NCBI GenBank assembly: GCA_903945495.1
Contig: CAJAVU010000021.1
Span: 124,001-188,000 of the forward strand
Direction: 5' to 3'
Source: an uncultured Flavobacteriales bacterium
Lineage (GTDB): Bacteria; Bacteroidota; Bacteroidia; Flavobacteriales_D; Crocinitomicaceae
Length of the DNA: 64,000 nt
Positions 1-64,000 of this stretch are shown in pieces (positions within the stretch are counted from its first letter, which is position 1; every line of letters starts with the position of its first letter). The translations under genes and the position numbers were made by a program. The notes under the pieces are model-generated. The model made no database searches, was not told the origin of the DNA, and saw only the letters and a program-made list of their open reading frames with translations.

Positions 1-525
1 CTTACAGACTTCATTTCCCAAGGCAAACAAACTCTGAAAACCGTAAATTATAAAATCTGAAAGGACGTCAATTCCGATAATAATTGCGCGGTCAAATTTT
101 CCAGCTTTCAAATAATCAGCGGCAACATTAACGGCTACAACTCCCGAAATACATGCATTTGAAATAATGACTGGATCGACTTCTTGGTGCAACTCTTTTT
201 TGATTAATGTGCGTGTTGATTCAAAAGTATCTCCTGGCAATAAGCGCATATTGGCCTTTGTCGTGCTAACAAAAATACCAGTTCGTGGAGACTTTAATAT
301 TTCAGCATCCCAGATTGATTCCAGTGAACCAAGTGCTTTTTCCAACAAGGCATCATAATCTCCGGAAAGTTCATTCATTTTTCCTAGAAACCAATTCTCA
401 TTGTTAAATCCAGAACCTTCCACTTGTTTTATTCCTGAATTATTTGACAATAAGGCATGCGCATGATCCTCTATGGTTGTTCCAAGCGGACTTATCAAAG
501 CACCATATTTCAAATAACATTTCAC
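1..525 (-). CDS. Beta-ketoacyl-ACP synthase, N-terminal part (cut by window edge)
   Basis: This leftward frame stays open from a GTG at 525 to base 1, giving 175 residues of an N-terminal ketosynthase domain. The nucleophile motif SNACISG is present, so it looks like a catalytic ketosynthase rather than a chain-length factor, in which that Cys is normally replaced. The His residues would lie beyond the edge. The GTG overlaps the stop of the thioesterase gene in a GTGA arrangement, which implies translational coupling. The first residues read KCYLKYGALISPLG, typical of a ketosynthase N-terminus. As the last visible gene of the pigment operon, it probably works with the ketosynthase at 2498-3721 in polyene chain extension. 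That division of labour is inferred. Confidence 0.85.
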   Translation of the reverse strand, partial: MKCYLKYGALISPLGTTIEDHAHALLSNNSGIKQVEGSGFNNENWFLGKMNELSGDYDALLEKALGSLESIWDAEILKSPRTGIFVSTTKANMRLLPGDTFESTRTLIKKELHQEVDPVIISNACISGVVAVNVAADYLKAGKFDRAIIIGIDVLSDFIIYGFQSLFALGNEVCK

Positions 526-950
526 TCGTTGATCCAGTTTTGATTATTTTCCCAAGCTTCATAAAACTCAGGTTTTGCCAATTCTAATTCTCTCGTTTCA
601 GCATTCATAAACACTTGCATGGTCATTCCTGTCGCTGCAATTTTATTGGTTGTAGTGTTCCAAACCGTGTATCTGAAAACTATTTTGGCGGCATCGTGAC
701 GTTCCAATGTTGCTTGAACTTTCACGTTTTCACCGTAGTTAACAGTTGTTTTATGATTGATTTCTGATTTTACGATTGGAGTGAAAAAACCTTTTGCATA
801 CACATCTAGGTATTCCATTCCGTAATCTAAACCAAATTTTTCGCGTGCGTCTTCGAAGAATTTCAAGTAATTTCCATGCCAAACCACGCCCATTGCGTCT
901 GTTTCGCTGAACCTTACTGTAATATCGACTTCACTTTGAAGAATCATCAT
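522..950 (-). CDS. Acyl-CoA/ACP thioesterase, 4HBT hotdog family
   Basis: A 142-residue hotdog thioesterase. Residues 15-36 carry the family signature: Asp18 in SETDAMG, then VVWHGNY and FFEDAR, the D-x-x-G-x-V-x-H-x-x-Y pattern of 4-hydroxybenzoyl-CoA/YbgC-type enzymes. It should release acyl chains from the carrier protein or CoA. Aryl-polyene clusters commonly carry one such enzyme. The start at 950 was chosen because its ATG overlaps the stop of the dehydratase gene (ATGA); a longer frame begins at 974 but lies inside that gene. The exact substrate cannot be read from sequence. Confidence 0.85.
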   Translation of the reverse strand: MMILQSEVDITVRFSETDAMGVVWHGNYLKFFEDAREKFGLDYGMEYLDVYAKGFFTPIVKSEINHKTTVNYGENVKVQATLERHDAAKIVFRYTVWNTTTNKIAATGMTMQVFMNAETRELELAKPEFYEAWENNQNWINE

Positions 951-1375
951 GCTAAAACAATTTTCATTTGGCATTTAAGTAATTCCGTTTCATTGCATCT
1001 GACTGTTCCTTCAATCAAATGAATGTTTTCAAAGGTATTGAGTATCTCAACACGCGTATCTAATTGGTCGTTCACGTGTGCTTCACCAAAAACCTCTAGC
1101 TTCGTTACAGCCCCAATAAAACCCAAACGCGGTTCTGTTTGACCTTCCAAGCTACTTAGATAACCGAATCCGGCAGCACACGTTTGCGCAATATTTTCTA
1201 CTAAAGCACCTTCAGACGCACTAGTTCCATCCAACATGCAATTTGTATCCACGATTTTAAACGTACTGTTAAAACCAGAATTATCCGCATTCAATAAACC
1301 ATCAATCATGATAAAAGGTTCTCTTTGCGGAATTATTGTTTTAATTTTTGCTTGATCAATCAACATAATATTCAT
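947..1375 (-). CDS. FabZ-like dehydratase-family protein with altered catalytic His
   Basis: About 142 residues of hotdog fold resembling 3-hydroxyacyl-ACP dehydratases (FabZ/ApeI/ApeP type). The N-terminal motif reads IPQREPFIMIDG, where catalytic FabZ enzymes have P-H-R-x-P-F-L-x-x-D, so the usual His is Gln17. A Glu in GALVENIAQ (Glu60) sits where FabZ has its second catalytic residue. The start at 1375 (ATG, MNIMLIDQ) overlaps the acyltransferase end by 20 bp; an ATG at 1366 is the alternative. The frame extends to 1444, but that part lies inside the neighbour and looks spurious. In context it would dehydrate the polyene intermediate, or act as a non-catalytic partner of another dehydratase. 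Confidence 0.75.
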   Translation of the reverse strand: MNIMLIDQAKIKTIIPQREPFIMIDGLLNADNSGFNSTFKIVDTNCMLDGTSASEGALVENIAQTCAAGFGYLSSLEGQTEPRLGFIGAVTKLEVFGEAHVNDQLDTRVEILNTFENIHLIEGTVRCNETELLKCQMKIVLA

Positions 1376-2228
1376 AAAAATTAAACCATTGCGTTGGATT
1401 AGAGCGTACCATTTGCTCCAACTTGCGCACGTATTTTTCAGCAATTTCTTCTGGACTTAATGCATCCAAAATAGGTTCTGTCGCTGATAAATTATAATGT
1501 AAACCTTTTCCTTTTACTGCAAAAACAAAAGTAATGGGCACTTTAAACTTACTTGCCATAATAAAAGGTCCAGCGGGAAACTCAGCTATTCCTTCCAAAA
1601 ACTTAAACCGAAACGTTTTTAGATTACTCATTGTTCGATCGGCATGCAAAGCAATTAATTCATTTCTTTTCAAGGCTTGATGAATCAGCACTAAATGCGA
1701 CATATCATCTTTCAACGGAATTAAATTGTATTTTGCCTTGTCAGTTGCATCTTCAATGAACGTTTTGATTTTTTCCACTTCATGGTCCAACATCAGGACG
1801 TTAATTTTCGACGTGATACGCTCTCCAATTAAGTTCCCTGCGTTTTCCCAATTCCCAACATGGCCAGAAAACAGAAAGCCGCCTTTACCATTTCCTGAAA
1901 TATCAAGTAGCGCTTGTTCGTTTTCAAAGCTGTGTGAATAATGGCGTTTTTTTGACGTTTTTAAGGCAATTCTATCAATTAAAACACGACCAAAGGTATT
2001 GAATGTTTTAGCGGCAAGCTTTAGCGCTTTTACTTTCGAGAAACCAAAGCCTTTTTGATAAAAATGCGTTAGTGCTTTTCGATGTTTTCCTGAAAAACAG
2101 ACAAAATAAAAAGCAACCCAGATACAAAAAAAATAGGAAATCCAAATACCAAAAAACTTGATACAAAGAACGAAAAACTTATATCCTAGAAGAGATCCTT
2201 TTGTTTTCCCATCCCATTTTTTTTCCAT
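1356..2228 (-). CDS. LpxL/HtrB-family lysophospholipid acyltransferase-like protein
   Basis: A 290-residue membrane-anchored acyltransferase. One hydrophobic segment spans roughly residues 17-45 (FFVLCIKFFGIWISYFFC). The HX4E acyltransferase motif is SGHVGNWE (His123, Glu128), as in lipid A late acyltransferases. Aryl-polyene and flexirubin clusters regularly carry such a protein, probably to transfer the finished polyene acyl chain or to attach it to a lipid. It starts 4 bp after the ACP stop, within the leftward pigment operon. A true LpxL role in lipid A synthesis is the alternative; the pigment context makes a dedicated role more likely. Confidence 0.8.
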   Translation of the reverse strand: MEKKWDGKTKGSLLGYKFFVLCIKFFGIWISYFFCIWVAFYFVCFSGKHRKALTHFYQKGFGFSKVKALKLAAKTFNTFGRVLIDRIALKTSKKRHYSHSFENEQALLDISGNGKGGFLFSGHVGNWENAGNLIGERITSKINVLMLDHEVEKIKTFIEDATDKAKYNLIPLKDDMSHLVLIHQALKRNELIALHADRTMSNLKTFRFKFLEGIAEFPAGPFIMASKFKVPITFVFAVKGKGLHYNLSATEPILDALSPEEIAEKYVRKLEQMVRSNPTQWFNFYEYYVD

Positions 2229-2232
2229 GGAT

Positions 2233-2481
2233 TTAGGCCATTTTAAGTTTTCCCTCCACTAAATCATAAAAATCTCCGAACGTTTCAACAGATTTAAAAT
2301 CATCAGCTGTCGGTTTAAAACCAAGATTTTCCTCAATAAGAACGACTAAATCAACATAATCCAAACTATCAAGATCCAATGTCTCTCGCAAATTTTTATC
2401 GTCTTGAATACTATCAATAGCTACTTCAAACTCTTCCGATAGGAATTTTTTTGTTGTACTAATAATCTCTGAACGTTCCAT
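2233..2481 (-). CDS. Acyl carrier protein of the pigment cluster
   Basis: An 82-residue acidic carrier protein. The phosphopantetheine attachment site is Ser39 in LDLDSLDYVDL, and the helical ACP pattern continues to the end. The ATG at 2481 is preferred; a TTG at 2496 would add five residues. It lies 16 bp after the ketosynthase gene and 4 bp before the acyltransferase. It should carry the growing polyene chain in a dissociated type II system and be activated by the phosphopantetheinyl transferase at 19064. It is distinct in sequence style from a housekeeping AcpP, though only context assigns it to the pigment pathway. Confidence 0.92.
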   Translation of the reverse strand: MERSEIISTTKKFLSEEFEVAIDSIQDDKNLRETLDLDSLDYVDLVVLIEENLGFKPTADDFKSVETFGDFYDLVEGKLKMA

Positions 2482-2497
2482 ACTACTATTAATCAAT

Positions 2498-3721
2498 TTA
2501 TTTAATGAACTTTTTTATTATTAAGGATGAGTTGGTTCCACCAAAACCAAATGAATTGGAAAGGAAACAATCAATTTTTTTCTCAGTATATTCTGGAATA
2601 ATGTTAATGCGTTTTGAATCTTCGTCTGGATTTTCAAAATTGACATTCGGGGCAATGAAATCATTTTGCATCATCAATAATGAATACACCACCTCACTTG
2701 CTCCAGCCATCCAACATTCGTGTCCCGTCATTCCTTTCGTTGAACTTACAGGGGTTTTTGAGCCTAAGACATCAGCAATTACTTGCGCTTCTGTACCGTC
2801 TCCAACAACCGTTGAAGTAGCATGCGCATTGATGTAATCAATATCATCTGGCGTAACTCCAGCTTGCTTCAATGACATATTCAACGAACGGAATTGACCG
2901 TCAAAATTTGGGTTCGAAATATGATCTCCATTAGATGAGAATCCATAACCAATGATTTCACCATAGATTGGTGCATTTCGTTTCAATGCCGATTCCAATG
3001 ATTCGATGATCACCGTTGCTGCTCCCCCAGAAGGAACTAAACCATCACGGTCTCTATCGAAAGGACGAGAAGCGCGTGTTGGATCATCTTGACGCATTGA
3101 GAACGCACCCAAACCGTCAAAACTTCCCATGGCGTAAACATTGATTTCTTGTGCACCACCACAAATTACACGTTCTTGTAAACCTTGTTTAATCAACAAA
3201 TAACCCATTCCAATTGAGTGGGATCCTGAAGCACACGCCGCAGACATAGTAATATTGATTCCTTTCAATTTATAGATTGTCGAAAGGTTCATGTTTACAG
3301 TGCAATTCATGTTTTGAAAAATGTCACCACTTCCAATTAAAGTAGTGTCCTTTTTTTCACGCACTTTATCAATTGTATCAATTACAGCGCCTGCTGTAGA
3401 ATCATTTCCATAAATAATTCCCGTTTCATTGTGCTCTAAAAAATCAACATCTAAATTAGACCCTTCCAATGCTTCTTTTGTTGCCATGTAAGCAAACATC
3501 GCTGGTTGGTGCATGCCGATACGTTCTCTTCTGGAAAGAAACGGTTTCAAATCTGGATCTTTTACAAAACCTGTTAAACTTGAACGGTATCCAAAATCTT
3601 TTCGAATTGGATCATAGATAATTCCGCTTTTACCCGTTTGCAAAGAACCCAAAACATCATTTAGATTCTCTCCAATACACGAATAAATTCCTATTCCAGT
3701 TATAACGACTCTTCTCTCCAT
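2498..3721 (-). CDS. Beta-ketoacyl-ACP synthase, FabF-like
   Basis: A 407-residue condensing enzyme with a complete Cys-His-His triad: Cys163 in SAACASGSHS, His300 in NAHATSTVVGD and His334 in GMTGHECWMAG. The C-terminal NSFGFGGTNSS motif is also present. It catalyses decarboxylative Claisen condensation of malonyl-ACP with the carrier-bound chain. The start at ATG 3721 lies one base after the ketoreductase stop; the frame runs back to 3739 but would overlap that gene. It sits between the ketoreductase and carrier protein genes, the classic arrangement of type II fatty-acid or aryl-polyene synthesis. Confidence 0.93.
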   Translation of the reverse strand: MERRVVITGIGIYSCIGENLNDVLGSLQTGKSGIIYDPIRKDFGYRSSLTGFVKDPDLKPFLSRRERIGMHQPAMFAYMATKEALEGSNLDVDFLEHNETGIIYGNDSTAGAVIDTIDKVREKKDTTLIGSGDIFQNMNCTVNMNLSTIYKLKGINITMSAACASGSHSIGMGYLLIKQGLQERVICGGAQEINVYAMGSFDGLGAFSMRQDDPTRASRPFDRDRDGLVPSGGAATVIIESLESALKRNAPIYGEIIGYGFSSNGDHISNPNFDGQFRSLNMSLKQAGVTPDDIDYINAHATSTVVGDGTEAQVIADVLGSKTPVSSTKGMTGHECWMAGASEVVYSLLMMQNDFIAPNVNFENPDEDSKRINIIPEYTEKKIDCFLSNSFGFGGTNSSLIIKKFIK

Positions 3722-3722
3722 C

Positions 3723-4454
3723 TTATGAATAAATTCCACCGTTAATATTGACCACTTCTCCTGTAATATAACCGGCCTTTTCTGAAGCCAAAAAGCTAAC
3801 TAAATGTGCCACTTCTTCAACTTTTCCAAAACGATTCGCTGGAACCATTTTTTTCAATTCTGATTCATCTAACTCATTCGTCATGTCGGAGATAATAAAT
3901 CCAGGAGCAACAGCATTCACTGTAATATTTCGTTTTGCAACTTCTTGAGACAATGCTTTAGTTGCAGCAATCATTCCACCTTTAGCAGCTGAATAATTTG
4001 TTTGTCCTGGCACTCCTTTCAATCCACTTAAAGAAGCAATATTGATAATTCTACCAGAACGATTACGCAGCATTTTTTGAATGACTGCTTGTGTACAATT
4101 GTACATTCCTTTCAACGACGTATTTAACACGTCATCCCAATCTTTTTCTGTTACCCAAGGGAACAAATTATCGCGTGTAATCCCAGCATTGTTTACCAAT
4201 ACTTCGATTTTTTTATCAGGGTTGTTTGTAAACCATTCAGCAATAGAACTTGAAACTTGTTCAGAATTTTTCACATCAAACGGCAATAATTCAGCTGTTC
4301 CGCCATTCTCTTGAATCATTTTTTGTGTTTCTAAAGCAGCAGTCTCGTTTGAAGAGTAATTTATTATAATATGTAAATTCATGTCATTTGACAATTGAAT
4401 TGCTACTGCACGCCCTATTCCTCTTGAGGCCCCAGTAATTAAAGCACATTTCAT
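3723..4454 (-). CDS. 3-oxoacyl-ACP reductase, SDR family (FabG-like)
   Basis: A 243-residue short-chain dehydrogenase/reductase. It has the NADPH-binding TGASRGIG motif (residues 7-14), NNAG (88-91), and the catalytic Ser141, Tyr154 and Lys158 in a YSAAK context. It should reduce the 3-keto group of the ACP-bound polyene intermediate after each condensation. Its length is standard for FabG. The ammonia-lyase gene lies 2 bp upstream and the ketosynthase gene follows after 1 bp, consistent with one transcript. The housekeeping fabG is presumably elsewhere. Confidence 0.93.
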   Translation of the reverse strand: MKCALITGASRGIGRAVAIQLSNDMNLHIIINYSSNETAALETQKMIQENGGTAELLPFDVKNSEQVSSSIAEWFTNNPDKKIEVLVNNAGITRDNLFPWVTEKDWDDVLNTSLKGMYNCTQAVIQKMLRNRSGRIINIASLSGLKGVPGQTNYSAAKGGMIAATKALSQEVAKRNITVNAVAPGFIISDMTNELDESELKKMVPANRFGKVEEVAHLVSFLASEKAGYITGEVVNINGGIYS

Positions 4455-4456
4455 AA

Positions 4457-5980
4457 TTAGATAGTTGTTTTGCTTAATGTTTCGATAATATTACGAATAT
4501 TTTCAAATTGTGCAACATCTTCACCAACGTGAGGCGTAACTTTTCGAATAATATGATAAACTTCCATTGTTTTTGACGACAATAATTTTCTCTTTTCTTC
4601 GTCCAACAAATCAATTGCTTGGCAAACCGCCATCATGTGAATGGCCATCACTTGGAAACCATTGTCGATCACGCGTTTAGCAATAATTGCCGAATTCGTT
4701 CCCATACTAACAATGTCTTGATTGTCGTTGTTATTCGAAATACTGTGAACATACATTGGGTTCGATAACATTTGACTTTCCGCAGTTGTAGAGGTCGCAG
4801 TGAATTGCATTCCTTGCAAACCAAAATTGAAACCTAATACACCCATATTTAGGAAAGCAGGAAACTGATCGTTGATTTTGCTGTTCAATAAGAAATTCAA
4901 TTGACGTTCAGCCAACATAGTCATTTTTGTAACAACGATTTTTATTTTATCCATTTCCAAGGAAACATAATCTCCATGGAAGTTACCTCCGTGATAAACA
5001 TTTTGGTCTTCTACCGAAATAATTGGATTATCGTTTGTAGAATTGAATTCATTTTCCACCACTTTTTTGGCAAAATCCAAGGTTTCTTTCACTGGTCCCA
5101 AAATTTGTGGAACACAACGAATGGAATAATATTCTTGAATTTTCTTTTTGAATTCAATGTTTTGTAGAACGTCGTTATCCGAAAACAACTCTTCTCTTTT
5201 CTTGATTAAACTACTATCTGAAAGAAAATCGCGCATTTGGTCAGCAACATACATTTGACCTTCATGCAATTTCACGCGATTCAATCCAACAGAAAAAGAA
5301 TCATCGTACGCTTCGACCACTTCATTTATAATTGAAGAGCTAGCGATGCCCCAATTCAATAAACGGTAAGCGTATATAAGATTGATAGCACCCAAACCAG
5401 ACATACATGAAGTTCCGTTCATCAAACCTAATCCATCTCTTAATTCAATTTTCAATGGTTTAATTCCAAGTTCATTCAACACTTCCATGGTTGGTCTGCG
5501 TTCACCCTTGTATTTCACATAACCTTCGCCGATTAGGTTTAAGGCTAAATGCGCCAATTGAACAAGATCTCCACTTGCTCCAACTCCACCATGTTCGTAT
5601 ATTTCAGGATATATTTCTTCATTTAAGAAGGTTGTCAGTTGTTCAATCACTGGATAACTTACGCCAGAATTCCCTTGTAAGAAATTGTTGATTCGAGCAA
5701 CCAAAACAGCTCTTACACTTTCATCGTCAAGCACTTTTCCTGTTCCTGAAGAATGACTGCGGATTAAGTTATATTGCAGTTGATTCAATTTATCATCATC
5801 AATTTTGAATTGAGCCATTGGTCCAAATCCAGTATTAATTCCGTAGATGATTTTGTCACTTGAAAATTCTTTCAAAAAAGAAAATGAAGCTTCGATCTGA
5901 TGAATTAAATCATCATTAAGTTCTAAACGTTTGCCCTTGCAAGCATACTGTTCAATTGCCGATAAATCCAATCTATACAT
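4457..5980 (-). CDS. Aromatic amino acid ammonia-lyase, probably tyrosine ammonia-lyase
   Basis: A 507-residue HAL/PAL/TAL-family enzyme. The MIO cofactor arises from Ala135-Ser136-Gly137 in GGVGASGDLVQLAH. The catalytic Tyr46 lies in YGINTGFGPM. The substrate-selectivity stretch reads NLIRSHSSGTG with Ser-His at 75-76. That pair is HAL-like, but from memory it is also present in the characterised Flavobacterium johnsoniae tyrosine ammonia-lyase. Embedded in a flexirubin-type operon, it most likely deaminates tyrosine to 4-coumarate, the aryl starter. ATG 5980 was taken; the frame also has a TTG at 5992 closer to an AGGAG. Routine annotation would call it histidine ammonia-lyase; no other hut genes are nearby. 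Confidence 0.88.
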   Translation of the reverse strand: MYRLDLSAIEQYACKGKRLELNDDLIHQIEASFSFLKEFSSDKIIYGINTGFGPMAQFKIDDDKLNQLQYNLIRSHSSGTGKVLDDESVRAVLVARINNFLQGNSGVSYPVIEQLTTFLNEEIYPEIYEHGGVGASGDLVQLAHLALNLIGEGYVKYKGERRPTMEVLNELGIKPLKIELRDGLGLMNGTSCMSGLGAINLIYAYRLLNWGIASSSIINEVVEAYDDSFSVGLNRVKLHEGQMYVADQMRDFLSDSSLIKKREELFSDNDVLQNIEFKKKIQEYYSIRCVPQILGPVKETLDFAKKVVENEFNSTNDNPIISVEDQNVYHGGNFHGDYVSLEMDKIKIVVTKMTMLAERQLNFLLNSKINDQFPAFLNMGVLGFNFGLQGMQFTATSTTAESQMLSNPMYVHSISNNNDNQDIVSMGTNSAIIAKRVIDNGFQVMAIHMMAVCQAIDLLDEEKRKLLSSKTMEVYHIIRKVTPHVGEDVAQFENIRNIIETLSKTTI

Positions 5981-6007
5981 TGTATTATTCAATATCTCCT
6001 AACTGAA

Positions 6008-7057
6008 TTAGGAAAGTTTAACTTCTAAAATCGTATGAAAGCTGTCTTCATGTAATTGGTATGAATTCACACATTTCAAACCTGCTTTTTCAATGATGTA
6101 TTTTAATACGCTTGACGAGTACATTTTACTGTTTCCGTTTGCTATTGCCGTAAAGTATAACGAAGTTGCAACCAAGCTGAATGTTGCAGCAGGGAATTTT
6201 TGATCGTCAATGAAGGTTTCCATAATATAAATCGTAGAATCCTTGCTCGCGTTTTCTTTTATTTTGATAAGAATTGCTTCGATTTCTGCTTCAGAAAAGC
6301 AATCCAAAAATTGGCTCATCCAATACACATCAGCTCCCGCAGGAATTGTTGAAGTTGGATCTAACAAATCGATTTTTTGGTAATCAACTCTATCCTTGAT
6401 TTCATCAATTTTATTGATGTTTTCTTGTGCAACTTTCAATTGACCTGGTAAATCAAAAATAGTCACATTCACATCAGAATTGTATTTAGTTGAAGCAATC
6501 GCCCATTTTCCTGTGTTACCGCCAATGTCAAAAATGCGTTTTGGCTGATCTCTGAAAATAATTTTCAATGCATCGTCAAATGAATTGTCAGAATAAAAAT
6601 GATCAAACTCGAACCATGATTTTTTTACTGATGCTGGTAAGGAAGCTAAACCTTCATAAACCGTTTTCCAATCACCAAACACTTTCAATCCAGCTGGTGT
6701 CGTTGTTGAAATCGCATCTTTTAAATGGTACAATCCTTCATAACAAACATCTTGGGTAAACATCATATTTACGCGTGTCATTTCATCACGCAATATAAAA
6801 TACCCAACTTTTGTCAATTGGTATTTATCACCTTCTAACTTTTCCACGATTTCAGCTGCTTCAGCCATTTCGACCAATACAGTCAAACCGTATTTTGAAA
6901 CCTTAGATTTCTCAGCAATTTCGTCAATAGTTAATCCTTCTTTTTGCTCATTAATTATTTCAAAAAGACCCAACTCATACATTGAGTAAACGGTTTGAAA
7001 CACAAAAGGACTAAAAACAATTTTTTGGGCTTCATAAAGCGCGTCGATAGCTTTCAT
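6008..7057 (-). CDS. SAM-dependent O-methyltransferase, class I
   Basis: A 349-residue methyltransferase resembling acetylserotonin/hydroxyindole O-methyltransferases. It has an N-terminal winged-helix dimerisation domain (about 1-100) and a Rossmann domain with the SAM-binding motif FDIGGNTGKWA at about 176-186. It is the first gene of the leftward pigment operon, and a TATCTTTG promoter element lies about 47 bp upstream. Flexirubins and aryl polyenes may carry methoxy or methyl groups on the aromatic head, so ring O-methylation is the likely role. Whether the target is the free acid or the ACP-bound polyene is unknown. Confidence 0.85.
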   Translation of the reverse strand: MKAIDALYEAQKIVFSPFVFQTVYSMYELGLFEIINEQKEGLTIDEIAEKSKVSKYGLTVLVEMAEAAEIVEKLEGDKYQLTKVGYFILRDEMTRVNMMFTQDVCYEGLYHLKDAISTTTPAGLKVFGDWKTVYEGLASLPASVKKSWFEFDHFYSDNSFDDALKIIFRDQPKRIFDIGGNTGKWAIASTKYNSDVNVTIFDLPGQLKVAQENINKIDEIKDRVDYQKIDLLDPTSTIPAGADVYWMSQFLDCFSEAEIEAILIKIKENASKDSTIYIMETFIDDQKFPAATFSLVATSLYFTAIANGNSKMYSSSVLKYIIEKAGLKCVNSYQLHEDSFHTILEVKLS

Positions 7058-7103
7058 TCAATTGATTGTTTAAAAAGTAGCCGGTTAAGGCGTTCACAAT
7101 GGA

Positions 7104-7111
7104 CAAAGATA
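7104..7111 (-). promoter_or_regulatory. Promoter -7 element for the leftward pigment operon
   Basis: On the minus strand the sequence is TATCTTTG, matching the Bacteroidota -7 consensus TAnnTTTG, about 47 bp before the methyltransferase start. No clear TTG element was found at the usual distance. Confidence 0.5.
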
Positions 7112-7191
7112 ATTATTAAAACTAAAATGAAAAGTAAAACATTTATAGTAGCGAAAAATGATAATCTTTTCCCCATATTCCTTCATTTTAT

Positions 7192-7199
7192 TACTTTTG
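7192..7199 (+). promoter_or_regulatory. Promoter -7 element for the rightward pigment operon
   Basis: TACTTTTG matches TAnnTTTG and ends six bases before the ATG at 7206. The transcript would begin almost at the start codon (leaderless or nearly so). This also argues against the upstream in-frame start at 7158. Confidence 0.5.
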
Positions 7200-7205
7200 A
7201 AGCAA

Positions 7206-8798
7206 ATGACAAAAAAAGACTTCGATGTTATCATCATAGGTGCTGGAGTTAGCGGACTTACAGCTGCTGCATTGCTATCAAAAGCTGGCCTTAAGGTCTG
7301 CGTATTGGAGCGCCATTATTTAATTGGTGGCTATTTGCAAGGATTTGATCGTAAAGGTTTCGTTTTCGATACTGCGATCCATTGGTTAAATCAATGTGGA
7401 GATCAAGGAACCGTAACCAAAGTTTTTGAATATTTGGGTAACGATTTTCCTCGACCAATTACAATGCAGTCGATTCACCAACACGAAACAAAAAATTATT
7501 CCTTTGTTTTAACAAATGATCCGGAGGAACTAAAAGCCCAATTGATTAAGGATTTTCCGCACGAGGAAGCTGGAATTGAAAAATTCTTTAAAGCTGCACG
7601 AACTGTTGCGGATGTTTCGAACAAATTTCCGCAGTTCTTTTTATCCAATGAGTCATTGAGTGGACTTCCAAAAATGACCTACAAATTAAAACAACTTCGT
7701 ATCATTTTTCCAATTATTAAGTACGCTTTGTACGGTGGTGAAAAAGGTGTTGAGAAAGGATTGCGCAAATTTTTCAAAGACGAGCGTTTGTTGGAGTTGT
7801 TTTGTTCGGAACCCGATTTGCTTTCTTGTTTATTTCCAATTGCTTGGGCCTACAATAAAGATTATCAAAATCCACCAATTGGCGGAAGTAAGGTAATTCC
7901 AGAATGGTTAGAATCAAAAATTGAAAAAAATGGTTCTGAAGTCATTTTAAGTGCCGAGGTTACGAACATTGGCATTGTCAACAATGTATTCCAAGAAGTA
8001 ACGTATAAAAAACGCCACAAAGATTATACAATCAGTGCCAATCATTTAATTGCCGCTTGCGACATCGATACACTTTATAACAAATTATTGCCAGCAGAAG
8101 CTGTTCCTCAAAAATTAAAAGAAAAACTTTCCAAATCTGAATTGTACAGTTCGTCTCTTACGATTTCTGTTGCGTTGAATTGTACGGCTGAAAGTCTCGG
8201 ATTTAAAGATGTAATGCTTTATTTGTTCAATGATGAAACGAAGCGAACAGAGCATATTTCTGGTGATCCACATAAATCGTTTATTAGTATTTTGGCCCCA
8301 ACTGTGCGCGATAAAACGCTCGCTCCTGAAGGACAAGGAACATTAAACATTTTTGTTCCAGCTTGGATGATGTATGAAGACAATTGGAAAACAAAAGTGA
8401 ATGAAAAAGGTGAGTTTGTGCGCACGGATGAGTACAAAGCCTTGAAAGAACAATTTGCACAAATCATTTTTGAGCGTGTTGAAAAACAAGTTTGTCCGAA
8501 TTTGCGTGAACACATTTTATTTTACGAGGTTGCAACACCAGTTACTTATCATCGCTACACGCACAACAAAGACGGTTCGATGATGGGAACACGACCAGGA
8601 CGAATCAATATGCAATTGAAAGTTGCACATTACCGAGCTCCAGTTAAAAACATTTTTATCGGTGGACATTGGGCAGAACTTGGTGGTGGAGTGCCAATTG
8701 CAGTGAAAGCGGCATTTAATGCAAGCTTAATGGTTTTAAAAGACGTCAATAAAAAAGAATATAAAAAATTAGCTGACTATCCTAAAACGTGGGATTAA
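7206..8798 (+). CDS. FAD-dependent desaturase/isomerase-like oxidoreductase (CrtI/CrtISO family)
   Basis: A 530-residue flavoprotein. The N-terminal dinucleotide-binding fold is DVIIIGAGVSGLTAA, followed by LERHYLIGG, typical of phytoene desaturase, carotenoid isomerase and retinol saturase relatives. The C-terminal FAD segment reads NIFIGGHWAELGGGVP. Such enzymes recur in flexirubin clusters although no carotenoid genes (crtB, crtE) are present here; polyene tailoring or aryl-ring oxidation is possible. ATG 7206 was chosen over 7158 because the first 16 residues of the longer frame precede the conserved MTKKDFDV start and overlap the promoter element. It heads the rightward operon. Confidence 0.85.
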   Translation: MTKKDFDVIIIGAGVSGLTAAALLSKAGLKVCVLERHYLIGGYLQGFDRKGFVFDTAIHWLNQCGDQGTVTKVFEYLGNDFPRPITMQSIHQHETKNYSFVLTNDPEELKAQLIKDFPHEEAGIEKFFKAARTVADVSNKFPQFFLSNESLSGLPKMTYKLKQLRIIFPIIKYALYGGEKGVEKGLRKFFKDERLLELFCSEPDLLSCLFPIAWAYNKDYQNPPIGGSKVIPEWLESKIEKNGSEVILSAEVTNIGIVNNVFQEVTYKKRHKDYTISANHLIAACDIDTLYNKLLPAEAVPQKLKEKLSKSELYSSSLTISVALNCTAESLGFKDVMLYLFNDETKRTEHISGDPHKSFISILAPTVRDKTLAPEGQGTLNIFVPAWMMYEDNWKTKVNEKGEFVRTDEYKALKEQFAQIIFERVEKQVCPNLREHILFYEVATPVTYHRYTHNKDGSMMGTRPGRINMQLKVAHYRAPVKNIFIGGHWAELGGGVPIAVKAAFNASLMVLKDVNKKEYKKLADYPKTWD

Positions 8799-8828
8799 AC
8801 AAAGACTACTAACTATTTTTTACTAAAT

Positions 8829-11800
8829 ATGGGTACATTTTTATCCTCCATTGTTCGTTTACTCATTCGAAAGCCTTTGTTGTTTGTGCTTCTTTTTCTG
8901 GGAAGCATTGGGTTTTTGGTGAATGGTATTTTCCAGTTAAACATCAATGAAGATTTATACTCAATATTTCCAAAAGGTGAAGAATATCAAAAAGTTAATC
9001 AGTTAATTCAGGAAAATTCTATCAATAAACAAATCGTTTTTTCTATTAAAAGTAGTGACGACCAAACGCTTCTGGATGAAAATTTAGCTTCGCTAGAAGA
9101 AGAGATTACCACTAAGTTTAAAAATGAGATTACAGATGTAAAGGTCTATTCTTCGGTCAATGAGAAAAAACTGCTTCGTTATTTTCAAAAATCAGCTATT
9201 CTTCGCTTCAATGAGCAAGATTATACGCGCATTGATCAACAATTAACCACCGATTCGATTAACTTAAAAATTAAATCCGCTGCACAAAAACTAGAAGGTA
9301 CCAATGGTTTTTTCTTAAAACATCTTTATGCTTTTGATCCTTTAGGTCTGACATTCAAAAAACTTGAATCACTTAAACCTGAGCAAGGGAAAGGTTCCTA
9401 TGTTGTCAAAGACGGTTTGATTTATACGAAAGATGAACAAAAAATTATCTTTTTTGCAACGGTAGCAATTGATTCAAAAGACATTGCGCAACTAACGAAA
9501 TTGAATGAAAAGCTGACTTCTTTCAAGGAGAACATCAATCAGAAAAAACATTTAGAATTTGATTACTTCGGAACTTTTCAAATAGCTGTTGAAAACGCCA
9601 AACAAGTAAAAGCGGATACGTATTTAACTTCTTTTTTAAGTTTAGCTGCAATTCTGCTTCTTTTGGTCTTGTATTACCGAAGCGTTTTAGCACCTTTCTA
9701 TTTTGTGCTACCAGCAGTATTCGGCGTTTTGTGTGGTATGGGAATGATGGGATATTTACAACCTTCCATCAGTGCCATTTCCTTGGCAACGGCTTCTGTT
9801 CTTTTAGGAATTGTACTCGATTACTCCTTTCATTTCTTTACGCATTACAAGCATTCAGGTGATTTAATCAAAACAATTGAGGAAATCAGTGCGCCGATGG
9901 TGGTGGGAAGTTTTACTACAGTGGCGGCTCTTGGGGCTTTGCTTTTTGCCGAATCAATCATTCTTCAAAATTTTGGATTGATTGCTTTGTTTACTTTATT
10001 GGGTTCTGTTTTGTTCACACTCGTTTTCCAACCTGTGCTGTTTACCCTTACCAAAGTGAAACTTCCACAAAGTATTCAAAAAACGACCGACAAAAAAACA
10101 CCGAAAATTTTACTTCGAATTGGTTTCATTGCTATTGCTGTAATAACGTTTATCTCTTTTCAAAGTGGACTTCAATTGTCATTTGATGCGGATTTAAACA
10201 ACCTTTCCTATCACACCGATGAGATTAAGCAAAAGGAAAATTTCTATACAGGAATTAACCCTGGTGAAGAAAAGAAGTTTTACATCATTGCTAGTTCAAA
10301 CACAGCTGAAGAGGCGAAAGCGATCAATAATCAGATATACGATACACTACAAAACCTGAAAGGCACATTGGCTATTTCAGAATTGATTTCTACAGCTCCA
10401 TATTTGCCAACTCAGGAACAAATTACTAGGGCAGAAAACAAATGGAATCGCTTTTGGGCGAATAGAAAAAATCGCATTGAACAGGAAATTAAAACCGCTG
10501 CCAGCGCTTATAATTTTTCGGAAAATGCCTTTAACCCATTCTACAAATGGATTGATTCTGCTCAACTGAATCCAGAAGATGGAGCTGAGTTATTGGAAGC
10601 TTTAAGCCTCGATAAATTTGCGTATCAATCGGACGGAAAACAAACATATATTACCAGTATTGTTGTCAACCGAAGCGATCTTAAAGCATGTAAAGAACAC
10701 CTAAGAAACATTGATAACATCTACATTCTTGACATTGCAGAAGTAACAGAAATGATGTTGAATTCAGTTCAAAAAGATTTCAATTTTCTACTGATATTTT
10801 CGGCTTTGCTAGTGTTCGTTACACTTTTATTACTCTATGGTCGTATCGAATTAGCCTTGTTTGCTTTCCTACCAATGGTCATCGGCTGGGTGTGGATTTT
10901 GGGTATCACGAACTTCTTCGACATCAAGTTTAACTTTGTAAACATTGTAATCACCACGTTTATTTTCGGTCTGGGAGATGACTTTAGTATTTTCTCAACC
11001 GATGGATTGATCCAACAATATCGCACGGGAAGTTCTGCTTATAAATCCTATCGCTCAGCAATTCTATTGTCGGGAATAACAACGATTTTAGGAACAGGCG
11101 TTTTAATTTTTGCAAAACACCCAGCAATTCATTCAATTGCATTGATTAGTACGGTTGGAATTTCAACCATTCTTTTTATTGCCTTGTTTATTCAACCAAG
11201 CATCTTCAATCTATTTGTTTTTAAACGCTTGAAGAAAGGTCGATCGGTCATTACATTTTTCACGTTAATTTATAGTGTTCTACTTTTCACCTACTTTTTT
11301 GTAGGAAGTATCTTATTGAATGTCTTTTTGTTATTAATTCTATATCCACTTCCAGTTAAAAAACAGCGTAAACGGGACTTTTTAAATTACTTAGTTTCAA
11401 AATTGGCGAAATCAACTCTTTATGCTGGTTTACACGTGAAAAAGCGCGTTTACATTGAAAATGTAGACTTTAGTAAGCCCAAACTATTGATTGCAAACCA
11501 TAGTTCATTCCTCGATATTTTATCAGTGATTATGCTTCACCCGAAAACAGTAATCATGGTGAAAAATTGGGTGTACAATTCACCAGTATTTGGTTTATTT
11601 ATTCGCTATGCTGGTTATCCATTTGCGAAAGAAGGAGCATCACAGGATCTTTCTCAGTTAAAGGAATTAATTGCGAATGGTTATTCTATTGTGATATTTC
11701 CTGAAGGAACGCGCAGTAAGGATGGCGAAATGAATCGGTTCCATAAAGGCGCATTTCACATTGCTCATGAGTTAGAATTGGATATTCAACCACTATTATT

Positions 11801-12632
11801 GATTGGAATTCATCTTGTAAATCCTAAAAATGATATTCTAATTAATCGTGGCCATTTAATTGTAAAAGCGCTCGATGTTATTCCGTTTGATTCTGCTATT
11901 AGCTATCAAGAAACTGCGAAAATCGCCAAGAAAAACATGCAGGATGGAATGGCCATTTGGAAGAAAGAATTGGCAAAAACTGACTTCTGGGAACCATTTA
12001 TTATTAAAAACTATATTCTTAAAGGTCCAATCCTCGAATGGTATGTCCGCATAAAATGGATGCTTGAGAAAAAGAATTTTGATTATTACGACACCCTGAT
12101 CGACGATCGAAAAGTAATTTACGACTTCGGTTGTGGTTACGGCTATCTTAGCTATTATTTGCACTATAGAAACAAAAACCGAAAAATTATCGGGGTTGAT
12201 TATGACGCTGACAAAATAGCTGTTGCGAATCATGGTGTGAAATATTCTGACCATCTACAATTTGAAGCAAATGACATTCGTCAAACAGAACTATCTGCTT
12301 GCGACGTAATCTTTTTGAATGATGTCTTGCATTACCTTCCGCAAGAAGATCAATATCACTTTCTTCAAAGAGCCTTGGACGTTTTAGATCAACAAGGGAT
12401 CTTGTTTATCCGCGATGGGATCAAAAAAGAAGAAGATTCAAGTTACAAATACACAAAAATCACTGAGTTTTTGTCGACAAAAGTCTTTGGTTTTAATAAA
12501 TCTGAACATCCGTTAGAATTTATTTCTGAAGAGAAAATGCGCAGTTTCGCAGAATCAAACAATCTTTCTTTAGAAATTATAAAACATTCTAAAACAACAT
12601 CTAATGTTTTACTAATTTTGCGAAAGAGTTAA
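8829..12632 (+). CDS. Trifunctional fusion: MMPL/RND exporter + PlsC acyltransferase + SAM methyltransferase
   Basis: A 1267-residue protein with three recognisable parts. Residues 1-about 850 form an MMPL-type RND exporter: one N-terminal membrane segment (about 15-35), a large extracytoplasmic loop, then a membrane cluster (about 262-420), a second loop and a second cluster (about 640-850). Residues about 860-1070 are a PlsC-type acyltransferase with NHSSFLDIL (HX4D: His891, Asp896) and FPEGTRS (957-963). Residues about 1085-1267 are a class I methyltransferase with DFGCGYGYL at about 1099. It lies between two flavoenzymes in the pigment operon. Export of the polyene coupled to acylation in the outer membrane is a reasonable inference; the methyl acceptor is unknown. 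No frame break separates the parts. Confidence 0.88.
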   Translation: MGTFLSSIVRLLIRKPLLFVLLFLGSIGFLVNGIFQLNINEDLYSIFPKGEEYQKVNQLIQENSINKQIVFSIKSSDDQTLLDENLASLEEEITTKFKNEITDVKVYSSVNEKKLLRYFQKSAILRFNEQDYTRIDQQLTTDSINLKIKSAAQKLEGTNGFFLKHLYAFDPLGLTFKKLESLKPEQGKGSYVVKDGLIYTKDEQKIIFFATVAIDSKDIAQLTKLNEKLTSFKENINQKKHLEFDYFGTFQIAVENAKQVKADTYLTSFLSLAAILLLLVLYYRSVLAPFYFVLPAVFGVLCGMGMMGYLQPSISAISLATASVLLGIVLDYSFHFFTHYKHSGDLIKTIEEISAPMVVGSFTTVAALGALLFAESIILQNFGLIALFTLLGSVLFTLVFQPVLFTLTKVKLPQSIQKTTDKKTPKILLRIGFIAIAVITFISFQSGLQLSFDADLNNLSYHTDEIKQKENFYTGINPGEEKKFYIIASSNTAEEAKAINNQIYDTLQNLKGTLAISELISTAPYLPTQEQITRAENKWNRFWANRKNRIEQEIKTAASAYNFSENAFNPFYKWIDSAQLNPEDGAELLEALSLDKFAYQSDGKQTYITSIVVNRSDLKACKEHLRNIDNIYILDIAEVTEMMLNSVQKDFNFLLIFSALLVFVTLLLLYGRIELALFAFLPMVIGWVWILGITNFFDIKFNFVNIVITTFIFGLGDDFSIFSTDGLIQQYRTGSSAYKSYRSAILLSGITTILGTGVLIFAKHPAIHSIALISTVGISTILFIALFIQPSIFNLFVFKRLKKGRSVITFFTLIYSVLLFTYFFVGSILLNVFLLLILYPLPVKKQRKRDFLNYLVSKLAKSTLYAGLHVKKRVYIENVDFSKPKLLIANHSSFLDILSVIMLHPKTVIMVKNWVYNSPVFGLFIRYAGYPFAKEGASQDLSQLKELIANGYSIVIFPEGTRSKDGEMNRFHKGAFHIAHELELDIQPLLLIGIHLVNPKNDILINRGHLIVKALDVIPFDSAISYQETAKIAKKNMQDGMAIWKKELAKTDFWEPFIIKNYILKGPILEWYVRIKWMLEKKNFDYYDTLIDDRKVIYDFGCGYGYLSYYLHYRNKNRKIIGVDYDADKIAVANHGVKYSDHLQFEANDIRQTELSACDVIFLNDVLHYLPQEDQYHFLQRALDVLDQQGILFIRDGIKKEEDSSYKYTKITEFLSTKVFGFNKSEHPLEFISEEKMRSFAESNNLSLEIIKHSKTTSNVLLILRKS
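12614..12621 (+). promoter_or_regulatory. Possible internal promoter element
   Basis: TAATTTTG matches TAnnTTTG and lies in the last codons of the fusion gene, 15 bp before the ATG at 12637. It could give extra transcription of the last two genes of the operon. No TTG partner element was established. Confidence 0.3.
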
Positions 12633-12636
12633 CTAA

Positions 12637-14169
12637 ATGAGTGCACCTAAACAATATGATTTCGTAATAGTAGGAAGTGGCATCGGCGGCCTTTCATCGG
12701 CTGTCATGTTGGCAAAAAACGGCTATTCTGTCCTTGTATTAGAGAAAAATCATCAAATTGGTGGTGCGCTCCAGGTTTTTAGTCGCGACAAATGCATTTT
12801 CGATACTGGGGTTCATTACATTGGTGGACTTGACGAAGGAGAAAATTTGTACAGAATGTTCAAATATTTGGGCATTTATGACGGTTTAAACCTACAATCG
12901 TTGGATCGTGATTGCTTTGATTTGATCCGACTGCCAAATGGAAAATCCTATCCTCATGCACAAGGGTATGCAGCATTTTCTGCGAATTTAATTCAGTGCT
13001 TTCCAGAAGAAAAAAAAGCAATTGATGCCTTTTGCGTGAAAGTACGGGAAATGTGTGATTTCTTCCCATTGTACAACCTAGAGATGGGTGATGAGCAAAC
13101 CTATTACAACAATCCCGAGATTCTTATGTTGGGTGCTTGGGATTACGTTTGTAGTATTACTGAAAATGAAGATTTGCGCAATGTACTACTTGGTTCAGGA
13201 CCTTTGTATGCTGGTGACCAAAAATCTACTCCTTTTTATGTTGTTGCCTTAATAATGAACAGCTATATCAAAGGAAGTTATCGTTTGGTAGATGGTGGAT
13301 CTCAAATTGCAAAGTTATTAGTGAAAGAATTGCGCAAACATGGTGGTGAAATTCTGAAACGTAAAGAGGTTGTAAGTGCAAACTTCAATGAGCAAAAAGA
13401 AATAACTTCCGTTAATTGTTCAGATGGAACAAGCTATGCTGCATCGAAGTTTATTTCGAATATGCATCCAACTCCTACAATTAACATTTTTGGAAAGCAA
13501 AATTTCAGACCGGCATATAGAGATCGCATTGCAAAACTTGAAAACACGGTTTCTTCGTTCATGATATATTTTTCACTGAAAGAAAATTCTTTTCCTTACT
13601 TCAATTACAACATCTATGATCATTATTCCATGGATTGCTGGAATTCAGTAAAGTATGACGTAAATGAATGGCCGCACACCTTGTACTTGTGTACTCCAGC
13701 TTCCTCTAAATCAATGGAATATGCTGAGTCCCTTTGTGTGATGTGTTACATGTCGTATGAGGAAGTAAAAGAATGGGAAAACACCTTCAATACTGTTTTG
13801 AATCCTTCTAAGCGCGACGAAGCTTACCAGAAATTTAAAGCGGAAAAGGAACAGAAAATCGTAGAACGTATGGAATTACGTTTTCCGGGATTCTCTGAAA
13901 AAATAATGAACGTTTATAGTTCAACACCCTTAACCTACAAAGATTATATCGGAACACCAGAAGGTTCTTTGTACGGTATCATGAAAGATTATAAGAACCC
14001 TATTGCTACAACGATTAACACGAAAACCAGAATCAGTAATTTGTACTTAACAGGTCAAAATATCATATTCCATGGAATTCTAGGTGCAACAATTGGTGCA
14101 TTTGTTACTTGTTTCAATTTTATTGATCCTGAAGAGACTATTAAAAAAATAAAAGAGTATGAAAAATAA
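12637..14169 (+). CDS. FAD-dependent desaturase/isomerase-like oxidoreductase, second copy
   Basis: A 510-residue flavoprotein of the same broad family as the protein at 7206. The Rossmann motif VIVGSGIGGLSSAVML is at about 10-25, then LEKNHQIGGALQVF, and a C-terminal NLYLTGQNIIFHGILGA segment. It starts 4 bp after the fusion gene and its 3' end overlaps the next gene by 11 bp, so translation is probably coupled. It resembles carotenoid isomerase and all-trans-retinol 13,14-reductase relatives. In a flexirubin cluster it may set polyene geometry or carry out an oxidative step. Its exact chemistry is not known. Confidence 0.84.
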   Translation: MSAPKQYDFVIVGSGIGGLSSAVMLAKNGYSVLVLEKNHQIGGALQVFSRDKCIFDTGVHYIGGLDEGENLYRMFKYLGIYDGLNLQSLDRDCFDLIRLPNGKSYPHAQGYAAFSANLIQCFPEEKKAIDAFCVKVREMCDFFPLYNLEMGDEQTYYNNPEILMLGAWDYVCSITENEDLRNVLLGSGPLYAGDQKSTPFYVVALIMNSYIKGSYRLVDGGSQIAKLLVKELRKHGGEILKRKEVVSANFNEQKEITSVNCSDGTSYAASKFISNMHPTPTINIFGKQNFRPAYRDRIAKLENTVSSFMIYFSLKENSFPYFNYNIYDHYSMDCWNSVKYDVNEWPHTLYLCTPASSKSMEYAESLCVMCYMSYEEVKEWENTFNTVLNPSKRDEAYQKFKAEKEQKIVERMELRFPGFSEKIMNVYSSTPLTYKDYIGTPEGSLYGIMKDYKNPIATTINTKTRISNLYLTGQNIIFHGILGATIGAFVTCFNFIDPEETIKKIKEYEK

Positions 14170-15376
14170 TTTCGATGTTGTCGTAATTGGTGCAGGTCCT
14201 GCTGGATCTGTTGCGGCTTGTAAACTTATGAAAGAGGGATTCACTGTTAAAGTGATTGAAAAAATGGAATTTCCTCGCTTCGTAATTGGAGAAAGTTTAC
14301 TTCCTCATTCAATGGATTTTTTGGATGAATTGGACTTGTTAAAATGTGTTGAAGATCAAGAATTTCAGGTTAAAACAGGAGCATGTTTTTACCACAATGA
14401 AGAGCGTTGTGATTTTCTTTTCAGCGATCAATTTACGCAAGGTTGGACCTATACATATCAAGTAAAACGTGCTGACTTTGACAATGCTTTAATTAAAGAA
14501 ACGCAAAATAAAGGTGCGGATGTTGAATTCAAAGCAGAAGTTTTGGAGGTGAAAACAGGTAAAGATCAACAATACGTAAAATACTTGAATGAAAACAACG
14601 AAGAAATAGAGCTATACTGCCGATTCGTTGTGGATGCAAGTGGTTACGGTCGTGTTTTACCACGCATGTTTAAATTAGAAGAACCTGTTCCAACGCCACC
14701 ACGTTCTGCTGTTTTTTCACATTTCGATGATAGCAAACGTACAGAAGAAGCAGGAAGAAACATTTTTATTCATGCGTTCAATGACAATACATCATGGATT
14801 TGGTCAATTCCATTCTCTGACGGAACAGCATCTGTTGGAATTGTAGGAAACACAGATTACATCGAAGAATGTGCTGCGAACGATGGACAAAAATTCAAAG
14901 AATTGGTAGCTGATTTCCCAGGTTTGGATGGACGATATGCGAATGTTGATTACAAATTTGAACCGCGCACAGTTTCAAACTATGCGGTTTCTGTAAAGCA
15001 ACTACATGGTGAAGGCTATATTCTTTGTGGAAATAGTACAGAATTCTTAGATCCTATTTTTAGCTCTGGAGTAACTTTAGCGGTTTCTTCTGGGTATAAA
15101 GCAGCAACATTGGTAAGTAATTTCCTAAAAGGTGAAAATGTCAATTTTGACGATTACAGTGTTGAATTGAAAAAGGGAATTGATGTGTTTAGAAGTTATG
15201 TGAATGGTTGGTACGATGGTACTTTACAAACTGTTTTCTTCTCAGATAAAACAAATGATGACATCAAACGACAAATTTGTTCTGTATTGGCGGGATATGT
15301 TTGGGATGAATCAAATCCATTTGTGAAAAAGCATTCCACAGTCTTAAAAACACTGGCGAAGGTGGTACAACTTTAA
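14159..15376 (+). CDS. Flavin-dependent halogenase-like/monooxygenase-like tailoring enzyme
   Basis: A 405-residue FAD enzyme. The nucleotide-binding GAGPAG is at 11-16 and the GESLLP stretch at 44-49. Lys72 in QVKTGACF aligns, by eye, with the lysine that carries the chloramine in flavin-dependent halogenases. TSWIWSIP at 211-218 resembles the halogenase WxWxIP motif, and LDPIFSSGVTLA matches the halogenase DPxFSSGVxLA segment. Chlorinated flexirubins have been described in this phylum, so ring halogenation of the aryl head is a specific hypothesis. A hydroxylase of the same superfamily is the alternative. It is the last gene of the rightward pigment operon and overlaps the preceding gene by 11 bp. 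Confidence 0.8.
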   Translation: MKNNFDVVVIGAGPAGSVAACKLMKEGFTVKVIEKMEFPRFVIGESLLPHSMDFLDELDLLKCVEDQEFQVKTGACFYHNEERCDFLFSDQFTQGWTYTYQVKRADFDNALIKETQNKGADVEFKAEVLEVKTGKDQQYVKYLNENNEEIELYCRFVVDASGYGRVLPRMFKLEEPVPTPPRSAVFSHFDDSKRTEEAGRNIFIHAFNDNTSWIWSIPFSDGTASVGIVGNTDYIEECAANDGQKFKELVADFPGLDGRYANVDYKFEPRTVSNYAVSVKQLHGEGYILCGNSTEFLDPIFSSGVTLAVSSGYKAATLVSNFLKGENVNFDDYSVELKKGIDVFRSYVNGWYDGTLQTVFFSDKTNDDIKRQICSVLAGYVWDESNPFVKKHSTVLKTLAKVVQL

Positions 15377-15413
15377 ACTTTCTAACATCGGTGGGGAAAA
15401 CGTTTTGAATTGT

Positions 15414-16055
15414 TTAATTTGAATACGTTTTCTTCCACGACTTATATTTTACATCGCGAATTGACACAATTACATCATAATATGTTTTAGCCCAATAATT
15501 TCTCAGCCCAAATCCACCCGGTTTAGTAACGAAAAAGTCATACAATAACACCTCGTTGTTTTCTAAATTAATAGCAACAAAATGGTATCGTCCTTCTTCT
15601 CTAATTTTATTAAGACTTTCAGCCACCAACAATAAACCAATTCCTTCTTTTTTACCTAAATCATACCCTTTTATAAATCCTTCAATATCTTCCATCGTGT
15701 ATTCTGGTTCTTCTTCTGATTCCATTTCCTCGGTAGACGTTGTTGCATTAATTTTTGAAATTGCACTTGTTTTCAAAGCAATATCTTCTTTACGAAGCAT
15801 TTCCCCAATATTATACTTGCTGTATTCATTTAAAATCAAATCATTCCATTCATCAAAGTACTTGTCTTTAATGATATTCGGACCAGTTTGACCAGCTTCT
15901 GCAAATTGTGCAAAAGATCCTATTAATTTAACATGTGAAAAATCAATACCTAACCAAGTAATTTTTGTTTCCGACTTTGTAAATAAATCACTCGCGGTTT
16001 GAGTAAACACCAAATTACATGCGGACAAGCATAATAGAAGTAGTAAATGTTTCAT
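15414..16055 (-). CDS. Secreted or lipoprotein of unknown function
   Basis: A 213-residue protein with a hydrophobic leader. The leader contains LSAC, which fits a lipobox with Cys at about residue 13, but could also be cleaved by signal peptidase I after FTQTA. The rest has no motif I recognise; an acidic stretch EEMESEEEPE lies in the middle. It begins 6 bp after the ligase gene at 16062 and looks like the last gene of a three-gene leftward unit. Association with the pigment pathway rests only on this position. Confidence 0.75.
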   Translation of the reverse strand: MKHLLLLLCLSACNLVFTQTASDLFTKSETKITWLGIDFSHVKLIGSFAQFAEAGQTGPNIIKDKYFDEWNDLILNEYSKYNIGEMLRKEDIALKTSAISKINATTSTEEMESEEEPEYTMEDIEGFIKGYDLGKKEGIGLLLVAESLNKIREEGRYHFVAINLENNEVLLYDFFVTKPGGFGLRNYWAKTYYDVIVSIRDVKYKSWKKTYSN

Positions 16056-16061
16056 TTTATT

Positions 16062-17318
16062 TTATTTAAAAATTATTTTTTCGGGTTTACGCAGGTTCTT
16101 CTTGTACACTTGCGCTTGAATCTTTTCCAAATCATCAAACTCGAAGTTAGGAATCACTTTCAGCTTTGAATGACATTTGTTTTTAATCTCTGTCATCAAC
16201 TCACTTTCCTGCAGTTTTGATTCTAATAAGATGGTCACTAAATCATTCTGCAAATCATCTTTTGAAACAGTTATTTTGTAACAAATTACTTCTCGAATTG
16301 AATCAAAAATATCAAATATCGCTTGCGGGAAAACAGTCGTTCCTTTGTACTTAATCATTTGATTTTTTCTTCCAACGATTGGACCCAAACGCGGTGTCTT
16401 TCTTCCACAAGTACAAGGCTCTGAAAAACGTTTTGCAATGTCGCCTGTACGATAACGAATTAATGGTGTTCCTGTAACTCCTAACGTTGTAATGACTACT
16501 TCTCCCTCATCTCCATTCGCTACTTCTTCTCCATTTTCGTCGAGCACTTCCAAAAACAACAATTCATCATTCAAATGACATCCTTGCTGTGCTTCACATT
16601 CGGTGAAAGCAGTTGCCATTTCTGTTGAAGCATATGTTGAATACAGTTGAATTGGCCAATCTTTGGTAATTCGTTCTCCCAAAATATTTAAAGAAAAAGC
16701 ATCATCGCGCACCGATTCACCAATACAAACAATTGTTTCAACACTTGTTGTACTCAAGTCAATCTTATTGGTTTTCGCATAGTTGATGAGTGTAAGAATA
16801 AAACTTGGTACAGCAATCAATACACGCGGTTTGTATCGCAAAATTGAATTCCATTGTAACTCAGGAACCCCAGGACCGATGCGAATCATTCCAGCTTCTA
16901 GCTTTTGAACTCCTTGATAATAGGCCATTCCCGCCATGAACTGACGGTCGATTGTGGTCATTAATTGAACAATATCACCTTTTTGAACGCCTGCAAGTTT
17001 CAAGGAATCGCGTTCATTGACTGCCAAGCGATCTAAATCTGAGCGTGTCAAAAAAATAGTTACCGGATCTCCCGTTGTGCCTGAAGTTGTTACAAAATCT
17101 GCAACTTCGGTCATTGGAACACATAGAAAATCTGTATTGCTTTCGGATAAATCTTGCTTTGTAGTAAAGGGAATCATCTTCCAATTCTCCTGCAGCTCAC
17201 TTACACTTAGCTCATAAAATCCATTCAATTTTGACTTGTAAAACGGTGAATTGTCCAAAGCGTAACGCACGGTTTCAATCAATGAATCGGTACTTTTCTG
17301 ATTGTCCATTACTATCAT
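16062..17318 (-). CDS. Adenylate-forming ligase, phenylacetate-CoA-ligase-like
   Basis: A 418-residue AMP-binding enzyme. The P-loop-like TTSGTTGDP motif lies at about 77-85, and LIRYRTGDIAKRF is the adenylation (A7-type) motif. The C-terminal small domain is present. Members in aryl-polyene clusters activate the 4-hydroxycinnamate starter for loading on the carrier protein. The ammonia-lyase at 4457 would supply that substrate. ATG 17318 was selected because it overlaps the stop of the C45 gene (ATGA); the frame extends to 17336, and an alternative ATG lies at 17309. The internal cysteines CTCGRK are typical of PaaK relatives. Confidence 0.85.
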   Translation of the reverse strand: MIVMDNQKSTDSLIETVRYALDNSPFYKSKLNGFYELSVSELQENWKMIPFTTKQDLSESNTDFLCVPMTEVADFVTTSGTTGDPVTIFLTRSDLDRLAVNERDSLKLAGVQKGDIVQLMTTIDRQFMAGMAYYQGVQKLEAGMIRIGPGVPELQWNSILRYKPRVLIAVPSFILTLINYAKTNKIDLSTTSVETIVCIGESVRDDAFSLNILGERITKDWPIQLYSTYASTEMATAFTECEAQQGCHLNDELLFLEVLDENGEEVANGDEGEVVITTLGVTGTPLIRYRTGDIAKRFSEPCTCGRKTPRLGPIVGRKNQMIKYKGTTVFPQAIFDIFDSIREVICYKITVSKDDLQNDLVTILLESKLQESELMTEIKNKCHSKLKVIPNFEFDDLEKIQAQVYKKNLRKPEKIIFK

Positions 17319-18988
17319 TTCTTCGCCGTTGAACATTCTTTCACCAAACCTTCTAGCTCAAGGCGCGTGTTCTTAGAAGCTAGATTTTTTGTTAAAGCAC
17401 GATTAAACATTTCCTTCGCCTTGGTGCTTTTTCCTTTCTTCATAAAGTATTTACCCAAGACCTCATACGTCACGTAGGATTCACTATTGTAAGCAATGAA
17501 TTTCTTGATATCCGCTTCTGATAAATTCAATGTTTTATCAAACAGCAAGAATTCTGTAATTTGATGTTTCACCTTCTTAAAGGCTAAGAAATCTTTGTAT
17601 TCATTTGAATAGACAAACGGAGAGGCTGCCAATTGATTGGAAACAACCGCTTTTTTGGTAGCAAATGTTTTTTTCAAATCATACCCAACAAATTCACCCA
17701 TTTGGAAATTACTAGTAGAAACATAAAATAAGTTCCTTTCAGGTTGCATAATTACACTGTGATGCGCAATTAATTGATTGATCGCACGTGGATTTCCCAT
17801 TCCCAATGTATCATTGGCTGTTGCCATTTGATCACGTAAAATTGAAAGAACATTCTCAACTGTTAAACCTTTCTTGGCTTTCAACAGCTCATTAACGCGG
17901 GCATAGCGGAATTTACTGTCGCTGTCCTGGATGTTTTTTACGTTCACCGGATCTTTCTTAAACGTAGCCGATTGGTAATGATTTGCACAAACCAACGTAC
18001 TTGTTTTACTATCATAAACACCCGTTTTGGTAGGTGATTTTTCAATTAAAACCGCTTTCCCATCTTTTGCTGATCCAATCATTAATGTTTCCGAAACAAA
18101 GGTATGTCGCTTTTTTGCAATGGCAACTGCTTCTTCGATTGTACTTGCATATTGCAATATTTCACGCGCCAATAATGAAATTGGTTCTTTCGTTCCTGTC
18201 GGTAAATCCGATTTCGAAGCATTAATGGTAACACTTAACCCTTGATCATTCATCCCAGAGGCAACACCTGTAAACCCAGCCCAAGAATAAGAAACGAACG
18301 AGTGACCTTTCGTTGGATTCACGAATAACACCAATTTTTCTTTCGCAAAATCATCGCCAACATAGAAATCAAAATTACGACCAATTGTCAAATCACCTTC
18401 TGCAGTCATTTCATCTTTTAGGGCAAATGACGTACAACCAACCATGCTGTAATCATTCAACGCGTGACCAATGTCATGGGCCGCATGATAATTCAAAATG
18501 CGCGTATACTTTGAAGCGATGTAATCGTATTCGTCCGAAAATGATTGTGAAATACCGTATATTTCTTGTTGATTCTCAAGAGGTATATAAGCTGGCAAAT
18601 CAGAATTAAAAAAGCCCAATAACAAACGTAAAAATTGTTGCCAAAATTCACTTGGAACAAATTGATCGATCTGTTTTACAAAAATTTCTTCCTGTTTTTG
18701 CAACAATTCTTTCGAAAGTTCGCCGTATACCAACCCACGTTCATAAGCATCACCTTCGATATACATTTCCCAAACACCAAATTCATTCTTTCGCAAATAA
18801 TTTGGACCTAAAACATAATGATCTTTGCCCACTTTGACACGTTTTCCAATGTGCACATCAGAAACAAGTGGTGGATGAATTTCGGCATTGAATGTAATAT
18901 ACATGATCAAAGTGATGAAAAATGCCAAAAACAATTCAGCACTAATACCAATCAATCGAATTACATATTTTGTTAGTATTTTTATCAA
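17315..18988 (-). CDS. C45-family autoproteolytic acyltransferase/hydrolase-like membrane protein
   Basis: A 557-residue protein with one N-terminal membrane segment (about residues 12-33) and an Ntn-hydrolase domain. The probable nucleophile is Cys185 in SMVGCTSFA, followed by GRNFDFYVGDD and NDQGLSVTINAS, the pattern of acyl-CoA:6-aminopenicillanate acyltransferase (C45) relatives. The last 70 residues resemble a TPR helix pair (KYFMKKGKSTKAKEMFNRA). It opens the leftward trio with the ligase and secreted protein. Flexirubins are esters of an aryl polyene acid with a dialkylresorcinol, so an acyl-transfer or ester-forming role is possible; this is inference. Classical C45 enzymes cleave themselves before the Cys; that cannot be seen here. 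Confidence 0.78.
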   Translation of the reverse strand: MIKILTKYVIRLIGISAELFLAFFITLIMYITFNAEIHPPLVSDVHIGKRVKVGKDHYVLGPNYLRKNEFGVWEMYIEGDAYERGLVYGELSKELLQKQEEIFVKQIDQFVPSEFWQQFLRLLLGFFNSDLPAYIPLENQQEIYGISQSFSDEYDYIASKYTRILNYHAAHDIGHALNDYSMVGCTSFALKDEMTAEGDLTIGRNFDFYVGDDFAKEKLVLFVNPTKGHSFVSYSWAGFTGVASGMNDQGLSVTINASKSDLPTGTKEPISLLAREILQYASTIEEAVAIAKKRHTFVSETLMIGSAKDGKAVLIEKSPTKTGVYDSKTSTLVCANHYQSATFKKDPVNVKNIQDSDSKFRYARVNELLKAKKGLTVENVLSILRDQMATANDTLGMGNPRAINQLIAHHSVIMQPERNLFYVSTSNFQMGEFVGYDLKKTFATKKAVVSNQLAASPFVYSNEYKDFLAFKKVKHQITEFLLFDKTLNLSEADIKKFIAYNSESYVTYEVLGKYFMKKGKSTKAKEMFNRALTKNLASKNTRLELEGLVKECSTAKK

Positions 18989-19010
18989 CGTGTGTTCTAT
19001 AAAGGTTGCT

Positions 19011-19018
19011 CAAATATA
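19011..19018 (-). promoter_or_regulatory. Promoter -7 element for the leftward C45-ligase unit
   Basis: On the minus strand TATATTTG matches TAnnTTTG, 22 bp upstream of the start at 18988. No convincing TTG element at the expected spacing. Confidence 0.45.
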
Positions 19019-19063
19019 ATTAAAAACACCTTATCACATTCGAATAAAAGGGAAAGATACTAG

Positions 19064-19600
19064 ATGTACAATGTTCAAAAAACTGCAGATGGTCAACTTA
19101 TTTTTGGCTTCTTTGAACGAGAAAGTAAGCTCGCTAAACGTGCTTTTGAAAAAGAAACTGTACATTTTCTTTTAAACGAACTCTCGCTGAATCCCGCTGA
19201 TTTAACCTATGGTGAAAAGGGAAATCCAATCTTGCTGAACAACGCAAATTTCATTTCAATTTCCCATTCCAACGGCTATTTTGCATTGTATTTATCGAAA
19301 TTCCCCAATGGAGTCGACATCCAAATATTCAAGGAACGCATGTCGGGTGGAAGTCACTTTTTCTTGACGGAAGAGGAGAAAAAATGGTCTTCACCTATCG
19401 ATTTACATATAATCTGGTCGGCGAAAGAAGCTATTTTCAAAAAAATGAAAGGAGAATTTTCCAATTACTTACTTGAAATAAGCGTCATCGAATTGGATAA
19501 AGAGCATAATCGTTTACGTGTAAGTTATTTTGGGAAAACAGAAGAGCTTCATTTCCTACTAAGCGACAAAATGGTGTTGGTTTATACGATTGAAGATTAA
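19064..19600 (+). CDS. 4'-phosphopantetheinyl transferase, Sfp-like
   Basis: A 178-residue protein with the family signatures ISHSNGYFAL, GVDIQ and WSAKEAIFKKMKGE, which hold the Mg/CoA-binding Asp and Glu-Lys residues. It transfers phosphopantetheine from CoA to the conserved Ser of carrier proteins. Placed at the edge of the pigment cluster and divergent from the C45 unit, it probably activates the carrier protein encoded at 2233. It could also serve the housekeeping ACP if no AcpS is present. It is somewhat shorter than Sfp, as is common in this phylum. Confidence 0.88.
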   Translation: MYNVQKTADGQLIFGFFERESKLAKRAFEKETVHFLLNELSLNPADLTYGEKGNPILLNNANFISISHSNGYFALYLSKFPNGVDIQIFKERMSGGSHFFLTEEEKKWSSPIDLHIIWSAKEAIFKKMKGEFSNYLLEISVIELDKEHNRLRVSYFGKTEELHFLLSDKMVLVYTIED

Positions 19601-19642
19601 AGAGTAAACAACTAAAGATGAGCATTTAATTACAATTTATAT

Positions 19643-19650
19643 TAACTTTG
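19643..19650 (+). promoter_or_regulatory. Promoter -7 element
   Basis: TAACTTTG matches TAnnTTTG, 28 bp before the ATG at 19679. Confidence 0.4.
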
Positions 19651-19678
19651 AAGGAAGAAACCACATTCTAAGAAAATT

Positions 19679-20446
19679 ATGAAAAAGTCAATCTATTTAA
19701 TCGGGCTAAGTATACTTTTAGGAACAACTCTTTCCTCTTTTGCTCAAAAAACGTATAGTGCAAAAGCTGATATTACCTTAAGTTTTCAAAGCGAAGATGG
19801 CACAAATGCAAGTGCTGTTGCATGGAATCCAAACAACAACATGTATTATACAGTTATTGCGGGGAACGAAACTTTTCCTTTGGAAACATTTTCTGCATCA
19901 GGTGAACTAATTTATTCGAATACAGCAAGTGTTGATTCACGTGGTTTATGGTACAATCCAAAAACAAAGAAAATGGAAGGAAATGGACCAGATACGTATG
20001 GTTATTTTAGTCATTCGATTAGTTCAAACGGACAATTAGATCCTGCAATTTTTTATGCTGAAGGTCAAAATCAACCTGAATATAACAGTGTTGGAGCGCT
20101 AGATTCAAAAAAGAAAAAAATCTGTTTTTACTCTTCTGGAAGTGTCTATTTCTATAGCCAAAGCAATGGAAAAGCTGCTGGTTCGGTTACACTTAACGGT
20201 ATTCCATCAATTGAAACAATCAATTCTACAACTGTAATCTTTACGGGTCGTAAAGGAGAAGAACTCGGAATTTTAGATTATGGATCAAACAACGTTTATT
20301 TGTTTGACATAAAAGGAAATTTCAAAGCAATTGTTACCTTGCCAACAGACGCTGTTACACATGATGTTTTCCGTTTTTCATTTGCCAATAGTAAAATATG
20401 GCTGTATAATGAAAACAGTCGTTCTTGGACGGGTTATTCATTCTAA
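19679..20446 (+). CDS. Secreted protein of unknown function, probable beta-propeller
   Basis: A 255-residue protein with a clear Sec signal peptide (KKSIYLIGLSILLG, likely cleavage after SSFA). The mature part has repeated blocks with aromatic and Gly-Asn turns (VAWNPNNNMYY, GLWYNPKTKKM, ICFYSSGSVYFYS, GNNVYLFDIKGNF) that suggest propeller blades. No T9SS sorting domain is visible and no catalytic motif was recognised. It is a single-gene unit with its own promoter element and terminator. Confidence 0.7.
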   Translation: MKKSIYLIGLSILLGTTLSSFAQKTYSAKADITLSFQSEDGTNASAVAWNPNNNMYYTVIAGNETFPLETFSASGELIYSNTASVDSRGLWYNPKTKKMEGNGPDTYGYFSHSISSNGQLDPAIFYAEGQNQPEYNSVGALDSKKKKICFYSSGSVYFYSQSNGKAAGSVTLNGIPSIETINSTTVIFTGRKGEELGILDYGSNNVYLFDIKGNFKAIVTLPTDAVTHDVFRFSFANSKIWLYNENSRSWTGYSF

Positions 20447-20465
20447 ATCAATCATGACTTTAGAT

Positions 20466-20493
20466 AAAGGCTTTCGAAAGGAAGCCTTTTTTT
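20466..20493 (+). terminator. Intrinsic terminator
   Basis: Stem AAAGGCTT (20466-20473) pairs with AAGCCTTT (20482-20489) around an 8-base loop, followed by a T run. It ends the gene at 19679-20446. Confidence 0.8.
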
Positions 20494-20494
20494 G

Positions 20495-20899
20495 TTAAAA
20501 ATTATTTGAACGCAATCGCTTGATTTCAGCCTTCATCTTTTTATTTAAAAGACGCTTTTCTTTAACAGCCCTTGGAACTTTTGAAGGTTTTCTTTTTTTC
20601 TGAACGACAAAACACTGTGCAATCAACTCATGGAATTTTTCCAAGGCAATTTTTTTATTTCTCAGTTGACTTCTTTCCGTTTGAACAATCACATGAAGTG
20701 CTCCTTCAGAATCCAATCGCTTACTAAGCTTATCTGAAATGAGTGCTATTTGTTCTTCCTTCAATAGTTTGGATGCCGAAACGTTAAAAATCAATTCAAC
20801 TTTCGTAGAAACCTTGTTTACATGTTGTCCTCCTGCCCCACCGCTACGTGACGTTTTATAAGTTATTTCTGTATCGAGAAGTTCGGGATTGAAAAGCAT
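20495..20899 (-). CDS. arfB: Peptidyl-tRNA hydrolase/ribosome rescue factor ArfB-like
   Basis: A 134-residue class I release-factor-like protein. It has the GGQ peptidyl-hydrolysis motif in SGGAGGQHVNK near residue 25, no codon-recognition domain, and a basic C-terminal tail (KKRKPSKVPRAVKEKRLLNKKMK) of the kind that enters the mRNA channel of stalled ribosomes. It should release peptides from non-stop ribosomes independently of a stop codon. ATG 20899 is preferred; a GTG at 20908 gives three more residues. Length and layout match ArfB/YaeJ. Confidence 0.88.
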   Translation of the reverse strand: MLFNPELLDTEITYKTSRSGGAGGQHVNKVSTKVELIFNVSASKLLKEEQIALISDKLSKRLDSEGALHVIVQTERSQLRNKKIALEKFHELIAQCFVVQKKRKPSKVPRAVKEKRLLNKKMKAEIKRLRSNNF

Positions 20900-21022
20900 T
20901 AATCGCACAGTATGATTATTTGGTAAAAATAGATTAATTTCCTTGTGAATAGTGAGATACTAAGGAAAATAACGTCAATTCAAAACTTTTTACCTTTCCT
21001 ATTGTTTTAATCCAAACATCCA

Positions 21023-22135
21023 ATGATGCTTAAATCCGGTTACATATTTACACCCTATAGCGCTCCTGAGCAATCAAATTTTGAGAGACTATTTGATATT
21101 TTCAGTGAACTGATCACCCACACTTCTGGCGATGTCGATGAAGCACTGGATTGGATGAATGTTCTTGATAAAGAATATTCATTGACTACCGATGATTACA
21201 CAATGGACGATTTCATCGAAGATTTGAAAAAGAAAGGCTATTTGCGCGAAGAGATTGTACCTGATGGAAAAGGACAATTATCGATTACGGCAAAAACAGA
21301 GCGTGTTTTGCGTAAAAATGCCATGGAACAGATTTTTGGGAACATCAGAAAAAGTGGTCAAGGCAATCACAAATCCAAAAAAAGCGGCCAAGGAGATGAA
21401 GCAACAGGTGAGTTTCGTGATTTTCAATTCGGTGATTCCATCGAGCATATTTCGATGACCGAAAGTTTGAAAAATGCACAAATCAATCATGGAATGGGCG
21501 ACTTTCGTTTGACCGAACAAGACCTTGTGGTTGAGGATACACATCACAAATCTCAAATGAGTACGGTCTTGATGATTGATATCAGCCACAGTATGATTTT
21601 ATATGGTGAAGATCGCATCACTCCTGCAAAAAAAGTAGCAATGGCTTTAGCAGAACTTATCACCACTTCCTACCCCAAAGACACCTTGGATGTGATTGTA
21701 TTTGGAAATGATGCTTGGCCTATCAAAATTAAAGACTTACCTTATTTAAATGTTGGACCCTATCACACCAACACAGTTGCAGGATTGGAATTAGCAATGG
21801 ACATTCTCCGCCGCAAACGCAACACGAACAAGCAGATTTTTATGATTACGGATGGGAAACCAAGTTGTTTACGCATGCCAGATGGTCAATGCTACAAGAA
21901 CAGTAATGGATTGGACGAAATGATCGTGGAAAAATGTTACAACATGGCGGCACAAGCGCGAAAAATGCACATTCCAATTACCACATTTATGATTGCGCAA
22001 GACCCTTACTTACAGCAATTTATCGAAGAATTTACAAAATCCAACAAAGGAAAAGCGTTTTACACTGGACTAAAAGGTTTGGGGGAAATGATCTTTCACG
22101 ATTACGAATCAAATAGAAAAAAACGAATTAATTGA
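21023..22135 (+). CDS. VWA-domain protein (CoxE/BchD-like) partner of an AAA ATPase
   Basis: A 370-residue protein. The C-terminal half is a von Willebrand A domain: the metal-ion site DISHSMI near residue 189, and FMITDGKPS further on. The N-terminal part is helical and charged. It is followed after only 4 bp by a MoxR-like ATPase, the usual pairing in chelatase-like complexes where the VWA subunit couples ATPase activity to a metal- or protein-remodelling task. The substrate of this pair is unknown. ATGs at 21023 and 21026 are equivalent choices. Confidence 0.85.
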   Translation: MMLKSGYIFTPYSAPEQSNFERLFDIFSELITHTSGDVDEALDWMNVLDKEYSLTTDDYTMDDFIEDLKKKGYLREEIVPDGKGQLSITAKTERVLRKNAMEQIFGNIRKSGQGNHKSKKSGQGDEATGEFRDFQFGDSIEHISMTESLKNAQINHGMGDFRLTEQDLVVEDTHHKSQMSTVLMIDISHSMILYGEDRITPAKKVAMALAELITTSYPKDTLDVIVFGNDAWPIKIKDLPYLNVGPYHTNTVAGLELAMDILRRKRNTNKQIFMITDGKPSCLRMPDGQCYKNSNGLDEMIVEKCYNMAAQARKMHIPITTFMIAQDPYLQQFIEEFTKSNKGKAFYTGLKGLGEMIFHDYESNRKKRIN

Positions 22136-22139
22136 TACG

Positions 22140-23600
22140 ATGAACACAACAATCAAGACAATTGGTGCTTTGAAAGCAGCAGGATACATTTCGAAAAGTA
22201 TCAAAACAGAATTAAGAGACAATTTAATTGAATCCTTAAAATCAGGAAAACCGACATTTCCTGGAATGCATGGTTATGAACACACCGTTATTCCACAATT
22301 GGAGCGGGCGATTTTATCGAAACACAATATCAACTTGCTTGGGTTACGCGGTCAAGGAAAAACGCGCATTGCTCGCATGATGGTGAATTTACTGGATGAG
22401 TACATTCCAGTTGTGGCGGGAAGTGAAATGAATGATGATCCATTCAATCCAATGAGTCGTTACGCCAAAGACGTGATTGCAGAAAAAGGAGATGAAACAC
22501 CAATTGAATGGTTGCACCGCTCTGATCGCTTTTTTGAAAAACTGGCAACTCCAGATGTAACGATTGCCGACTTGATTGGCGATATTGACCCAATCAAAGC
22601 AGCAAATTTGAAATTAAACTATTCTGACGAGCGTGTGCTACACTTTGGAATGATTCCGCGTGCAAATCGTTGTATTTTCGTAATCAATGAATTACCTGAT
22701 TTACAAGCACGAATTCAGGTTGCATTGTTCAATATTCTAGAAGAAGGCGACATTCAAATTCGTGGATTTAAATTGCGTTTACCGCTCGACCTTCAGTTTG
22801 TTTTTACAGCAAACCCAGAAGACTATACCAATCGTGGAAGTATCGTTACGCCATTGAAAGATAGAATTGGTTCGCAAATATTGACACATTATTCAGCTGA
22901 TATTAAAACAGCGAAAAAAATCACGGAACAAGAGGCTCAAAAATTGGAAAATCGCTTGTGTGAAGTTCACGTTCCTGAGTTAGCAAAAGACATACTTGAG
23001 CAAATTGCTTTCGAAGCAAGAGAAAGTGAATATATCGATCACAAAAGTGGTGTTAGCGCTCGCATGAGTATTACGGCGTATGAAAATTTAATCAGCACGG
23101 CTGAACGAAGAGCAATTTTAAACAATGAACACGAAACAAGCGTTCGCTTCAGTGATTTAATTGGAATGATTCCTTCCATCACAGGAAAGGTAGAATTGGT
23201 GTATGAGGGAGAACAAGAAGGAACGTCTTTCGTGGCGAACCAATTGATTAGTGAAGCAACAAAAACGCTCTTTTTAACTTACTTTCCAAAAATTGAAAAA
23301 CTGAAAAAAGAGGATCAAGTGACTCCTTATGATGATGTTTTAAGTTGGTTCTTTGAAACGGATGCCTTTGAATTGGAAGATGAAACCGACGAAAAAACGT
23401 ATACCTCAGCCTTGAATGCAATTGAGCCTTTGAAAAAATTAATTAAGCGCTATCAACCCAACGTTGCTGAACAAGATATGCCGTTTTTAATGGAATTTGT
23501 TCTGTGGGCATTAGTGGAATTGAAACAATTATCAAAACGAAGAACTGCAAGTGGAATGTCGTTTAATGATATTTATGACAATTTAATTAAAGGGTTATAG
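22140..23600 (+). CDS. MoxR/magnesium-chelatase-like AAA+ ATPase
   Basis: A 486-residue AAA+ protein. Walker A is GLRGQGKTR near residue 70. The Walker B region reads CIFVINELPDL, where Asn replaces the usual Asp, a form I associate with the ChlI-like subgroup. The sensor/arginine region follows (FVFTANPEDYTNRG). It forms an operon with the VWA protein upstream. By analogy with BchI/BchD and MoxR/VWA systems it should act as a hexameric ATPase that remodels or inserts metal into a partner. No magnesium-chelatase H subunit or chlorophyll genes are nearby, so chlorophyll chemistry is unlikely. Confidence 0.85.
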   Translation: MNTTIKTIGALKAAGYISKSIKTELRDNLIESLKSGKPTFPGMHGYEHTVIPQLERAILSKHNINLLGLRGQGKTRIARMMVNLLDEYIPVVAGSEMNDDPFNPMSRYAKDVIAEKGDETPIEWLHRSDRFFEKLATPDVTIADLIGDIDPIKAANLKLNYSDERVLHFGMIPRANRCIFVINELPDLQARIQVALFNILEEGDIQIRGFKLRLPLDLQFVFTANPEDYTNRGSIVTPLKDRIGSQILTHYSADIKTAKKITEQEAQKLENRLCEVHVPELAKDILEQIAFEARESEYIDHKSGVSARMSITAYENLISTAERRAILNNEHETSVRFSDLIGMIPSITGKVELVYEGEQEGTSFVANQLISEATKTLFLTYFPKIEKLKKEDQVTPYDDVLSWFFETDAFELEDETDEKTYTSALNAIEPLKKLIKRYQPNVAEQDMPFLMEFVLWALVELKQLSKRRTASGMSFNDIYDNLIKGL

Positions 23601-23612
23601 TCTTAAAAAAAC

Positions 23613-23653
23613 AAAAAAAAAGGAGTCGTTTTAGCAAAAACGACTCCTTTTTT
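23613..23653. terminator. Bidirectional terminator between convergent genes
   Basis: A long stem with GGAGTCGTTTT on the left and AAAACGACTCC on the right, a tiny loop, flanked by an A run and a T run. It can terminate both the ATPase operon and the leftward gene at 23666. Confidence 0.85.
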
Positions 23654-23665
23654 GTTTAAAAATTG

Positions 23666-24286
23666 CTACAAAAGCTGTTTTTTGGCGTAAAATGCTTTGG
23701 GTTGAATCGTCCATTGAAGACCCAGTCCTGCAGAACTCATTTCAACAGAATTGATCAGTTTATCCAAGGATTTCTTTGAATGACGATTATGAATCATATA
23801 AGCAGTCAAGTCGAAAACAAACAAAAATCCACCTTGCATTAATAGACTATTGCCAAAACCATTGAATTGATCGCGTTTACTAATGTTAGTTTTAGCTGTA
23901 CTTCTCAACAATAATCCACCTGCCAAATAACCAATATCCAACCCTGTATTGATTAGAAATATTTTTTCCGTTTTATGTTGCATTCGAATTGTTTCAGCAA
24001 ACGACAAGCTTGAATTTGCTCTTTTAGCTTTCAAATAACCTGGAACCGCTAAGCCAATATTCACCGTATTCCACAATACATTCATTTGATGAAAATAATG
24101 TGCTTCACCAGAAGGCACAGTCGCCCAACCGATTCCACTTACAACGAAATTCGTTGTTGCCCAAGAACCCAAACCAATCATCAAGCGCTTATCTTTTTGA
24201 ATGCGTTCTTTATTGAATTCATTCATGTTTTGACTATGCGAAAATGGCGCGGTAAAAAGGAGCACTGAAATAAGGAATCGTTTCAA
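23666..24286 (-). CDS. Small membrane/secreted protein of unknown function
   Basis: A 206-residue protein with a signal peptide (LISVLLFTAPFSHSQ) and three or four further hydrophobic stretches (LMIGLGSWATTNFVVSGIGW, LWNTVNIGLAVPGY, TGLDIGYLAGGLLL, LLMQGGFLFVFDLTAYMI). Similar proteins appear to be common in Bacteroidota, but I know no function. The start is a TTG at 24286, needed to keep the signal peptide intact; no ATG is available in front. Nothing in the neighbourhood suggests a role. Confidence 0.7.
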   Translation of the reverse strand: MKRFLISVLLFTAPFSHSQNMNEFNKERIQKDKRLMIGLGSWATTNFVVSGIGWATVPSGEAHYFHQMNVLWNTVNIGLAVPGYLKAKRANSSLSFAETIRMQHKTEKIFLINTGLDIGYLAGGLLLRSTAKTNISKRDQFNGFGNSLLMQGGFLFVFDLTAYMIHNRHSKKSLDKLINSVEMSSAGLGLQWTIQPKAFYAKKQLL

Positions 24287-24436
24287 AATTGTATGGATTT
24301 ATTTGTTAAAACAAATGTCGAGAGCAATGGTTCGATTTGTATAATTTCTTGGTCAAAAAGAACGAGGAAAAATCACACTTAAGCAATATTTTTAACAAAG
24401 AAAATATCATTATATCAATCATTTAACAAAAAACCA

Positions 24437-24444
24437 TACATTTG
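24437..24444 (+). promoter_or_regulatory. Promoter -7 element
   Basis: TACATTTG matches TAnnTTTG, 19 bp before the ATG at 24464. Confidence 0.45.
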
Positions 24445-24463
24445 CCTAACCAAAATTCACTTT

Positions 24464-26377
24464 ATGAAAAAGAACTTTTTATCTATTAAAAGGTTGTGCG
24501 TTGTTATTGCCGGAATATCAATATCCGGATCATACAACGCTCAAACCGTAACCAACAGTTTAAACTTTACTGGAGGTATTCAAACATTTACAATTCCATG
24601 TGGTGTTGATTCCGTTTTCATTCAAGCTTGGGGGGCACAAGGTGGTTCAGGAGCAGTTGGCGCAAATGGGACTGTATTAGGTGGAACTGGAGGACTAGGT
24701 GGCTATGCCGAAGGTGCGCTTACTGTTGCTCCAGGAGATATTTTAAACGTCTTTGTCGGTGGACAAGGAGCTACTCCAACAGGAGGATTTAACGGTGGAG
24801 CAAACGGTGGAACTCAAAATGCCGGTGGCGGTGGAGGTTCGTCGGATGTGCGCGTTGGCGGAACATCAGAATCAAACAGAGTTCTTACAGCCGGCGGCGG
24901 CGGCGGCGGTGGACGCGGTGGTTGTGAAGGTTCAGTAGGTGCATCGGGAAATGGCGGTAATGGTGGCAATGGCGGCGGCGGCGAAGGATCCAACGGCGGA
25001 GATTCTCCTACATCTGGTGGTGCAGCCGGAGGAGGTTTTGGCGGAAACTTTGGAGCTGTTCAAGGCGCATTTGGTCCTGCTGGTGTTGGTTGTGGTGGTT
25101 TCCTAGGTTCGCCGGGTAATACATCTACTAACGGAACAGGCGGTACTGGTGGTGCAGGTCAATCTTGTTGTTGCTTTTCTGCCCCAAGCATACCAGGCGG
25201 CGGTGGCGGCGGTGGCGGTCAAATCGGCGGCGGCGGCGGCGGAGGTGGCTCTGCTGGAACTGCAGGATGTTCTGGTAACGATAAAGGAGCTGGCGGCGGC
25301 GGCGGCGGCGGCTCATCATATATTGGTGGAGTTACATCAGGAGTAATTAACAACGGTATCTGGTCAGGAAACGGTATTGTTACCTTCAGTTATGAAGATC
25401 CAACTCCTTCAATGGCTGTTATTTCCACTGCTCCAACTTCTGCTTGTTCTGGTGATACACTTACATTTACTTGTGATGTTCTTTCAGAAGCTACATTCTA
25501 TACGTGGACTGTAAGTGCAGGTGCTACATTCATTTCTGGACAAAACACGAATACAATTACAGTTTTAGCAACTTCAGACTTCACTGTTGATGTATATGGT
25601 GTAAACGGTACTTGTTCATTATCAGGTCCAGCTGCAACAACTATCAATGTTACTGTTTTGGCACTTCCAACTGTAACTGGGGATGCTACTGAAACTGCTG
25701 TTTGTGCAGGTGAACCAACTACACTTAGCGGTGGTGGAGCAGATTCTTACACTTGGTCAAACAGTGTTTCTAACGGTGTAGCGTTCGTTCCTGCTGGAAC
25801 AGCAACATATACTGTCACTGGTACTGATTTAAACGGATGTGAAAACAGCGTGGATGTAACTGTTACAGTAAATACACTTCCTACTGTTGATATTAATGGA
25901 ACTATGACAGGAACATTCTGTGGAGGTCAAGATGTTACGTTGACAGGAACTCCAAGTGGAGGTACTTATACTCAAACAGCTGGTCCAGTTAATGCACTTT
26001 CAACAAACATTTTCAACGCACCTCAACAAGGAAATTACACTGTTAGTTATTCTTATACTGACGGAAACGGATGTACAAACACATCTTTAGAAAATTTCAC
26101 AATTGATTGTATGCTTGGATTAGATTTGATCTCTAAAGATGGTTCAATGAATGTTTATCCAAATCCGAACAACGGTCAATTCACAATTAAAAGTGATGTG
26201 AACGAAAAAGGTACACTTGAATTGTTTAATTTGTCAGGTCAACTTGTTTACAAACAAGAGATTGACAACTTGACTGAGAAAACGATCGAAGTGAAAAACC
26301 TTGCTCCAGGTGTTTACACATTAACTATAACTTCTGGAGAGAAAAAATTCTCAGGAAACCTGAATATCATTAAATAA
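24464..26377 (+). CDS. Glycine-rich secreted protein with T9SS type A sorting domain
   Basis: A 637-residue cell-surface protein. A signal peptide (to about residue 26) precedes a first domain with FIQAWGAQGGSG; residues about 60-300 are extremely glycine-rich. Two or three Ig/PKD-like segments follow (about 310-540; TFTCDVLSEATFYTWTVS). The C-terminus is a T9SS sorting domain: MNVYPNPNNGQFTI, LFNLSGQLVYK, LAPGVYTLTI. The glycine-rich part is encoded with GGC/GGT/GGA runs of much higher GC than the surroundings. It is likely exported by T9SS and attached to the surface, perhaps as adhesin or matrix. It is monocistronic, with its own promoter element and terminator. Confidence 0.85.
   Translation: MKKNFLSIKRLCVVIAGISISGSYNAQTVTNSLNFTGGIQTFTIPCGVDSVFIQAWGAQGGSGAVGANGTVLGGTGGLGGYAEGALTVAPGDILNVFVGGQGATPTGGFNGGANGGTQNAGGGGGSSDVRVGGTSESNRVLTAGGGGGGGRGGCEGSVGASGNGGNGGNGGGGEGSNGGDSPTSGGAAGGGFGGNFGAVQGAFGPAGVGCGGFLGSPGNTSTNGTGGTGGAGQSCCCFSAPSIPGGGGGGGGQIGGGGGGGGSAGTAGCSGNDKGAGGGGGGGSSYIGGVTSGVINNGIWSGNGIVTFSYEDPTPSMAVISTAPTSACSGDTLTFTCDVLSEATFYTWTVSAGATFISGQNTNTITVLATSDFTVDVYGVNGTCSLSGPAATTINVTVLALPTVTGDATETAVCAGEPTTLSGGGADSYTWSNSVSNGVAFVPAGTATYTVTGTDLNGCENSVDVTVTVNTLPTVDINGTMTGTFCGGQDVTLTGTPSGGTYTQTAGPVNALSTNIFNAPQQGNYTVSYSYTDGNGCTNTSLENFTIDCMLGLDLISKDGSMNVYPNPNNGQFTIKSDVNEKGTLELFNLSGQLVYKQEIDNLTEKTIEVKNLAPGVYTLTITSGEKKFSGNLNIIK
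24892..25312 (+). repeat. In-frame GGC trinucleotide runs in the glycine-rich gene
   Basis: Several uninterrupted or nearly uninterrupted GGC runs encode polyglycine: about 24892-24908, 24971-24983, 25198-25218, 25225-25243 and 25292-25312 (seven GGC units). They stand out against the AT-rich background and could change length by slippage without shifting the frame. Confidence 0.8.
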
Positions 26378-26396
26378 GAATTCTATTCTTTTATTG

Positions 26397-26426
26397 AAGG
26401 GCTGCCTCATTTGACGGCAGCCCTTT
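26397..26426 (+). terminator. Intrinsic terminator
   Basis: GGGCTGCC (26399-26406) pairs with GGCAGCCC (26416-26423) across a 9-base loop, flanked by AA/TT and followed by TTTATAT. It ends the glycine-rich gene. Confidence 0.85.
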
Positions 26427-26580
26427 ATATATACCTTGAGTTGGTTCTCTATATTCAATTTCTTGTATTCTTGAATAGCCTATAATCAGTTAAACTAGTG
26501 TGTTTAAAAACTGAGAAAAACCAGTTACTTTTAGAACCTTTTATATTCATCAATGCTATTATCTTTCGTCCGTGACTACA

Positions 26581-28401
26581 ATGCGTTATTCCCTCTTATT
26601 CGTTTGCATGCTTATCTTTTTCGGATCTTGTCAGGCGATATATTTCAAAAAAGCAAAAAAGGCAATTGAAAAACAAGACTTCGAATTGGCAATTGACCAT
26701 TACGTGAAGCTGAACAACATTGAATACAGTGAGTTCAACGATTTGATGCTTGCAGATCTGTACTTCAAATTAGACAAACTAGATTCTTCTGAAAATTATT
26801 TTCAAAAAATCATAATCAACAGTGAAAAATACGATGCTTATCGTTTACATTTTGCAATAACGATGCTCTATAACGGCAAGATTAATGGCGCAAAGAAACA
26901 ATTAGAGTCAAACGATACAACTGGACTAAATCAGATTGTACTTCAACTCTGCAATTCAATTTTTAAAGAAAACGAAAACAATTTCACCCCTCTTATTTCT
27001 TATAAAAAGATTAACATCTTCACCAATGATCAATTTAAAGGAGGGACATATTCTACCTCTACTTCAGATATTTTCAAAGGGAACCAGGAAAAATCCACGT
27101 GGCAATTTGCTTATGAAGGGCTTTTTAAAAGTGCTAAGCAATCAGATGGAAAGTGGATACCCACTAATTTGCTAAAAGAAAACCAAACCAATCGAATTTA
27201 TGATGGTCAGGAAACCTATTCTAAGGATGGAAAAACGGTCATTTTTTCAAGAAGTATCTATTCAAAGCTTGATTCCCTCCTACCTCAACAAAAGATCTTC
27301 AGTGCTCAAAGAGTAAATGACCATTGGACCAATTTTGAAGAATTTCCCTTCAACAGTGATAAATATTCAACAGGACAGGTTTGTGTGTCTAAAAACAATA
27401 ACTTACTCTACTTTTCTTCAGACATGCCTGGCGGTTATGGGGGATTTGATCTATATTACAGTGAGTTGAACAATGGATCATGGTCAAAACCAATCAATCT
27501 TGGGAGCCGAATCAACTCAAGCAAAAATGAATTATTCCCTTATATTGATAGCCTGGATTTACTTTATTATTCCTCAAACAAGGACAACTCGGATCATCAA
27601 TTGGATGCTTTTATTAGCTACTTCGATGGAGGGAAATGGTTAAATCCAATATCCATCAATCATCCTCTTCAACTTTCAAAAAATGATTATGGTTTTAGTT
27701 TTGATCCTAACAATTCGAAATCTATCCTTTCAATTGACACCATGGAAACAAAAAATAAACAAGCCTCATACACACTTATAGGTAAAGCTATCGACAAAGA
27801 AACAAAGCTACCTGTTAAAGGAGCAACGGTTGAAATTACTACTGGAAGAACAGGAGAATTGATCACTATATATAGTGACAAGGATGGAAACTTTCGCTTT
27901 AATTTATCCACTGGAATTAACTATAGAGTTTTCTTGAAAAACAACAATTCTTACACAGAAATGGTAGATTTTTCCACCAAAGACCAAACACAATCAATCA
28001 ATTATAACATTTTGTTTGAAGTGGAAACTATTCGCCTCAATACGTCAATTCTCTTACTTGATTCAAATTTTGACAATGAACATTACATTTTGGAGAAAGA
28101 ACTAAAAAACAAACTGGACGAATTGATTATAAAACTTCGAAATAACAGTGATGTTAAGTTTGAAATCGATTCCTATTCAGATCAACGAGGAAATCAAATA
28201 TACAACAAGGAATTAACGACACGAAGATCCAAAGCAGTTTCTGATTACTTATTCTCACAGGGTATCCAACCAGAACGAATTCAATTCAAAGGTTATGGAC
28301 AAGATCATTTGATTAAAAGATGTGATGAGATTTCTGCTCCTTGTAATGAACAAGACTATTTAATCAACAGACGAATTGAATATAAAGTAATCGCGTTTTG
28401 A
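26581..28401 (+). CDS. OmpA-family lipoprotein with PD40-type repeats
   Basis: A 606-residue outer-membrane lipoprotein. The leader ends FFGSC, so Cys17 is the probable lipidation site. A TPR-like helical part (about 20-130) precedes WD40/PD40-type repeats (LLYFSSDMPGGYGGFDLYYSE, ELFPYIDSLDLLYYSSNK), a carboxypeptidase-regulatory-like beta sandwich (about 400-480) and a C-terminal OmpA domain with the peptidoglycan-binding pattern (SYSDQRGNQIYN, LTTRRSKAVSDYL). This architecture is typical of Bacteroidota envelope proteins, including some linked to T9SS (PorE-like). ATG 26581 is preferred over a GTG at 26572. It probably tethers the outer membrane to peptidoglycan. Confidence 0.85.
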   Translation: MRYSLLFVCMLIFFGSCQAIYFKKAKKAIEKQDFELAIDHYVKLNNIEYSEFNDLMLADLYFKLDKLDSSENYFQKIIINSEKYDAYRLHFAITMLYNGKINGAKKQLESNDTTGLNQIVLQLCNSIFKENENNFTPLISYKKINIFTNDQFKGGTYSTSTSDIFKGNQEKSTWQFAYEGLFKSAKQSDGKWIPTNLLKENQTNRIYDGQETYSKDGKTVIFSRSIYSKLDSLLPQQKIFSAQRVNDHWTNFEEFPFNSDKYSTGQVCVSKNNNLLYFSSDMPGGYGGFDLYYSELNNGSWSKPINLGSRINSSKNELFPYIDSLDLLYYSSNKDNSDHQLDAFISYFDGGKWLNPISINHPLQLSKNDYGFSFDPNNSKSILSIDTMETKNKQASYTLIGKAIDKETKLPVKGATVEITTGRTGELITIYSDKDGNFRFNLSTGINYRVFLKNNNSYTEMVDFSTKDQTQSINYNILFEVETIRLNTSILLLDSNFDNEHYILEKELKNKLDELIIKLRNNSDVKFEIDSYSDQRGNQIYNKELTTRRSKAVSDYLFSQGIQPERIQFKGYGQDHLIKRCDEISAPCNEQDYLINRRIEYKVIAF

Positions 28402-28439
28402 TTACGAACGATCTCAATTATTTCTTCCATTTCGTTTTG

Positions 28440-28518
28440 TGACCCCGGAGAAATTCTATCCCCAACCGCTGGATCTGAATTCCAGTGTGTCTGCCGCAGT
28501 AGATTGCGCCACAAAAAA
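28440..28518 (-). pseudogene. Decayed tRNA-Arg copy with TCA anticodon loop
   Basis: On the minus strand this stretch aligns with the tRNA-Arg gene at 28561-28634. The anticodon stem CTGGA/TCCAG, the following GCGGTT and the 3' GGGGTCA are kept. The anticodon loop reads ATTCAGA (TCA at 34-36, which would read UGA). The acceptor 5' side has become a T run that cannot pair, the T loop lacks the TTC signature, and the D arm is disrupted. It is therefore a tRNA relic rather than a working suppressor tRNA. Confidence 0.7.
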
Positions 28519-28526
28519 TTGAATAA

Positions 28527-28557
28527 AAAACCAGCTCTGTAAAGCTGGTTTTTTTAT
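28527..28557. terminator. Terminator behind tRNA-Arg (bidirectional)
   Basis: AAAACCAGCT pairs with AGCTGGTTTT over the 6-base loop CTGTAA, with T runs on both strands. On the minus strand it lies just downstream of the tRNA-Arg gene. Confidence 0.85.
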
Positions 28558-28560
28558 TAG

Positions 28561-28634
28561 TGACCCCGACAGGATTCAAACCTGTAACCGCTGGAGCCGA
28601 AATCCAGTGCGCTATTCAGTTGCGCCACGGAGCC
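28561..28634 (-). tRNA. tRNA-Arg (anticodon TCG)
   Basis: The minus strand folds as a complete 74-nt tRNA. The acceptor GGCTCCG pairs with CGGGGTC (two G-U pairs); the D arm is GCGC/GCGC; the anticodon stem CTGGA/TCCAG encloses loop TTTCGGC with anticodon TCG; the T arm is ACAGG/CCTGT with loop TTTGAAT; the discriminator is A. CCA is not encoded. It reads CGA codons. A promoter lies upstream at 28784-28814 and a terminator follows directly. Confidence 0.93.
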
Positions 28635-28752
28635 ATGTTTTTGGCTTTGGGATGCAACTAATTCCTTTTTAGACAGTTGCGCCACGGAGCCTTGTTTTTG
28701 GCTTTGGGATGCAACTAATTCCTTTTTAGACAGTTGCGCCACGGAGCCTTGT
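28617..28752 (-). repeat. 57-bp tandem repeat built from the tRNA-Arg 5' end and its leader
   Basis: The first 18 nt of the tRNA (28617-28634) recur at 28674-28691 and 28731-28748, exactly 57 bp apart. The 39-bp spacers between them are identical except for one A/T difference at the junction. On the minus strand the order is promoter, fragment, spacer, fragment, spacer, complete tRNA, so the two extra tRNA 5' fragments lie in the precursor leader. Confidence 0.9.
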
Positions 28753-28783
28753 TTTGGACTTGAGAAGCTCTTCTCAATCTTCA

Positions 28784-28814
28784 CAAATGTACAGTTGCAA
28801 AGACAATTCACCAA
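28784..28814 (-). promoter_or_regulatory. Promoter of the tRNA-Arg transcript
   Basis: On the minus strand TTG (28814-28812), 20 bp, then TACATTTG (28791-28784): a good match to the Bacteroidota TTG/TAnnTTTG promoter. Transcription would start about 140 nt before the tRNA and cross the 57-bp repeats. Confidence 0.6.
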
Positions 28815-28831
28815 ATAGAATTACAAATTAG

Positions 28832-28862
28832 TTGCTATTTCTCCCAGATTCAAATAAATTTG
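28832..28862 (+). promoter_or_regulatory. Promoter of porZ
   Basis: TTG at 28832-28834, 20 bp spacing, TAAATTTG at 28855-28862, then 34 bp to the ATG. Matches the Bacteroidota consensus and stands back to back with the tRNA promoter. Confidence 0.6.
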
Positions 28863-28896
28863 ACCTTCTTGCGTTTAAGCAAACAAATAAAAAGCA

Positions 28897-31209
28897 ATGC
28901 GTTTATTAATTTTTACATTCTTATCTTTTCAATTAGTTGGTCAAATCGGCACAGGTGAGTGGCGTTTACATGTACCATCAACCAAAGCAATTGACGTTGC
29001 TGCTGGCGATGGTCTCAGTTTTGCTGCCTTCGAAAATGGAATGGTAGAATATGATGTGAATGCAAAAGAAATTAGCCTATGGACGGATGTGAATGGTTTA
29101 TCTGATATTAACCTCACAACATTGTTATTTCATCCTACGACCAATTCACTCTTTATTGGTTATGACAACGGAAACTTTGACAAATTATCAAATGGGAAAA
29201 TTACCAATATTCCTTCAATAAAATTGGCTGAAGTACAAGGGTCTAAACGCATCAATAAAATCGTTCCTTATGAAGGTTATGTTTATTTAGCAACAGGATT
29301 TTCGATCGTACAATTTGACCCTAGCAAGGATGAAATAAAAGATACGTGGTATCCAACAAACGGAAACGAACCGTTATTGGATATTGCATTTAGAAATGAT
29401 TCCATTTTTGCCTTAACGAGCAACTCACTTTTCTCTGCAAACGTTAATAATTTTGCTCTTGCCGACCCAAATCAATGGATTACCTCATCGCTATTGCCAA
29501 TCATCACCACAGATTCATACAGTGAAATTGAATGCGTTGAAAATGAATTGTATGTATTGTACAAAGTTCCTAGCTATGGTTCTGATACGGTTTATCAATT
29601 GTCATCTAGCGGTTTGATTGATATTCTTAGTTCTTCCGAATCCTTCGAAATCAATTCTATAACAACAAGCGATAATAAAATTACCATCAATACGGATGGT
29701 GCAATTTATCGGTTGAATTCGGATTTCACACAAGCCGCAAATTACAACAGTTATAACATTGGAACATGGATTTCAGTGCAAAACTCTTGTTATTACAACA
29801 ATTCTGTTTGGATAGCCGATGTGAAAAATGGTTTTTTAGAGATCCCTTCACAGTTTACTTATTCAAAAATTAATTTTTCTGGCCCTCCCAAAAAGGAGTT
29901 CTATTTCTTAGATAGTGAAAAAGGAAAACTTGCCGTTGCCGGTGGAGGTCTTTCTGTTGTGGCTTCCAATTACAGTAGTTCAGGTGTGTACATTTTTAAA
30001 GATGAAACCTGGTCGCTATACGATCGAGACAACATGACCCTATGGAACGATGCGGATATTTGGGATTATATTTCAATTTCGATTGATCCAACGGATGAAG
30101 ACAAAATTGCTGTTGGAACCTTTTCTCCAACACCACTCTCCATACTGAATGATGGTGGACAAGTGACGGATACATTTACCCCTTTAAATTCTACACTTCA
30201 ATATACAGAAGCTGGTGGAAGTCTTTGCCTCATAAATGCATTGGACTATGACAGCGATGGTAATTTATGGGTCATCAATGGATTTACCGATTCACCACTG
30301 AACGTCTATACACAAGAAGGTAATTGGTATGCATTCGAAACTGGACTTGCTTCGAAAAACAAATTTGGTAAAAAACTTGTGGTTGATTATAACGGAAACA
30401 AGTGGTTTACGATGGATGGTGCTGGATTGTTTGCTTTCAGCGATAACGGTACACTATCAAACGCAAGTGATGATAAATATAAAAATATGAATTCCGGCGA
30501 ATACACTGGAGCTTTACCATCCAATACGGTAAATGCAATTGCCGTTGATTTTGACAATGAAATTTGGATTGGAACGGATAATGGATTTGCCGTGTTGTAC
30601 AATTCAGAAAATGTGTTCGATGCTGCTGCAGGTTCGTACAATGCTTCGCGTATCAAATTAGAATACGAAGGAAATGTGGAATATGTGTTGGGTAATTCCA
30701 ATATTACTGACATAGAAGTAGATGGCGCCAATCGGAAATGGTTCGCGACTGCAAATTCTGGATTAATCTTACTTTCAGCCGATGGATTGGAAGTTATTTC
30801 CCAATTTACAGCTGAAAATTCACCACTTATTTCCAACAATATTTTAGATATTAAATTAGATCAAACTACTGGGGAATTATACATCGTAACAGACAAAGGT
30901 TTAATTTCTTACAGAACTGATGCGACCTATGAAGATCCAGATTACGCGAACGTAAAAGTGTTCCCAAATCCTGCACGACCTGATTTTGAAGGACCTATTA
31001 CAATCCAAGGCATTCGCTATGATTCTGATATAAAAATCACAGATGTTGCAGGAAATTTGGTCTATCAAACTACTTCAAACGGTGGAACAGCAACTTGGAA
31101 TGGAAAAACAATTACTGGTGAAAAGGTTACTAGTGGAGTTTACCTGATCTGGACAGCTCCTAACGAAGGTAAAGGTGGAAAAGTAGGCAAAGTACTTGTG
31201 ATTCGTTAA
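28897..31209 (+). CDS. porZ: Type IX secretion system PorZ-like beta-propeller protein
   Basis: A 770-residue secreted protein. A signal peptide (LLIFTFLSFQLVG) is followed by GEWRLHVPSTKA, the usual opening of PorZ proteins, then two large propeller domains with repeated blades (SLWTDVNGLSD, NKWFTMDGAGLFAFSDNGT, IWIGTDNGFAVLY, RKWFATANSGLILLS). The C-terminus is a T9SS-type domain (VKVFPNPARP, SGVYLIWT, KVLVIR). PorZ is part of the cell-surface attachment complex that anchors T9SS cargo to lipopolysaccharide. It lies directly upstream of recO, an association I recall as recurrent in this phylum. The length is standard. Confidence 0.88.
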   Translation: MRLLIFTFLSFQLVGQIGTGEWRLHVPSTKAIDVAAGDGLSFAAFENGMVEYDVNAKEISLWTDVNGLSDINLTTLLFHPTTNSLFIGYDNGNFDKLSNGKITNIPSIKLAEVQGSKRINKIVPYEGYVYLATGFSIVQFDPSKDEIKDTWYPTNGNEPLLDIAFRNDSIFALTSNSLFSANVNNFALADPNQWITSSLLPIITTDSYSEIECVENELYVLYKVPSYGSDTVYQLSSSGLIDILSSSESFEINSITTSDNKITINTDGAIYRLNSDFTQAANYNSYNIGTWISVQNSCYYNNSVWIADVKNGFLEIPSQFTYSKINFSGPPKKEFYFLDSEKGKLAVAGGGLSVVASNYSSSGVYIFKDETWSLYDRDNMTLWNDADIWDYISISIDPTDEDKIAVGTFSPTPLSILNDGGQVTDTFTPLNSTLQYTEAGGSLCLINALDYDSDGNLWVINGFTDSPLNVYTQEGNWYAFETGLASKNKFGKKLVVDYNGNKWFTMDGAGLFAFSDNGTLSNASDDKYKNMNSGEYTGALPSNTVNAIAVDFDNEIWIGTDNGFAVLYNSENVFDAAAGSYNASRIKLEYEGNVEYVLGNSNITDIEVDGANRKWFATANSGLILLSADGLEVISQFTAENSPLISNNILDIKLDQTTGELYIVTDKGLISYRTDATYEDPDYANVKVFPNPARPDFEGPITIQGIRYDSDIKITDVAGNLVYQTTSNGGTATWNGKTITGEKVTSGVYLIWTAPNEGKGGKVGKVLVIR

Positions 31210-31214
31210 GGACT

Positions 31215-31910
31215 GTGAAACAAAGCGACAACGCCATTTTTCTGCATCGTATCAATTATTCTGAAACAAGCTTAATTGCCACATTCTATACCCAAGATCA
31301 CGGACTACAAAAATTCATGTTCCAAGGTGGTAAGAAAAAAGGCACATCTCTCTTTCCTTTGTCCTTATGCGAAATAACCTTCTATAAACGTCCCGATAGT
31401 GAATTGGGGAAATTGACAGAAGCACGTCCATCAGAAATGCTCATTGAACTGTTTTCGAATCCAATGAAAGCCACTTTAGCTTTTTTCATGGCGGATGTCA
31501 TTAAGCAATGTTTGCAAACAGATCAATCTGATCCACAACTATTTCATTTTCTTACGCGCTCAATACATGCGCTTGATGGAGCAGAAGATTTATCTTCCTT
31601 TTCAACTGAATTTCTTATCGGTTTTAGTGAACAATTAGGAATTGAACCTCAAATTCAAGATAAAAATTGCGCTTATTTTCACCTTCAAGATGGTGATTTT
31701 TCTGATTTTGAACGATTGGGAGAATTGGTTGCCACAGGTTCGGGAGTTGAATTTATTCAGACTATTTTACGAGGTACCAAATCTATTTCAGAAAATAAGC
31801 AAACGAAAAAAGAAGCCTTTGAAATCATGTTGAATTATTTCAAATTACACATTCCGCGTTTCAATGTTGATCAATCGCTAGCAATAATTCACGACGTTTT
31901 ATACAATTAA
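31215..31910 (+). CDS. recO: DNA repair protein RecO
   Basis: A 231-residue protein with the RecO N-terminal OB-fold pattern: AIFLHRINYSETSLIATFYTQDHGLQKFMFQGGKKK. The helical C-terminal part follows. RecO anneals single strands and loads RecA with RecR in gap repair. It starts with GTG at 31215, 5 bp after porZ, so the two are probably cotranscribed. The C-terminal zinc-finger cysteines seen in some RecO proteins are not evident here. Confidence 0.9.
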   Translation: MKQSDNAIFLHRINYSETSLIATFYTQDHGLQKFMFQGGKKKGTSLFPLSLCEITFYKRPDSELGKLTEARPSEMLIELFSNPMKATLAFFMADVIKQCLQTDQSDPQLFHFLTRSIHALDGAEDLSSFSTEFLIGFSEQLGIEPQIQDKNCAYFHLQDGDFSDFERLGELVATGSGVEFIQTILRGTKSISENKQTKKEAFEIMLNYFKLHIPRFNVDQSLAIIHDVLYN

Positions 31911-31911
31911 A

Positions 31912-31934
31912 AAAGTCACCCCGCGGGTGACTTT
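31912..31934. terminator. Terminator after recO
   Basis: AAAGTCACCC (31912-31921) pairs perfectly with GGGTGACTTT (31925-31934) over a 3-base loop, flanked by A/T tracts. Serves the porZ-recO unit and possibly the convergent gene at 31980. Confidence 0.75.
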
Positions 31935-31979
31935 AAAAATGCAAGTAGCGAGCCTTGAATGTTAATACTTAACCCGCAA

Positions 31980-33689
31980 TCATTTGCGTGGTTCTTTGAT
32001 AAATATAGTAGAAAAATCTAAATTTTCCATTGAATTCGTTCGGAAATCTCTAATTCTTGCGTTGATCATCACCATGAAATCATCAGTTAAGATTGGTAAA
32101 ACTGGCGCTTGATCTACAATCATTTGGTCACATTTTGCAAACAAATCATTGCGTTTTTTCTCATCCAATTCTCTCAATGCTTTTTCAAACAATGTATCGT
32201 ATTGCTTGTTTCTAAATTTAAACGCATTTACATCTGCAGAATTCTCATGAATGTTTCCACCAAAGAATAAGCTTAAGAAATTTTCAGCATCTGGATAATC
32301 TGCAATCCAACCTGAACGCCAGATTTTAGCTTTACCTAAAGCGATTGCCTTATCACGTTGATCGATTGTACACAATTTAATATTCAAGGTAATTCCCAAG
32401 TTCTTTTTGATTTGAACCGCCACACCAATACACATTTTATGTGGAGCTGAACCATCAATTGCATTTACGTAGAAATCCAACACTGGAAAACCTTTCCCTC
32501 CGGGATAACCCGCTTTTGCCAACAACGCTTGTGCTTGTGCAACATTCATTTTTGGACCATTCACAGATTCATTTGAGAAATTATCCATTGCTGGAACAAA
32601 GCCTTTATGAGCAGCCCAACCTTCACCAAGTAAATACTTGTTTACGATTTCATCTCGATCAATTGCAAGGTTAAATGCTTTACGCACATCTATATTTTTG
32701 AACTCAGCACTTTCATTCGCAAATGCAATGTAATTCATGCTCATACTCGATTTCGACTCAACCTTATGCTTAATGTTTTTACCAGCTTGAGCATCTTGTA
32801 ACGAACCTAAAATGTTTTCAATGTCCTCAACTGGAATTTCCAATACTAAATCAACCTCTTTCTTTCTGAAAGCCAATAATTCACTTTTCTTATCCTTTGC
32901 ATATGACATAATCACTTTATCTAAGAACGGCAATTGATTTCCCAATTCGTCTTTTCTCCAATAAACTGGATTGCGCTTTAAGGTAATTCCATTTGCATCC
33001 ATTGTTTCTAGCATAAAAGGACCTGTTCCAACTGGATGTTTTTTAATTTCAGCACCATACATTTCATATGCTTCCTTCGGAAAAATACCCAAATTCGTAT
33101 GCGTTAAAATCTTGTCAAAACCAATAAATGATTCAATTAGTTTAATCTCTAACGTTGCATTATCAATGATTTTTATTCCCGAAACTCCGGAAGCAGCTAA
33201 AGATTGTTTTGACTTATTGTAAAATTCTTTTGCTCCTTGAATGCGATTCACCAACAAATAACTCATTTTATTGATTTTCAATCCTGAGCAAGCCATTTCC
33301 AAGGTATATTTCACATCTTCAACAGTTAACTCACGACCTTCACCATCAAAGCAATCATCTTCATGAAATTTAACACCTTTTCTAATTTTAAATGTAAAGG
33401 TTTTTGCATCCGCACTCACATTGTATGATTCCGCAATAGAAGGAATTACTTTCATTGTTTCAACATCCAATTTCAATAGGGGCTCATACATTTGAGAGTT
33501 TAAACGTTGAGAATAAATATCGACAGATGACATCGGAAATAAATTATCCACTTTTTCTGAAGACATAAATTTAAATTCTCCACCGTATAATTTTCCTCCA
33601 ACAGCTGTTCTTTGCTCAGAAGTTTCTGAACCACATGATGACATAATCATCGAAAGGGCTGATACAGCAATGAGTAGAGTGTTTTTCAT
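31980..33689 (-). CDS. Peptide-type ABC transporter substrate-binding lipoprotein (SBP family 5)
   Basis: A 569-residue periplasmic-binding-protein-like lipoprotein. The leader ends MIMSSC, giving Cys19 as the lipid site. Family-5 features follow: NLFPMSSVDIYSQRLNSQMYEP, YTFKIRKGVKFHEDDCF-like beta strands, and DVRKAFNLAIDRDEIV. Such proteins deliver oligopeptides to Dpp/Opp permeases. No permease or ATPase gene is adjacent, so it is an orphan binding protein or works with a transporter encoded elsewhere. It has its own promoter element and no operon partner. Confidence 0.87.
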   Translation of the reverse strand: MKNTLLIAVSALSMIMSSCGSETSEQRTAVGGKLYGGEFKFMSSEKVDNLFPMSSVDIYSQRLNSQMYEPLLKLDVETMKVIPSIAESYNVSADAKTFTFKIRKGVKFHEDDCFDGEGRELTVEDVKYTLEMACSGLKINKMSYLLVNRIQGAKEFYNKSKQSLAASGVSGIKIIDNATLEIKLIESFIGFDKILTHTNLGIFPKEAYEMYGAEIKKHPVGTGPFMLETMDANGITLKRNPVYWRKDELGNQLPFLDKVIMSYAKDKKSELLAFRKKEVDLVLEIPVEDIENILGSLQDAQAGKNIKHKVESKSSMSMNYIAFANESAEFKNIDVRKAFNLAIDRDEIVNKYLLGEGWAAHKGFVPAMDNFSNESVNGPKMNVAQAQALLAKAGYPGGKGFPVLDFYVNAIDGSAPHKMCIGVAVQIKKNLGITLNIKLCTIDQRDKAIALGKAKIWRSGWIADYPDAENFLSLFFGGNIHENSADVNAFKFRNKQYDTLFEKALRELDEKKRNDLFAKCDQMIVDQAPVLPILTDDFMVMINARIRDFRTNSMENLDFSTIFIKEPRK

Positions 33690-33709
33690 GGGTTTTATCG
33701 TTTGTTGAA

Positions 33710-33717
33710 CAAATATA
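33710..33717 (-). promoter_or_regulatory. Promoter -7 element for the substrate-binding protein gene
   Basis: TATATTTG on the minus strand, 20 bp upstream of the start at 33689. Confidence 0.4.
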
Positions 33718-33741
33718 TAAAAATTGATTTACTAAACTGTC

Positions 33742-34710
33742 TTAATATCCGACTTTCGTTCGAACGCGTTTAATCACATCATTCGCAACGATATGAGCTT
33801 TTTCAGCACCAACTTTTAAAGCCGCATCAATTTCATGTTTGTTGGCCATTAAATAATCATATTTTGCGCGTTGTTCAGCATATTTTTCAAGAATTAGCTC
33901 AAATAACTCTTGTTTTGCGTGACCATATCCATAATTTCCGGCAATATATTTCGCGCGCATTTTCGCATTTTGCTCTTCACTTGCCAACAAACGATAGATT
34001 GCAAAAATGTGACAAGTCTCAGGATCTTTTGGCTCTTCCAATTCTTTACTATCTGACAAAATCGACATCACTTGCTTGCGTAGCCGTTTTTCTGGTAAGA
34101 AAATATTGATGAAGTTGTTACGTGATTTACTCATTTTTTGTCCATCCGTTCCCAAAACATACATTGTTCCTTCCTCGATTTTTGATTCAGGCAATACAAA
34201 TGTTTCGCCCATTTGATTATTAAAACGGCTTGCAACATCACGTGTAATTTCAATGTGTTGCAATTGATCTTTTCCAACTGGAACAAATTCAGCATCATAC
34301 AATAAAATATCAGCCGCCATCAACATTGGATACGTAAACAAACCTGCATTTACATCCTCCAAACGATCAGCTTTATCTTTAAACGAATGTGCCAAAGTCA
34401 ATCGTTGGTAAGGAAAATAACAACTCAAATACCATGATAATTCAGCCGTTTGAGGAACATCCGATTGACGATAAAATACAACACGACTTGTATCCAAACC
34501 AAATGCAAGCCAAGTAGCTGCTGTGCTGTACGTGTTTTCTCTCAATAATTCACCATCCTTGATTTGCGTCAATGAATGCATGTCTGCAATGAACAAAAAT
34601 GATTCATTGTTTGGATCGTTTGCCATCTCAATTGCAGGAACAATTGCTCCTAACAAATTTCCCAAATGTGGCGTTCCTGTACTTTGAACACCCGTTAAAA
34701 TTCGAGCCAT
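33742..34710 (-). CDS. trpS: Tryptophanyl-tRNA synthetase
   Basis: A 322-residue class I aminoacyl-tRNA synthetase. The HIGH-type motif is GTPHLGNL (residues 12-19) and the KMSKS motif GQKMSKSRN lies near residue 192. The first residues ARILTGVQSTG match bacterial TrpS. It charges tRNA-Trp using ATP. The length is normal and there is no operon partner in the same direction; the gene upstream is divergent. Confidence 0.95.
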   Translation of the reverse strand: MARILTGVQSTGTPHLGNLLGAIVPAIEMANDPNNESFLFIADMHSLTQIKDGELLRENTYSTAATWLAFGLDTSRVVFYRQSDVPQTAELSWYLSCYFPYQRLTLAHSFKDKADRLEDVNAGLFTYPMLMAADILLYDAEFVPVGKDQLQHIEITRDVASRFNNQMGETFVLPESKIEEGTMYVLGTDGQKMSKSRNNFINIFLPEKRLRKQVMSILSDSKELEEPKDPETCHIFAIYRLLASEEQNAKMRAKYIAGNYGYGHAKQELFELILEKYAEQRAKYDYLMANKHEIDAALKVGAEKAHIVANDVIKRVRTKVGY

Positions 34711-34786
34711 AGTATTCTTTATTTGTGCGAATTTAGTTATTTTCGACCGAAATCTTTTCTCTTACAGCTGCATCCTTTAAAAAGTG

Positions 34787-34794
34787 TATTTTTG
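34787..34794 (+). promoter_or_regulatory. Promoter -7 element abutting a start codon
   Basis: TATTTTTG matches TAnnTTTG and ends 4 bp before the ATG at 34799, so a transcript from it would be leaderless or nearly so. Confidence 0.4.
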
Positions 34795-34798
34795 AACT

Positions 34799-35557
34799 AT
34801 GGCAAAGCTCCGCGGAATTTTTGGACTTCTTTGGAAAATATATGTCGGGATTATTTTTGTAATCTTCGCTTTAGCTTTGTACCCATTTTTTTTAATCTTA
34901 CTAACAAGCGAAAAAGGGAAAAAAGTTAGTTTTCGTCTCTTCGTCTTTTGGTCGTGGATGATGCGCATTTTCTGTTTTTACCATGTGAAAAAAGTAGAAA
35001 ATGCAGAATTGCCAGAAGGACCGTATATCATTGTTGCCAATCACACGTCGTATTTAGATATTTTCTTCATGTATTCCATTCTTCCGAATCATCCGTTTTT
35101 GTTTTTAGGCAAAGGTGAAATATTAAATTATCCGATTTTAAAAACGTATTTCAAAGGGTTAAATATTCCTGTCCATCGAAAGGATCGCGCAAAAGCTGCA
35201 CAATCATTTAATCAAGCAAAGAAGGCAGTTCGACAAGGTTGGTCACTCGTTATTTTTCCTGAAGGAGGAATACCAGACGATGATAATCCAAAGATGATTC
35301 CGTTTAAAGGAGGAGCTTTCCGTTTAGCGAAAGCATTGCAAATTCCAATTGTTCCAGTCACTTTCACCAACCATTACAAGTTGTTTTCTGATCCAGAATT
35401 TTTGTTAGGACCAGCTCGTCCGGGGATTTCACGTGTTCATGTTCATCCGGCAATTGAAGTGGAAAAAATTGATTCTCTTAGTTTGACAGAGTTAATGGAT
35501 GAATGTTTCAACACAATCAATCGCCCGATTTTGGAAGAACATCCTCATTTGCGTTAA
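34799..35557 (+). CDS. 1-acyl-sn-glycerol-3-phosphate acyltransferase (PlsC-like)
   Basis: A 252-residue membrane acyltransferase. A hydrophobic N-terminus (about 10-35) precedes the catalytic HX4D motif NHTSYLDIF (His82, Asp87) and the glycerol-phosphate-binding FPEGGIPDD block. It should acylate lysophosphatidic acid in membrane phospholipid synthesis. It shares the fold with the middle domain of the pigment fusion protein at 8829, but its location beside trpS and gatC points to a housekeeping role. Unusually, FPEGTRS is FPEGGIP here, as in a subset of PlsC relatives. Confidence 0.87.
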   Translation: MAKLRGIFGLLWKIYVGIIFVIFALALYPFFLILLTSEKGKKVSFRLFVFWSWMMRIFCFYHVKKVENAELPEGPYIIVANHTSYLDIFFMYSILPNHPFLFLGKGEILNYPILKTYFKGLNIPVHRKDRAKAAQSFNQAKKAVRQGWSLVIFPEGGIPDDDNPKMIPFKGGAFRLAKALQIPIVPVTFTNHYKLFSDPEFLLGPARPGISRVHVHPAIEVEKIDSLSLTELMDECFNTINRPILEEHPHLR

Positions 35558-35563
35558 ATTTAT

Positions 35564-35571
35564 TATTTTTG
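35564..35571 (+). promoter_or_regulatory. Promoter -7 element before gatC
   Basis: TATTTTTG, ending 4 bp before the gatC ATG at 35576, in the 18-bp gap after the acyltransferase gene. A second case of the element abutting the start codon. Confidence 0.35.
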
Positions 35572-35575
35572 CTGC

Positions 35576-35866
35576 ATGAAAATCTCAGAAGAAATTGTTG
35601 ATCATATCGCTCATTTAGCACGCCTTGAGTTTGAAGGTGATAAAAAACAAGCGATTCTTAATGACATGGAAAACATTGTTTCATTCATGGATAAATTGAG
35701 TGAAGTGGACACAGAGAATGTGGAGCCATTGATTTTCATGAATGATGAATATAACAAATTGCGTGAAGATGTTGCACAAGTGACTGTTACGCAAGATGAA
35801 GCGTTGAAAAATGCTCCCAAAAAAGATTCAGATTATTTCCGTATTCCGAAAGTATTGGATAAATAA
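35576..35866 (+). CDS. gatC: Asp/Glu-tRNA amidotransferase subunit C
   Basis: A 96-residue helical subunit: VDHIAHLARLEFEGD at the N-terminus, then NIVSFMDKLSEVDTENVEPL and the C-terminal FRIPKVLDK, as expected for GatC. It joins GatA and GatB in converting mischarged Glu-tRNA-Gln or Asp-tRNA-Asn to the amidated form. gatA is 10 kb away at 45149 on the other strand and gatB is not in the window, so the complex is encoded at dispersed loci. Confidence 0.93.
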   Translation: MKISEEIVDHIAHLARLEFEGDKKQAILNDMENIVSFMDKLSEVDTENVEPLIFMNDEYNKLREDVAQVTVTQDEALKNAPKKDSDYFRIPKVLDK

Positions 35867-35904
35867 CCTTAGAGGAATAGGTAATACTTATCTAAGTTTA
35901 ATTC

Positions 35905-37149
35905 ATGTCGGAAAAACCAAAACACGATCCATTTGCAGTATTGCGCTATAAAGAATTCAATTTCTTCTTAGCCAATCGCTTTTTCTTGACCTTGGGTATT
36001 CAAATGCAAAGTGTTATTGTTGGATGGCAGGTGTACGCTTTGACAAAAGACGTGTTTGCTTTAGGAATGATTGGTTTGACTGAAGCCATTCCATTTATTG
36101 CAATATCACTTTTTTCCGGACATATTGCTGACACCTTCAATCGCAAATACATCTTATTGTTTTTTACATTTCTGTTTTTTATTGTAACAGGATTCCTTCT
36201 CTATTTTTCCTTGGATGGCGTTCATGTATTAAAAACGTATGGCACTCTACCAATTTTCATATCAATTGCTTTTGTTGGCGTAATTCGAGGATTTATCTCT
36301 GCTGCAAATTCGTCGTTCATGGCGCAACTCGTTCCTCGAACAGTTTATGGTAATGCTGCTACATGGAACAGCACTGTTTGGCACATTGCATCGGTTTTGG
36401 GACCATCGTTGGCTGGATTACTAATAGCCGTGAATTATACAACCGCTTATATTGTTGATATTTCATTTATCTGTTTAGCGTTTCTGGCATTTTTATTCAT
36501 TGCGTCAAAACCAATTCCAGTTAAAGAAAAATCTGAATCCTTATTTGAAAGTTTGTCGGCTGGAATCAAGTTTGTGTTTAAAAACCAATTAATTCTTGGC
36601 GCTTTGTCCTTGGATTTATTTGCGGTCTTATTTGGTGGAGCAGTTGCACTTTTACCAGCATTTGCTGATAAAGTTTTGCATGCAGGAGCCGTTGAATTGG
36701 GGTTTTTACGCGCTGCACCTGCAGTTGGGGCGGTGTTAATGGCGCTGATTATTGCTTACAAACCACCAACCAAAAACGCTGGTAGAAATTTGTTTTTATC
36801 TGTTGGTGCTTTTGGTCTTGCAACTATTCTATTCGGACTTTCAACTAATTTTTACTTAGCCTTGTTCTTCTTGTTTTTGACTGGCGCATTCGACAATGTA
36901 AGTGTTGTGATCCGTCATACAATTTTGCAACTTTCCACTCCTGATAATATGCGTGGACGTGTTTCAGCAGTGAATGGAATTTTTATCGGTTCCTCCAACG
37001 AAATTGGTGCTTTTGAATCAGGTGCAGCAGCTCGTGCTTTAGGTTTGCGACCTTCTATTGTTTTTGGTGGAATTATGACCGTTCTTGTTGTGCTTGCAAC
37101 GGCCAAACTTGCACCGAAATTACGCAAATTAAATATCGATCATTTATAA
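35905..37149 (+). CDS. MFS transporter, EntS-like exporter family
   Basis: A 414-residue protein with about twelve membrane segments. The inter-helix motif HIADTFNRKY (the MFS A-motif region) lies near residue 74. The sequence style (YKEFNFFLANRFFLTLGIQMQSVIVGWQVY) matches the MFS_3/EntS group of multidrug or siderophore exporters. The substrate is unknown. It follows gatC by 38 bp and may share its transcript. A degenerate TAAGTTTA sits just before the ATG. Confidence 0.87.
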   Translation: MSEKPKHDPFAVLRYKEFNFFLANRFFLTLGIQMQSVIVGWQVYALTKDVFALGMIGLTEAIPFIAISLFSGHIADTFNRKYILLFFTFLFFIVTGFLLYFSLDGVHVLKTYGTLPIFISIAFVGVIRGFISAANSSFMAQLVPRTVYGNAATWNSTVWHIASVLGPSLAGLLIAVNYTTAYIVDISFICLAFLAFLFIASKPIPVKEKSESLFESLSAGIKFVFKNQLILGALSLDLFAVLFGGAVALLPAFADKVLHAGAVELGFLRAAPAVGAVLMALIIAYKPPTKNAGRNLFLSVGAFGLATILFGLSTNFYLALFFLFLTGAFDNVSVVIRHTILQLSTPDNMRGRVSAVNGIFIGSSNEIGAFESGAAARALGLRPSIVFGGIMTVLVVLATAKLAPKLRKLNIDHL

Positions 37150-37153
37150 AAAA

Positions 37154-37177
37154 AGGCCAACCGAAGTTGACCTTTCA
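37154..37177. terminator. Weak terminator between convergent genes
   Basis: AAAGGCCAAC and GTTGACCTTT form a stem with one C-A mismatch over a 4-base loop, between the MFS gene and the leftward RDD gene. Confidence 0.5.
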
Positions 37178-37186
37178 AAGCTATTC

Positions 37187-37750
37187 TTAATCTAGAATAT
37201 CTGCGCTATCGCTTACAAATACTCCATCAGCCTGTTGCATTCGTTTTATTTTTTCTAGTTCAGCTTTCGAAACAACGTAGGTTTTAGTCCATGTGTCGTG
37301 CCAGCCTCTTTCACTAAAACATGAAAATGCTTCAAATGGGACAATACGCGCAAAACTTCTACCTAGAATTGTCGACGCAGATGGTTTATTTCCATATTCA
37401 TCAACTACTAAACTGCTTGTTGCCAATTTTCCAATAGTACGTTGTGTTGTTACTTCGCTAACAAAATAATAAAGTGCAACGATTAACATACCATATATGC
37501 GTTCTTCCAATCCATTCATTGAAAGCACAAAATCTGGATTAACCACTGCCAAAAGAATTCCGAGTGTAAAAGCAATGGCATATATACAAACACCATCAAT
37601 TAAATAATGTCCAAAACGCGCCCAACCTGAAATAACGTTCACATTATACGTAACCGTTTTTTCATAAGGAACCTTAATTTTGTTCCCATTCTCGTCTCTT
37701 TCTGTTTTAAAAAGTTCCTTTGTTTCTTTTAACTCACTAATTTTTTTCAT
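37187..37750 (-). CDS. RDD-family membrane protein
   Basis: A 187-residue protein with an RDD domain: YNVNVISGWARFGHYLIDGVCIYA begins the first membrane helix, a second helix is GMLIVALYYFVSEVT, and QRTIGKLATSSLVVDEYG is the characteristic loop. Function in the family is loosely assigned to ion or osmolyte transport. The ATG at 37750 was chosen because the longer frame to 37792 overlaps the end of the upstream peptidase gene and precedes a promoter-like element. Confidence 0.82.
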   Translation of the reverse strand: MKKISELKETKELFKTERDENGNKIKVPYEKTVTYNVNVISGWARFGHYLIDGVCIYAIAFTLGILLAVVNPDFVLSMNGLEERIYGMLIVALYYFVSEVTTQRTIGKLATSSLVVDEYGNKPSASTILGRSFARIVPFEAFSCFSERGWHDTWTKTYVVSKAELEKIKRMQQADGVFVSDSADILD

Positions 37751-37774
37751 GGTTTTAAGTTTAATTGTAAAGGG

Positions 37775-37806
37775 CAAATTTAGAAATTCCAATCATATTT
37801 ATCCAA
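37775..37806 (-). promoter_or_regulatory. Promoter of the RDD gene
   Basis: On the minus strand TTG (37806-37804), 21 bp, TAAATTTG (37782-37775), 24 bp before the RDD start. It overlaps the last codons of the peptidase gene. Confidence 0.45.
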
Positions 37807-38841
37807 TTCGCTGACGCACGCAATCAAAAGATCAATACTTCCTTTGATATCTTCTTTGTGCGCCATTTCAATTACTTGGTGTAAATGTCTTGTTGGAATA
37901 GAAACTGCTCCTGCGATTGAACCGCCTTCGGTCATGCGCTGAATTCCCGCTGTGTCCGTTCCCCCAGCTGTTAAAATCTCAGGTTGCCATTTAATTTTGT
38001 GCTTATCTGCCGTTTTTTTCATGTAATCCACCATCCGATAGTCGCAAATCGTTGACGCATCCATGATCTTAATCGCAGTTCCTTCGCCAAGTTTGGTAAT
38101 CATTTCATGCGCTGCAGCTCCTGGTAAATCAAAAGCAATTGTCGTATCTAACCCAAAACCAAAATCCGGATTAATGCGTAAAGCAGAAACATTCGCTCCC
38201 CTGATACCAACTTCTTCTTGAACTGTAAAAACGCCATAAATATCATACGGAACTTCTTTTCCTTTTAAGGCTTTTAAGGTTTCAATTAAAATGAATACAG
38301 CCAAACGGTTATCCAATGATTTCCCATTTACACAATTTCCCATTTCAATAAATTCGCGTTCTCGTGTAATTGGATTACCAATTTCCACCAACTCTTTCAC
38401 CTCTTCTGCACTTAAGCCAGTATCAATAAAATAATCCGATAATTTAGCAACTTTCTCACGTTCTGCAGCCGTCATTACATGAATCGGTTTTGAAGCCATT
38501 ACACCTATCACATCTTTTTTTCCATGGATGATTACACGTTGCGCTGTTAAGGTTTTTGGATCAAATCCACCCAAGGTATGAAAACGAATAAATCCTTTAT
38601 CGTCGATATGCGTCACCATGAAACCAATTTCGTCCATGTGTGCTCCAATCATCACTTTTTTACGCTCTTCTTTCGGTTTTGACCCATATTTCACTGCATA
38701 AATATTTCCCATATTGTCCAATTCAACATGATCTGTCAAACCTTCTAATTCATTAAGAACCAATTCTCTAATTTGTTTTTCAAATCCTGGAGCTCCTGGA
38801 GTTGTACATATTTTGTTTAAAAGCGCTGTGTTTATAGGCAT
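37780..38841 (-). CDS. M42-family metallopeptidase (glutamyl aminopeptidase/FrvX-like)
   Basis: A 353-residue di-metal peptidase. Ligand motifs are seen in order: GAHMDEIGFMV (His and Asp), KSLDNRLAV (bridging Asp), TVQEEVGIRGA (catalytic Glu pair), FGLDTT, and IPTRHLHQ (C-terminal His). M42 enzymes form large tetrahedral aminopeptidases that degrade peptides released by the proteasome or Lon-type proteases. ATG 38841 begins MPINTALL; the frame extends to 38886, but that part does not resemble the family start. Confidence 0.9.
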   Translation of the reverse strand: MPINTALLNKICTTPGAPGFEKQIRELVLNELEGLTDHVELDNMGNIYAVKYGSKPKEERKKVMIGAHMDEIGFMVTHIDDKGFIRFHTLGGFDPKTLTAQRVIIHGKKDVIGVMASKPIHVMTAAEREKVAKLSDYFIDTGLSAEEVKELVEIGNPITREREFIEMGNCVNGKSLDNRLAVFILIETLKALKGKEVPYDIYGVFTVQEEVGIRGANVSALRINPDFGFGLDTTIAFDLPGAAAHEMITKLGEGTAIKIMDASTICDYRMVDYMKKTADKHKIKWQPEILTAGGTDTAGIQRMTEGGSIAGAVSIPTRHLHQVIEMAHKEDIKGSIDLLIACVSELDKYDWNF

Positions 38842-38921
38842 TCTGCTAAATTTTTGTTGTTCAGCTAAAAATACAAAGTTTCGCATTAACTTTAAACCAA
38901 CTTTCGAATAATAAAAATCAA

Positions 38922-40283
38922 ATGGCCAAAGTTAAATCAGCGTATTTCTGTCAAAATTGTGGATATGAAACTCCAAAATGGTTGGGAAAATGTCCTTCTT
39001 GTGGTGAATGGAACACTTTCGTAGAAGAGATTATTGAAAAAAATATTCCTTCTGTTGTTGCCTTTTCTACTTCGACACGAAATTCAAAACCGCAGGCTAT
39101 TCATACGATTGAAAACCAAGAACACGTTCGCATTGAGTTGAAAGACAAAGAATTGAATCGTGTTTTAGGTGGTGGATTGGTGCCTGGATCGTTGATTTTA
39201 TTTGGCGGTGAACCTGGAATTGGTAAATCGACGCTTTTGCTACAAATGGCGGTTGAGGAGGAGAAAATAAATGTTCTTTACGTTTCAGGTGAAGAAAGTG
39301 AGCAACAGATTAAAATGCGCGCTGAACGAATCGGCTTGACCAATCAGCAATGCTACATTCTTACAGAAACGAACATTCAAAATATATTCACACAGGCTGA
39401 AACTACTCAACCTGAATTATTGATCATTGATTCAATCCAAACGTTATATTCTAGCCAGATTGAAAGTTCACCGGGAAGTATTTCACAAGTGCGCGAGTGT
39501 ACAGCTCAATTGTTACGTTATGCAAAACAAACTGGTGTTCCTGTATTTTTAATCGGACATATCACAAAAGAAGGTTCTCTTGCAGGACCAAAAGTCTTGG
39601 AGCACATGGTTGATGCTGTGTTGCAATTTGAGGGCGATCGAAATCATGTTTATCGTTTATTACGCTCCATTAAAAATCGTTTCGGAAGTACCAATGAATT
39701 GGGGATTTATGAAATGCTTGGTACTGGATTGCGTCAAGTTGAAAACCCGTCTGAGATTTTAATTACGAATACGGATAGTTCCTTAAGTGGAATTTCGATT
39801 GCTGCGACTCTGGAAGGCATGCGACCGATGTTAGTTGAAGTGCAAGCGTTGGTGAGTACAGCAGCTTATGGAACGCCTCAACGCTCTTCGACTGGATTTG
39901 ATAGCAAACGTTTGAATATGTTATTGGCGGTAATGGAAAAACGTTGTGGCTTTAAACTTGGAGCAAAGGATGTTTTCTTAAACATTGCCGGTGGAATTAA
40001 AGTGGATGATCCTGCGATTGATTTAGCTGTTGTTGCAGCGGTATTGTCATCGAATGCGGATTTAGCGATTGAAAAGAACATTGCGCTTTCGGCTGAGGTC
40101 GGTTTATCAGGAGAGGTGAGGCCTGTGAATCGTGTTGAGCAACGTATTTATGAGGCGGAAAAATTGGGCTTTGATAAAATCATCATTTCGAAATACAATA
40201 AGGGAATTGATCAAAAGAATTTTAAAATTGAATTGGTTCAGTGTGGAAAAATTGATGAAGTTGTGAGGGCGTTGTTTGCTTGA
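38922..40283 (+). CDS. radA: DNA repair protein RadA
   Basis: A 453-residue RadA/Sms protein. The N-terminal C4 zinc finger is CQNCGYETPKWLGKCPSCG, Walker A GGEPGIGKST lies near residue 93, and the RadA-specific KNRFG motif is in SIKNRFGSTNELG. A C-terminal Lon-like domain follows. RadA is a hexameric helicase that extends recombination intermediates. It is divergent from the peptidase gene, with TAACTTTA, one base from a promoter element, just upstream. Confidence 0.95.
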   Translation: MAKVKSAYFCQNCGYETPKWLGKCPSCGEWNTFVEEIIEKNIPSVVAFSTSTRNSKPQAIHTIENQEHVRIELKDKELNRVLGGGLVPGSLILFGGEPGIGKSTLLLQMAVEEEKINVLYVSGEESEQQIKMRAERIGLTNQQCYILTETNIQNIFTQAETTQPELLIIDSIQTLYSSQIESSPGSISQVRECTAQLLRYAKQTGVPVFLIGHITKEGSLAGPKVLEHMVDAVLQFEGDRNHVYRLLRSIKNRFGSTNELGIYEMLGTGLRQVENPSEILITNTDSSLSGISIAATLEGMRPMLVEVQALVSTAAYGTPQRSSTGFDSKRLNMLLAVMEKRCGFKLGAKDVFLNIAGGIKVDDPAIDLAVVAAVLSSNADLAIEKNIALSAEVGLSGEVRPVNRVEQRIYEAEKLGFDKIIISKYNKGIDQKNFKIELVQCGKIDEVVRALFA

Positions 40284-40305
40284 TGGGGTAGATTATGGGA
40301 AAGGT

Positions 40306-40482
40306 TTGAACCACATAAGGCACATAAGGACACATAAGAGGTGTTTAACCATATAAGAGGAATCAACCACATGAGGCACATAAGTACACATGAGAGGATG
40401 TATCATAGAAAAATCAAACAGCTTATTAACCACATATGGAATGAACCACATAATGAAAATGAGGACACATAAGGAATAAAGA
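40306..40482 (+). repeat. Cluster of short degenerate CACATAAG-type repeats
   Basis: The gap between radA and the GxxExxY gene is filled with variants of a triplet unit: AACCACATAAGGCACATAAG followed by GACACATAAGAGG. One full block is at 40308-40339 and a second, slightly diverged, at 40364-40397. Single or partial units lie at 40346-40360, 40428-40440, 40444-40453 and 40464-40474. The spacing is about 10 bases within a block. It is not CRISPR-like, since there are no unique spacers of constant length. Confidence 0.75.
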
Positions 40483-40505
40483 TGAAACTAACAACGAGAG
40501 TTTTT

Positions 40506-40931
40506 TTAATCAGGAAGATTTCTAAATAGTTCATTTACATATGTTCGTTGTCCTTCCTTATATAAATTTGTGCAATTAAAGTTCAGTAATAAGCCTTTCG
40601 GTACATTGAGTAATTTCATATAGGTTATCAATTGCGCCTCATGAACTGGATGAATAAATTCAACCGCTTTTAATTCAACGGGTAAAATATCTTCAATCAA
40701 TAAATCACATCTTAATTCAGCTTCGAGTCTATAACCTTTATAATTAACTGGAATATTTAACTCAGATTGATAGTTGATTCCTAACAAACTAAGTTCCTTT
40801 TTCAAACATCTATGGTAAACACTTTCCAACAAACCTGGGCCAAGGGTTTTATGTACTTCAATTGCTGCTCCATTGACTTTATAAATCAAATCGGCTAGGT
40901 AGGATTTTGTCATCGGTTTTTCGTTTTCCAT
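40506..40931 (-). CDS. GxxExxY protein, PD-(D/E)XK nuclease-like
   Basis: A 141-residue protein with the family name motif in LGPGLLESVYHRCL. The later part has a PD-(D/E)XK-type arrangement: RCDLLIEDILPVELKAV supplies Asp and Glu-x-Lys, followed by HEAQLITYMKLLN. These proteins are common in environmental bacteria, often in many copies per genome, and their function is unknown although the nuclease fold is recognised. It lies beside the CACATAAG-type repeat cluster. The ATG at 40931 was used; M7 at 40913 is possible. Confidence 0.85.
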   Translation of the reverse strand: MENEKPMTKSYLADLIYKVNGAAIEVHKTLGPGLLESVYHRCLKKELSLLGINYQSELNIPVNYKGYRLEAELRCDLLIEDILPVELKAVEFIHPVHEAQLITYMKLLNVPKGLLLNFNCTNLYKEGQRTYVNELFRNLPD

Positions 40932-41033
40932 TTAAGTTAATGAAAATTATCACTTTAAACCAACTAATTTTCGAAAAACGTATGTGACTTTATAGTCCTT
41001 ATGAAGTTCTGCCCTTTTTTTAACTTAAACCTT

Positions 41034-41858
41034 TCAATTGTAAAAAGACACCAACCCAATTAACACCATCGTTCCATCCAAAGCGGCGAAAAAGAAGATA
41101 GATCTTGTCGAATTTGTGAAGAGGACAAGCAAGAACGCAAGCAGGGCAATACTACCTAAAAGAACGTTTTGCCATATTTCTTGATTGATATTTGCGATAA
41201 TAAGATAAAAAACAGCTAAAAAGGCAAGTGAAACTACTTTTGAAACTGTAACACCAAAAAGTAAAGGAAGTGTTTTGTGCTGCATTCGATCTTGTTCCAT
41301 ATCCCGAATATCAAAGGGAATTGTAAGTGCTGCGAAAAGGAAAAAGAAGGCTGTTAATTCATTTTGTACGACTTCTGTTTTTCTACCCTCATTCAGCCAT
41401 GGAATGTAAAACAATACACAGGTCCAAACGACTGCGATTAAAAATGTTTTCAGAAAAGGAATTTCTCTCAAGCGTTTCCCAAAAAATGGAACCACATAAA
41501 AAATGCTGACAAAAACAGTAAGTATAAACAGCCAACCATTTGAAAGAACATCTTTTACTAAATAAGCAGAAAGCAATAAAGCTAGAATTCCGCAAATGAT
41601 TGACATTGGATTCATCCAGTAGATTCGTTTCTTAAGCCAAATGTAGGTTTCTGTTTGAAGTGTTGCTTGCTTCTTAAATTTATAAATCCGCTGTAAATTA
41701 TACACTGAAAACGTAGCCAAGGAAATAGCTAAGGCATATAAAAACCAGTTCGAAACAATATGTGAATACAGCCATCCTCCAGACAAAGTACCTGCAGCCA
41801 GACTAATCCAACAATTACTGTAAATACTATGTTTTATGAATGCTTTGATGCTGAAAAT
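41034..41858 (-). CDS. UbiA-like integral membrane protein with no canonical start
   Basis: A membrane protein of about 250-274 residues with eight or so hydrophobic segments and the second UbiA Asp motif (FDIRDMEQDRMQHKTLP). The first Asp-rich motif is degraded to VYNLQRIYKF, so prenyl transfer is doubtful. A TTG at 41786 would start inside the first membrane helix. The frame stays open upstream with sensible protein sequence (AFIKHSIYSNCWISLAAGT), but contains no ATG, GTG or TTG down to the stop of the preceding gene at 41858. Start could be a rare AUU at 41858, overlapping that stop by one base, or the gene could carry a 5' lesion. Confidence 0.7.
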   Translation of the reverse strand: MFSIKAFIKHSIYSNCWISLAAGTLSGGWLYSHIVSNWFLYALAISLATFSVYNLQRIYKFKKQATLQTETYIWLKKRIYWMNPMSIICGILALLLSAYLVKDVLSNGWLFILTVFVSIFYVVPFFGKRLREIPFLKTFLIAVVWTCVLFYIPWLNEGRKTEVVQNELTAFFFLFAALTIPFDIRDMEQDRMQHKTLPLLFGVTVSKVVSLAFLAVFYLIIANINQEIWQNVLLGSIALLAFLLVLFTNSTRSIFFFAALDGTMVLIGLVSFYN

Positions 41859-42859
41859 TACGCAATTTCCGCCAAGACTCGCTCAACGCTGATGGATTGA
41901 ATACAATCACACGCTTTCTTTTTCTTGCACGTTGGACACTCCGGATCATTCACGAGAATGGAAACATTACTTCCCAATGCTTGCCAACGACCTGGATGAA
42001 TAGGTTTTCTTGGAGAAAACAATCCGATTGTTCGAACACCTAAAAACCCTGCAATATGTAAAGGACCAGTTGAACACGCGATTAAATTCTGCACTTTTCC
42101 AATGAAAACAATTAACTGTTCCAAGGACATAGTTCCAGAAAGATCAATGATGGATGGATTTTTCGGCAAGTCTTTACGATACAATTCTCCTTCCTTTTCT
42201 GTTCCTGTGAAAAAAACCGTATAGCCATTATCCGCTAATTTATTCGCAAGTTCAGCATACGAAGACATCGGCCATTCTACTGCACTTCCTTGTGATTTCG
42301 GATGAAGAACAACGGTTTTTGAAGCCGCTGATAGCATTTCTTCAATATTTTTAGGTAATCCTACCTGAACTGGTTGAAAAGCGCTTACCATCTCTGAAAC
42401 GGTCTCCAGCGATGGAATTTCAGTTAATCCAAACGGTCGAAGTAACTCAAAATTCAATTGCGACTCGTGCAAAGGTGAAGATTTGCGTGTAAAATTCAAT
42501 CGATGTGAGCATGTCAACAAATGATATGTTCTGTGCGATGTCCCAATACGCATTGGAATCTTAGCTTTCTTTGCCAACGCTGCAATATCTTTATTCGGGA
42601 AAACATGGATGATTGCTGAAGCATGTAATTCATGTAAGGCCTCAATTCGCTGTGAAGTTGGTAAACCTTCAATTCTATTCCAATCGACAAATTCATCGAT
42701 GACTGAAAAACAATCAACAACAGGTTTTGTATAGTTTTTTCCTAAGTAAATTAACTCAACTCCAGGAATATTTTTCTTTAACCAAACACACATTGGAAGC
42801 GTCAACATAACATCTCCAATACTATCCGTTCTTGATATAATAATTCTATTTACGCTCAT
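41858..42859 (-). CDS. Glycosyltransferase family 9 (heptosyltransferase-like)
   Basis: A 333-residue GT-B fold enzyme. The N-terminus NRIIISRTDSIGDVMLTLP and the donor-site region LIACSTGPLHIAGFLGVRTIGLFSP match ADP-heptose:LPS heptosyltransferases. It ends with a Cys-rich stretch (CPTCKKKKACDC). It probably adds a sugar to the lipopolysaccharide core. It starts in a 4-bp overlap with the stop of the family 2 enzyme, showing a coupled pair. Confidence 0.87.
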   Translation of the reverse strand: MSVNRIIISRTDSIGDVMLTLPMCVWLKKNIPGVELIYLGKNYTKPVVDCFSVIDEFVDWNRIEGLPTSQRIEALHELHASAIIHVFPNKDIAALAKKAKIPMRIGTSHRTYHLLTCSHRLNFTRKSSPLHESQLNFELLRPFGLTEIPSLETVSEMVSAFQPVQVGLPKNIEEMLSAASKTVVLHPKSQGSAVEWPMSSYAELANKLADNGYTVFFTGTEKEGELYRKDLPKNPSIIDLSGTMSLEQLIVFIGKVQNLIACSTGPLHIAGFLGVRTIGLFSPRKPIHPGRWQALGSNVSILVNDPECPTCKKKKACDCIQSISVERVLAEIA

Positions 42860-43614
42860 TTTTGACGTTGTAAATTCAAAAGCATTACATATTTTCTGTA
42901 AGTAGCGTAGGCACTAAGGCGTGAGATTGTGAAACCTGTAGCTCCATCCATAAAACCGCGCTTAAAAATGAAACTTTTAAAGAATTGCGCAATAACCTTC
43001 ATTCCAATCTTGAACCAATTCGACCGACCTCCTCTCGCATACAATTCCGTTGATGCAATTTTACCAAAATATTCAATCTGTTTCAAGTGATCTTCGCGTG
43101 TATAGTAAGAATAATGTAATAAATCACCTTTCAAAAATCCAACTTCCTGATTTTCATTCATATCCAAACGGTCATGTGGATTAACTCCTTGCCATCTGGC
43201 ATGATTCCGATTCACCAAACGCGTTTTCGAATCTGGATACCATCCACAATATTTCACCCAATGCCCACAGTAATTCGTCAAACGATTAAAGCGATAACCT
43301 GCTAGTGTTGGATTGGCTTTCATTTCCAAAATACTCGTTTTCAGTTCATCCGTCAAAGCTTCATCTGCATCTAATGACAAAATCCAATCATGACTTGCCT
43401 GATCAATCGCAAAGTTCTTTTGTTGAATATGTCCTTCAAACGGATTTTCAATAAACTTCACATTGTATTTAGCACAAATTTCTGCCGTTTTATCTTTCGA
43501 GAAAGAATCAATCACAATAATTTCATCCGCTACTCCTTGCAATGATGCAAGACAGCGCTCAATATTACGTTCCTCATTGAAGGTAATGATAACTGCTGAA
43601 AGTGAAATTGCCAT
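42856..43614 (-). CDS. Glycosyltransferase family 2 (WaaE/KdtX-like)
   Basis: A 252-residue GT-A enzyme: LSAVIITFNEERNIERCLASL at the N-terminus, the DxD-type motif SLDADEAL near residue 90, and RLVNRNHARWQGVNPHDRL, a block typical of LPS-core beta-glucosyltransferases of the WaaE/KdtX type. It probably acts on the lipopolysaccharide core together with the heptosyltransferase-like gene that overlaps its 3' end by 4 bp. Confidence 0.88.
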   Translation of the reverse strand: MAISLSAVIITFNEERNIERCLASLQGVADEIIVIDSFSKDKTAEICAKYNVKFIENPFEGHIQQKNFAIDQASHDWILSLDADEALTDELKTSILEMKANPTLAGYRFNRLTNYCGHWVKYCGWYPDSKTRLVNRNHARWQGVNPHDRLDMNENQEVGFLKGDLLHYSYYTREDHLKQIEYFGKIASTELYARGGRSNWFKIGMKVIAQFFKSFIFKRGFMDGATGFTISRLSAYATYRKYVMLLNLQRQK

Positions 43615-43635
43615 TTGAAGATGTACTTCGTGTGA

Positions 43636-45144
43636 TTATTTAACGCGTAAACGTTGACCAACTGTCAAACGATTAATATTGATTCCGGGATTCAATTTTG
43701 TTAATTGTGCTTGGGTTAAACCATGTCTAGATGCGACTTTCGAAAAGGTATCACCAGATTTTACAGAATAATATTTTTTAACTGGCTTTGGTGGCTCAAC
43801 CTTAGGTACATCCTTTTGCTCAGTTGCTCCTCCAGGTCCGCTTTTCAATTGTAAACGTTGACCAACGTAAATGTTTGTCGTTCGCAAAGCATTCCACTCC
43901 ATGATTTGCTCAACTGTAACACCATATTTTGTTGCAATCGTCCCCATCGTTTCACCACTTTTCACTTTGTGATAAATGTAGTTGCCTAATGCAGGTAAAC
44001 TATTACCAAGAGAATCCAATGAATCGACAACAACAGGTTCTAAATCGATTGGTTTAACAACTGGGGCAACTTCACCAGAATACAATTTACGTTCTAGACC
44101 ATACAAACTATCTTCTAAACTTACTAAAAGACCGATTTTCTCCAATGGACCAGAAATGCACTGACTTGGTTTAGTTGAAGGAATGTAGGTTGTTTTATAA
44201 ACCGGATTTAACGCCTTAATATCATCAACTGGCCAATTCACCAATTTTGAAATAGAATTCATGTGCACACCTGCCGCTAAACACATTGTATCCAATTGTG
44301 CATAATGCACTTTTACATCCATTGGAACGATATTGTGTTCAGCATGATAAGTCAACAAATATGCTGCAGCAATAAAATTTGGAACATATCCTTGTGTTTC
44401 AGTCGGTAAGAATGGTCTCACTTCCCAATAGGTTGTTTTGTTTCCAGAACGGCGAATGGCTTTATTGACATTTCCTGGTCCAGCATTGTAAGCGGCAAGT
44501 GCTAAATTCCAATCACCATAAATTCCGTACAACTGACGCAAATAACGACATGCCGCATCCGTTGCTTGAACAGGATCCATTCGTTCATCGATGTAGGAAT
44601 TTTCCTTCAAACCAAAGTACAAACCAGTTCGGTACATGAATTGCCACAAACCTAATGCACCAGCGCGCGATTTCACTTGTGGACGCAATCCAGATTCAAT
44701 AACTGGCAAATATTTCAATTCGATTGGCAAACCGTATTCGGCCAACTTTTCTTCGAATAAATCAAAGTATAATGTTGATCGACCCAATACAACACGTGCA
44801 AAACCACGACGATTTTGAGCGAAAAATTTAATTGTTGAAAGTGTTGCTGCATTACAATCTAAATGAAACGGTGACATTTCATTCATTTTTTCTAAACGTT
44901 CGCAATACACTTCATCAGAAAATTGAGGAGCATCACCTGGTTCATAGTTCAAAGCGTTGATGATTGAATCATAATTGTTTTGATTCGCATAATCTGCCAA
45001 GAATAATTGTAAAGATTGCTCAACTGTATTAATAAACGCATCTTTTTTCAAGGTATCGCCTGGACGAACTAAATGAGCAGGCGTTTGGGCATTTGCTGCT
45101 AGAGCAAAAATGCATGAGAAAAAGATGAGTTTCAATTTAATCAT
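43636..45144 (-). CDS. Membrane-bound lytic murein transglycosylase D-like with two LysM domains
   Basis: A 502-residue secreted enzyme. A signal peptide (LIFFSCIFALAANA) is followed by a Slt-type catalytic domain with the catalytic Glu in LPVIESGLRP, then GALGLWQFMYRTG and AAYNAGPGNVNKAI. Two C-terminal LysM modules (KVKSGETMGTIATKYGV and SVKSGDTFSKVASRHGL) bind peptidoglycan. It cleaves murein glycan strands with 1,6-anhydro product formation. It lies 4 bp downstream of gatA and may share its transcript. Confidence 0.92.
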   Translation of the reverse strand: MIKLKLIFFSCIFALAANAQTPAHLVRPGDTLKKDAFINTVEQSLQLFLADYANQNNYDSIINALNYEPGDAPQFSDEVYCERLEKMNEMSPFHLDCNAATLSTIKFFAQNRRGFARVVLGRSTLYFDLFEEKLAEYGLPIELKYLPVIESGLRPQVKSRAGALGLWQFMYRTGLYFGLKENSYIDERMDPVQATDAACRYLRQLYGIYGDWNLALAAYNAGPGNVNKAIRRSGNKTTYWEVRPFLPTETQGYVPNFIAAAYLLTYHAEHNIVPMDVKVHYAQLDTMCLAAGVHMNSISKLVNWPVDDIKALNPVYKTTYIPSTKPSQCISGPLEKIGLLVSLEDSLYGLERKLYSGEVAPVVKPIDLEPVVVDSLDSLGNSLPALGNYIYHKVKSGETMGTIATKYGVTVEQIMEWNALRTTNIYVGQRLQLKSGPGGATEQKDVPKVEPPKPVKKYYSVKSGDTFSKVASRHGLTQAQLTKLNPGININRLTVGQRLRVK

Positions 45145-45148
45145 AAGC

Positions 45149-46558
45149 TTAAGCTAATTTTTCCAAGTAAGATGAAAAGTTAAATAGGTCTTTTTCACCG
45201 AAATTTTTCCCCATTACTTGAATTCCAAAGGGCATACCATTTGAGTGTTTGCCAAGTGGAAGTGATATTGCAGGATGTCCTGTCAAGTTTGCATGAACTG
45301 TAAAAATATCTTGCAAATACATTTGAATTGGATCTTTCACTGCGTTTAATTCAAACGCTGTCGAAGGCGTTGTTGGAAGTAAAATCAAATCGTATTGACT
45401 TAAAATTTCTTCTGTTCTATTTTTCAATACACGACGAACTTTTTGTCCTTTCGTGTAAAAAGCATCATAATATCCATGAGATAGAACGAATGTTCCAGCC
45501 ATGATTCTTCTTTGAACTTCAGGACCAAATCCTTCAGAACGCGATTTCTTATAGGTTTGTTCAACACCCACAGCACTTGAACTTCTGTGACCAAAATGAA
45601 CACCATCAAAACGTGATAAGTTCGAAGATGCTTCAGCTGTAGTTAAAACGTAGTATGTTGGAACCATGTATTCCAAGTATGGAAACGAAACAAATTCAAC
45701 TTCGTGACCATCAGCTTTTAATTTTGTAATCGTATCCTCCATTTTTTCTACCACTTCAGGATCAATTCCTTCAGTGTGCAAACTTTCTTGGATAACTGCG
45801 ATTTTCTTTGTTTGAATTGGTTCTATAGAAGCGTATGCATCAACAGATCTGCTTGAAACCGTTGAATCGAACTCATCTTCACCTGCCATTATTTCTAATA
45901 ACAAAGCCGAATCTTCTAATGAATTTGTAAATGGTCCAATTTGATCGAACGAAGAAGCGTAGGCAATTAAACCGTAGCGACTAATGCGACCATAGGTTGG
46001 TTTTAAACCATACGTTCCAGTAAATGATGCCGGTTGACGAATAGACCCACCTGTATCACTACCCAATGTTGCTGTACACATTCCCGCTGAAACTGCAACA
46101 GCAGAACCACCTGAAGATCCACCAGGAACAAGGTTTTTATTCAAGAAATTTTTAACGGGACCGAAAGCAGAATTTTCATTGGACGAACCCATTGCAAATT
46201 CATCACAATTTAATCGGCCGATAATTACTGCGTCCTCATCTAATAATCGTTGAACTGCTGTTCCTGTAAATAAAGATTCAAATCCTTCTAATATTTTAGA
46301 AGAGGCTGTAACTTTATGTCCTGCATAACAAAGATTATCTTTTAAACCAATCACCATTCCAGCTAAACGTCCCGCATTTCCTGCTTTACGTTTTGCATCA
46401 ACTTCAATTGCTTTTTCTTTTGCCGAATTTTCAAACACCTCCAAAAAGACATTTAAATCGGAATTTTGCTGAATAGCATTAAGATAGCCTTCAACTATTT
46501 CCAAAACAGTACTACCCGAAGCAAGGGCGGTTTTCACTTCAGCAAATGTTTTATACAT
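45149..46558 (-). CDS. gatA: Glu/Asp-tRNA amidotransferase subunit A
   Basis: A 469-residue amidase-signature enzyme. The catalytic Lys is in GLKDNLCYAGH; the Ser-cisSer-Lys triad continues in PGGSSGGSAVAVSAG and SDTGGSIRQPASF. It hydrolyses glutamine to feed ammonia to GatB for transamidation of mischarged tRNA. The length is standard. gatC lies apart at 35576 and gatB is not visible. tatA is directly upstream, 14 bp away. Confidence 0.95.
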   Translation of the reverse strand: MYKTFAEVKTALASGSTVLEIVEGYLNAIQQNSDLNVFLEVFENSAKEKAIEVDAKRKAGNAGRLAGMVIGLKDNLCYAGHKVTASSKILEGFESLFTGTAVQRLLDEDAVIIGRLNCDEFAMGSSNENSAFGPVKNFLNKNLVPGGSSGGSAVAVSAGMCTATLGSDTGGSIRQPASFTGTYGLKPTYGRISRYGLIAYASSFDQIGPFTNSLEDSALLLEIMAGEDEFDSTVSSRSVDAYASIEPIQTKKIAVIQESLHTEGIDPEVVEKMEDTITKLKADGHEVEFVSFPYLEYMVPTYYVLTTAEASSNLSRFDGVHFGHRSSSAVGVEQTYKKSRSEGFGPEVQRRIMAGTFVLSHGYYDAFYTKGQKVRRVLKNRTEEILSQYDLILLPTTPSTAFELNAVKDPIQMYLQDIFTVHANLTGHPAISLPLGKHSNGMPFGIQVMGKNFGEKDLFNFSSYLEKLA

Positions 46559-46572
46559 TGGGAAAGAATTTA

Positions 46573-46761
46573 TTAGTTTTTCTCCTCTGTTTGTTTAGGC
46601 TCTTCTTTTGCAGCTTCACCAGTTTTTGAAGCATCTTTAAATTCCTTCACGCCTTGTCCAAGACCTTTCATTAGTTCTGGAATTTTCTTTCCACCGAATA
46701 ACAATAGAACGACTGCCAAAATTACGATTACTTGCCAAGGACCAAAAACTCCTAAAATCAT
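46573..46761 (-). CDS. tatA: Twin-arginine translocase subunit TatA/E
   Basis: A 62-residue protein with one membrane helix ([16 protein letters not shown]), the [16 protein letters not shown] hinge and amphipathic helix, then a charged tail ending KQTEEKN. This is the classic TatA shape. It forms the pore for export of folded proteins with TatC. ATG 46761 ([10 protein letters not shown]) is preferred; the frame extends to 46788 without resembling TatA. tatC is not in the window. Confidence 0.92.
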
Positions 46762-46845
46762 GGTATATATTTTTAAATGTTCACGCAAAGTTACTGAATT
46801 ATCAGTAATATCGAATTCATATTGTGTGCAAACTGTTAAATAATC

Positions 46846-46874
46846 AAAAAAGCCCCCCGGAATGGGAGGCTTTT
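46846..46874 (-). terminator. Terminator of the rimP-nusA-infB operon
   Basis: On the minus strand AAAAGCCTCCC pairs with GGGGGGCTTTT (one mismatch) and runs into a T6 tract, 20 bp after the infB stop. Confidence 0.8.
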
Positions 46875-46893
46875 CTTTTCAATTAAGTAGAAA

Positions 46894-49743
46894 TTACAAT
46901 TTTCTTGCAACTTCAACTTCTTCGTAAGACTCAACAATATCACCAATTTTGATATCATTGAACTTATCAATATTTAAACCACATTCGTAGTTATTTTTCA
47001 CTTCTCTTACATCGTCTTTAAATCGTTTCAATGATCCAAGTACACCTGAATGAATTACGATACCATCACGGATGATACGCACTTTGTTGCTGCGTTTGAT
47101 GATACCATCCAACACATAACATCCTGCAATTGTACCCACTTTCGTGATATCGAATGTTTCGCGAATCTCTGCAGAACCAACGATTTTTTCTTCAATGTCT
47201 GGAGATAACATTCCTTCCATCGCAGATTTGATTTCATCGATTGCTTTGTAGATAACTGAATACAAACGAATATCAATTTGTTCATTTTCAGCCAATTTAC
47301 GTGCAGACAACGATGGACGAACCTGGAATCCGATGATGATTGCGTCTGATGCCGAAGCAAGATTCACATCCGCCTCAGAAATAGCTCCAACTCCTTTGTG
47401 TACAATATTTACTTGAATTTCCGGAGTTGATAAGTTCAACAACGAGTCAGATAATGCCTCGATTGAACCATCCACGTCACCTTTCACAATGATGTTCAAC
47501 TCTTTAAAGTCTCCAATCGCCAAACGACGACCAATTTCATCCAATGTAATATGTTTCGTTGTACGTAGACCTTGTTCACGATACAATTGCTCACGTTTCG
47601 TTGCGATTGCTTTCGCTTCACGCTCTTCATCCATTACGTGGAATTTATCACCCGCACTTGGCGCGCCATTGATTCCAAGAATTGATACTGGTTTTGATGG
47701 TCCAGCTTCTTTGATGCTTGCACCATGCTCATCGTGCATTGCACGAACACGACCATAGTTTCTACCAACAAGAACGATATCACCAATTTTAAGCGTTCCT
47801 GCTTCCACCAACATATTCGTTACGTAACCTTTTCCTTTATCCAAAGAAGATTCGATTACTGTACCCAATGCGTTTTTATTTGGATTCGCACGAAGCGTTA
47901 ATAATTCTGCCTCTAACAATACTTTCTCCAACAATGAGTCAATGTTCACGTTTTGTTTTGCAGAGATTTCTTGTACTTGGTATTTACCACCCCAGTCTTC
48001 CACCAAGATATTCATTTGAGATAATTGCTCTCTAATTTTATCTGGATTTGCTCCTGGTTTGTCAATTTTATTGATTGCGAACACCATCGGTACACCTGCA
48101 GCTTGAGCGTGAGAGATTGCCTCTTTTGTTTGTGGCATCACGTCATCATCCGCCGCAACAATGATAATTGCAACATCGGTAATTTGAGCACCACGTGCAC
48201 GCATTGCTGTAAAGGCTTCGTGACCTGGAGTATCTAAGAAAGTCATTTTACGACCATCTTTTAATGTTACCGAATATGCACCAATGTGCTGAGTAATTCC
48301 TCCGGCCTCACCTGCAGTTACGTTGGCATTACGGATTTTATCCAATAAGGATGTTTTACCGTGGTCAACGTGACCCATTACAGTGATAATTGGCGGACGA
48401 TCTACTAAATCTTCTTCTTTATCTTCAACTACTGGAATTGCTTCTTGTACTTCAGCACTTACAAATTGCGCTTCGAAACCAAACTCATCAGCAACGATTT
48501 GAATTGTTTCAGCATCTAAACGTTGGTTGATCGAAGCGAAAATACCCAAGGACATACAAGCCGAAATTACAGCTGTAGGTTGCGTATTCATCATAGAAGC
48601 AAGTTCTGAAACCGTAACGAATTCCGTTAATTTCAATACTTTTTCTTCCATTTCAGCAGCTTCCATTTCATCTTGACGACGTTGAGCTACGTAATCACGT
48701 TTTGCACGACGGTTTTTAGATGCTTTGGATTTACCACCTTGATTCGAAAGACGCGCTAATGTATCCTTGATCTCTTTCTGAATATCTTTTTCCTTGATTT
48801 CAGGTTTATCAAATTTAGGAGCAGCGCCACCTTTCTTAAAGTTTTTATTTCCAGCCCCTTGGTTACCTTGATAACCACCTGGTTTTGCTGGAGTTGCCGA
48901 TCCTGGTGCTGGTGCTGGAGCATTTGGATCAACTTTCTTAATTCTTTTACGTTTCTTGCGTGCGTCAGCAGCAGCATTAGAACCTGGTTTGTTCGAGGTT
49001 TTTGGACGATCAACAGGTAATTCAATTCTACCAAGAACCGTTGGCCCTGTCAACACTTTACGTTCAACACGAATTGTTTCGATTTCACGTGGTGCTTCTG
49101 GCTCAGGTTTTTCTTCTACTGGTTTCACCTCTGCAACTGGCTCAACAGCTTTTGGTTTTTCAACCACTGGAGCCGGTTTAGCTGGTTCTTCGTGCTGATG
49201 TTTTTTCTTATCAGGACGCGTTTTTGTGTTCAATTTGTCCAAGTCGATTTTACCAATCACTTGTACTTGAACATCCCCTTCACCGATTGTTTTTGCTTCA
49301 GAAACCTCTGGCTTTTCAACAACCTCTGGAGCTGCTTCCACAACTGGTGCAGCAACTGGTTCAGGCGTAGCAACAACTTCTTGTTGCTTTTCTTCTACCA
49401 CTTTTTGAGGTTCTTCAAAAACGTTGCGTTTAATTTCCTCCATGTTAATTGGATCTGAATCATCATCATCATCCGATTTTTGAGGCGCCTCGTCTTGTTT
49501 TGAATCTCTAATGGAGATTGTTTCACGCTTTTCGCGCTTAACTGCTGAGAACTTAGATTTCTCTTTCATCGTTTGATCAGCAGCGAATTCAGTTTGTAGA
49601 ATATCATAATGCTCACCTTCTAACTTTGTGTTAGGGTTCACATCAATCTTTATTCCTTTTGAGTCAAGGAATTCAACAAGCGTGGAGATCCCAACATTGA
49701 GTTCTCCAGCTGCTTTTCCTAATCTTATTGGTTTTCCGGCCAT
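46894..49743 (-). CDS. infB: Translation initiation factor IF-2
   Basis: A 949-residue GTPase. An N-terminal IF2_N-type helix ([21 protein letters not shown]) is followed by a long, low-complexity Glu/Pro/Val/Lys-rich linker (about 60-330). The G domain has GHVDHGKTS near residue 456, DTPGHEAF and NKIDKPG. The C-terminal domains bind initiator tRNA. It promotes fMet-tRNA binding to the 30S subunit and subunit joining. Its size is large because of the linker, as is usual in Bacteroidota. It is the third gene of rimP-nusA-infB, 63 bp after nusA. Confidence 0.96.
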
Positions 49744-49806
49744 ATAATTATGTGTCCTTCGTTTTTACTTATTCAGTAGTTTGTAACAAGTTACGCTTTA
49801 TGCTAT

Positions 49807-51042
49807 TTATTCGAATTCAGCACGTAGAATTCTAAATACTTCATCAATTGTTTCTTGCTCCAAGTCTGTTCTTTGTACAAGTTGCTCTGGGCTAATTTCT
49901 AACACAGATTTCGCAGTATCACATCCAATTGCTTTCAATTCATCGATAATCCAGCTATCGATTTCATCAGCAAATTCTTCCAAATCTACGTCTTCTACAT
50001 CCACTTCACCTTCACGGTAAACGTCTAATTCATATCCACACAGTTTTCCTGCCAACTTAATGTTGTGTCCACCTTTACCAATTGCCAATGACACTTGATC
50101 TGGTTTTAAGAAAACTTTCGCACGTTTATCTTCTTCACTAATTTCGATAGACGAAATTTTTGCAGGAGACAACGAACGTTGAATTAATAATTGAGGGTTT
50201 GTTGTGAAGTTAATCACATCAATGTTTTCATTTCTCAACTCACGAACAATTCCGTGAATACGAGATCCTTTCATACCAACACATGCTCCAACTGGATCCA
50301 CACGGTCATCGTAAGATTCAACAGCAACTTTTGCTCTTTCACCTGGTTCACGTACGATACGCTTAATTGTAATTAATCCGTCAAATACTTCAGGAACCTC
50401 AAGTTCAAACAAACGCTCAAGGAATTCTGGAGCTGTACGAGACAAGATAATTACCGGAGAACTGTTACGCATGTCAACTTTCGCAACAACTGCACGAACA
50501 GCTTCACCTTTCTTAAAGTAATCTGATGGAATTTGTTCTGATTTAGGCAATATCAACTCATTACCTTCATCATCCAATACCATAATTTCTTTTTTCCAAA
50601 CTTGGTACACTTCACCTGTAACGATTTCACCGATACGCTCTTTGTACACTTTGTATAAATGGTCTTTTTCAAGTTCCATAATACGAGAGATCAAGTTTTG
50701 GCGCAACGACAAGATGTTACGACGACCGAAGTCACCGAATTTAAACTCTTCCGTTACCTCTTCACCGATTTCGAAATCTGGCTCAATTTTAATTGCGTCA
50801 GAATAAGCGATTTCTGTATTTTGATCTTCAACTTCACCGTCGTCAACGATTTCTTTATTCAAGAAAATTTGAACGTCACCTTTATCAATGTTTACAATGA
50901 TATCGATGTGCTCATCAGTGTTGAATTTCTTTTTTAACATTGCTCGGAATACGTCTTCCAATACATGTTGCATCGTTTGTTTGTCGATGCTTTTCAATTC
51001 TTTGAATTCCGAAAACGATTCAACTAATTCAAGGCTATTCAT
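49807..51042 (-). CDS. nusA: Transcription termination/antitermination factor NusA
   Basis: A 411-residue protein: N-terminal RNAP-binding domain (1-about 125), S1 domain (GEIVTGEVYQVWKKEIMV), two KH domains (PVGACVGMKGSRIHGIV and SLAIGKGGHNIKLAGKL), and a short C-terminal helical part. It lacks the two long acidic repeats of the E. coli protein, as expected for this phylum. NusA stimulates hairpin folding and pausing at terminators. rimP lies 6 bp upstream. The operon leader contains a terminator-like hairpin that could respond to NusA. Confidence 0.96.
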   Translation of the reverse strand: MNSLELVESFSEFKELKSIDKQTMQHVLEDVFRAMLKKKFNTDEHIDIIVNIDKGDVQIFLNKEIVDDGEVEDQNTEIAYSDAIKIEPDFEIGEEVTEEFKFGDFGRRNILSLRQNLISRIMELEKDHLYKVYKERIGEIVTGEVYQVWKKEIMVLDDEGNELILPKSEQIPSDYFKKGEAVRAVVAKVDMRNSSPVIILSRTAPEFLERLFELEVPEVFDGLITIKRIVREPGERAKVAVESYDDRVDPVGACVGMKGSRIHGIVRELRNENIDVINFTTNPQLLIQRSLSPAKISSIEISEEDKRAKVFLKPDQVSLAIGKGGHNIKLAGKLCGYELDVYREGEVDVEDVDLEEFADEIDSWIIDELKAIGCDTAKSVLEISPEQLVQRTDLEQETIDEVFRILRAEFE

Positions 51043-51048
51043 GGTTAC

Positions 51049-51525
51049 CTATTTAAATGAAATAACAATTTTTGTGTCCTTTATTTGATCAAGTGGAAAA
51101 ACATGTTCTTCCACAATTAATTCCTTTTTCTTCTTCCCTTCAGGTTTTTCCATTCGAGAAGTTTCTAATGTGATTTCGGCATCAGTTGCTGCCTTCAAGA
51201 TTCCCTCTAACTTGGAACCATTGTGCAAAACAACCTTTACTTCTTTCCCGATATTTTTTGTGTATTGTGCTAAAACACGAAACGGTTTATCTAAACCAGC
51301 TGAAGAAACGTGTAATTCAAAATCTTCATCTTCTCGGTCTAAGTTATGCTCAACGTTTCGAGAAACTGACATACAATCATTGATTGCAACATTTCCTTCA
51401 TGCTTGTCTAATTCAACGTGAATCACATTGTTAGAAGAGATGGTAAGTTCAACAACAAACAAGCCGTTGTTTAACTCTGCGATGCGCTCATCGATTAATT
51501 CCAGTACCTTTTTTTTACTAATCAT
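51049..51525 (-). CDS. rimP: Ribosome maturation factor RimP
   Basis: A 158-residue RimP/YhbC protein. The conserved C-terminal half of the N-domain reads EDEDFELHVSSAGLDKPFRV, preceded by DCMSVSRNVEHNLD. It assists 30S subunit assembly. It is the first gene of the conserved rimP-nusA-infB operon, with a clear promoter 63 bp upstream and a hairpin in the short leader. Confidence 0.94.
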   Translation of the reverse strand: MISKKKVLELIDERIAELNNGLFVVELTISSNNVIHVELDKHEGNVAINDCMSVSRNVEHNLDREDEDFELHVSSAGLDKPFRVLAQYTKNIGKEVKVVLHNGSKLEGILKAATDAEITLETSRMEKPEGKKKKELIVEEHVFPLDQIKDTKIVISFK

Positions 51526-51532
51526 AACTTAT

Positions 51533-51557
51533 AAAAAGAGGGGACTTTCGTCCCCTC
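51533..51557 (-). terminator. Terminator-like hairpin in the rimP-nusA-infB leader (possible attenuator)
   Basis: On the minus strand GAGGGGAC-GAAA-GTCCCCTC forms a perfect 8-bp stem with a GNRA-type GAAA loop, followed at once by TTTTT and, 12 bases after the stem, by the rimP ATG. It lies between the promoter and rimP. No gene on this strand ends upstream of it, so it is part of the leader. Confidence 0.75.
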
Positions 51558-51587
51558 ATTCTGTCTCGATATTTCTTAAATACGGCA

Positions 51588-51617
51588 CAAAGATAGGTCT
51601 TTTTTTGTAAAATCCAA
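51588..51617 (-). promoter_or_regulatory. Promoter of rimP-nusA-infB
   Basis: On the minus strand TTG (51617-51615), exactly 19 bp, then TATCTTTG (51595-51588): close to the Bacteroidota consensus. The predicted leader is about 55 nt. Confidence 0.65.
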
Positions 51618-51680
51618 CATTATCAATCAAATATGTTTTTATGAAGCCATTATTTTGTGAACTTTGCCTAAACTTTTTTC

Positions 51681-52259
51681 ATGTTAATAGAAGTAAAAGA
51701 CAAGGTGGTTTCGACACAAGTTTTCGAGAAAAAATTCGTGTGTGATTTGAATGCGTGTAAAGGAGCATGTTGTATTGAAGGTGATTCTGGAGCACCCTTG
51801 AGCTTTGACGAAATCGATATTATCGAGGAAGAGTTAGAAGTGATTTATCCGTATATGCGCCCGGAAGGACGAGCAGCTGTTGAAGCTTCAGGTGTATTTT
51901 ACATGGATGAAGACAATGAGCCTGTCACCACTTTAGTAAATGGAGGAGAATGTGCGTTTGTTTACTTCGACGAGAATAATATTACTAAATGTTCGATTGA
52001 ACAAGCCTTCTTAGATGGGAAAACAGATTTTAAAAAACCTATTTCCTGTCATTTGTACCCGATTCGCGTAAAGCAATTCAATGAAATGAAAGCATTAACG
52101 TATGATCATTGGCCTATTTGTGCACCTGCCTGCGACTGTGGAGAGAAACTAGATGTTCCTGTTTTCCGCTTTCTAAAAGAACCTATTACGCGTGCTTTCG
52201 GAGAGGAATTTTATAAAGAATTGACAGTAGTCGAGAAGGCTTGGAGAGAGAAGGAGTGA
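51681..52259 (+). CDS. DUF3109 family cysteine-rich protein
   Basis: A 192-residue cytoplasmic protein with many cysteines in recognisable positions: CDLNACKGACCIEGDSG (about 21-37), a Cys in NITKCSIEQAF, PISCHLYPIR, and CAPACDCG. The pattern resembles YkgJ-type zinc- or iron-sulfur-binding domains. The function of DUF3109 is unknown. It is divergent from the rimP operon and appears to be a single-gene unit. Confidence 0.85.
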   Translation: MLIEVKDKVVSTQVFEKKFVCDLNACKGACCIEGDSGAPLSFDEIDIIEEELEVIYPYMRPEGRAAVEASGVFYMDEDNEPVTTLVNGGECAFVYFDENNITKCSIEQAFLDGKTDFKKPISCHLYPIRVKQFNEMKALTYDHWPICAPACDCGEKLDVPVFRFLKEPITRAFGEEFYKELTVVEKAWREKE

Positions 52260-52362
52260 TTTCAATTATTGTAATTTAATTAGACATCAAACGAATAAAA
52301 CTGGTTCGAATCAAAATTTTTTGTACTATTGAAATACTAATACCTGTTTATTCTATACCGTT

Positions 52363-53199
52363 ATGATAAGAACTTTTTTGATATCCCTATTTGTAGTTTT
52401 TGTATCGTCAACACTAAAATCACAACTAGTCATTGACAGTTCATCTTCAGCAGGCTATTTTGTTCCTTTTAATGAAGTCCAATTAAGTTCAATTTCAAGT
52501 TATATGTCTTGTACTTCCATAACGTATCCAATTGACTTAACCCATGATTCTATTACCGATGTCGAAATTTTAGTCAGTTGTTACATGGGCGGACAAGGGA
52601 GAGAAAATGATATTAGAATTAAAACGTATAATGGTTTCTATATTCACAGTGACACAAGCTACTTAATGAATTTTCAACATGTCGGAACAGATGGAATAGT
52701 GGTTGATCTCTCCACAACAATTCCTGTTGCAAAAAAATACGAGTGGGGAGATACTGTAAATTCTGGACAAACGTCACTTTCAACTTATCTTCCGATATAC
52801 AAATTTGCGCAGGGGTATACACCTTTATGTACGTATTCAAACATCTACCCATTCCTTAACGACACTGCCTATATTGTACTAGAGACATCGGCAAGTGAAT
52901 TATTTTATATAAAAATTTCCAATCCAACTGATAACGAAATTACATTGCACTCAATCAACAGTTCTGTTCTTTATTTAAATAACATTATTGTTTATCCCAA
53001 TCCGTCTTTTGAAACAATCCATTTTGACCATCCCTATAAGAAGGTTCAAATTGTTGACAACTACGGTTGTGTTGTGATGAATCAATTAGACGTTTACGAA
53101 GCCATGGATATTTCAGGTCTATTAGACGGAATATATTGGATTTTTGCAGAAGATGATGAAAAATCGCTTAAAACAAAGCTTGTTAAAATAAGTCAGTAG
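52363..53199 (+). CDS. Secreted protein with T9SS type A sorting domain
   Basis: A 278-residue protein. A signal peptide (MIRTFLISLFVVFVSSTLKS) leads into a region without recognised motifs. From about residue 205 there is a T9SS C-terminal domain: NNIIVYPNPSFETIHFD, VQIVDNYGCVV, LLDGIYWIFAEDD, KLVKISQ. It should be secreted and anchored or released by T9SS. The function of the N-terminal part is unknown. It is a single gene. Confidence 0.78.
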   Translation: MIRTFLISLFVVFVSSTLKSQLVIDSSSSAGYFVPFNEVQLSSISSYMSCTSITYPIDLTHDSITDVEILVSCYMGGQGRENDIRIKTYNGFYIHSDTSYLMNFQHVGTDGIVVDLSTTIPVAKKYEWGDTVNSGQTSLSTYLPIYKFAQGYTPLCTYSNIYPFLNDTAYIVLETSASELFYIKISNPTDNEITLHSINSSVLYLNNIIVYPNPSFETIHFDHPYKKVQIVDNYGCVVMNQLDVYEAMDISGLLDGIYWIFAEDDEKSLKTKLVKISQ

Positions 53200-53282
53200 A
53201 TTGCCAAATCAAATTGAGTTATTTAGATATACCTCGCTAAAGTTTTTTACTTTTTCTTGAGGGCAATAATTGCTTTAAACAA

Positions 53283-53311
53283 AAAACCCCAAAGATTAAC
53301 TTCGGGGTTTT
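53283..53311. terminator. Terminator between convergent genes
   Basis: AAAACCCC (53283-53290) pairs with GGGGTTTT (53304-53311). The stem can continue inward with one mismatch. The T run is better on the minus strand, so it may end nrdA as well as the secreted-protein gene. Confidence 0.75.
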
Positions 53312-53403
53312 GCTCTTGAGCTAAAATAAAAACGGCACAATTATTAACAGCCACAAGAATATTATCGGGAAAATTTAAATTTTAATCTTCCCTTTTTTAG
53401 TTA

Positions 53404-53510
53404 TCTATAACCGCTTCTAGCCAGAACACATTTGACTGCGTCGGATTCAGTTCCGTCTATAACCGGCTAACGCCGCTTCTAGCCAGAACACATCTCACAC
53501 GCGTCTGGGT
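53404..53510 (-). repeat. Imperfect direct repeat of the nrdA 3' end
   Basis: The 21-bp sequence at 53473-53493, which encodes the end of NrdA on the minus strand, is repeated exactly at 53411-53431, 62 bp further downstream of the gene. Similarity continues into the upstream coding part with substitutions and a one-base deletion. TCTATAACCG also occurs twice (53404 and 53456). The downstream copy is out of frame and not translated as part of NrdA. Confidence 0.8.
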
Positions 53511-55845
53511 TGTCCAAAGAACATGCGATTGCGGCTTGTTGCTCCTCGATGCTTGCGATAGAAACTTCTGGTTCAGCAACCACAGCTTTGTCAACTGTAA
53601 ATTTGATTGCGTCAGTTGCTGCTTTCGTTCTCAAGTAGTACATTCCTGTTTTCAATCCTTTTTCCCATCCGTAGAAGTGCATTGAAGTCAATTTTCCGAA
53701 GTTTGCATTCTCCATGAAAATGTTTAAAGATTGTGATTGACAAATATACGCTCCACGATCTGCTGCTTGATCAATAATTGCTTTTTGAGAAATTTCCCAA
53801 GCAGTTTTGTAAAGATCTTTCAAACGTTGTGGTACTTCGTTGATGTTTTGAACAGAACCATTTTCTTGCATGATTTTACGACGCATTTCTTTGTTCCACA
53901 AACCTTCTTTCACTAAGTCTTTCAATAAGTGTTTGTTTACGATAATAAACTCACCTGAAAGTACACGACGTGTATAGATGTTTGATGTATATGGTTCAAA
54001 ACATTCGTTGTTTCCAAGGATTTGAGCGGTTGAAGCTGTTGGCATTGGCGCTAACAACAATGAGTTTCTAACTCCGTGCTTAATCACTTCTTCTTTCAAC
54101 ACATCCCATTCCCAACGACTTGTTGGAGTAACTCCCCACATGTCGAATTGGAAAATTCCTTTTGAAACTGGAGAACCAGCATATGATTGGTATGGACCTT
54201 CAACTTTCGCTAAATCTTTAGAAGCTGTCATCGACGCATAATAGATTGTTTCGAAAATCTCACGGTTCAATGCACGTGCTTCTTCAGATTCGAATGGTAA
54301 GCCCATTAAAATGAATGCATCTGCCAAACCTTGAACACCTAATCCAATTGGACGGTGACGCATGTTTGAATTACGCGCTTCCTCAACTGGGTAGTAATTC
54401 CCGTCAATGATTCTATTTAAGTTCATTGTTGCTTGGTACGTTACCTCGAATAATTTATCGTGGTCAAACGTTCCGTTCTCAGTAACATATTTTGGTAAAG
54501 CCAACGAAGCCAAGTTACAAACTGCAACCTCGTCTGGAGCAGTGTACTCAATAATCTCCGTACATAAGTTTGAAGATTTGATTGTACCCAAGTTTTGTTG
54601 ATTAGATTTTGCATTTGCAGCATCTTTGTACAACATGTATGGTGTTCCTGTCTCAATTTGTGATTCCAAAATTTTGAACCATAAATCTTGTGCTTTAATC
54701 GTTTTGCGACCTTTTCCTTCTCTTTCGTAACGTGTGTACAATTCTTCAAATGCAGCACTGTGTGTATCAGAAAGACCTGGACATTCGTGAGGACACATTA
54801 ATGTCCAATCACCGTTTTCTTTCACACGTTTCATGAATAAATCTGGAATCCATAAAGCGTAGAATAAATCACGCGCACGTTGTTCTTCTTTTCCGTGGTT
54901 CTTTTTCAAGTCCAAGAAATCGAATACATCAGCATGCCATGGTTCGATGTACATTGCGAAAGAACCTTTTCTTTTACCTCCACCTTGGTCAACGTAACGA
55001 GCAGTATCGTTGAAAACTCTTAGCATTGGAACGATACCATTTGATGTACCATTAGTTCCTTTGATATATGAACCCGTTGCACGGATATTGTGAATAGCTA
55101 AACCTATACCACCAGCTGATTGAGAAATCTGAGCGCAAGACTTCAATGTATCATAAATCCCTTCGATGCTATCATCTTTCATTGTTAACAAGAAACAAGA
55201 TGACATTTGAGGTTTTGGCGTACCTGAATTAAATAATGTTGGCGTTGCGTGTGTAAACCAACCTTCAGACATCAAGTTATACGTTTTAATCGCATCTTGA
55301 ATGTTCTCTTTGTGGATACCAACAGCAACTCGCATTAACATTTGTTGTGGACGTTCAACAATTTGACCTTCCAATTTCATTAAGTATGAACGAGTCAATG
55401 TTTTGAATCCAAAATAATCGTAACGGAAATCGCGGTCATAAATAATGCTTGAATCCAAGGCATCTTTATTATCCATAATCACGTTGTACACATCTTCAGC
55501 AACTAAAGAAGCATTTTGTCCTGTTTTAGGATCGATGTATTTGTACATGTCTTCGATTACTTCAGAGAACGTTTTTTTCGTTTCCTTGTGTAAATTCGAA
55601 ACAGCAATACGCGATGCTAATAAGGCGTAATCTGGGTGGTCAATTGTTTTAGCTGCAGCAACTTCAGCAGCTAGGTTGTCCAACACTGTTGTTGTTACTC
55701 CATCATAAATTCCTTCAATAACTTTCATTGCCACAGCTTCTGGAGAAACTAGTGGATCAAGTCCGTAGCACATTTTTATAATGCGTGCGGTAATTTTATC
55801 AAATTTAACGGCTTCTTTTCTTCCGTCTCTTTTAACTACATACAT
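53479..55845 (-). CDS. nrdA: Class I ribonucleotide reductase, alpha subunit
   Basis: A 788-residue catalytic subunit. An N-terminal ATP-cone ([20 protein letters not shown]) indicates dATP/ATP allosteric control. Active-site cysteines appear in [23 protein letters not shown] and [11 protein letters not shown]. The C-terminal shuttling pair is in DACEMCSG at the very end. It reduces ribonucleoside diphosphates to deoxy forms with NrdB. The order is nrdB then nrdA with 39 bp between. A degenerate copy of its 3' end lies downstream. Confidence 0.96.
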
Positions 55846-55884
55846 GGGCGCTCGTTTATTTTTTTATAGTAATCGTGGTATATT

Positions 55885-56859
55885 TTAAAACTCTTCGTCT
55901 AGACTAAAAGTTTGATTGTCTTTTCCTGCCATTACACCAGCTTTCTGGTATTCTGCAACACGTTTCTCAAAGAAATTTGTTTTTCCTTGAATTGAAATCA
56001 TGTCCATGAAATCGAATGGGTTTGTAGCGTTGTACACTTTTTCGTTTCCAAGTTCCGTTAATAAACGGTCAGCAACGAATTCAATGTATTGAGCCATCAA
56101 GTCACTATTCATTCCAATTAATTTCACTGGTAACGCATCTGTAACGAATTCTTTTTCGATTTCAACTGCATGCATGATGATTTCTTGAACTTGTTGTTTT
56201 GGTAATTTATTTACCAAGTGATTGTTGTATAACAAACATGCGAAATCACAATGCAAGCCTTCATCACGAGAAATCAACTCATTAGAGAAAGAAAGTCCTG
56301 GCATCAAGCCTCTTTTCTTCAACCAGAAAATTGAACAAAAAGAACCAGAGAAGAAAATCCCTTCCACAGCAGCGAATGCAACCAAACGCTCAGCGAAAGA
56401 ACCATTTTCAATCCAACGCAAAGCCCAATCAGCTTTCTTACGAACACAATCAATTGTGTCAATAGCGTTAAATAAATAATTTTTATCTGCTGTGTCTTTG
56501 ATATATGTATCAATCAACAAAGAATAAGTCTCAGAGTGAATATTTTCGATTGCTACTTGAAAACCATAAAAGAATTTCGCCTCAGTATATTGAACTTCTG
56601 ACAAGAAATGCTCTGCTAAATTTTCGTTCACAATACCATCTGATGCTGCGAAAAATGCCAATACATGTTTAACGAAATGACGCTCATCGTCATTCAATTT
56701 TGTGTCCCAGTCAATTAAATCGGGAGACAAATCAATCTCTTCTGCTGTCCAAAAGCTAGCTTCAGCTTTTTTATAGAACGCCCAGATATCATCGTGCTGT
56801 ATTGGAAACAGAACGAATCGATTGTTGTTTGATTCTAATATTGGTTCTACTTGTGCCAT
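55885..56859 (-). CDS. nrdB: Class I ribonucleotide reductase, beta subunit
   Basis: A 324-residue radical-generating subunit. Metal ligands are visible in [15 protein letters not shown] and ENIHSETY (Glu105, His108), and the radical Tyr is Tyr112, in the same H-x-x-x-Y spacing as the E. coli protein, so it is a tyrosyl-radical class Ia-type subunit rather than class Ic. It is the first gene of nrdB-nrdA. A 444-bp AT-rich gap lies upstream. Confidence 0.95.
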
Positions 56860-57303
56860 TTTATTTTTGTTGTTCGTTTTTGTACGTATTATCCCAGTGT
56901 CAGAAATGTGTATTTCTCACCTGTTTGATCATCGTCAAATTTTGTTGTTTCCTCTCTGTGTGAAATCTGGTCAGTGAAGCCAAGTGTATTTCGTTTATTT
57001 GAGGCATACAAAAATTGTCAAAAATCTTCCCAATCGCAATTAAAGAAATTCACAAATTTTCAATGTTATTAACATTACAATTCGGAAACCCTTTGGTAAC
57101 AAACCTTAACAAGTTTATTAACACCCTGACGAAAGATATTCACAGAAACAACACCGCATTTTGTCGATAAATTATTTCCTTTCGTCAAACCGCTGAAATC
57201 AAAGATGTTTGGGATTTGTTCTATAAAATTAACGCACATTTATGCCTAAGTCAAGAATTAATTTTTGTTATTTTAAACACAAAATTGTTTATAGATTTTT
57301 TAA
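56860..57303. other. 444-bp AT-rich intergenic region between divergent nrdB and comF-like genes
   Basis: No open frame or RNA gene was recognised. It must contain the nrdBA and comF-like promoters, but no exact TAnnTTTG was found on the nrdB side; TAATTTTTG (57259-57267), one base longer than consensus, faces the comF-like gene. A perfect inverted repeat AGAAAT-GTGT-ATTTCT lies at 56902-56917, about 45 bp upstream of nrdB, and could be an operator. It does not resemble the NrdR box I know. Confidence 0.5.
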
Positions 57304-58038
57304 ATGAACAAGGACCTAAGAAAGCGTGAATTTGGACTAAAAAATTGGTTGAATTTTGTCGACCCAATTAGCCATTTGATTTATCCAAATCGTTGTTTAA
57401 TTTGCGACGAAGAATTGGCCAAAGAAAGCAAATCTATTTGTTCATTTTGTTATACTGAAATGGACTTTACACACTATGAAAAATACGAAGAACCGACTTC
57501 TTTAGACAAATTATTCTGGGGACGTGTGATTTTAGAATCCACTTTCGGACTCTTATTTTTCGAAAAAGGGAAGTCATCTCAAAAAATATTACACGCTTTA
57601 AAGTATAAGTCTAATCCACAAGTTGGTGTTGAATTTGGAAAGTTAATTGGACTAAAAGTCAAGGATTTAGAACGTTTCAAGAGAGTCGATGCACTCATTC
57701 CAGTGCCAATTCATCCTAAAAAGGAATTTGATCGTGGTTATAACCAAAGTGAACAACTTGCCAAAGGAATCGGAGAGATCTTGAACATTGATGTTGATAC
57801 ACACTTTCTTAAAAAGAAAACGCATACGGGCAGTCAAACTCGTAAAAATCGCTTTGCCCGTTGGGATAATGTTGTAAATAATTTTGATTTGCGGAAGCGA
57901 TCTAAAACCTATCAACACATCGCGATTGTTGATGATGTCGTAACCACAGGTGCCACAATCGAAGCCTTGGTGCGTTCAATCAAGGAAAATTATCCCGACC
58001 TTCGCATTAGTATTATCAGTTTAGCTGTTACCAAATAA
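57304..58038 (+). CDS. ComF-family phosphoribosyltransferase-like protein
   Basis: A 244-residue protein. An N-terminal zinc ribbon has two CxxC pairs (NRCLICDEEL and SICSFCY). A type I phosphoribosyltransferase fold follows with the PRPP-binding motif IAIVDDVVTTGAT near residue 205 and KTHTGSQTRKNRFARWDN, typical of ComF/GntX. In naturally competent bacteria ComF helps process incoming DNA; in others the role is unclear. It overlaps the next gene by one base (TAATG). Confidence 0.9.
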   Translation: MNKDLRKREFGLKNWLNFVDPISHLIYPNRCLICDEELAKESKSICSFCYTEMDFTHYEKYEEPTSLDKLFWGRVILESTFGLLFFEKGKSSQKILHALKYKSNPQVGVEFGKLIGLKVKDLERFKRVDALIPVPIHPKKEFDRGYNQSEQLAKGIGEILNIDVDTHFLKKKTHTGSQTRKNRFARWDNVVNNFDLRKRSKTYQHIAIVDDVVTTGATIEALVRSIKENYPDLRISIISLAVTK

Positions 58039-59081
58039 TGACACAACAAAAATTTTTAATCGTTGGAGCGGGAGTTGCAGGAATCACTTTAGCAAAACAC
58101 CTCATCGATGCAGGTCATCACATTACTTTAGTAGATTCAGGAAACAATCGTAGTTCAGCAGTTGCGGCAGGACTTATTAACCCAATGGTTTTTAGACGCA
58201 TGACAAAATCATGGCGACTAGATGAATTTTCACCTTTCGCAATTGATTTTTACACGAATTGGGAACAAGCGTGTAATACACAATTCTATCATCCAATAAC
58301 GATTCGAAGAATGTTTTCTTCCGAACAAGAACGTGGCTATTGGTTGAAAAAGCAATCGAATCCAGATTATCAAGATTATTTAACTGAGGTTAACGAAGAA
58401 GATGAAACGTATTCTTTGGCAAAAAACGATTTTGGAACAGGAAGAGTAAAACGTTCTTCTTTCATTTCTCCGAAAGAATTTTTGGCCAAAGGAAAAGAAT
58501 GGATTGAGCAGAACAATACCGTTCGTCAAGAACAAGTTGATTATTCAGTTATTGATCCTGAAAGTGGAACGTATAAAGGCGTCAACTACGATGGTATTGT
58601 TTTCTGTGAAGGAGTTGAGATTCGTCACAATCCTTGGTTTAATCATGTTCCAATCAATCCAACTAAAGGTGAAACATTAACAATAGAATCATCAAGCATA
58701 ACTGAAACTGAATCATTGAATCGAAAATGTTTTATTTTACCAATTGGTGACGGAAAATTTCGTGTTGGCGCAACCTATGTTTGGGAAACGTATGAAGATG
58801 AATTAACCGAAGAGGGTAAAAATGATTTGATTGAAAAAATTCAAGTTCTTACCGACGAACCGTTTGAAGTGATTGGACATCATGCTGGTATTCGACCAAC
58901 CATGCTTGACCGCAGACCTATACTAGGTCGTCATCCAGATTATCCTTCACTTTATGTATACAATGGATTAGGAACGAAAGGTTATATGTTAGCACCGTTG
59001 TTAAGTAAAGAAATGGCTGATTTCATTTTACATGAAACGGAAGTCGACAAAGAGGTTTCATTGGGACGATTTTCAAAATAA
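58038..59081 (+). CDS. FAD-dependent oxidoreductase, DAO family
   Basis: A 347-residue flavoenzyme: FLIVGAGVAGITLAKHL at the N-terminus, SSAVAAGLINPM, and the C-terminal HHAGIRPTMLDRRPILGRHP and NGLGTKGYMLAPLLS. This is the D-amino-acid-oxidase/glycine-oxidase/MnmC-C superfamily. Substrate unknown; the MnmC-like C-terminal motifs make a tRNA-modification or amine-oxidation role conceivable. Translation is coupled to the comF-like gene by a one-base overlap. Confidence 0.83.
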   Translation: MTQQKFLIVGAGVAGITLAKHLIDAGHHITLVDSGNNRSSAVAAGLINPMVFRRMTKSWRLDEFSPFAIDFYTNWEQACNTQFYHPITIRRMFSSEQERGYWLKKQSNPDYQDYLTEVNEEDETYSLAKNDFGTGRVKRSSFISPKEFLAKGKEWIEQNNTVRQEQVDYSVIDPESGTYKGVNYDGIVFCEGVEIRHNPWFNHVPINPTKGETLTIESSSITETESLNRKCFILPIGDGKFRVGATYVWETYEDELTEEGKNDLIEKIQVLTDEPFEVIGHHAGIRPTMLDRRPILGRHPDYPSLYVYNGLGTKGYMLAPLLSKEMADFILHETEVDKEVSLGRFSK

Positions 59082-59118
59082 ATAATCCTTCATTTTATAC
59101 ATTCGTTTTTACATTTTG

Positions 59119-59126
59119 TATTTTTG
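59119..59126 (+). promoter_or_regulatory. Promoter -7 element before the bacilliredoxin gene
   Basis: TATTTTTG, 27 bp before the ATG at 59154; matches TAnnTTTG, without a clear TTG partner. Confidence 0.4.
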
Positions 59127-59153
59127 TACTACAAATACTAAAAATATATACGT

Positions 59154-59567
59154 ATGTATCCACCAGAACTAGTAAAACCAATGAAGGAAGACCTTACAAA
59201 CGTTGGTTTCAAGCAATTAACAACAAGCGACGAAGTAGATCAAACAATTCAAAACTCAAAAGGAACACTTTTAGTCGTTGTAAACTCTGTTTGCGGATGT
59301 GCAGCAGGTAATATGCGTCCAGGCGTAAAATTATCATTAAACAACTCGAAAAAACCAGTAGAATTGGCTACAGTTTTCGCTGGTGTTGATGGTGAAGCTA
59401 CAAACCAAGCACGCAAGTATTTCTTACCTTACCCTCCGTCATCGCCTTCAATTGCGTTGTTTAACGATGGTAAATTGGTTCATTTCTTAGAGCGTCACCA
59501 CATTGAAGGAGGAACAGCTCAAATGATTGCAGAAAACTTAACAGAAGCGTATAACGAATTTTGTTAA
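59154..59567 (+). CDS. BrxA/BrxB family bacilliredoxin
   Basis: A 137-residue thioredoxin-fold protein of the YphP/YqiW family. The redox motif is Cys47-Gly-Cys49 in NSVCGCAAGNMRPG, the CGC form of this family. Bacilliredoxins remove bacillithiol from oxidised protein cysteines. Some Bacteroidota make bacillithiol, so the role fits the host. It is a single gene with its own promoter element and a perfect terminator. Confidence 0.9.
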   Translation: MYPPELVKPMKEDLTNVGFKQLTTSDEVDQTIQNSKGTLLVVVNSVCGCAAGNMRPGVKLSLNNSKKPVELATVFAGVDGEATNQARKYFLPYPPSSPSIALFNDGKLVHFLERHHIEGGTAQMIAENLTEAYNEFC

Positions 59568-59581
59568 TCAAATTTTAAAAC

Positions 59582-59615
59582 AAAAAAGGGCGACATTTAA
59601 ATGTCGCCCTTTTTT
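59582..59615. terminator. Perfectly palindromic bidirectional terminator
   Basis: A 34-bp perfect palindrome centred on CGACATTTAAATGTCG with GGG/CCC and A6/T6 flanks. It separates the bacilliredoxin gene from the convergent giant adhesin gene. Confidence 0.92.
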
Positions 59616-59622
59616 ATGCTGT

Positions 59623-62600
59623 TTATTGAAGGACATTAACATGACCGACATATTCTTCTTTGTCGTCATTCTTTTTGTTCTTAGCAGTAATTTTCCATGT
59701 ATATGTTCCATCTTGAACAAGTTCTCCTTTATAAGTTCCATCCCAGCCAACGGATATATCATGTGATTCAAAAAGCAATTCACCCCAACGATTGAAGATT
59801 AACAAGCTATATCCATCTTCACTGAATCCAGAAGAAAGCACTGGGAAGAAGTCATTATTATATTCGTCGCCATCAGGAGTAATTGTATTTGGTACATAAA
59901 TGATCAATTCTTCTTCAACATCGATAATACGTTCTGTTGAATCAATACACCCATATTCAGAAACTGCATATAACCACACATTGAAGTTGATTTCAGTATC
60001 TTCAATTGGGAACTGATGGTAAGGATTTTCAACTGTACTCCACTCACTACCATCACCGAAGTTCCAATAATAATCTTGCGCTCCTGTTGATGTATTATGG
60101 AAGAATGTTCCGTCATTCGACATTGACAACGTGTAATCTTCCGCAGAGAACGAAGCATTTGGATTAGGAACAACACAAATGAAGTTGGTCATTGATATTG
60201 AATTCGAACAACCTTGCGCATTGATTACTGACAATTGAACATCATAGCAATTTGGTGTATTTGGGAAGTTCACATAAACAGGTCCACAATCATTGATGAC
60301 TTGCCCGTCTGAGAACACCCAAGTACAAGAACTTCCTGGTTCTGATTGCGAATCGATAGCAACTGGATAACCTTCACAACTGTAAACCACTGGAGGTAAG
60401 TCAAACGTTGGTAATGGATTCGCAGTTAAGGTAACAACATTAGACGCAATACATCCATTTGCATCTGTAACAACAACTGTATACGTTCCTGTTCCCATAT
60501 TCACCGCTGGATTTGTGCTTTGAGCTGGGACCGTATTCCACGAATAAGAGTAACCTGGAGTTCCACCAGTTGGATCCGCTTGCACACTTCCGTCTGTTGC
60601 ACCTTCACAACTTACTGCTTGACCAAAATAATTCGTTAAAATCGTTGTTCCAGTTGTAAGTAATGGCGGTTGTGTCACCAAAATTGTCGTGTTGAAAGTA
60701 CATCCATTCACATCTGTAATTGTAACTCCATATGTTCCTGCTCCTACTCCAGCTTGATTTTGATTTGCTCCAATCGTGTTCGCTGTTGGGTCTGTCCATA
60801 AGTATGAATACGTTGGTGTTCCGCCGTTTGGAACTATTGTAACAGCTCCATCTGTAGAACCGAAACAACTAACATCTTGGCCATTGTAATCACTTGTTAC
60901 CGAAGGAACACCTGTTAACAATGGTGGTTCTGTTAAAGTAATGGCTGTTGTAAATGTACAACCGTTCAAATCAGTTACTAATACTGTATATGTTTCGTCA
61001 GGCAAGCCAACCGGATCTTCAATAGCACTAACCGCAGCACCTGCTCCATTCGTCCACGCAAATGTATAACCTGGTGTTGCGCCAGAAACAGTTAAATCAA
61101 TACCGCCATCTGACATTCCGAAACATGAAATATCTTGTCCGTTATAATTTGTTGAAACTCCCACTCCAAATGTAAATGCAGGAGGATCAACCAATGTGAT
61201 ATTATTTGTTGTAGTACATCCGTTTTGATCCGTTACTGTAACTGTATAAATTCCAGATGGAAGACCAGTTGGATTTTGAAGTGTACTAATAGATGTTCCA
61301 GCAAAATTTGTCCAATCATATGTGTAGCCTGGCGCTCCACCAGCTGGAGTTGCTGAAATTGCACCATCCGAAACACCGAAACATGAAATGTCTTGACCGT
61401 TGTAATTGGAAGTTACTTGTGTCGTTGTTGTTACTTGAGGTGCTGGGACTAAAGTTGTATCTACAACCAAAATACAACCATTTGCATCGGTAATTGTTAC
61501 CGTATATGTTCCTGCTGCTAAGTTTGCAATGTCTTGAGAAATTGGACCATTACTCCAAGAATATGTATATCCTGGAATACTACCTGCAACAGAAAGGTCT
61601 ATTGATCCATCAGCGGCACAACCTGTTACGTTATATCCACCAGAGTAGATTGATAAGGTCTCTGAATAAGTCATTGGTGTTGGTTCTGTCAAGGTAATTG
61701 TACTTGAGATTTGACAACCATTAATATCTGTAGCTGTAACAGAATAAGTCCCAATCGGTAAATTACTGATATCTTCAGTTGTCGCACCTGTACTCCATAA
61801 ATAGGTGTAGTTTGGACTTCCACCACCCATGGATAAATCAACTGTTCCATCACTGAATCCAAAACAACTAATGTTATTTCCTCCAATGAATGTTGAGCCC
61901 GCAGTTGCAGCATTCAAAGGTGTTGGTTCAAACAAGGTAATTGCTGAAGGAATTGTACAACCATTCACATCTGTAACTACAACAGTATACGTTCCAGCTA
62001 ATAAACTACCAATATCCTCAGTCGTGAACCCGTTGTTCCACAAATAGGTGTAACCCGGATTTCCCCCACCAATTGTCAAATCAATACTTCCATCATTGAA
62101 TCCAAAACAACTGATATTGCTACCTGAAGGATACGTGAACGCAGAAACACCTTGTGTTAAAGCTGTTGGTTCAACTAAGGTAATGCTAGATGGAAGCGTA
62201 CAACCGTTTAAATCTGTAATAATAACATTATAGGTACCTGCTGGTAAATTTGTTAAATCCTGCGTTGTCGCTCCAGTACTCCACGCATAGGTATAAGCTG
62301 GACTACCATTTGCAGGTACTAAATCGATTGAACCATCGCTCAAACCAAAACAACTTATGTTTGTTCCTGAAGGATACGTAAATGCAGAAACTGTTTGAGT
62401 AAGCGCTGTTGGCTCAACTAACGTAATTGATGAGTTAATTGTACAACCATTCAAATCCGTAGTCGTTACTGTATAAGTGCCTGCTGGAAGAGAAGCAATA
62501 TCTTGAGTTGTTGCACCTGTATTCCATACATACGTATAACCAGGACTTCCGCCGCCAATTGTTAAATTAACAGAACCATCACTTAAACCGAAACAACTAA

Positions 62601-64000
62601 TATTGTCTCCACTAGGATATACAAATGCAGTTGTTCCTTCCGTTAACGCTGTAGGTTGTGTCAATGTAATTGAAGAAGGAATTGTACATCCATTCACATC
62701 GGTTACTAAAACTGTATACGTTCCGATTGGTAAACCCGCAATATCTTCTGTGATTGCACCAGTTGACCATAAATAAGTGTAAGCTGGGTTACCTCCGTTA
62801 ATTGTTAAATCAACTGAACCATCACTCAATCCAAAACAACTAATGTTACTTCCTGAAGGATATGTAAATGCAGTAATTCCTTGCGAAAGCGCTGTTGGTT
62901 GTGTCAAAGTAATTGTACTCGTGATTTGACAACCATTTTGATCTGTCACTAACACATTGTACGTTCCTGCCGGTACATTTGTTAGATCCTGAGAGGTTGC
63001 ACCGTTACTCCATGCGTATGTGTATGGTCCAACTCCACCATTTATTGTTAAATCTATTGAACCATCACTTAAACCAATACAACTAATGTTTGTTCCTGAT
63101 GGATAAACGAATGCTGAAATTGTTTGTGTCATTCCAGCTGGCGATGTTAAAGTAACTGCACTTGTTGTTTGACAACCATTTAAATCTGTAACTGTTACAG
63201 AATATGCTCCTGCTGGCAATAAAGAAATATCTTGGTTGTTAGAACCGTTTGACCAAACATATGTGTATCCAGGATTTCCACCAGCCACAGTTAAATCGAT
63301 TGAACCATCAGGTAAACAACCAGAAACGTTGAATCCTCCAGGATAGACAAATGGCGTAACATTCGAAGTTAAAAGAGTCGGTTGAACCAATGTAATCGTT
63401 GAAGGAATTGAACATCCATTTACATCAGTAACAGTAACATTATAAGTTCCTGATGGTACATTACTCAAATCTTGGGTAATTGCTCCGTTCGACCATGCGT
63501 ATGAGTATGCTGGACTTCCACCATTGATTGTCAAATCAACATTTCCGTCAGATAATCCAAAACAACTGATGTTTGTTCCTGAAGGATAAATCGTTGCACT
63601 GATATTTTGAGTTAATGCTGTCGGTTGCGTCAATGTGATCGTTGATGGAATTGTACATCCATTCACATCCGTTACAGTCACAGAATAAGTTCCTGCTGGA
63701 ATTGCTGCTAAGTCTTGTGACGTTGCGCCGTTTGACCAAACGTATGTGTAACCTGGATTTCCTCCATTGATCGTTAAATCAACCAAACCATCAGATAATC
63801 CGAAACAACTAATGTTTGTTCCACTTGGGAAAGTTGGCGACGAAATTCCTTGAGTTAATGCTGTCGGTTGTGTAAGTGTTACTCCTGTTGCGATAGTACA
63901 ACCATTAACGTCTGTTACTAAGACATTATACGTTCCAGCTTGGACATTGGTTAAATCTTGCGTTAATGCTCCATTTGACCATGAATACGAATAACCAGGA
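59623..64000 (-). CDS. Giant SprB-repeat surface protein with gliding-type C-terminal domain (partial)
   Basis: The minus-strand frame is open from the right edge to 59623; at least 1458 residues are visible and the start is outside. The upstream part consists of about fifteen SprB-type repeats (NISCFGLSDG, VDLTINGG, GYTYVWSNGAT, LPAGTYTVTVTDVNGC), each about 81 residues. Near the end lie a PKD-like domain (YYWNFGDGSEWSTVENPYHQF) and the gliding-motility C-terminal domain (YVPNTITPDGDEYNNDFFP, LLIFNRWGELLFES, WDGTYKGELVQDGTYTWKI), which is the T9SS type B signal. It is probably a large T9SS-exported adhesin used in surface attachment or gliding. Confidence 0.92.
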   Translation of the reverse strand, partial: PGYSYSWSNGALTQDLTNVQAGTYNVLVTDVNGCTIATGVTLTQPTALTQGISSPTFPSGTNISCFGLSDGLVDLTINGGNPGYTYVWSNGATSQDLAAIPAGTYSVTVTDVNGCTIPSTITLTQPTALTQNISATIYPSGTNISCFGLSDGNVDLTINGGSPAYSYAWSNGAITQDLSNVPSGTYNVTVTDVNGCSIPSTITLVQPTLLTSNVTPFVYPGGFNVSGCLPDGSIDLTVAGGNPGYTYVWSNGSNNQDISLLPAGAYSVTVTDLNGCQTTSAVTLTSPAGMTQTISAFVYPSGTNISCIGLSDGSIDLTINGGVGPYTYAWSNGATSQDLTNVPAGTYNVLVTDQNGCQITSTITLTQPTALSQGITAFTYPSGSNISCFGLSDGSVDLTINGGNPAYTYLWSTGAITEDIAGLPIGTYTVLVTDVNGCTIPSSITLTQPTALTEGTTAFVYPSGDNISCFGLSDGSVNLTIGGGSPGYTYVWNTGATTQDIASLPAGTYTVTTTDLNGCTINSSITLVEPTALTQTVSAFTYPSGTNISCFGLSDGSIDLVPANGSPAYTYAWSTGATTQDLTNLPAGTYNVIITDLNGCTLPSSITLVEPTALTQGVSAFTYPSGSNISCFGFNDGSIDLTIGGGNPGYTYLWNNGFTTEDIGSLLAGTYTVVVTDVNGCTIPSAITLFEPTPLNAATAGSTFIGGNNISCFGFSDGTVDLSMGGGSPNYTYLWSTGATTEDISNLPIGTYSVTATDINGCQISSTITLTEPTPMTYSETLSIYSGGYNVTGCAADGSIDLSVAGSIPGYTYSWSNGPISQDIANLAAGTYTVTITDANGCILVVDTTLVPAPQVTTTTQVTSNYNGQDISCFGVSDGAISATPAGGAPGYTYDWTNFAGTSISTLQNPTGLPSGIYTVTVTDQNGCTTTNNITLVDPPAFTFGVGVSTNYNGQDISCFGMSDGGIDLTVSGATPGYTFAWTNGAGAAVSAIEDPVGLPDETYTVLVTDLNGCTFTTAITLTEPPLLTGVPSVTSDYNGQDVSCFGSTDGAVTIVPNGGTPTYSYLWTDPTANTIGANQNQAGVGAGTYGVTITDVNGCTFNTTILVTQPPLLTTGTTILTNYFGQAVSCEGATDGSVQADPTGGTPGYSYSWNTVPAQSTNPAVNMGTGTYTVVVTDANGCIASNVVTLTANPLPTFDLPPVVYSCEGYPVAIDSQSEPGSSCTWVFSDGQVINDCGPVYVNFPNTPNCYDVQLSVINAQGCSNSISMTNFICVVPNPNASFSAEDYTLSMSNDGTFFHNTSTGAQDYYWNFGDGSEWSTVENPYHQFPIEDTEINFNVWLYAVSEYGCIDSTERIIDVEEELIIYVPNTITPDGDEYNNDFFPVLSSGFSEDGYSLLIFNRWGELLFESHDISVGWDGTYKGELVQDGTYTWKITAKNKKNDDKEEYVGHVNVLQ
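60425..64000 (-). repeat. Tandem 243-bp SprB repeats (coding)
   Basis: The coding sequence repeats with a period of 243 bp (81 residues) through most of this span; for example the block encoding NISCFGLSDG recurs at about 63800 and 63557. The first eight to ten copies from the right edge are most alike. Copies nearer the C-terminus (left) are shorter or more diverged (YNGQDISCFG types). Confidence 0.9.

Follow-up and report, generated by a model that had tools for sequence, protein, structure and literature searches.

The window, a stretch of 64,000 nucleotides from an uncultured Flavobacteriales bacterium, encodes an MMPL/RND exporter, a PlsC-type acyltransferase, and a class I SAM methyltransferase as the predicted parts of one protein, set among pigment genes (Table 1). 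We put at about 50% the probability that this protein is an inner-membrane export and tailoring protein of the flexirubin-type aryl-polyene pathway, combining acylation, a second methylation, and export. The exporter and the acyltransferase appear to be its usual core, and the methyl step would be an accessory dropped by several lineages, the decayed methyltransferase being retained on the chain. Aryl-polyenes and flexirubins are outer-membrane pigments of wide occurrence.

Table 1 Features of the fused gene and its surroundings in the window.
Feature	Positions	Strand	Basis
Relative of lipid A lauroyl acyltransferase	1356..2228	-	64.9 bits, below cut-off 248
Beta-ketoacyl synthase	2498..3739	-	Profile match
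FlxB SDR reductase	3723..4454	-	397 bits, cut-off 340
FlxA, tyrosine ammonia-lyase of flexirubin synthesis	4457..5992	-	811.5 bits, cut-off 700
Second methyltransferase, FlxJ-like	6008..7057	-	NF053543, 454.2 bits, below cut-off 560
Carotenoid isomerase/desaturase-like FAD oxidoreductase, directly upstream of the fused gene	7158..8798	+	Below cut-offs
Three-part protein, MMPL/RND exporter–PlsC-type acyltransferase–class I SAM methyltransferase	8829..12632	+	1267 aa; Pfam and motifs
Exporter part, residues 1-803	8829..11237	+	Hydropathy, Pfam MMPL
Hydrophobic hairpin, residues 804-841	11238..11351	+	Hydropathy; place of the Thermotoga PlsC N-terminal helices
PlsC catalytic domain, residues 846-1040	11364..11948	+	HX4D and FPEGTRS intact, Pfam, fold
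Class I SAM methyltransferase domain, residues 1060-1267	12006..12629	+	DFGCGYG, D1165 and H1168 of NDVLHYL, Pfam, fold
Second carotenoid isomerase/desaturase-like FAD oxidoreductase	12637..14169	+	Below cut-offs
Tryptophan-halogenase family FAD enzyme	14159..15376	+	94.7 bits, cut-off 21
FlxY acyl-CoA ligase	16062..17336	-	567.5 bits, cut-off 520
C45 family autoproteolytic acyltransferase/hydrolase	17315..18988	-	227.3 bits, cut-off 85

The gene is a single unbroken frame that runs from its ATG to a stop codon ending at 12632. Pfam profiles matched each part over the cut-off: MMPL in two stretches (60.3 bits, cut-off 20.5), Acyltransferase PF01553 at residues 876-989 (71.9 bits, cut-off 23), and Methyltransf_31 at residues 1092-1198 (54.3 bits, cut-off 27). 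The motifs HX4D (H891...D896), FPEGTRS (957-963), and DFGCGYG (1099-1105) are all intact. These matches confirm the preliminary description, which had read the three activities in one frame; the domain order, the intact motifs, and the pigment-cluster setting that it gave were likewise borne out, the last by flexirubin families over their cut-offs.

With FlxA, FlxB, and FlxY all over their curated cut-offs, the surroundings are predicted to be a flexirubin-type gene cluster that yields a pigment. DarB, DarH, and LolA2_flexi were also over cut-off, upstream. The DarA candidate had no NCBIfam match at 1e-10. According to the available part of PMC11885536, LolA2 and LolB2 are invariably located in flexirubin-type loci. 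The FAD oxidoreductase gene downstream of the fused gene begins 4 bases past its stop. The cluster is one for an orange bacterial pigment.

Homologs were gathered with whole-protein queries, which clusters of three separate genes with a distant exporter would escape. In a draw of 395 genomes across the phylum, 33 gave a strong exporter match (>240 bits), and in 31 of these 33 a PlsC domain and a methyltransferase-derived tail lay in the same frame; the SAM motif was intact in only six. The three-part order is thus widely kept in Bacteroidota, and the fusion is not the unusual arrangement it had been taken for, RefSeq already naming the three-part form; it is the fully intact form that is less common, concentrated in certain families. 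The expectation that these roles lie on separate proteins elsewhere holds for proteobacterial aryl-polyene clusters (E. coli and Azoarcus), where the accessible parts of the literature report separate genes, but not for Bacteroidota, where the exporter is usually fused.

A larger set of 109 rows comprised the window and 108 loci, among the matches listed from four draws. Dropped before counting were L033-L035 (named MAGs with the motif intact, without an FlxJ search), the split L058 and L060, L064 at the edge of a contig, L112 and L115 with the exporter alone, and L108, L110, L111, L116, and L129 (partial frame or partial match). The 109 rows also do not include G118 and G347, which have just the exporter, or G667 and G691, which are interrupted by contig ends. 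G811 is present twice, and its second row was excluded from the tree, a quick LG+G4 tree in which long branches meet.

MMPL/RND transporters cross the membrane with 12 helices, TM1 and TM7 each being followed by a large loop, and their proton-relay aspartates sit in TM4 and TM10. By hydropathy only, the exporter part shows 12 hydrophobic segments and a pair of large loops at 36-268 and 446-650 (233 and 205 residues). Both aspartates are present in the window: D718 of TM10 is kept in all 109 rows, and D331 of TM4 is kept in 65 and replaced in 44. Together with the Pfam match, these features mark the protein as an MMPL/RND transporter, for which transport is predicted. Hydropathy and the PlsC-type hairpin support the earlier placement of both enzyme domains beyond the exporter's final helix, and under the usual RND topology they would lie in the cytoplasm.

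The predicted model of the acyltransferase part superposed on PlsC 5kym_A (Z 25.5, 239 aligned, 2.7 Å). H891, D896, F957, P958, E959, and R962 were invariant in the 33 rows of the first set, and of the 109 rows in the larger set, 101 retain H891 and 103 retain D896. HX4D, FPEGTR, PF01553, and the modeled fold together point to a PlsC/LPAAT acyltransferase with predicted acyl transfer. One further hydrophobic segment, at 893-911, belongs to the interior of the PlsC fold and was therefore excluded from the membrane-helix count. Judged by the homologs compared, acylation by the fused protein is not universal, because some exporters lack PlsC (G118 and G347, judged from length and match, and several rows of family f11).

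For the methyltransferase part, motif I, the Methyltransf_31 match, and the predicted fold (2i6g_A: Z 19.8, 170 aligned, 2.3 Å) indicate a class I SAM methyltransferase with predicted catalysis. The SAM motif was intact in 64 of the 109 rows (39 from family f4, which we suspect to be Chitinophagaceae, and 17 from f1, the window's own family), the tail was decayed in 40, and it was absent in five. As "intact" was defined by a pattern on motif I, counts of that motif's own columns are circular; outside the pattern, D1165 and H1168 were each kept in 63 of the 64 intact rows. Constraint in f1 is even, with median dN/dS values of 0.049 for the exporter (14 of 28 pairs usable), 0.042 for PlsC (16), and 0.06 for the methyltransferase core (17), which speaks for an active methyltransferase in the window's protein. 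In the decayed-type families f5 and f6 (suspected to be Weeksellaceae and Flavobacteriaceae), the methyltransferase median was 0.236 (65 of 76 pairs usable), still purifying, against 0.05 for the exporter, and PlsC stood at 0.077; the f4 methyltransferase core, at 0.098 from three usable pairs, falls between the f1 and f5/f6 values. The pairs behind all these ratios are mutually dependent, and many dS values are close to saturation.

On these comparisons the methyltransferase is an optional part of the fused protein, and the methyl step is dispensable, because an intact methyltransferase is missing from 45 of the 109 rows. A relocated gene was sought in 46 genomes without an intact domain, the window's 209-aa domain serving as the query, and no ortholog was found; the single weak match (G021, E 2.9e-9, 27% over 115 residues) resembles equally weak matches present beside the fused copy in two of four intact genomes (G444 and G300). 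Pathway loss in the decayed genomes was rejected for the Flavobacterium-type clade, where FlxA is over cut-off in 30 of 30 rows. Family f11 still fits pathway loss: an FlxA match at 1e-100 was absent from seven of its eight tested genomes with a decayed or missing methyltransferase (G394, G826, G883, G804, G777, G822, and G796), and the match in G857 was below cut-off.

In the mechanism that we propose, the PlsC part, held in the membrane by its own hairpin, would attach an acyl group to a lipid-like acceptor at the cytoplasmic leaflet; this group would most likely be the polyene or a fatty chain. The methyltransferase part would then methylate the acylated product or the anchor, separately from the ring methylation assigned to the FlxJ-like enzyme, and the RND part, proton-driven through the TM4 and TM10 aspartates, would move the product outward for hand-over to LolA2. 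The six pigment-pathway families over cut-off in or beside the window (FlxA, FlxB, FlxY, DarB, DarH, and LolA2_flexi) count in its favor, as do the conserved PlsC and methyltransferase residues, the even constraint in f1, and the co-occurrence with FlxJ given below. In E. coli, late intermediates remain after apeD deletion, and APE metabolites went undetected when apeM was absent (PMC8253772, in the part available). Counting against it are the replacement of the TM4 aspartate in 44 rows, the exporters that lack PlsC, the lack of phylogenetic independence in the FlxJ co-occurrence, and the single ring methyl described for flexirubin, which is derived from methionine (PMC3992019, in the part available): one methyltransferase would cover it, which counts against a second methylation. 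Of the earlier picture of a machine that acylates, methylates, and moves the polyene, the fusion of the parts stands, whereas their joint action is presumed and the methyl step is dispensable. Loss of that step across whole genome groups is a natural experiment, and pigment masses with and without each methyltransferase should show which atom each one methylates.

It is possible, if rather doubtful, that the fused domain itself carries out ring C-methylation on the polyene head, in which case the FlxJ-like enzyme performs another methylation or is redundant. The published ring methyl fits this reading, and 22 of 24 f5/f6 genomes have the fused domain decayed and FlxJ also missing; therefore, either enzyme could be the ring enzyme. 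However, the product of gene 6008-7057 is 49.4% identical over 94% to the methyltransferase that occupies the ApeB position in an Enterobacter asburiae cluster, and ApeB is the proposed head-group methyltransferase in the accessible text of PMC8253772. This gene product matched NF053543 over nearly the whole model (E 2.6e-136) and is named FlxJ-like because its score is under the curated cut-off, and the fused protein had no match to that model at E 0.01. FlxJ matches (E 1e-30 or better) occurred in 63 of 64 genomes whose fused domain is intact versus 17 of 45 rows without an intact one, although most were under the curated cut-off (over it in 2 of 33 genomes in one set and 13 of 80 in another); the 17 retentions also count against a ring role for the fused domain. 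FlxJ as a phylogenetically tested partner was rejected as a statistical claim, with three independent pairs (median sign-test p 0.5). The FlxJ-like enzyme seems better suited to ring methylation than the fused domain, which probably methylates something else.

We think it unlikely that the methyltransferase fold serves chiefly as a structural or regulatory element, propping PlsC against the exporter or sensing SAM or polyene to gate transport, with catalysis secondary or past. Such a role would agree with the decayed tail of L009, whose predicted model still has a confident fold of the methyltransferase type (pLDDT of 86-95 in 10-residue blocks across the domain; TrmR 5zw3_B: Z 15.4, 154 aligned, 2.9 Å), with the purifying selection on the f5/f6 copies, and with the tail that outlives PlsC loss in L105 and L107. 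Yet the catalytic columns hardly vary among the intact rows, the window included, the methyltransferase of f1 is about as constrained as its exporter, as expected for an enzyme, and the tail is wholly absent in five rows. Quite improbable, in our view, is a further variant in which the methyltransferase was drawn into the export machine and gates hand-over of the polyene lipid through its binding of SAM or substrate, and lineages that lost methylation kept the fold as a pseudo-methyltransferase transport module. If it were true, removal of the tail in a decayed-type Flavobacterium would halt pigment export with no methylation lost.

A general envelope lipid transporter that merely adjoins pigment genes is very improbable. 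Among solved structures, the exporter part is weakly like HpnN (E 0.0017) and MmpL4 (E 0.0037), a fold that does not reveal function, and the f11 genomes without an FlxA match would suit such a role. Against it, FlxA persists throughout the Flavobacterium-type clade, and annotated neighbors recur: FAD oxidoreductase, C45, and AMP-binding genes adjoin the homologs of Aureispira and Persicobacter, the latter also with LolA, polysaccharide deacetylase, and ammonia-lyase genes, and similar neighbors occur in G118 and G394 (frames interpreted by eye).

That a sequencing error joined two or three genes has practically no chance of being right and was rejected: the source assembly is a draft of 114 contigs, but independent genomes, namely 29 others of the phylum draw and the Aureispira and Persicobacter plasmid records, carry the same kind of frame. 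The 29 span this match with frames of 1219-1305 aa that have no internal stop; because they are open, some of them on single-contig genomes (e.g., G269, with the motif intact), and because dN/dS is low in f1, such an error is very unlikely, and the separate genes that the preliminary description had named as its own refutation were not what these genomes showed. The protein is in two pieces in G567 and G467, where a split at the domain borders was rejected, the break falling within the exporter. As far as the compared sequences go, the fusion is neither an artefact nor unique.

The three-part make-up is already named in RefSeq, and many relatives retain a methyltransferase tail without its signature. 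WP_264793640.1, from plasmid pAUEa of Aureispira anguillae, is annotated as a "trifunctional MMPL family transporter/lysophospholipid acyltransferase/class I SAM-dependent methyltransferase"; it has the same parts in the same order (34.8% identity, 98% of the query covered), with HX4D, FPEGTRS, and GCGYG intact, and the window's protein is its full-length homolog. The Aureispira and Persicobacter loci have an FAD oxidoreductase in the same place as the window's second one; unlike in the window, the Aureispira locus is plasmid-borne with the adjoining genes noted above on one strand, and the function of its product is likewise a predicted one. Searches for "trifunctional MMPL family" and for flexirubin combined with MMPL returned nothing in the literature covered, which excludes subscription journals and preprints, and within that scope the titles and abstract openings of related papers do not mention the fusion. 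The available part of PMC3992019 proposes pigment-export genes in Chitinophaga pinensis (flxP-flxU) and in the Flavobacterium johnsoniae flexirubin locus, comprising a polysaccharide deacetylase, a phospholipid/glycerol acyltransferase, LolA, a glycosyltransferase, and an exporter, and that part mentions neither a three-part fusion nor a methyltransferase within it. Thermotoga maritima PlsC (5kym) resembles residues 807-1052 of the predicted model, hairpin included, at the Z score given above, but is free of an exporter fusion. The Enterobacter plasmid cluster is interrupted by an insertion sequence ahead of the exporter, so only the methyltransferase and the acyltransferase are seen as separate genes, and the ApeB place holds an FlxJ-type enzyme rather than a methyltransferase of the fused kind. 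The E. coli APE cluster, as far as the accessible text of PMC8253772 describes it, has the same three predicted roles in ApeM (RND), ApeD (lysophospholipid acyltransferase), and ApeB (methyltransferase), along with the LolA-like ApeL, but unlike in the window, they are carried by three separate genes.

The fused gene is a single uninterrupted frame. Its domains follow the order MMPL, Acyltransferase (PlsC) and methyltransferase, each above its Pfam cut-off, bearing out the preliminary description of three domains in one unbroken frame. Hydropathy gave an RND pattern of 12 segments, interrupted by loops of 233 and 205 residues and followed by a hydrophobic hairpin at residues 804-841, and the exporter part showed a weak sequence likeness to HpnN and MmpL4 among solved structures. 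The C-terminal half (806-1267) was modelled from 66 sequences with a mean pLDDT of 92.0 and a pTM of 0.87. Modelled residues 807-1052 resemble Thermotoga PlsC, N-terminal helices included (Z 25.5, 239 aligned, 2.7 A), and the part beyond resembles class I methyltransferases (TehB-like 2i6g_A, Z 19.8, 170 aligned, 2.3 A). By sequence, the closest solved relatives of this half are PlsC and then a putative methyltransferase (3dtn), phosphoethanolamine N-methyltransferases and YecO.

Features located in the window and in homologous loci
Feature	Location	Strand	Remark
Fused gene	window 8829-12632	+	1267 aa
FlxJ-like methyltransferase	window 6008-7057	-	454 bits, below cut-off 560
Halogenase-family FAD enzyme	window 14159-15376		fits chlorinated flexirubins
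Frame with repeated 19-residue unit	window 28557-28814	-	perhaps no gene
Frame of many similar repeats	window 59623-63786		1387 aa
Homologue in two pieces, same genus	G567:C29:46642-50657		break inside exporter
Homologue in two pieces, same order	G467:C29:8815-12578		break inside exporter
Homologue L105, family f11	1054-3963		970-971 aa
Homologue L107, family f11	1453-4365		970-971 aa

The setting is a flexirubin-type cluster: FlxA, FlxB and FlxY scored above curated NCBIfam cut-offs, as did DarB, DarH and the flexirubin LolA2 upstream on the same contig, where relatives of glycosyltransferases and polysaccharide deacetylases are also found. An FAD oxidoreductase gene begins 4 bases past the fused gene, and Aureispira and Persicobacter show the same succession of fused gene, FAD oxidoreductase, C45 and AMP-binding gene. 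Elsewhere in the window, the long repeat frame looks, from its sequence, to end in a putative gliding/T9SS-type C-terminal domain.

A draw of 395 genomes from the phylum, the window's own included, gave 50 with matches at 1e-20, 33 of them above 240 bits. Thirty of these 33 (window counted) join the exporter to PlsC and to a tail derived from a methyltransferase within a single frame, G394 has all three parts with the tail shortened, and G118 and G347 have the exporter only. The remainder of the 50 comprised two genomes with weak exporter matches (80-88 bits) and others matching over PlsC alone. The RefSeq product name of the Aureispira protein lists all three functions; that of Persicobacter is motif-intact too, yet is named as an acyltransferase only. 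The observation that had been singled out is confirmed, and its interpretation was broadly correct. Given this spread and the three-function name, however, there is nothing unusual in the fusion as such, and the window's protein is an intact example of an already known three-part kind. For the two-piece homologues, a frameshift, an error and a real split are each possible.

What varies is the methyltransferase. Its SAM motif is intact in only 6 of the 33 strong-match genomes, the window among them. An alignment of 33 rows (the 30 three-part proteins plus three named MAGs) matched MMPL and Acyltransferase throughout and a Pfam methyltransferase model in only nine; the other 24, all from families f5 or f6, show sequences such as HLGNDYGQLD in place of DFGCGYG and end in a tail ~50 residues shorter. 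Across 109 rows from four draws, the window included, the domain is intact in 64, decayed (tail kept, motif lost) in 40 and absent with its tail in five. In the same set the TM4 aspartate (column of window residue 331) is Asn in 39 rows and Ser in five, with the TM10 aspartate invariant; given these replacements, lineages may differ in exporter energy coupling.

On a tree built from the exporter part alone (108 rows), at least five changes of methyltransferase state are needed. One starred, Flavobacterium-type clade holds 30 decayed rows, and the other 10 belong to f11. Gene transfer is suggested by the presence in the starred clade of six rows of the window's own order, four of them genus g178 of the window's family, f1; L066, L068, L069, L118 and L119, all f1, fall within this clade.

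Among intact f1 pairs, of which 17 of 28 were usable, the methyltransferase core had a median dN/dS of 0.06; the f4 value was 0.098 (three pairs) and that of f5/f6, with 65 of 76 pairs usable, 0.236. The exporter was steady at 0.049, 0.051 and 0.053 in f1, f4 and f5/f6, respectively. By these ratios, selection on the decayed core appears relaxed, not neutral. Over the last ~150 residues of L009-L032 (f5/f6) the SAM motif is gone and purifying selection still acts; the model of L009 (f6; mean pLDDT 87.0, 30 sequences) keeps a predicted methyltransferase-like fold (TrmR 5zw3_B, Z 15.4, 154 aligned, 2.9 A). Many relatives have kept the methyltransferase as a domain while losing it as an enzyme. 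In f11, decay advances into PlsC: L102 and L104 still have the domain but with changed motifs, namely a replaced FPEG region and, in L102, an altered HX4D, and in L105 and L107 it is gone while the decayed methyltransferase tail remains.

Passages of PMC3992019 give methionine as the source of the flexirubin ring methyl and describe ring methylation and chlorination as variable among known derivatives. The FlxJ-like protein is 49.4% identical to an enzyme of an Enterobacter asburiae plasmid cluster, where it adjoins a chain-length factor and a lysophospholipid acyltransferase in a gene order that agrees with the ape table of PMC8253772 up to LolA, at which point an insertion sequence cuts in. 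Because of this likeness, the FlxJ-like enzyme is the better candidate for ring methylation, which would make the fused domain a second enzyme. Of the 64 genomes whose fused domain is intact, 63 gave a FlxJ match, the one that did not (G742) being 69% complete; among the 45 rows lacking an intact domain, 17 gave one. Most of these matches lie below the model's curated cut-off. FlxJ thus occurs without the intact domain, and the reverse hardly ever. This link is suggestive only, since the exporter tree gives three independent pairs and no significance. FlxA is present in all 30 genomes of the Flavobacterium-type decayed clade, and a search at 1e-8 for another copy of the fused domain, run on 46 genomes that lack it in intact form, was empty in 45, the single weak match in the other looking unrelated. 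With FlxA kept and no other copy, the pigment of the decayed genomes should lack whatever the fused domain adds.

The usual core is exporter plus acyltransferase, with the methyltransferase as an accessory, and this make-up is the point that deserves attention. In the proteobacterial form the genes are separate, as given for ApeB, ApeD and ApeM of E. coli in passages of PMC8253772 and for arcM, arcR and arcP of Azoarcus in those of PMC3949708.
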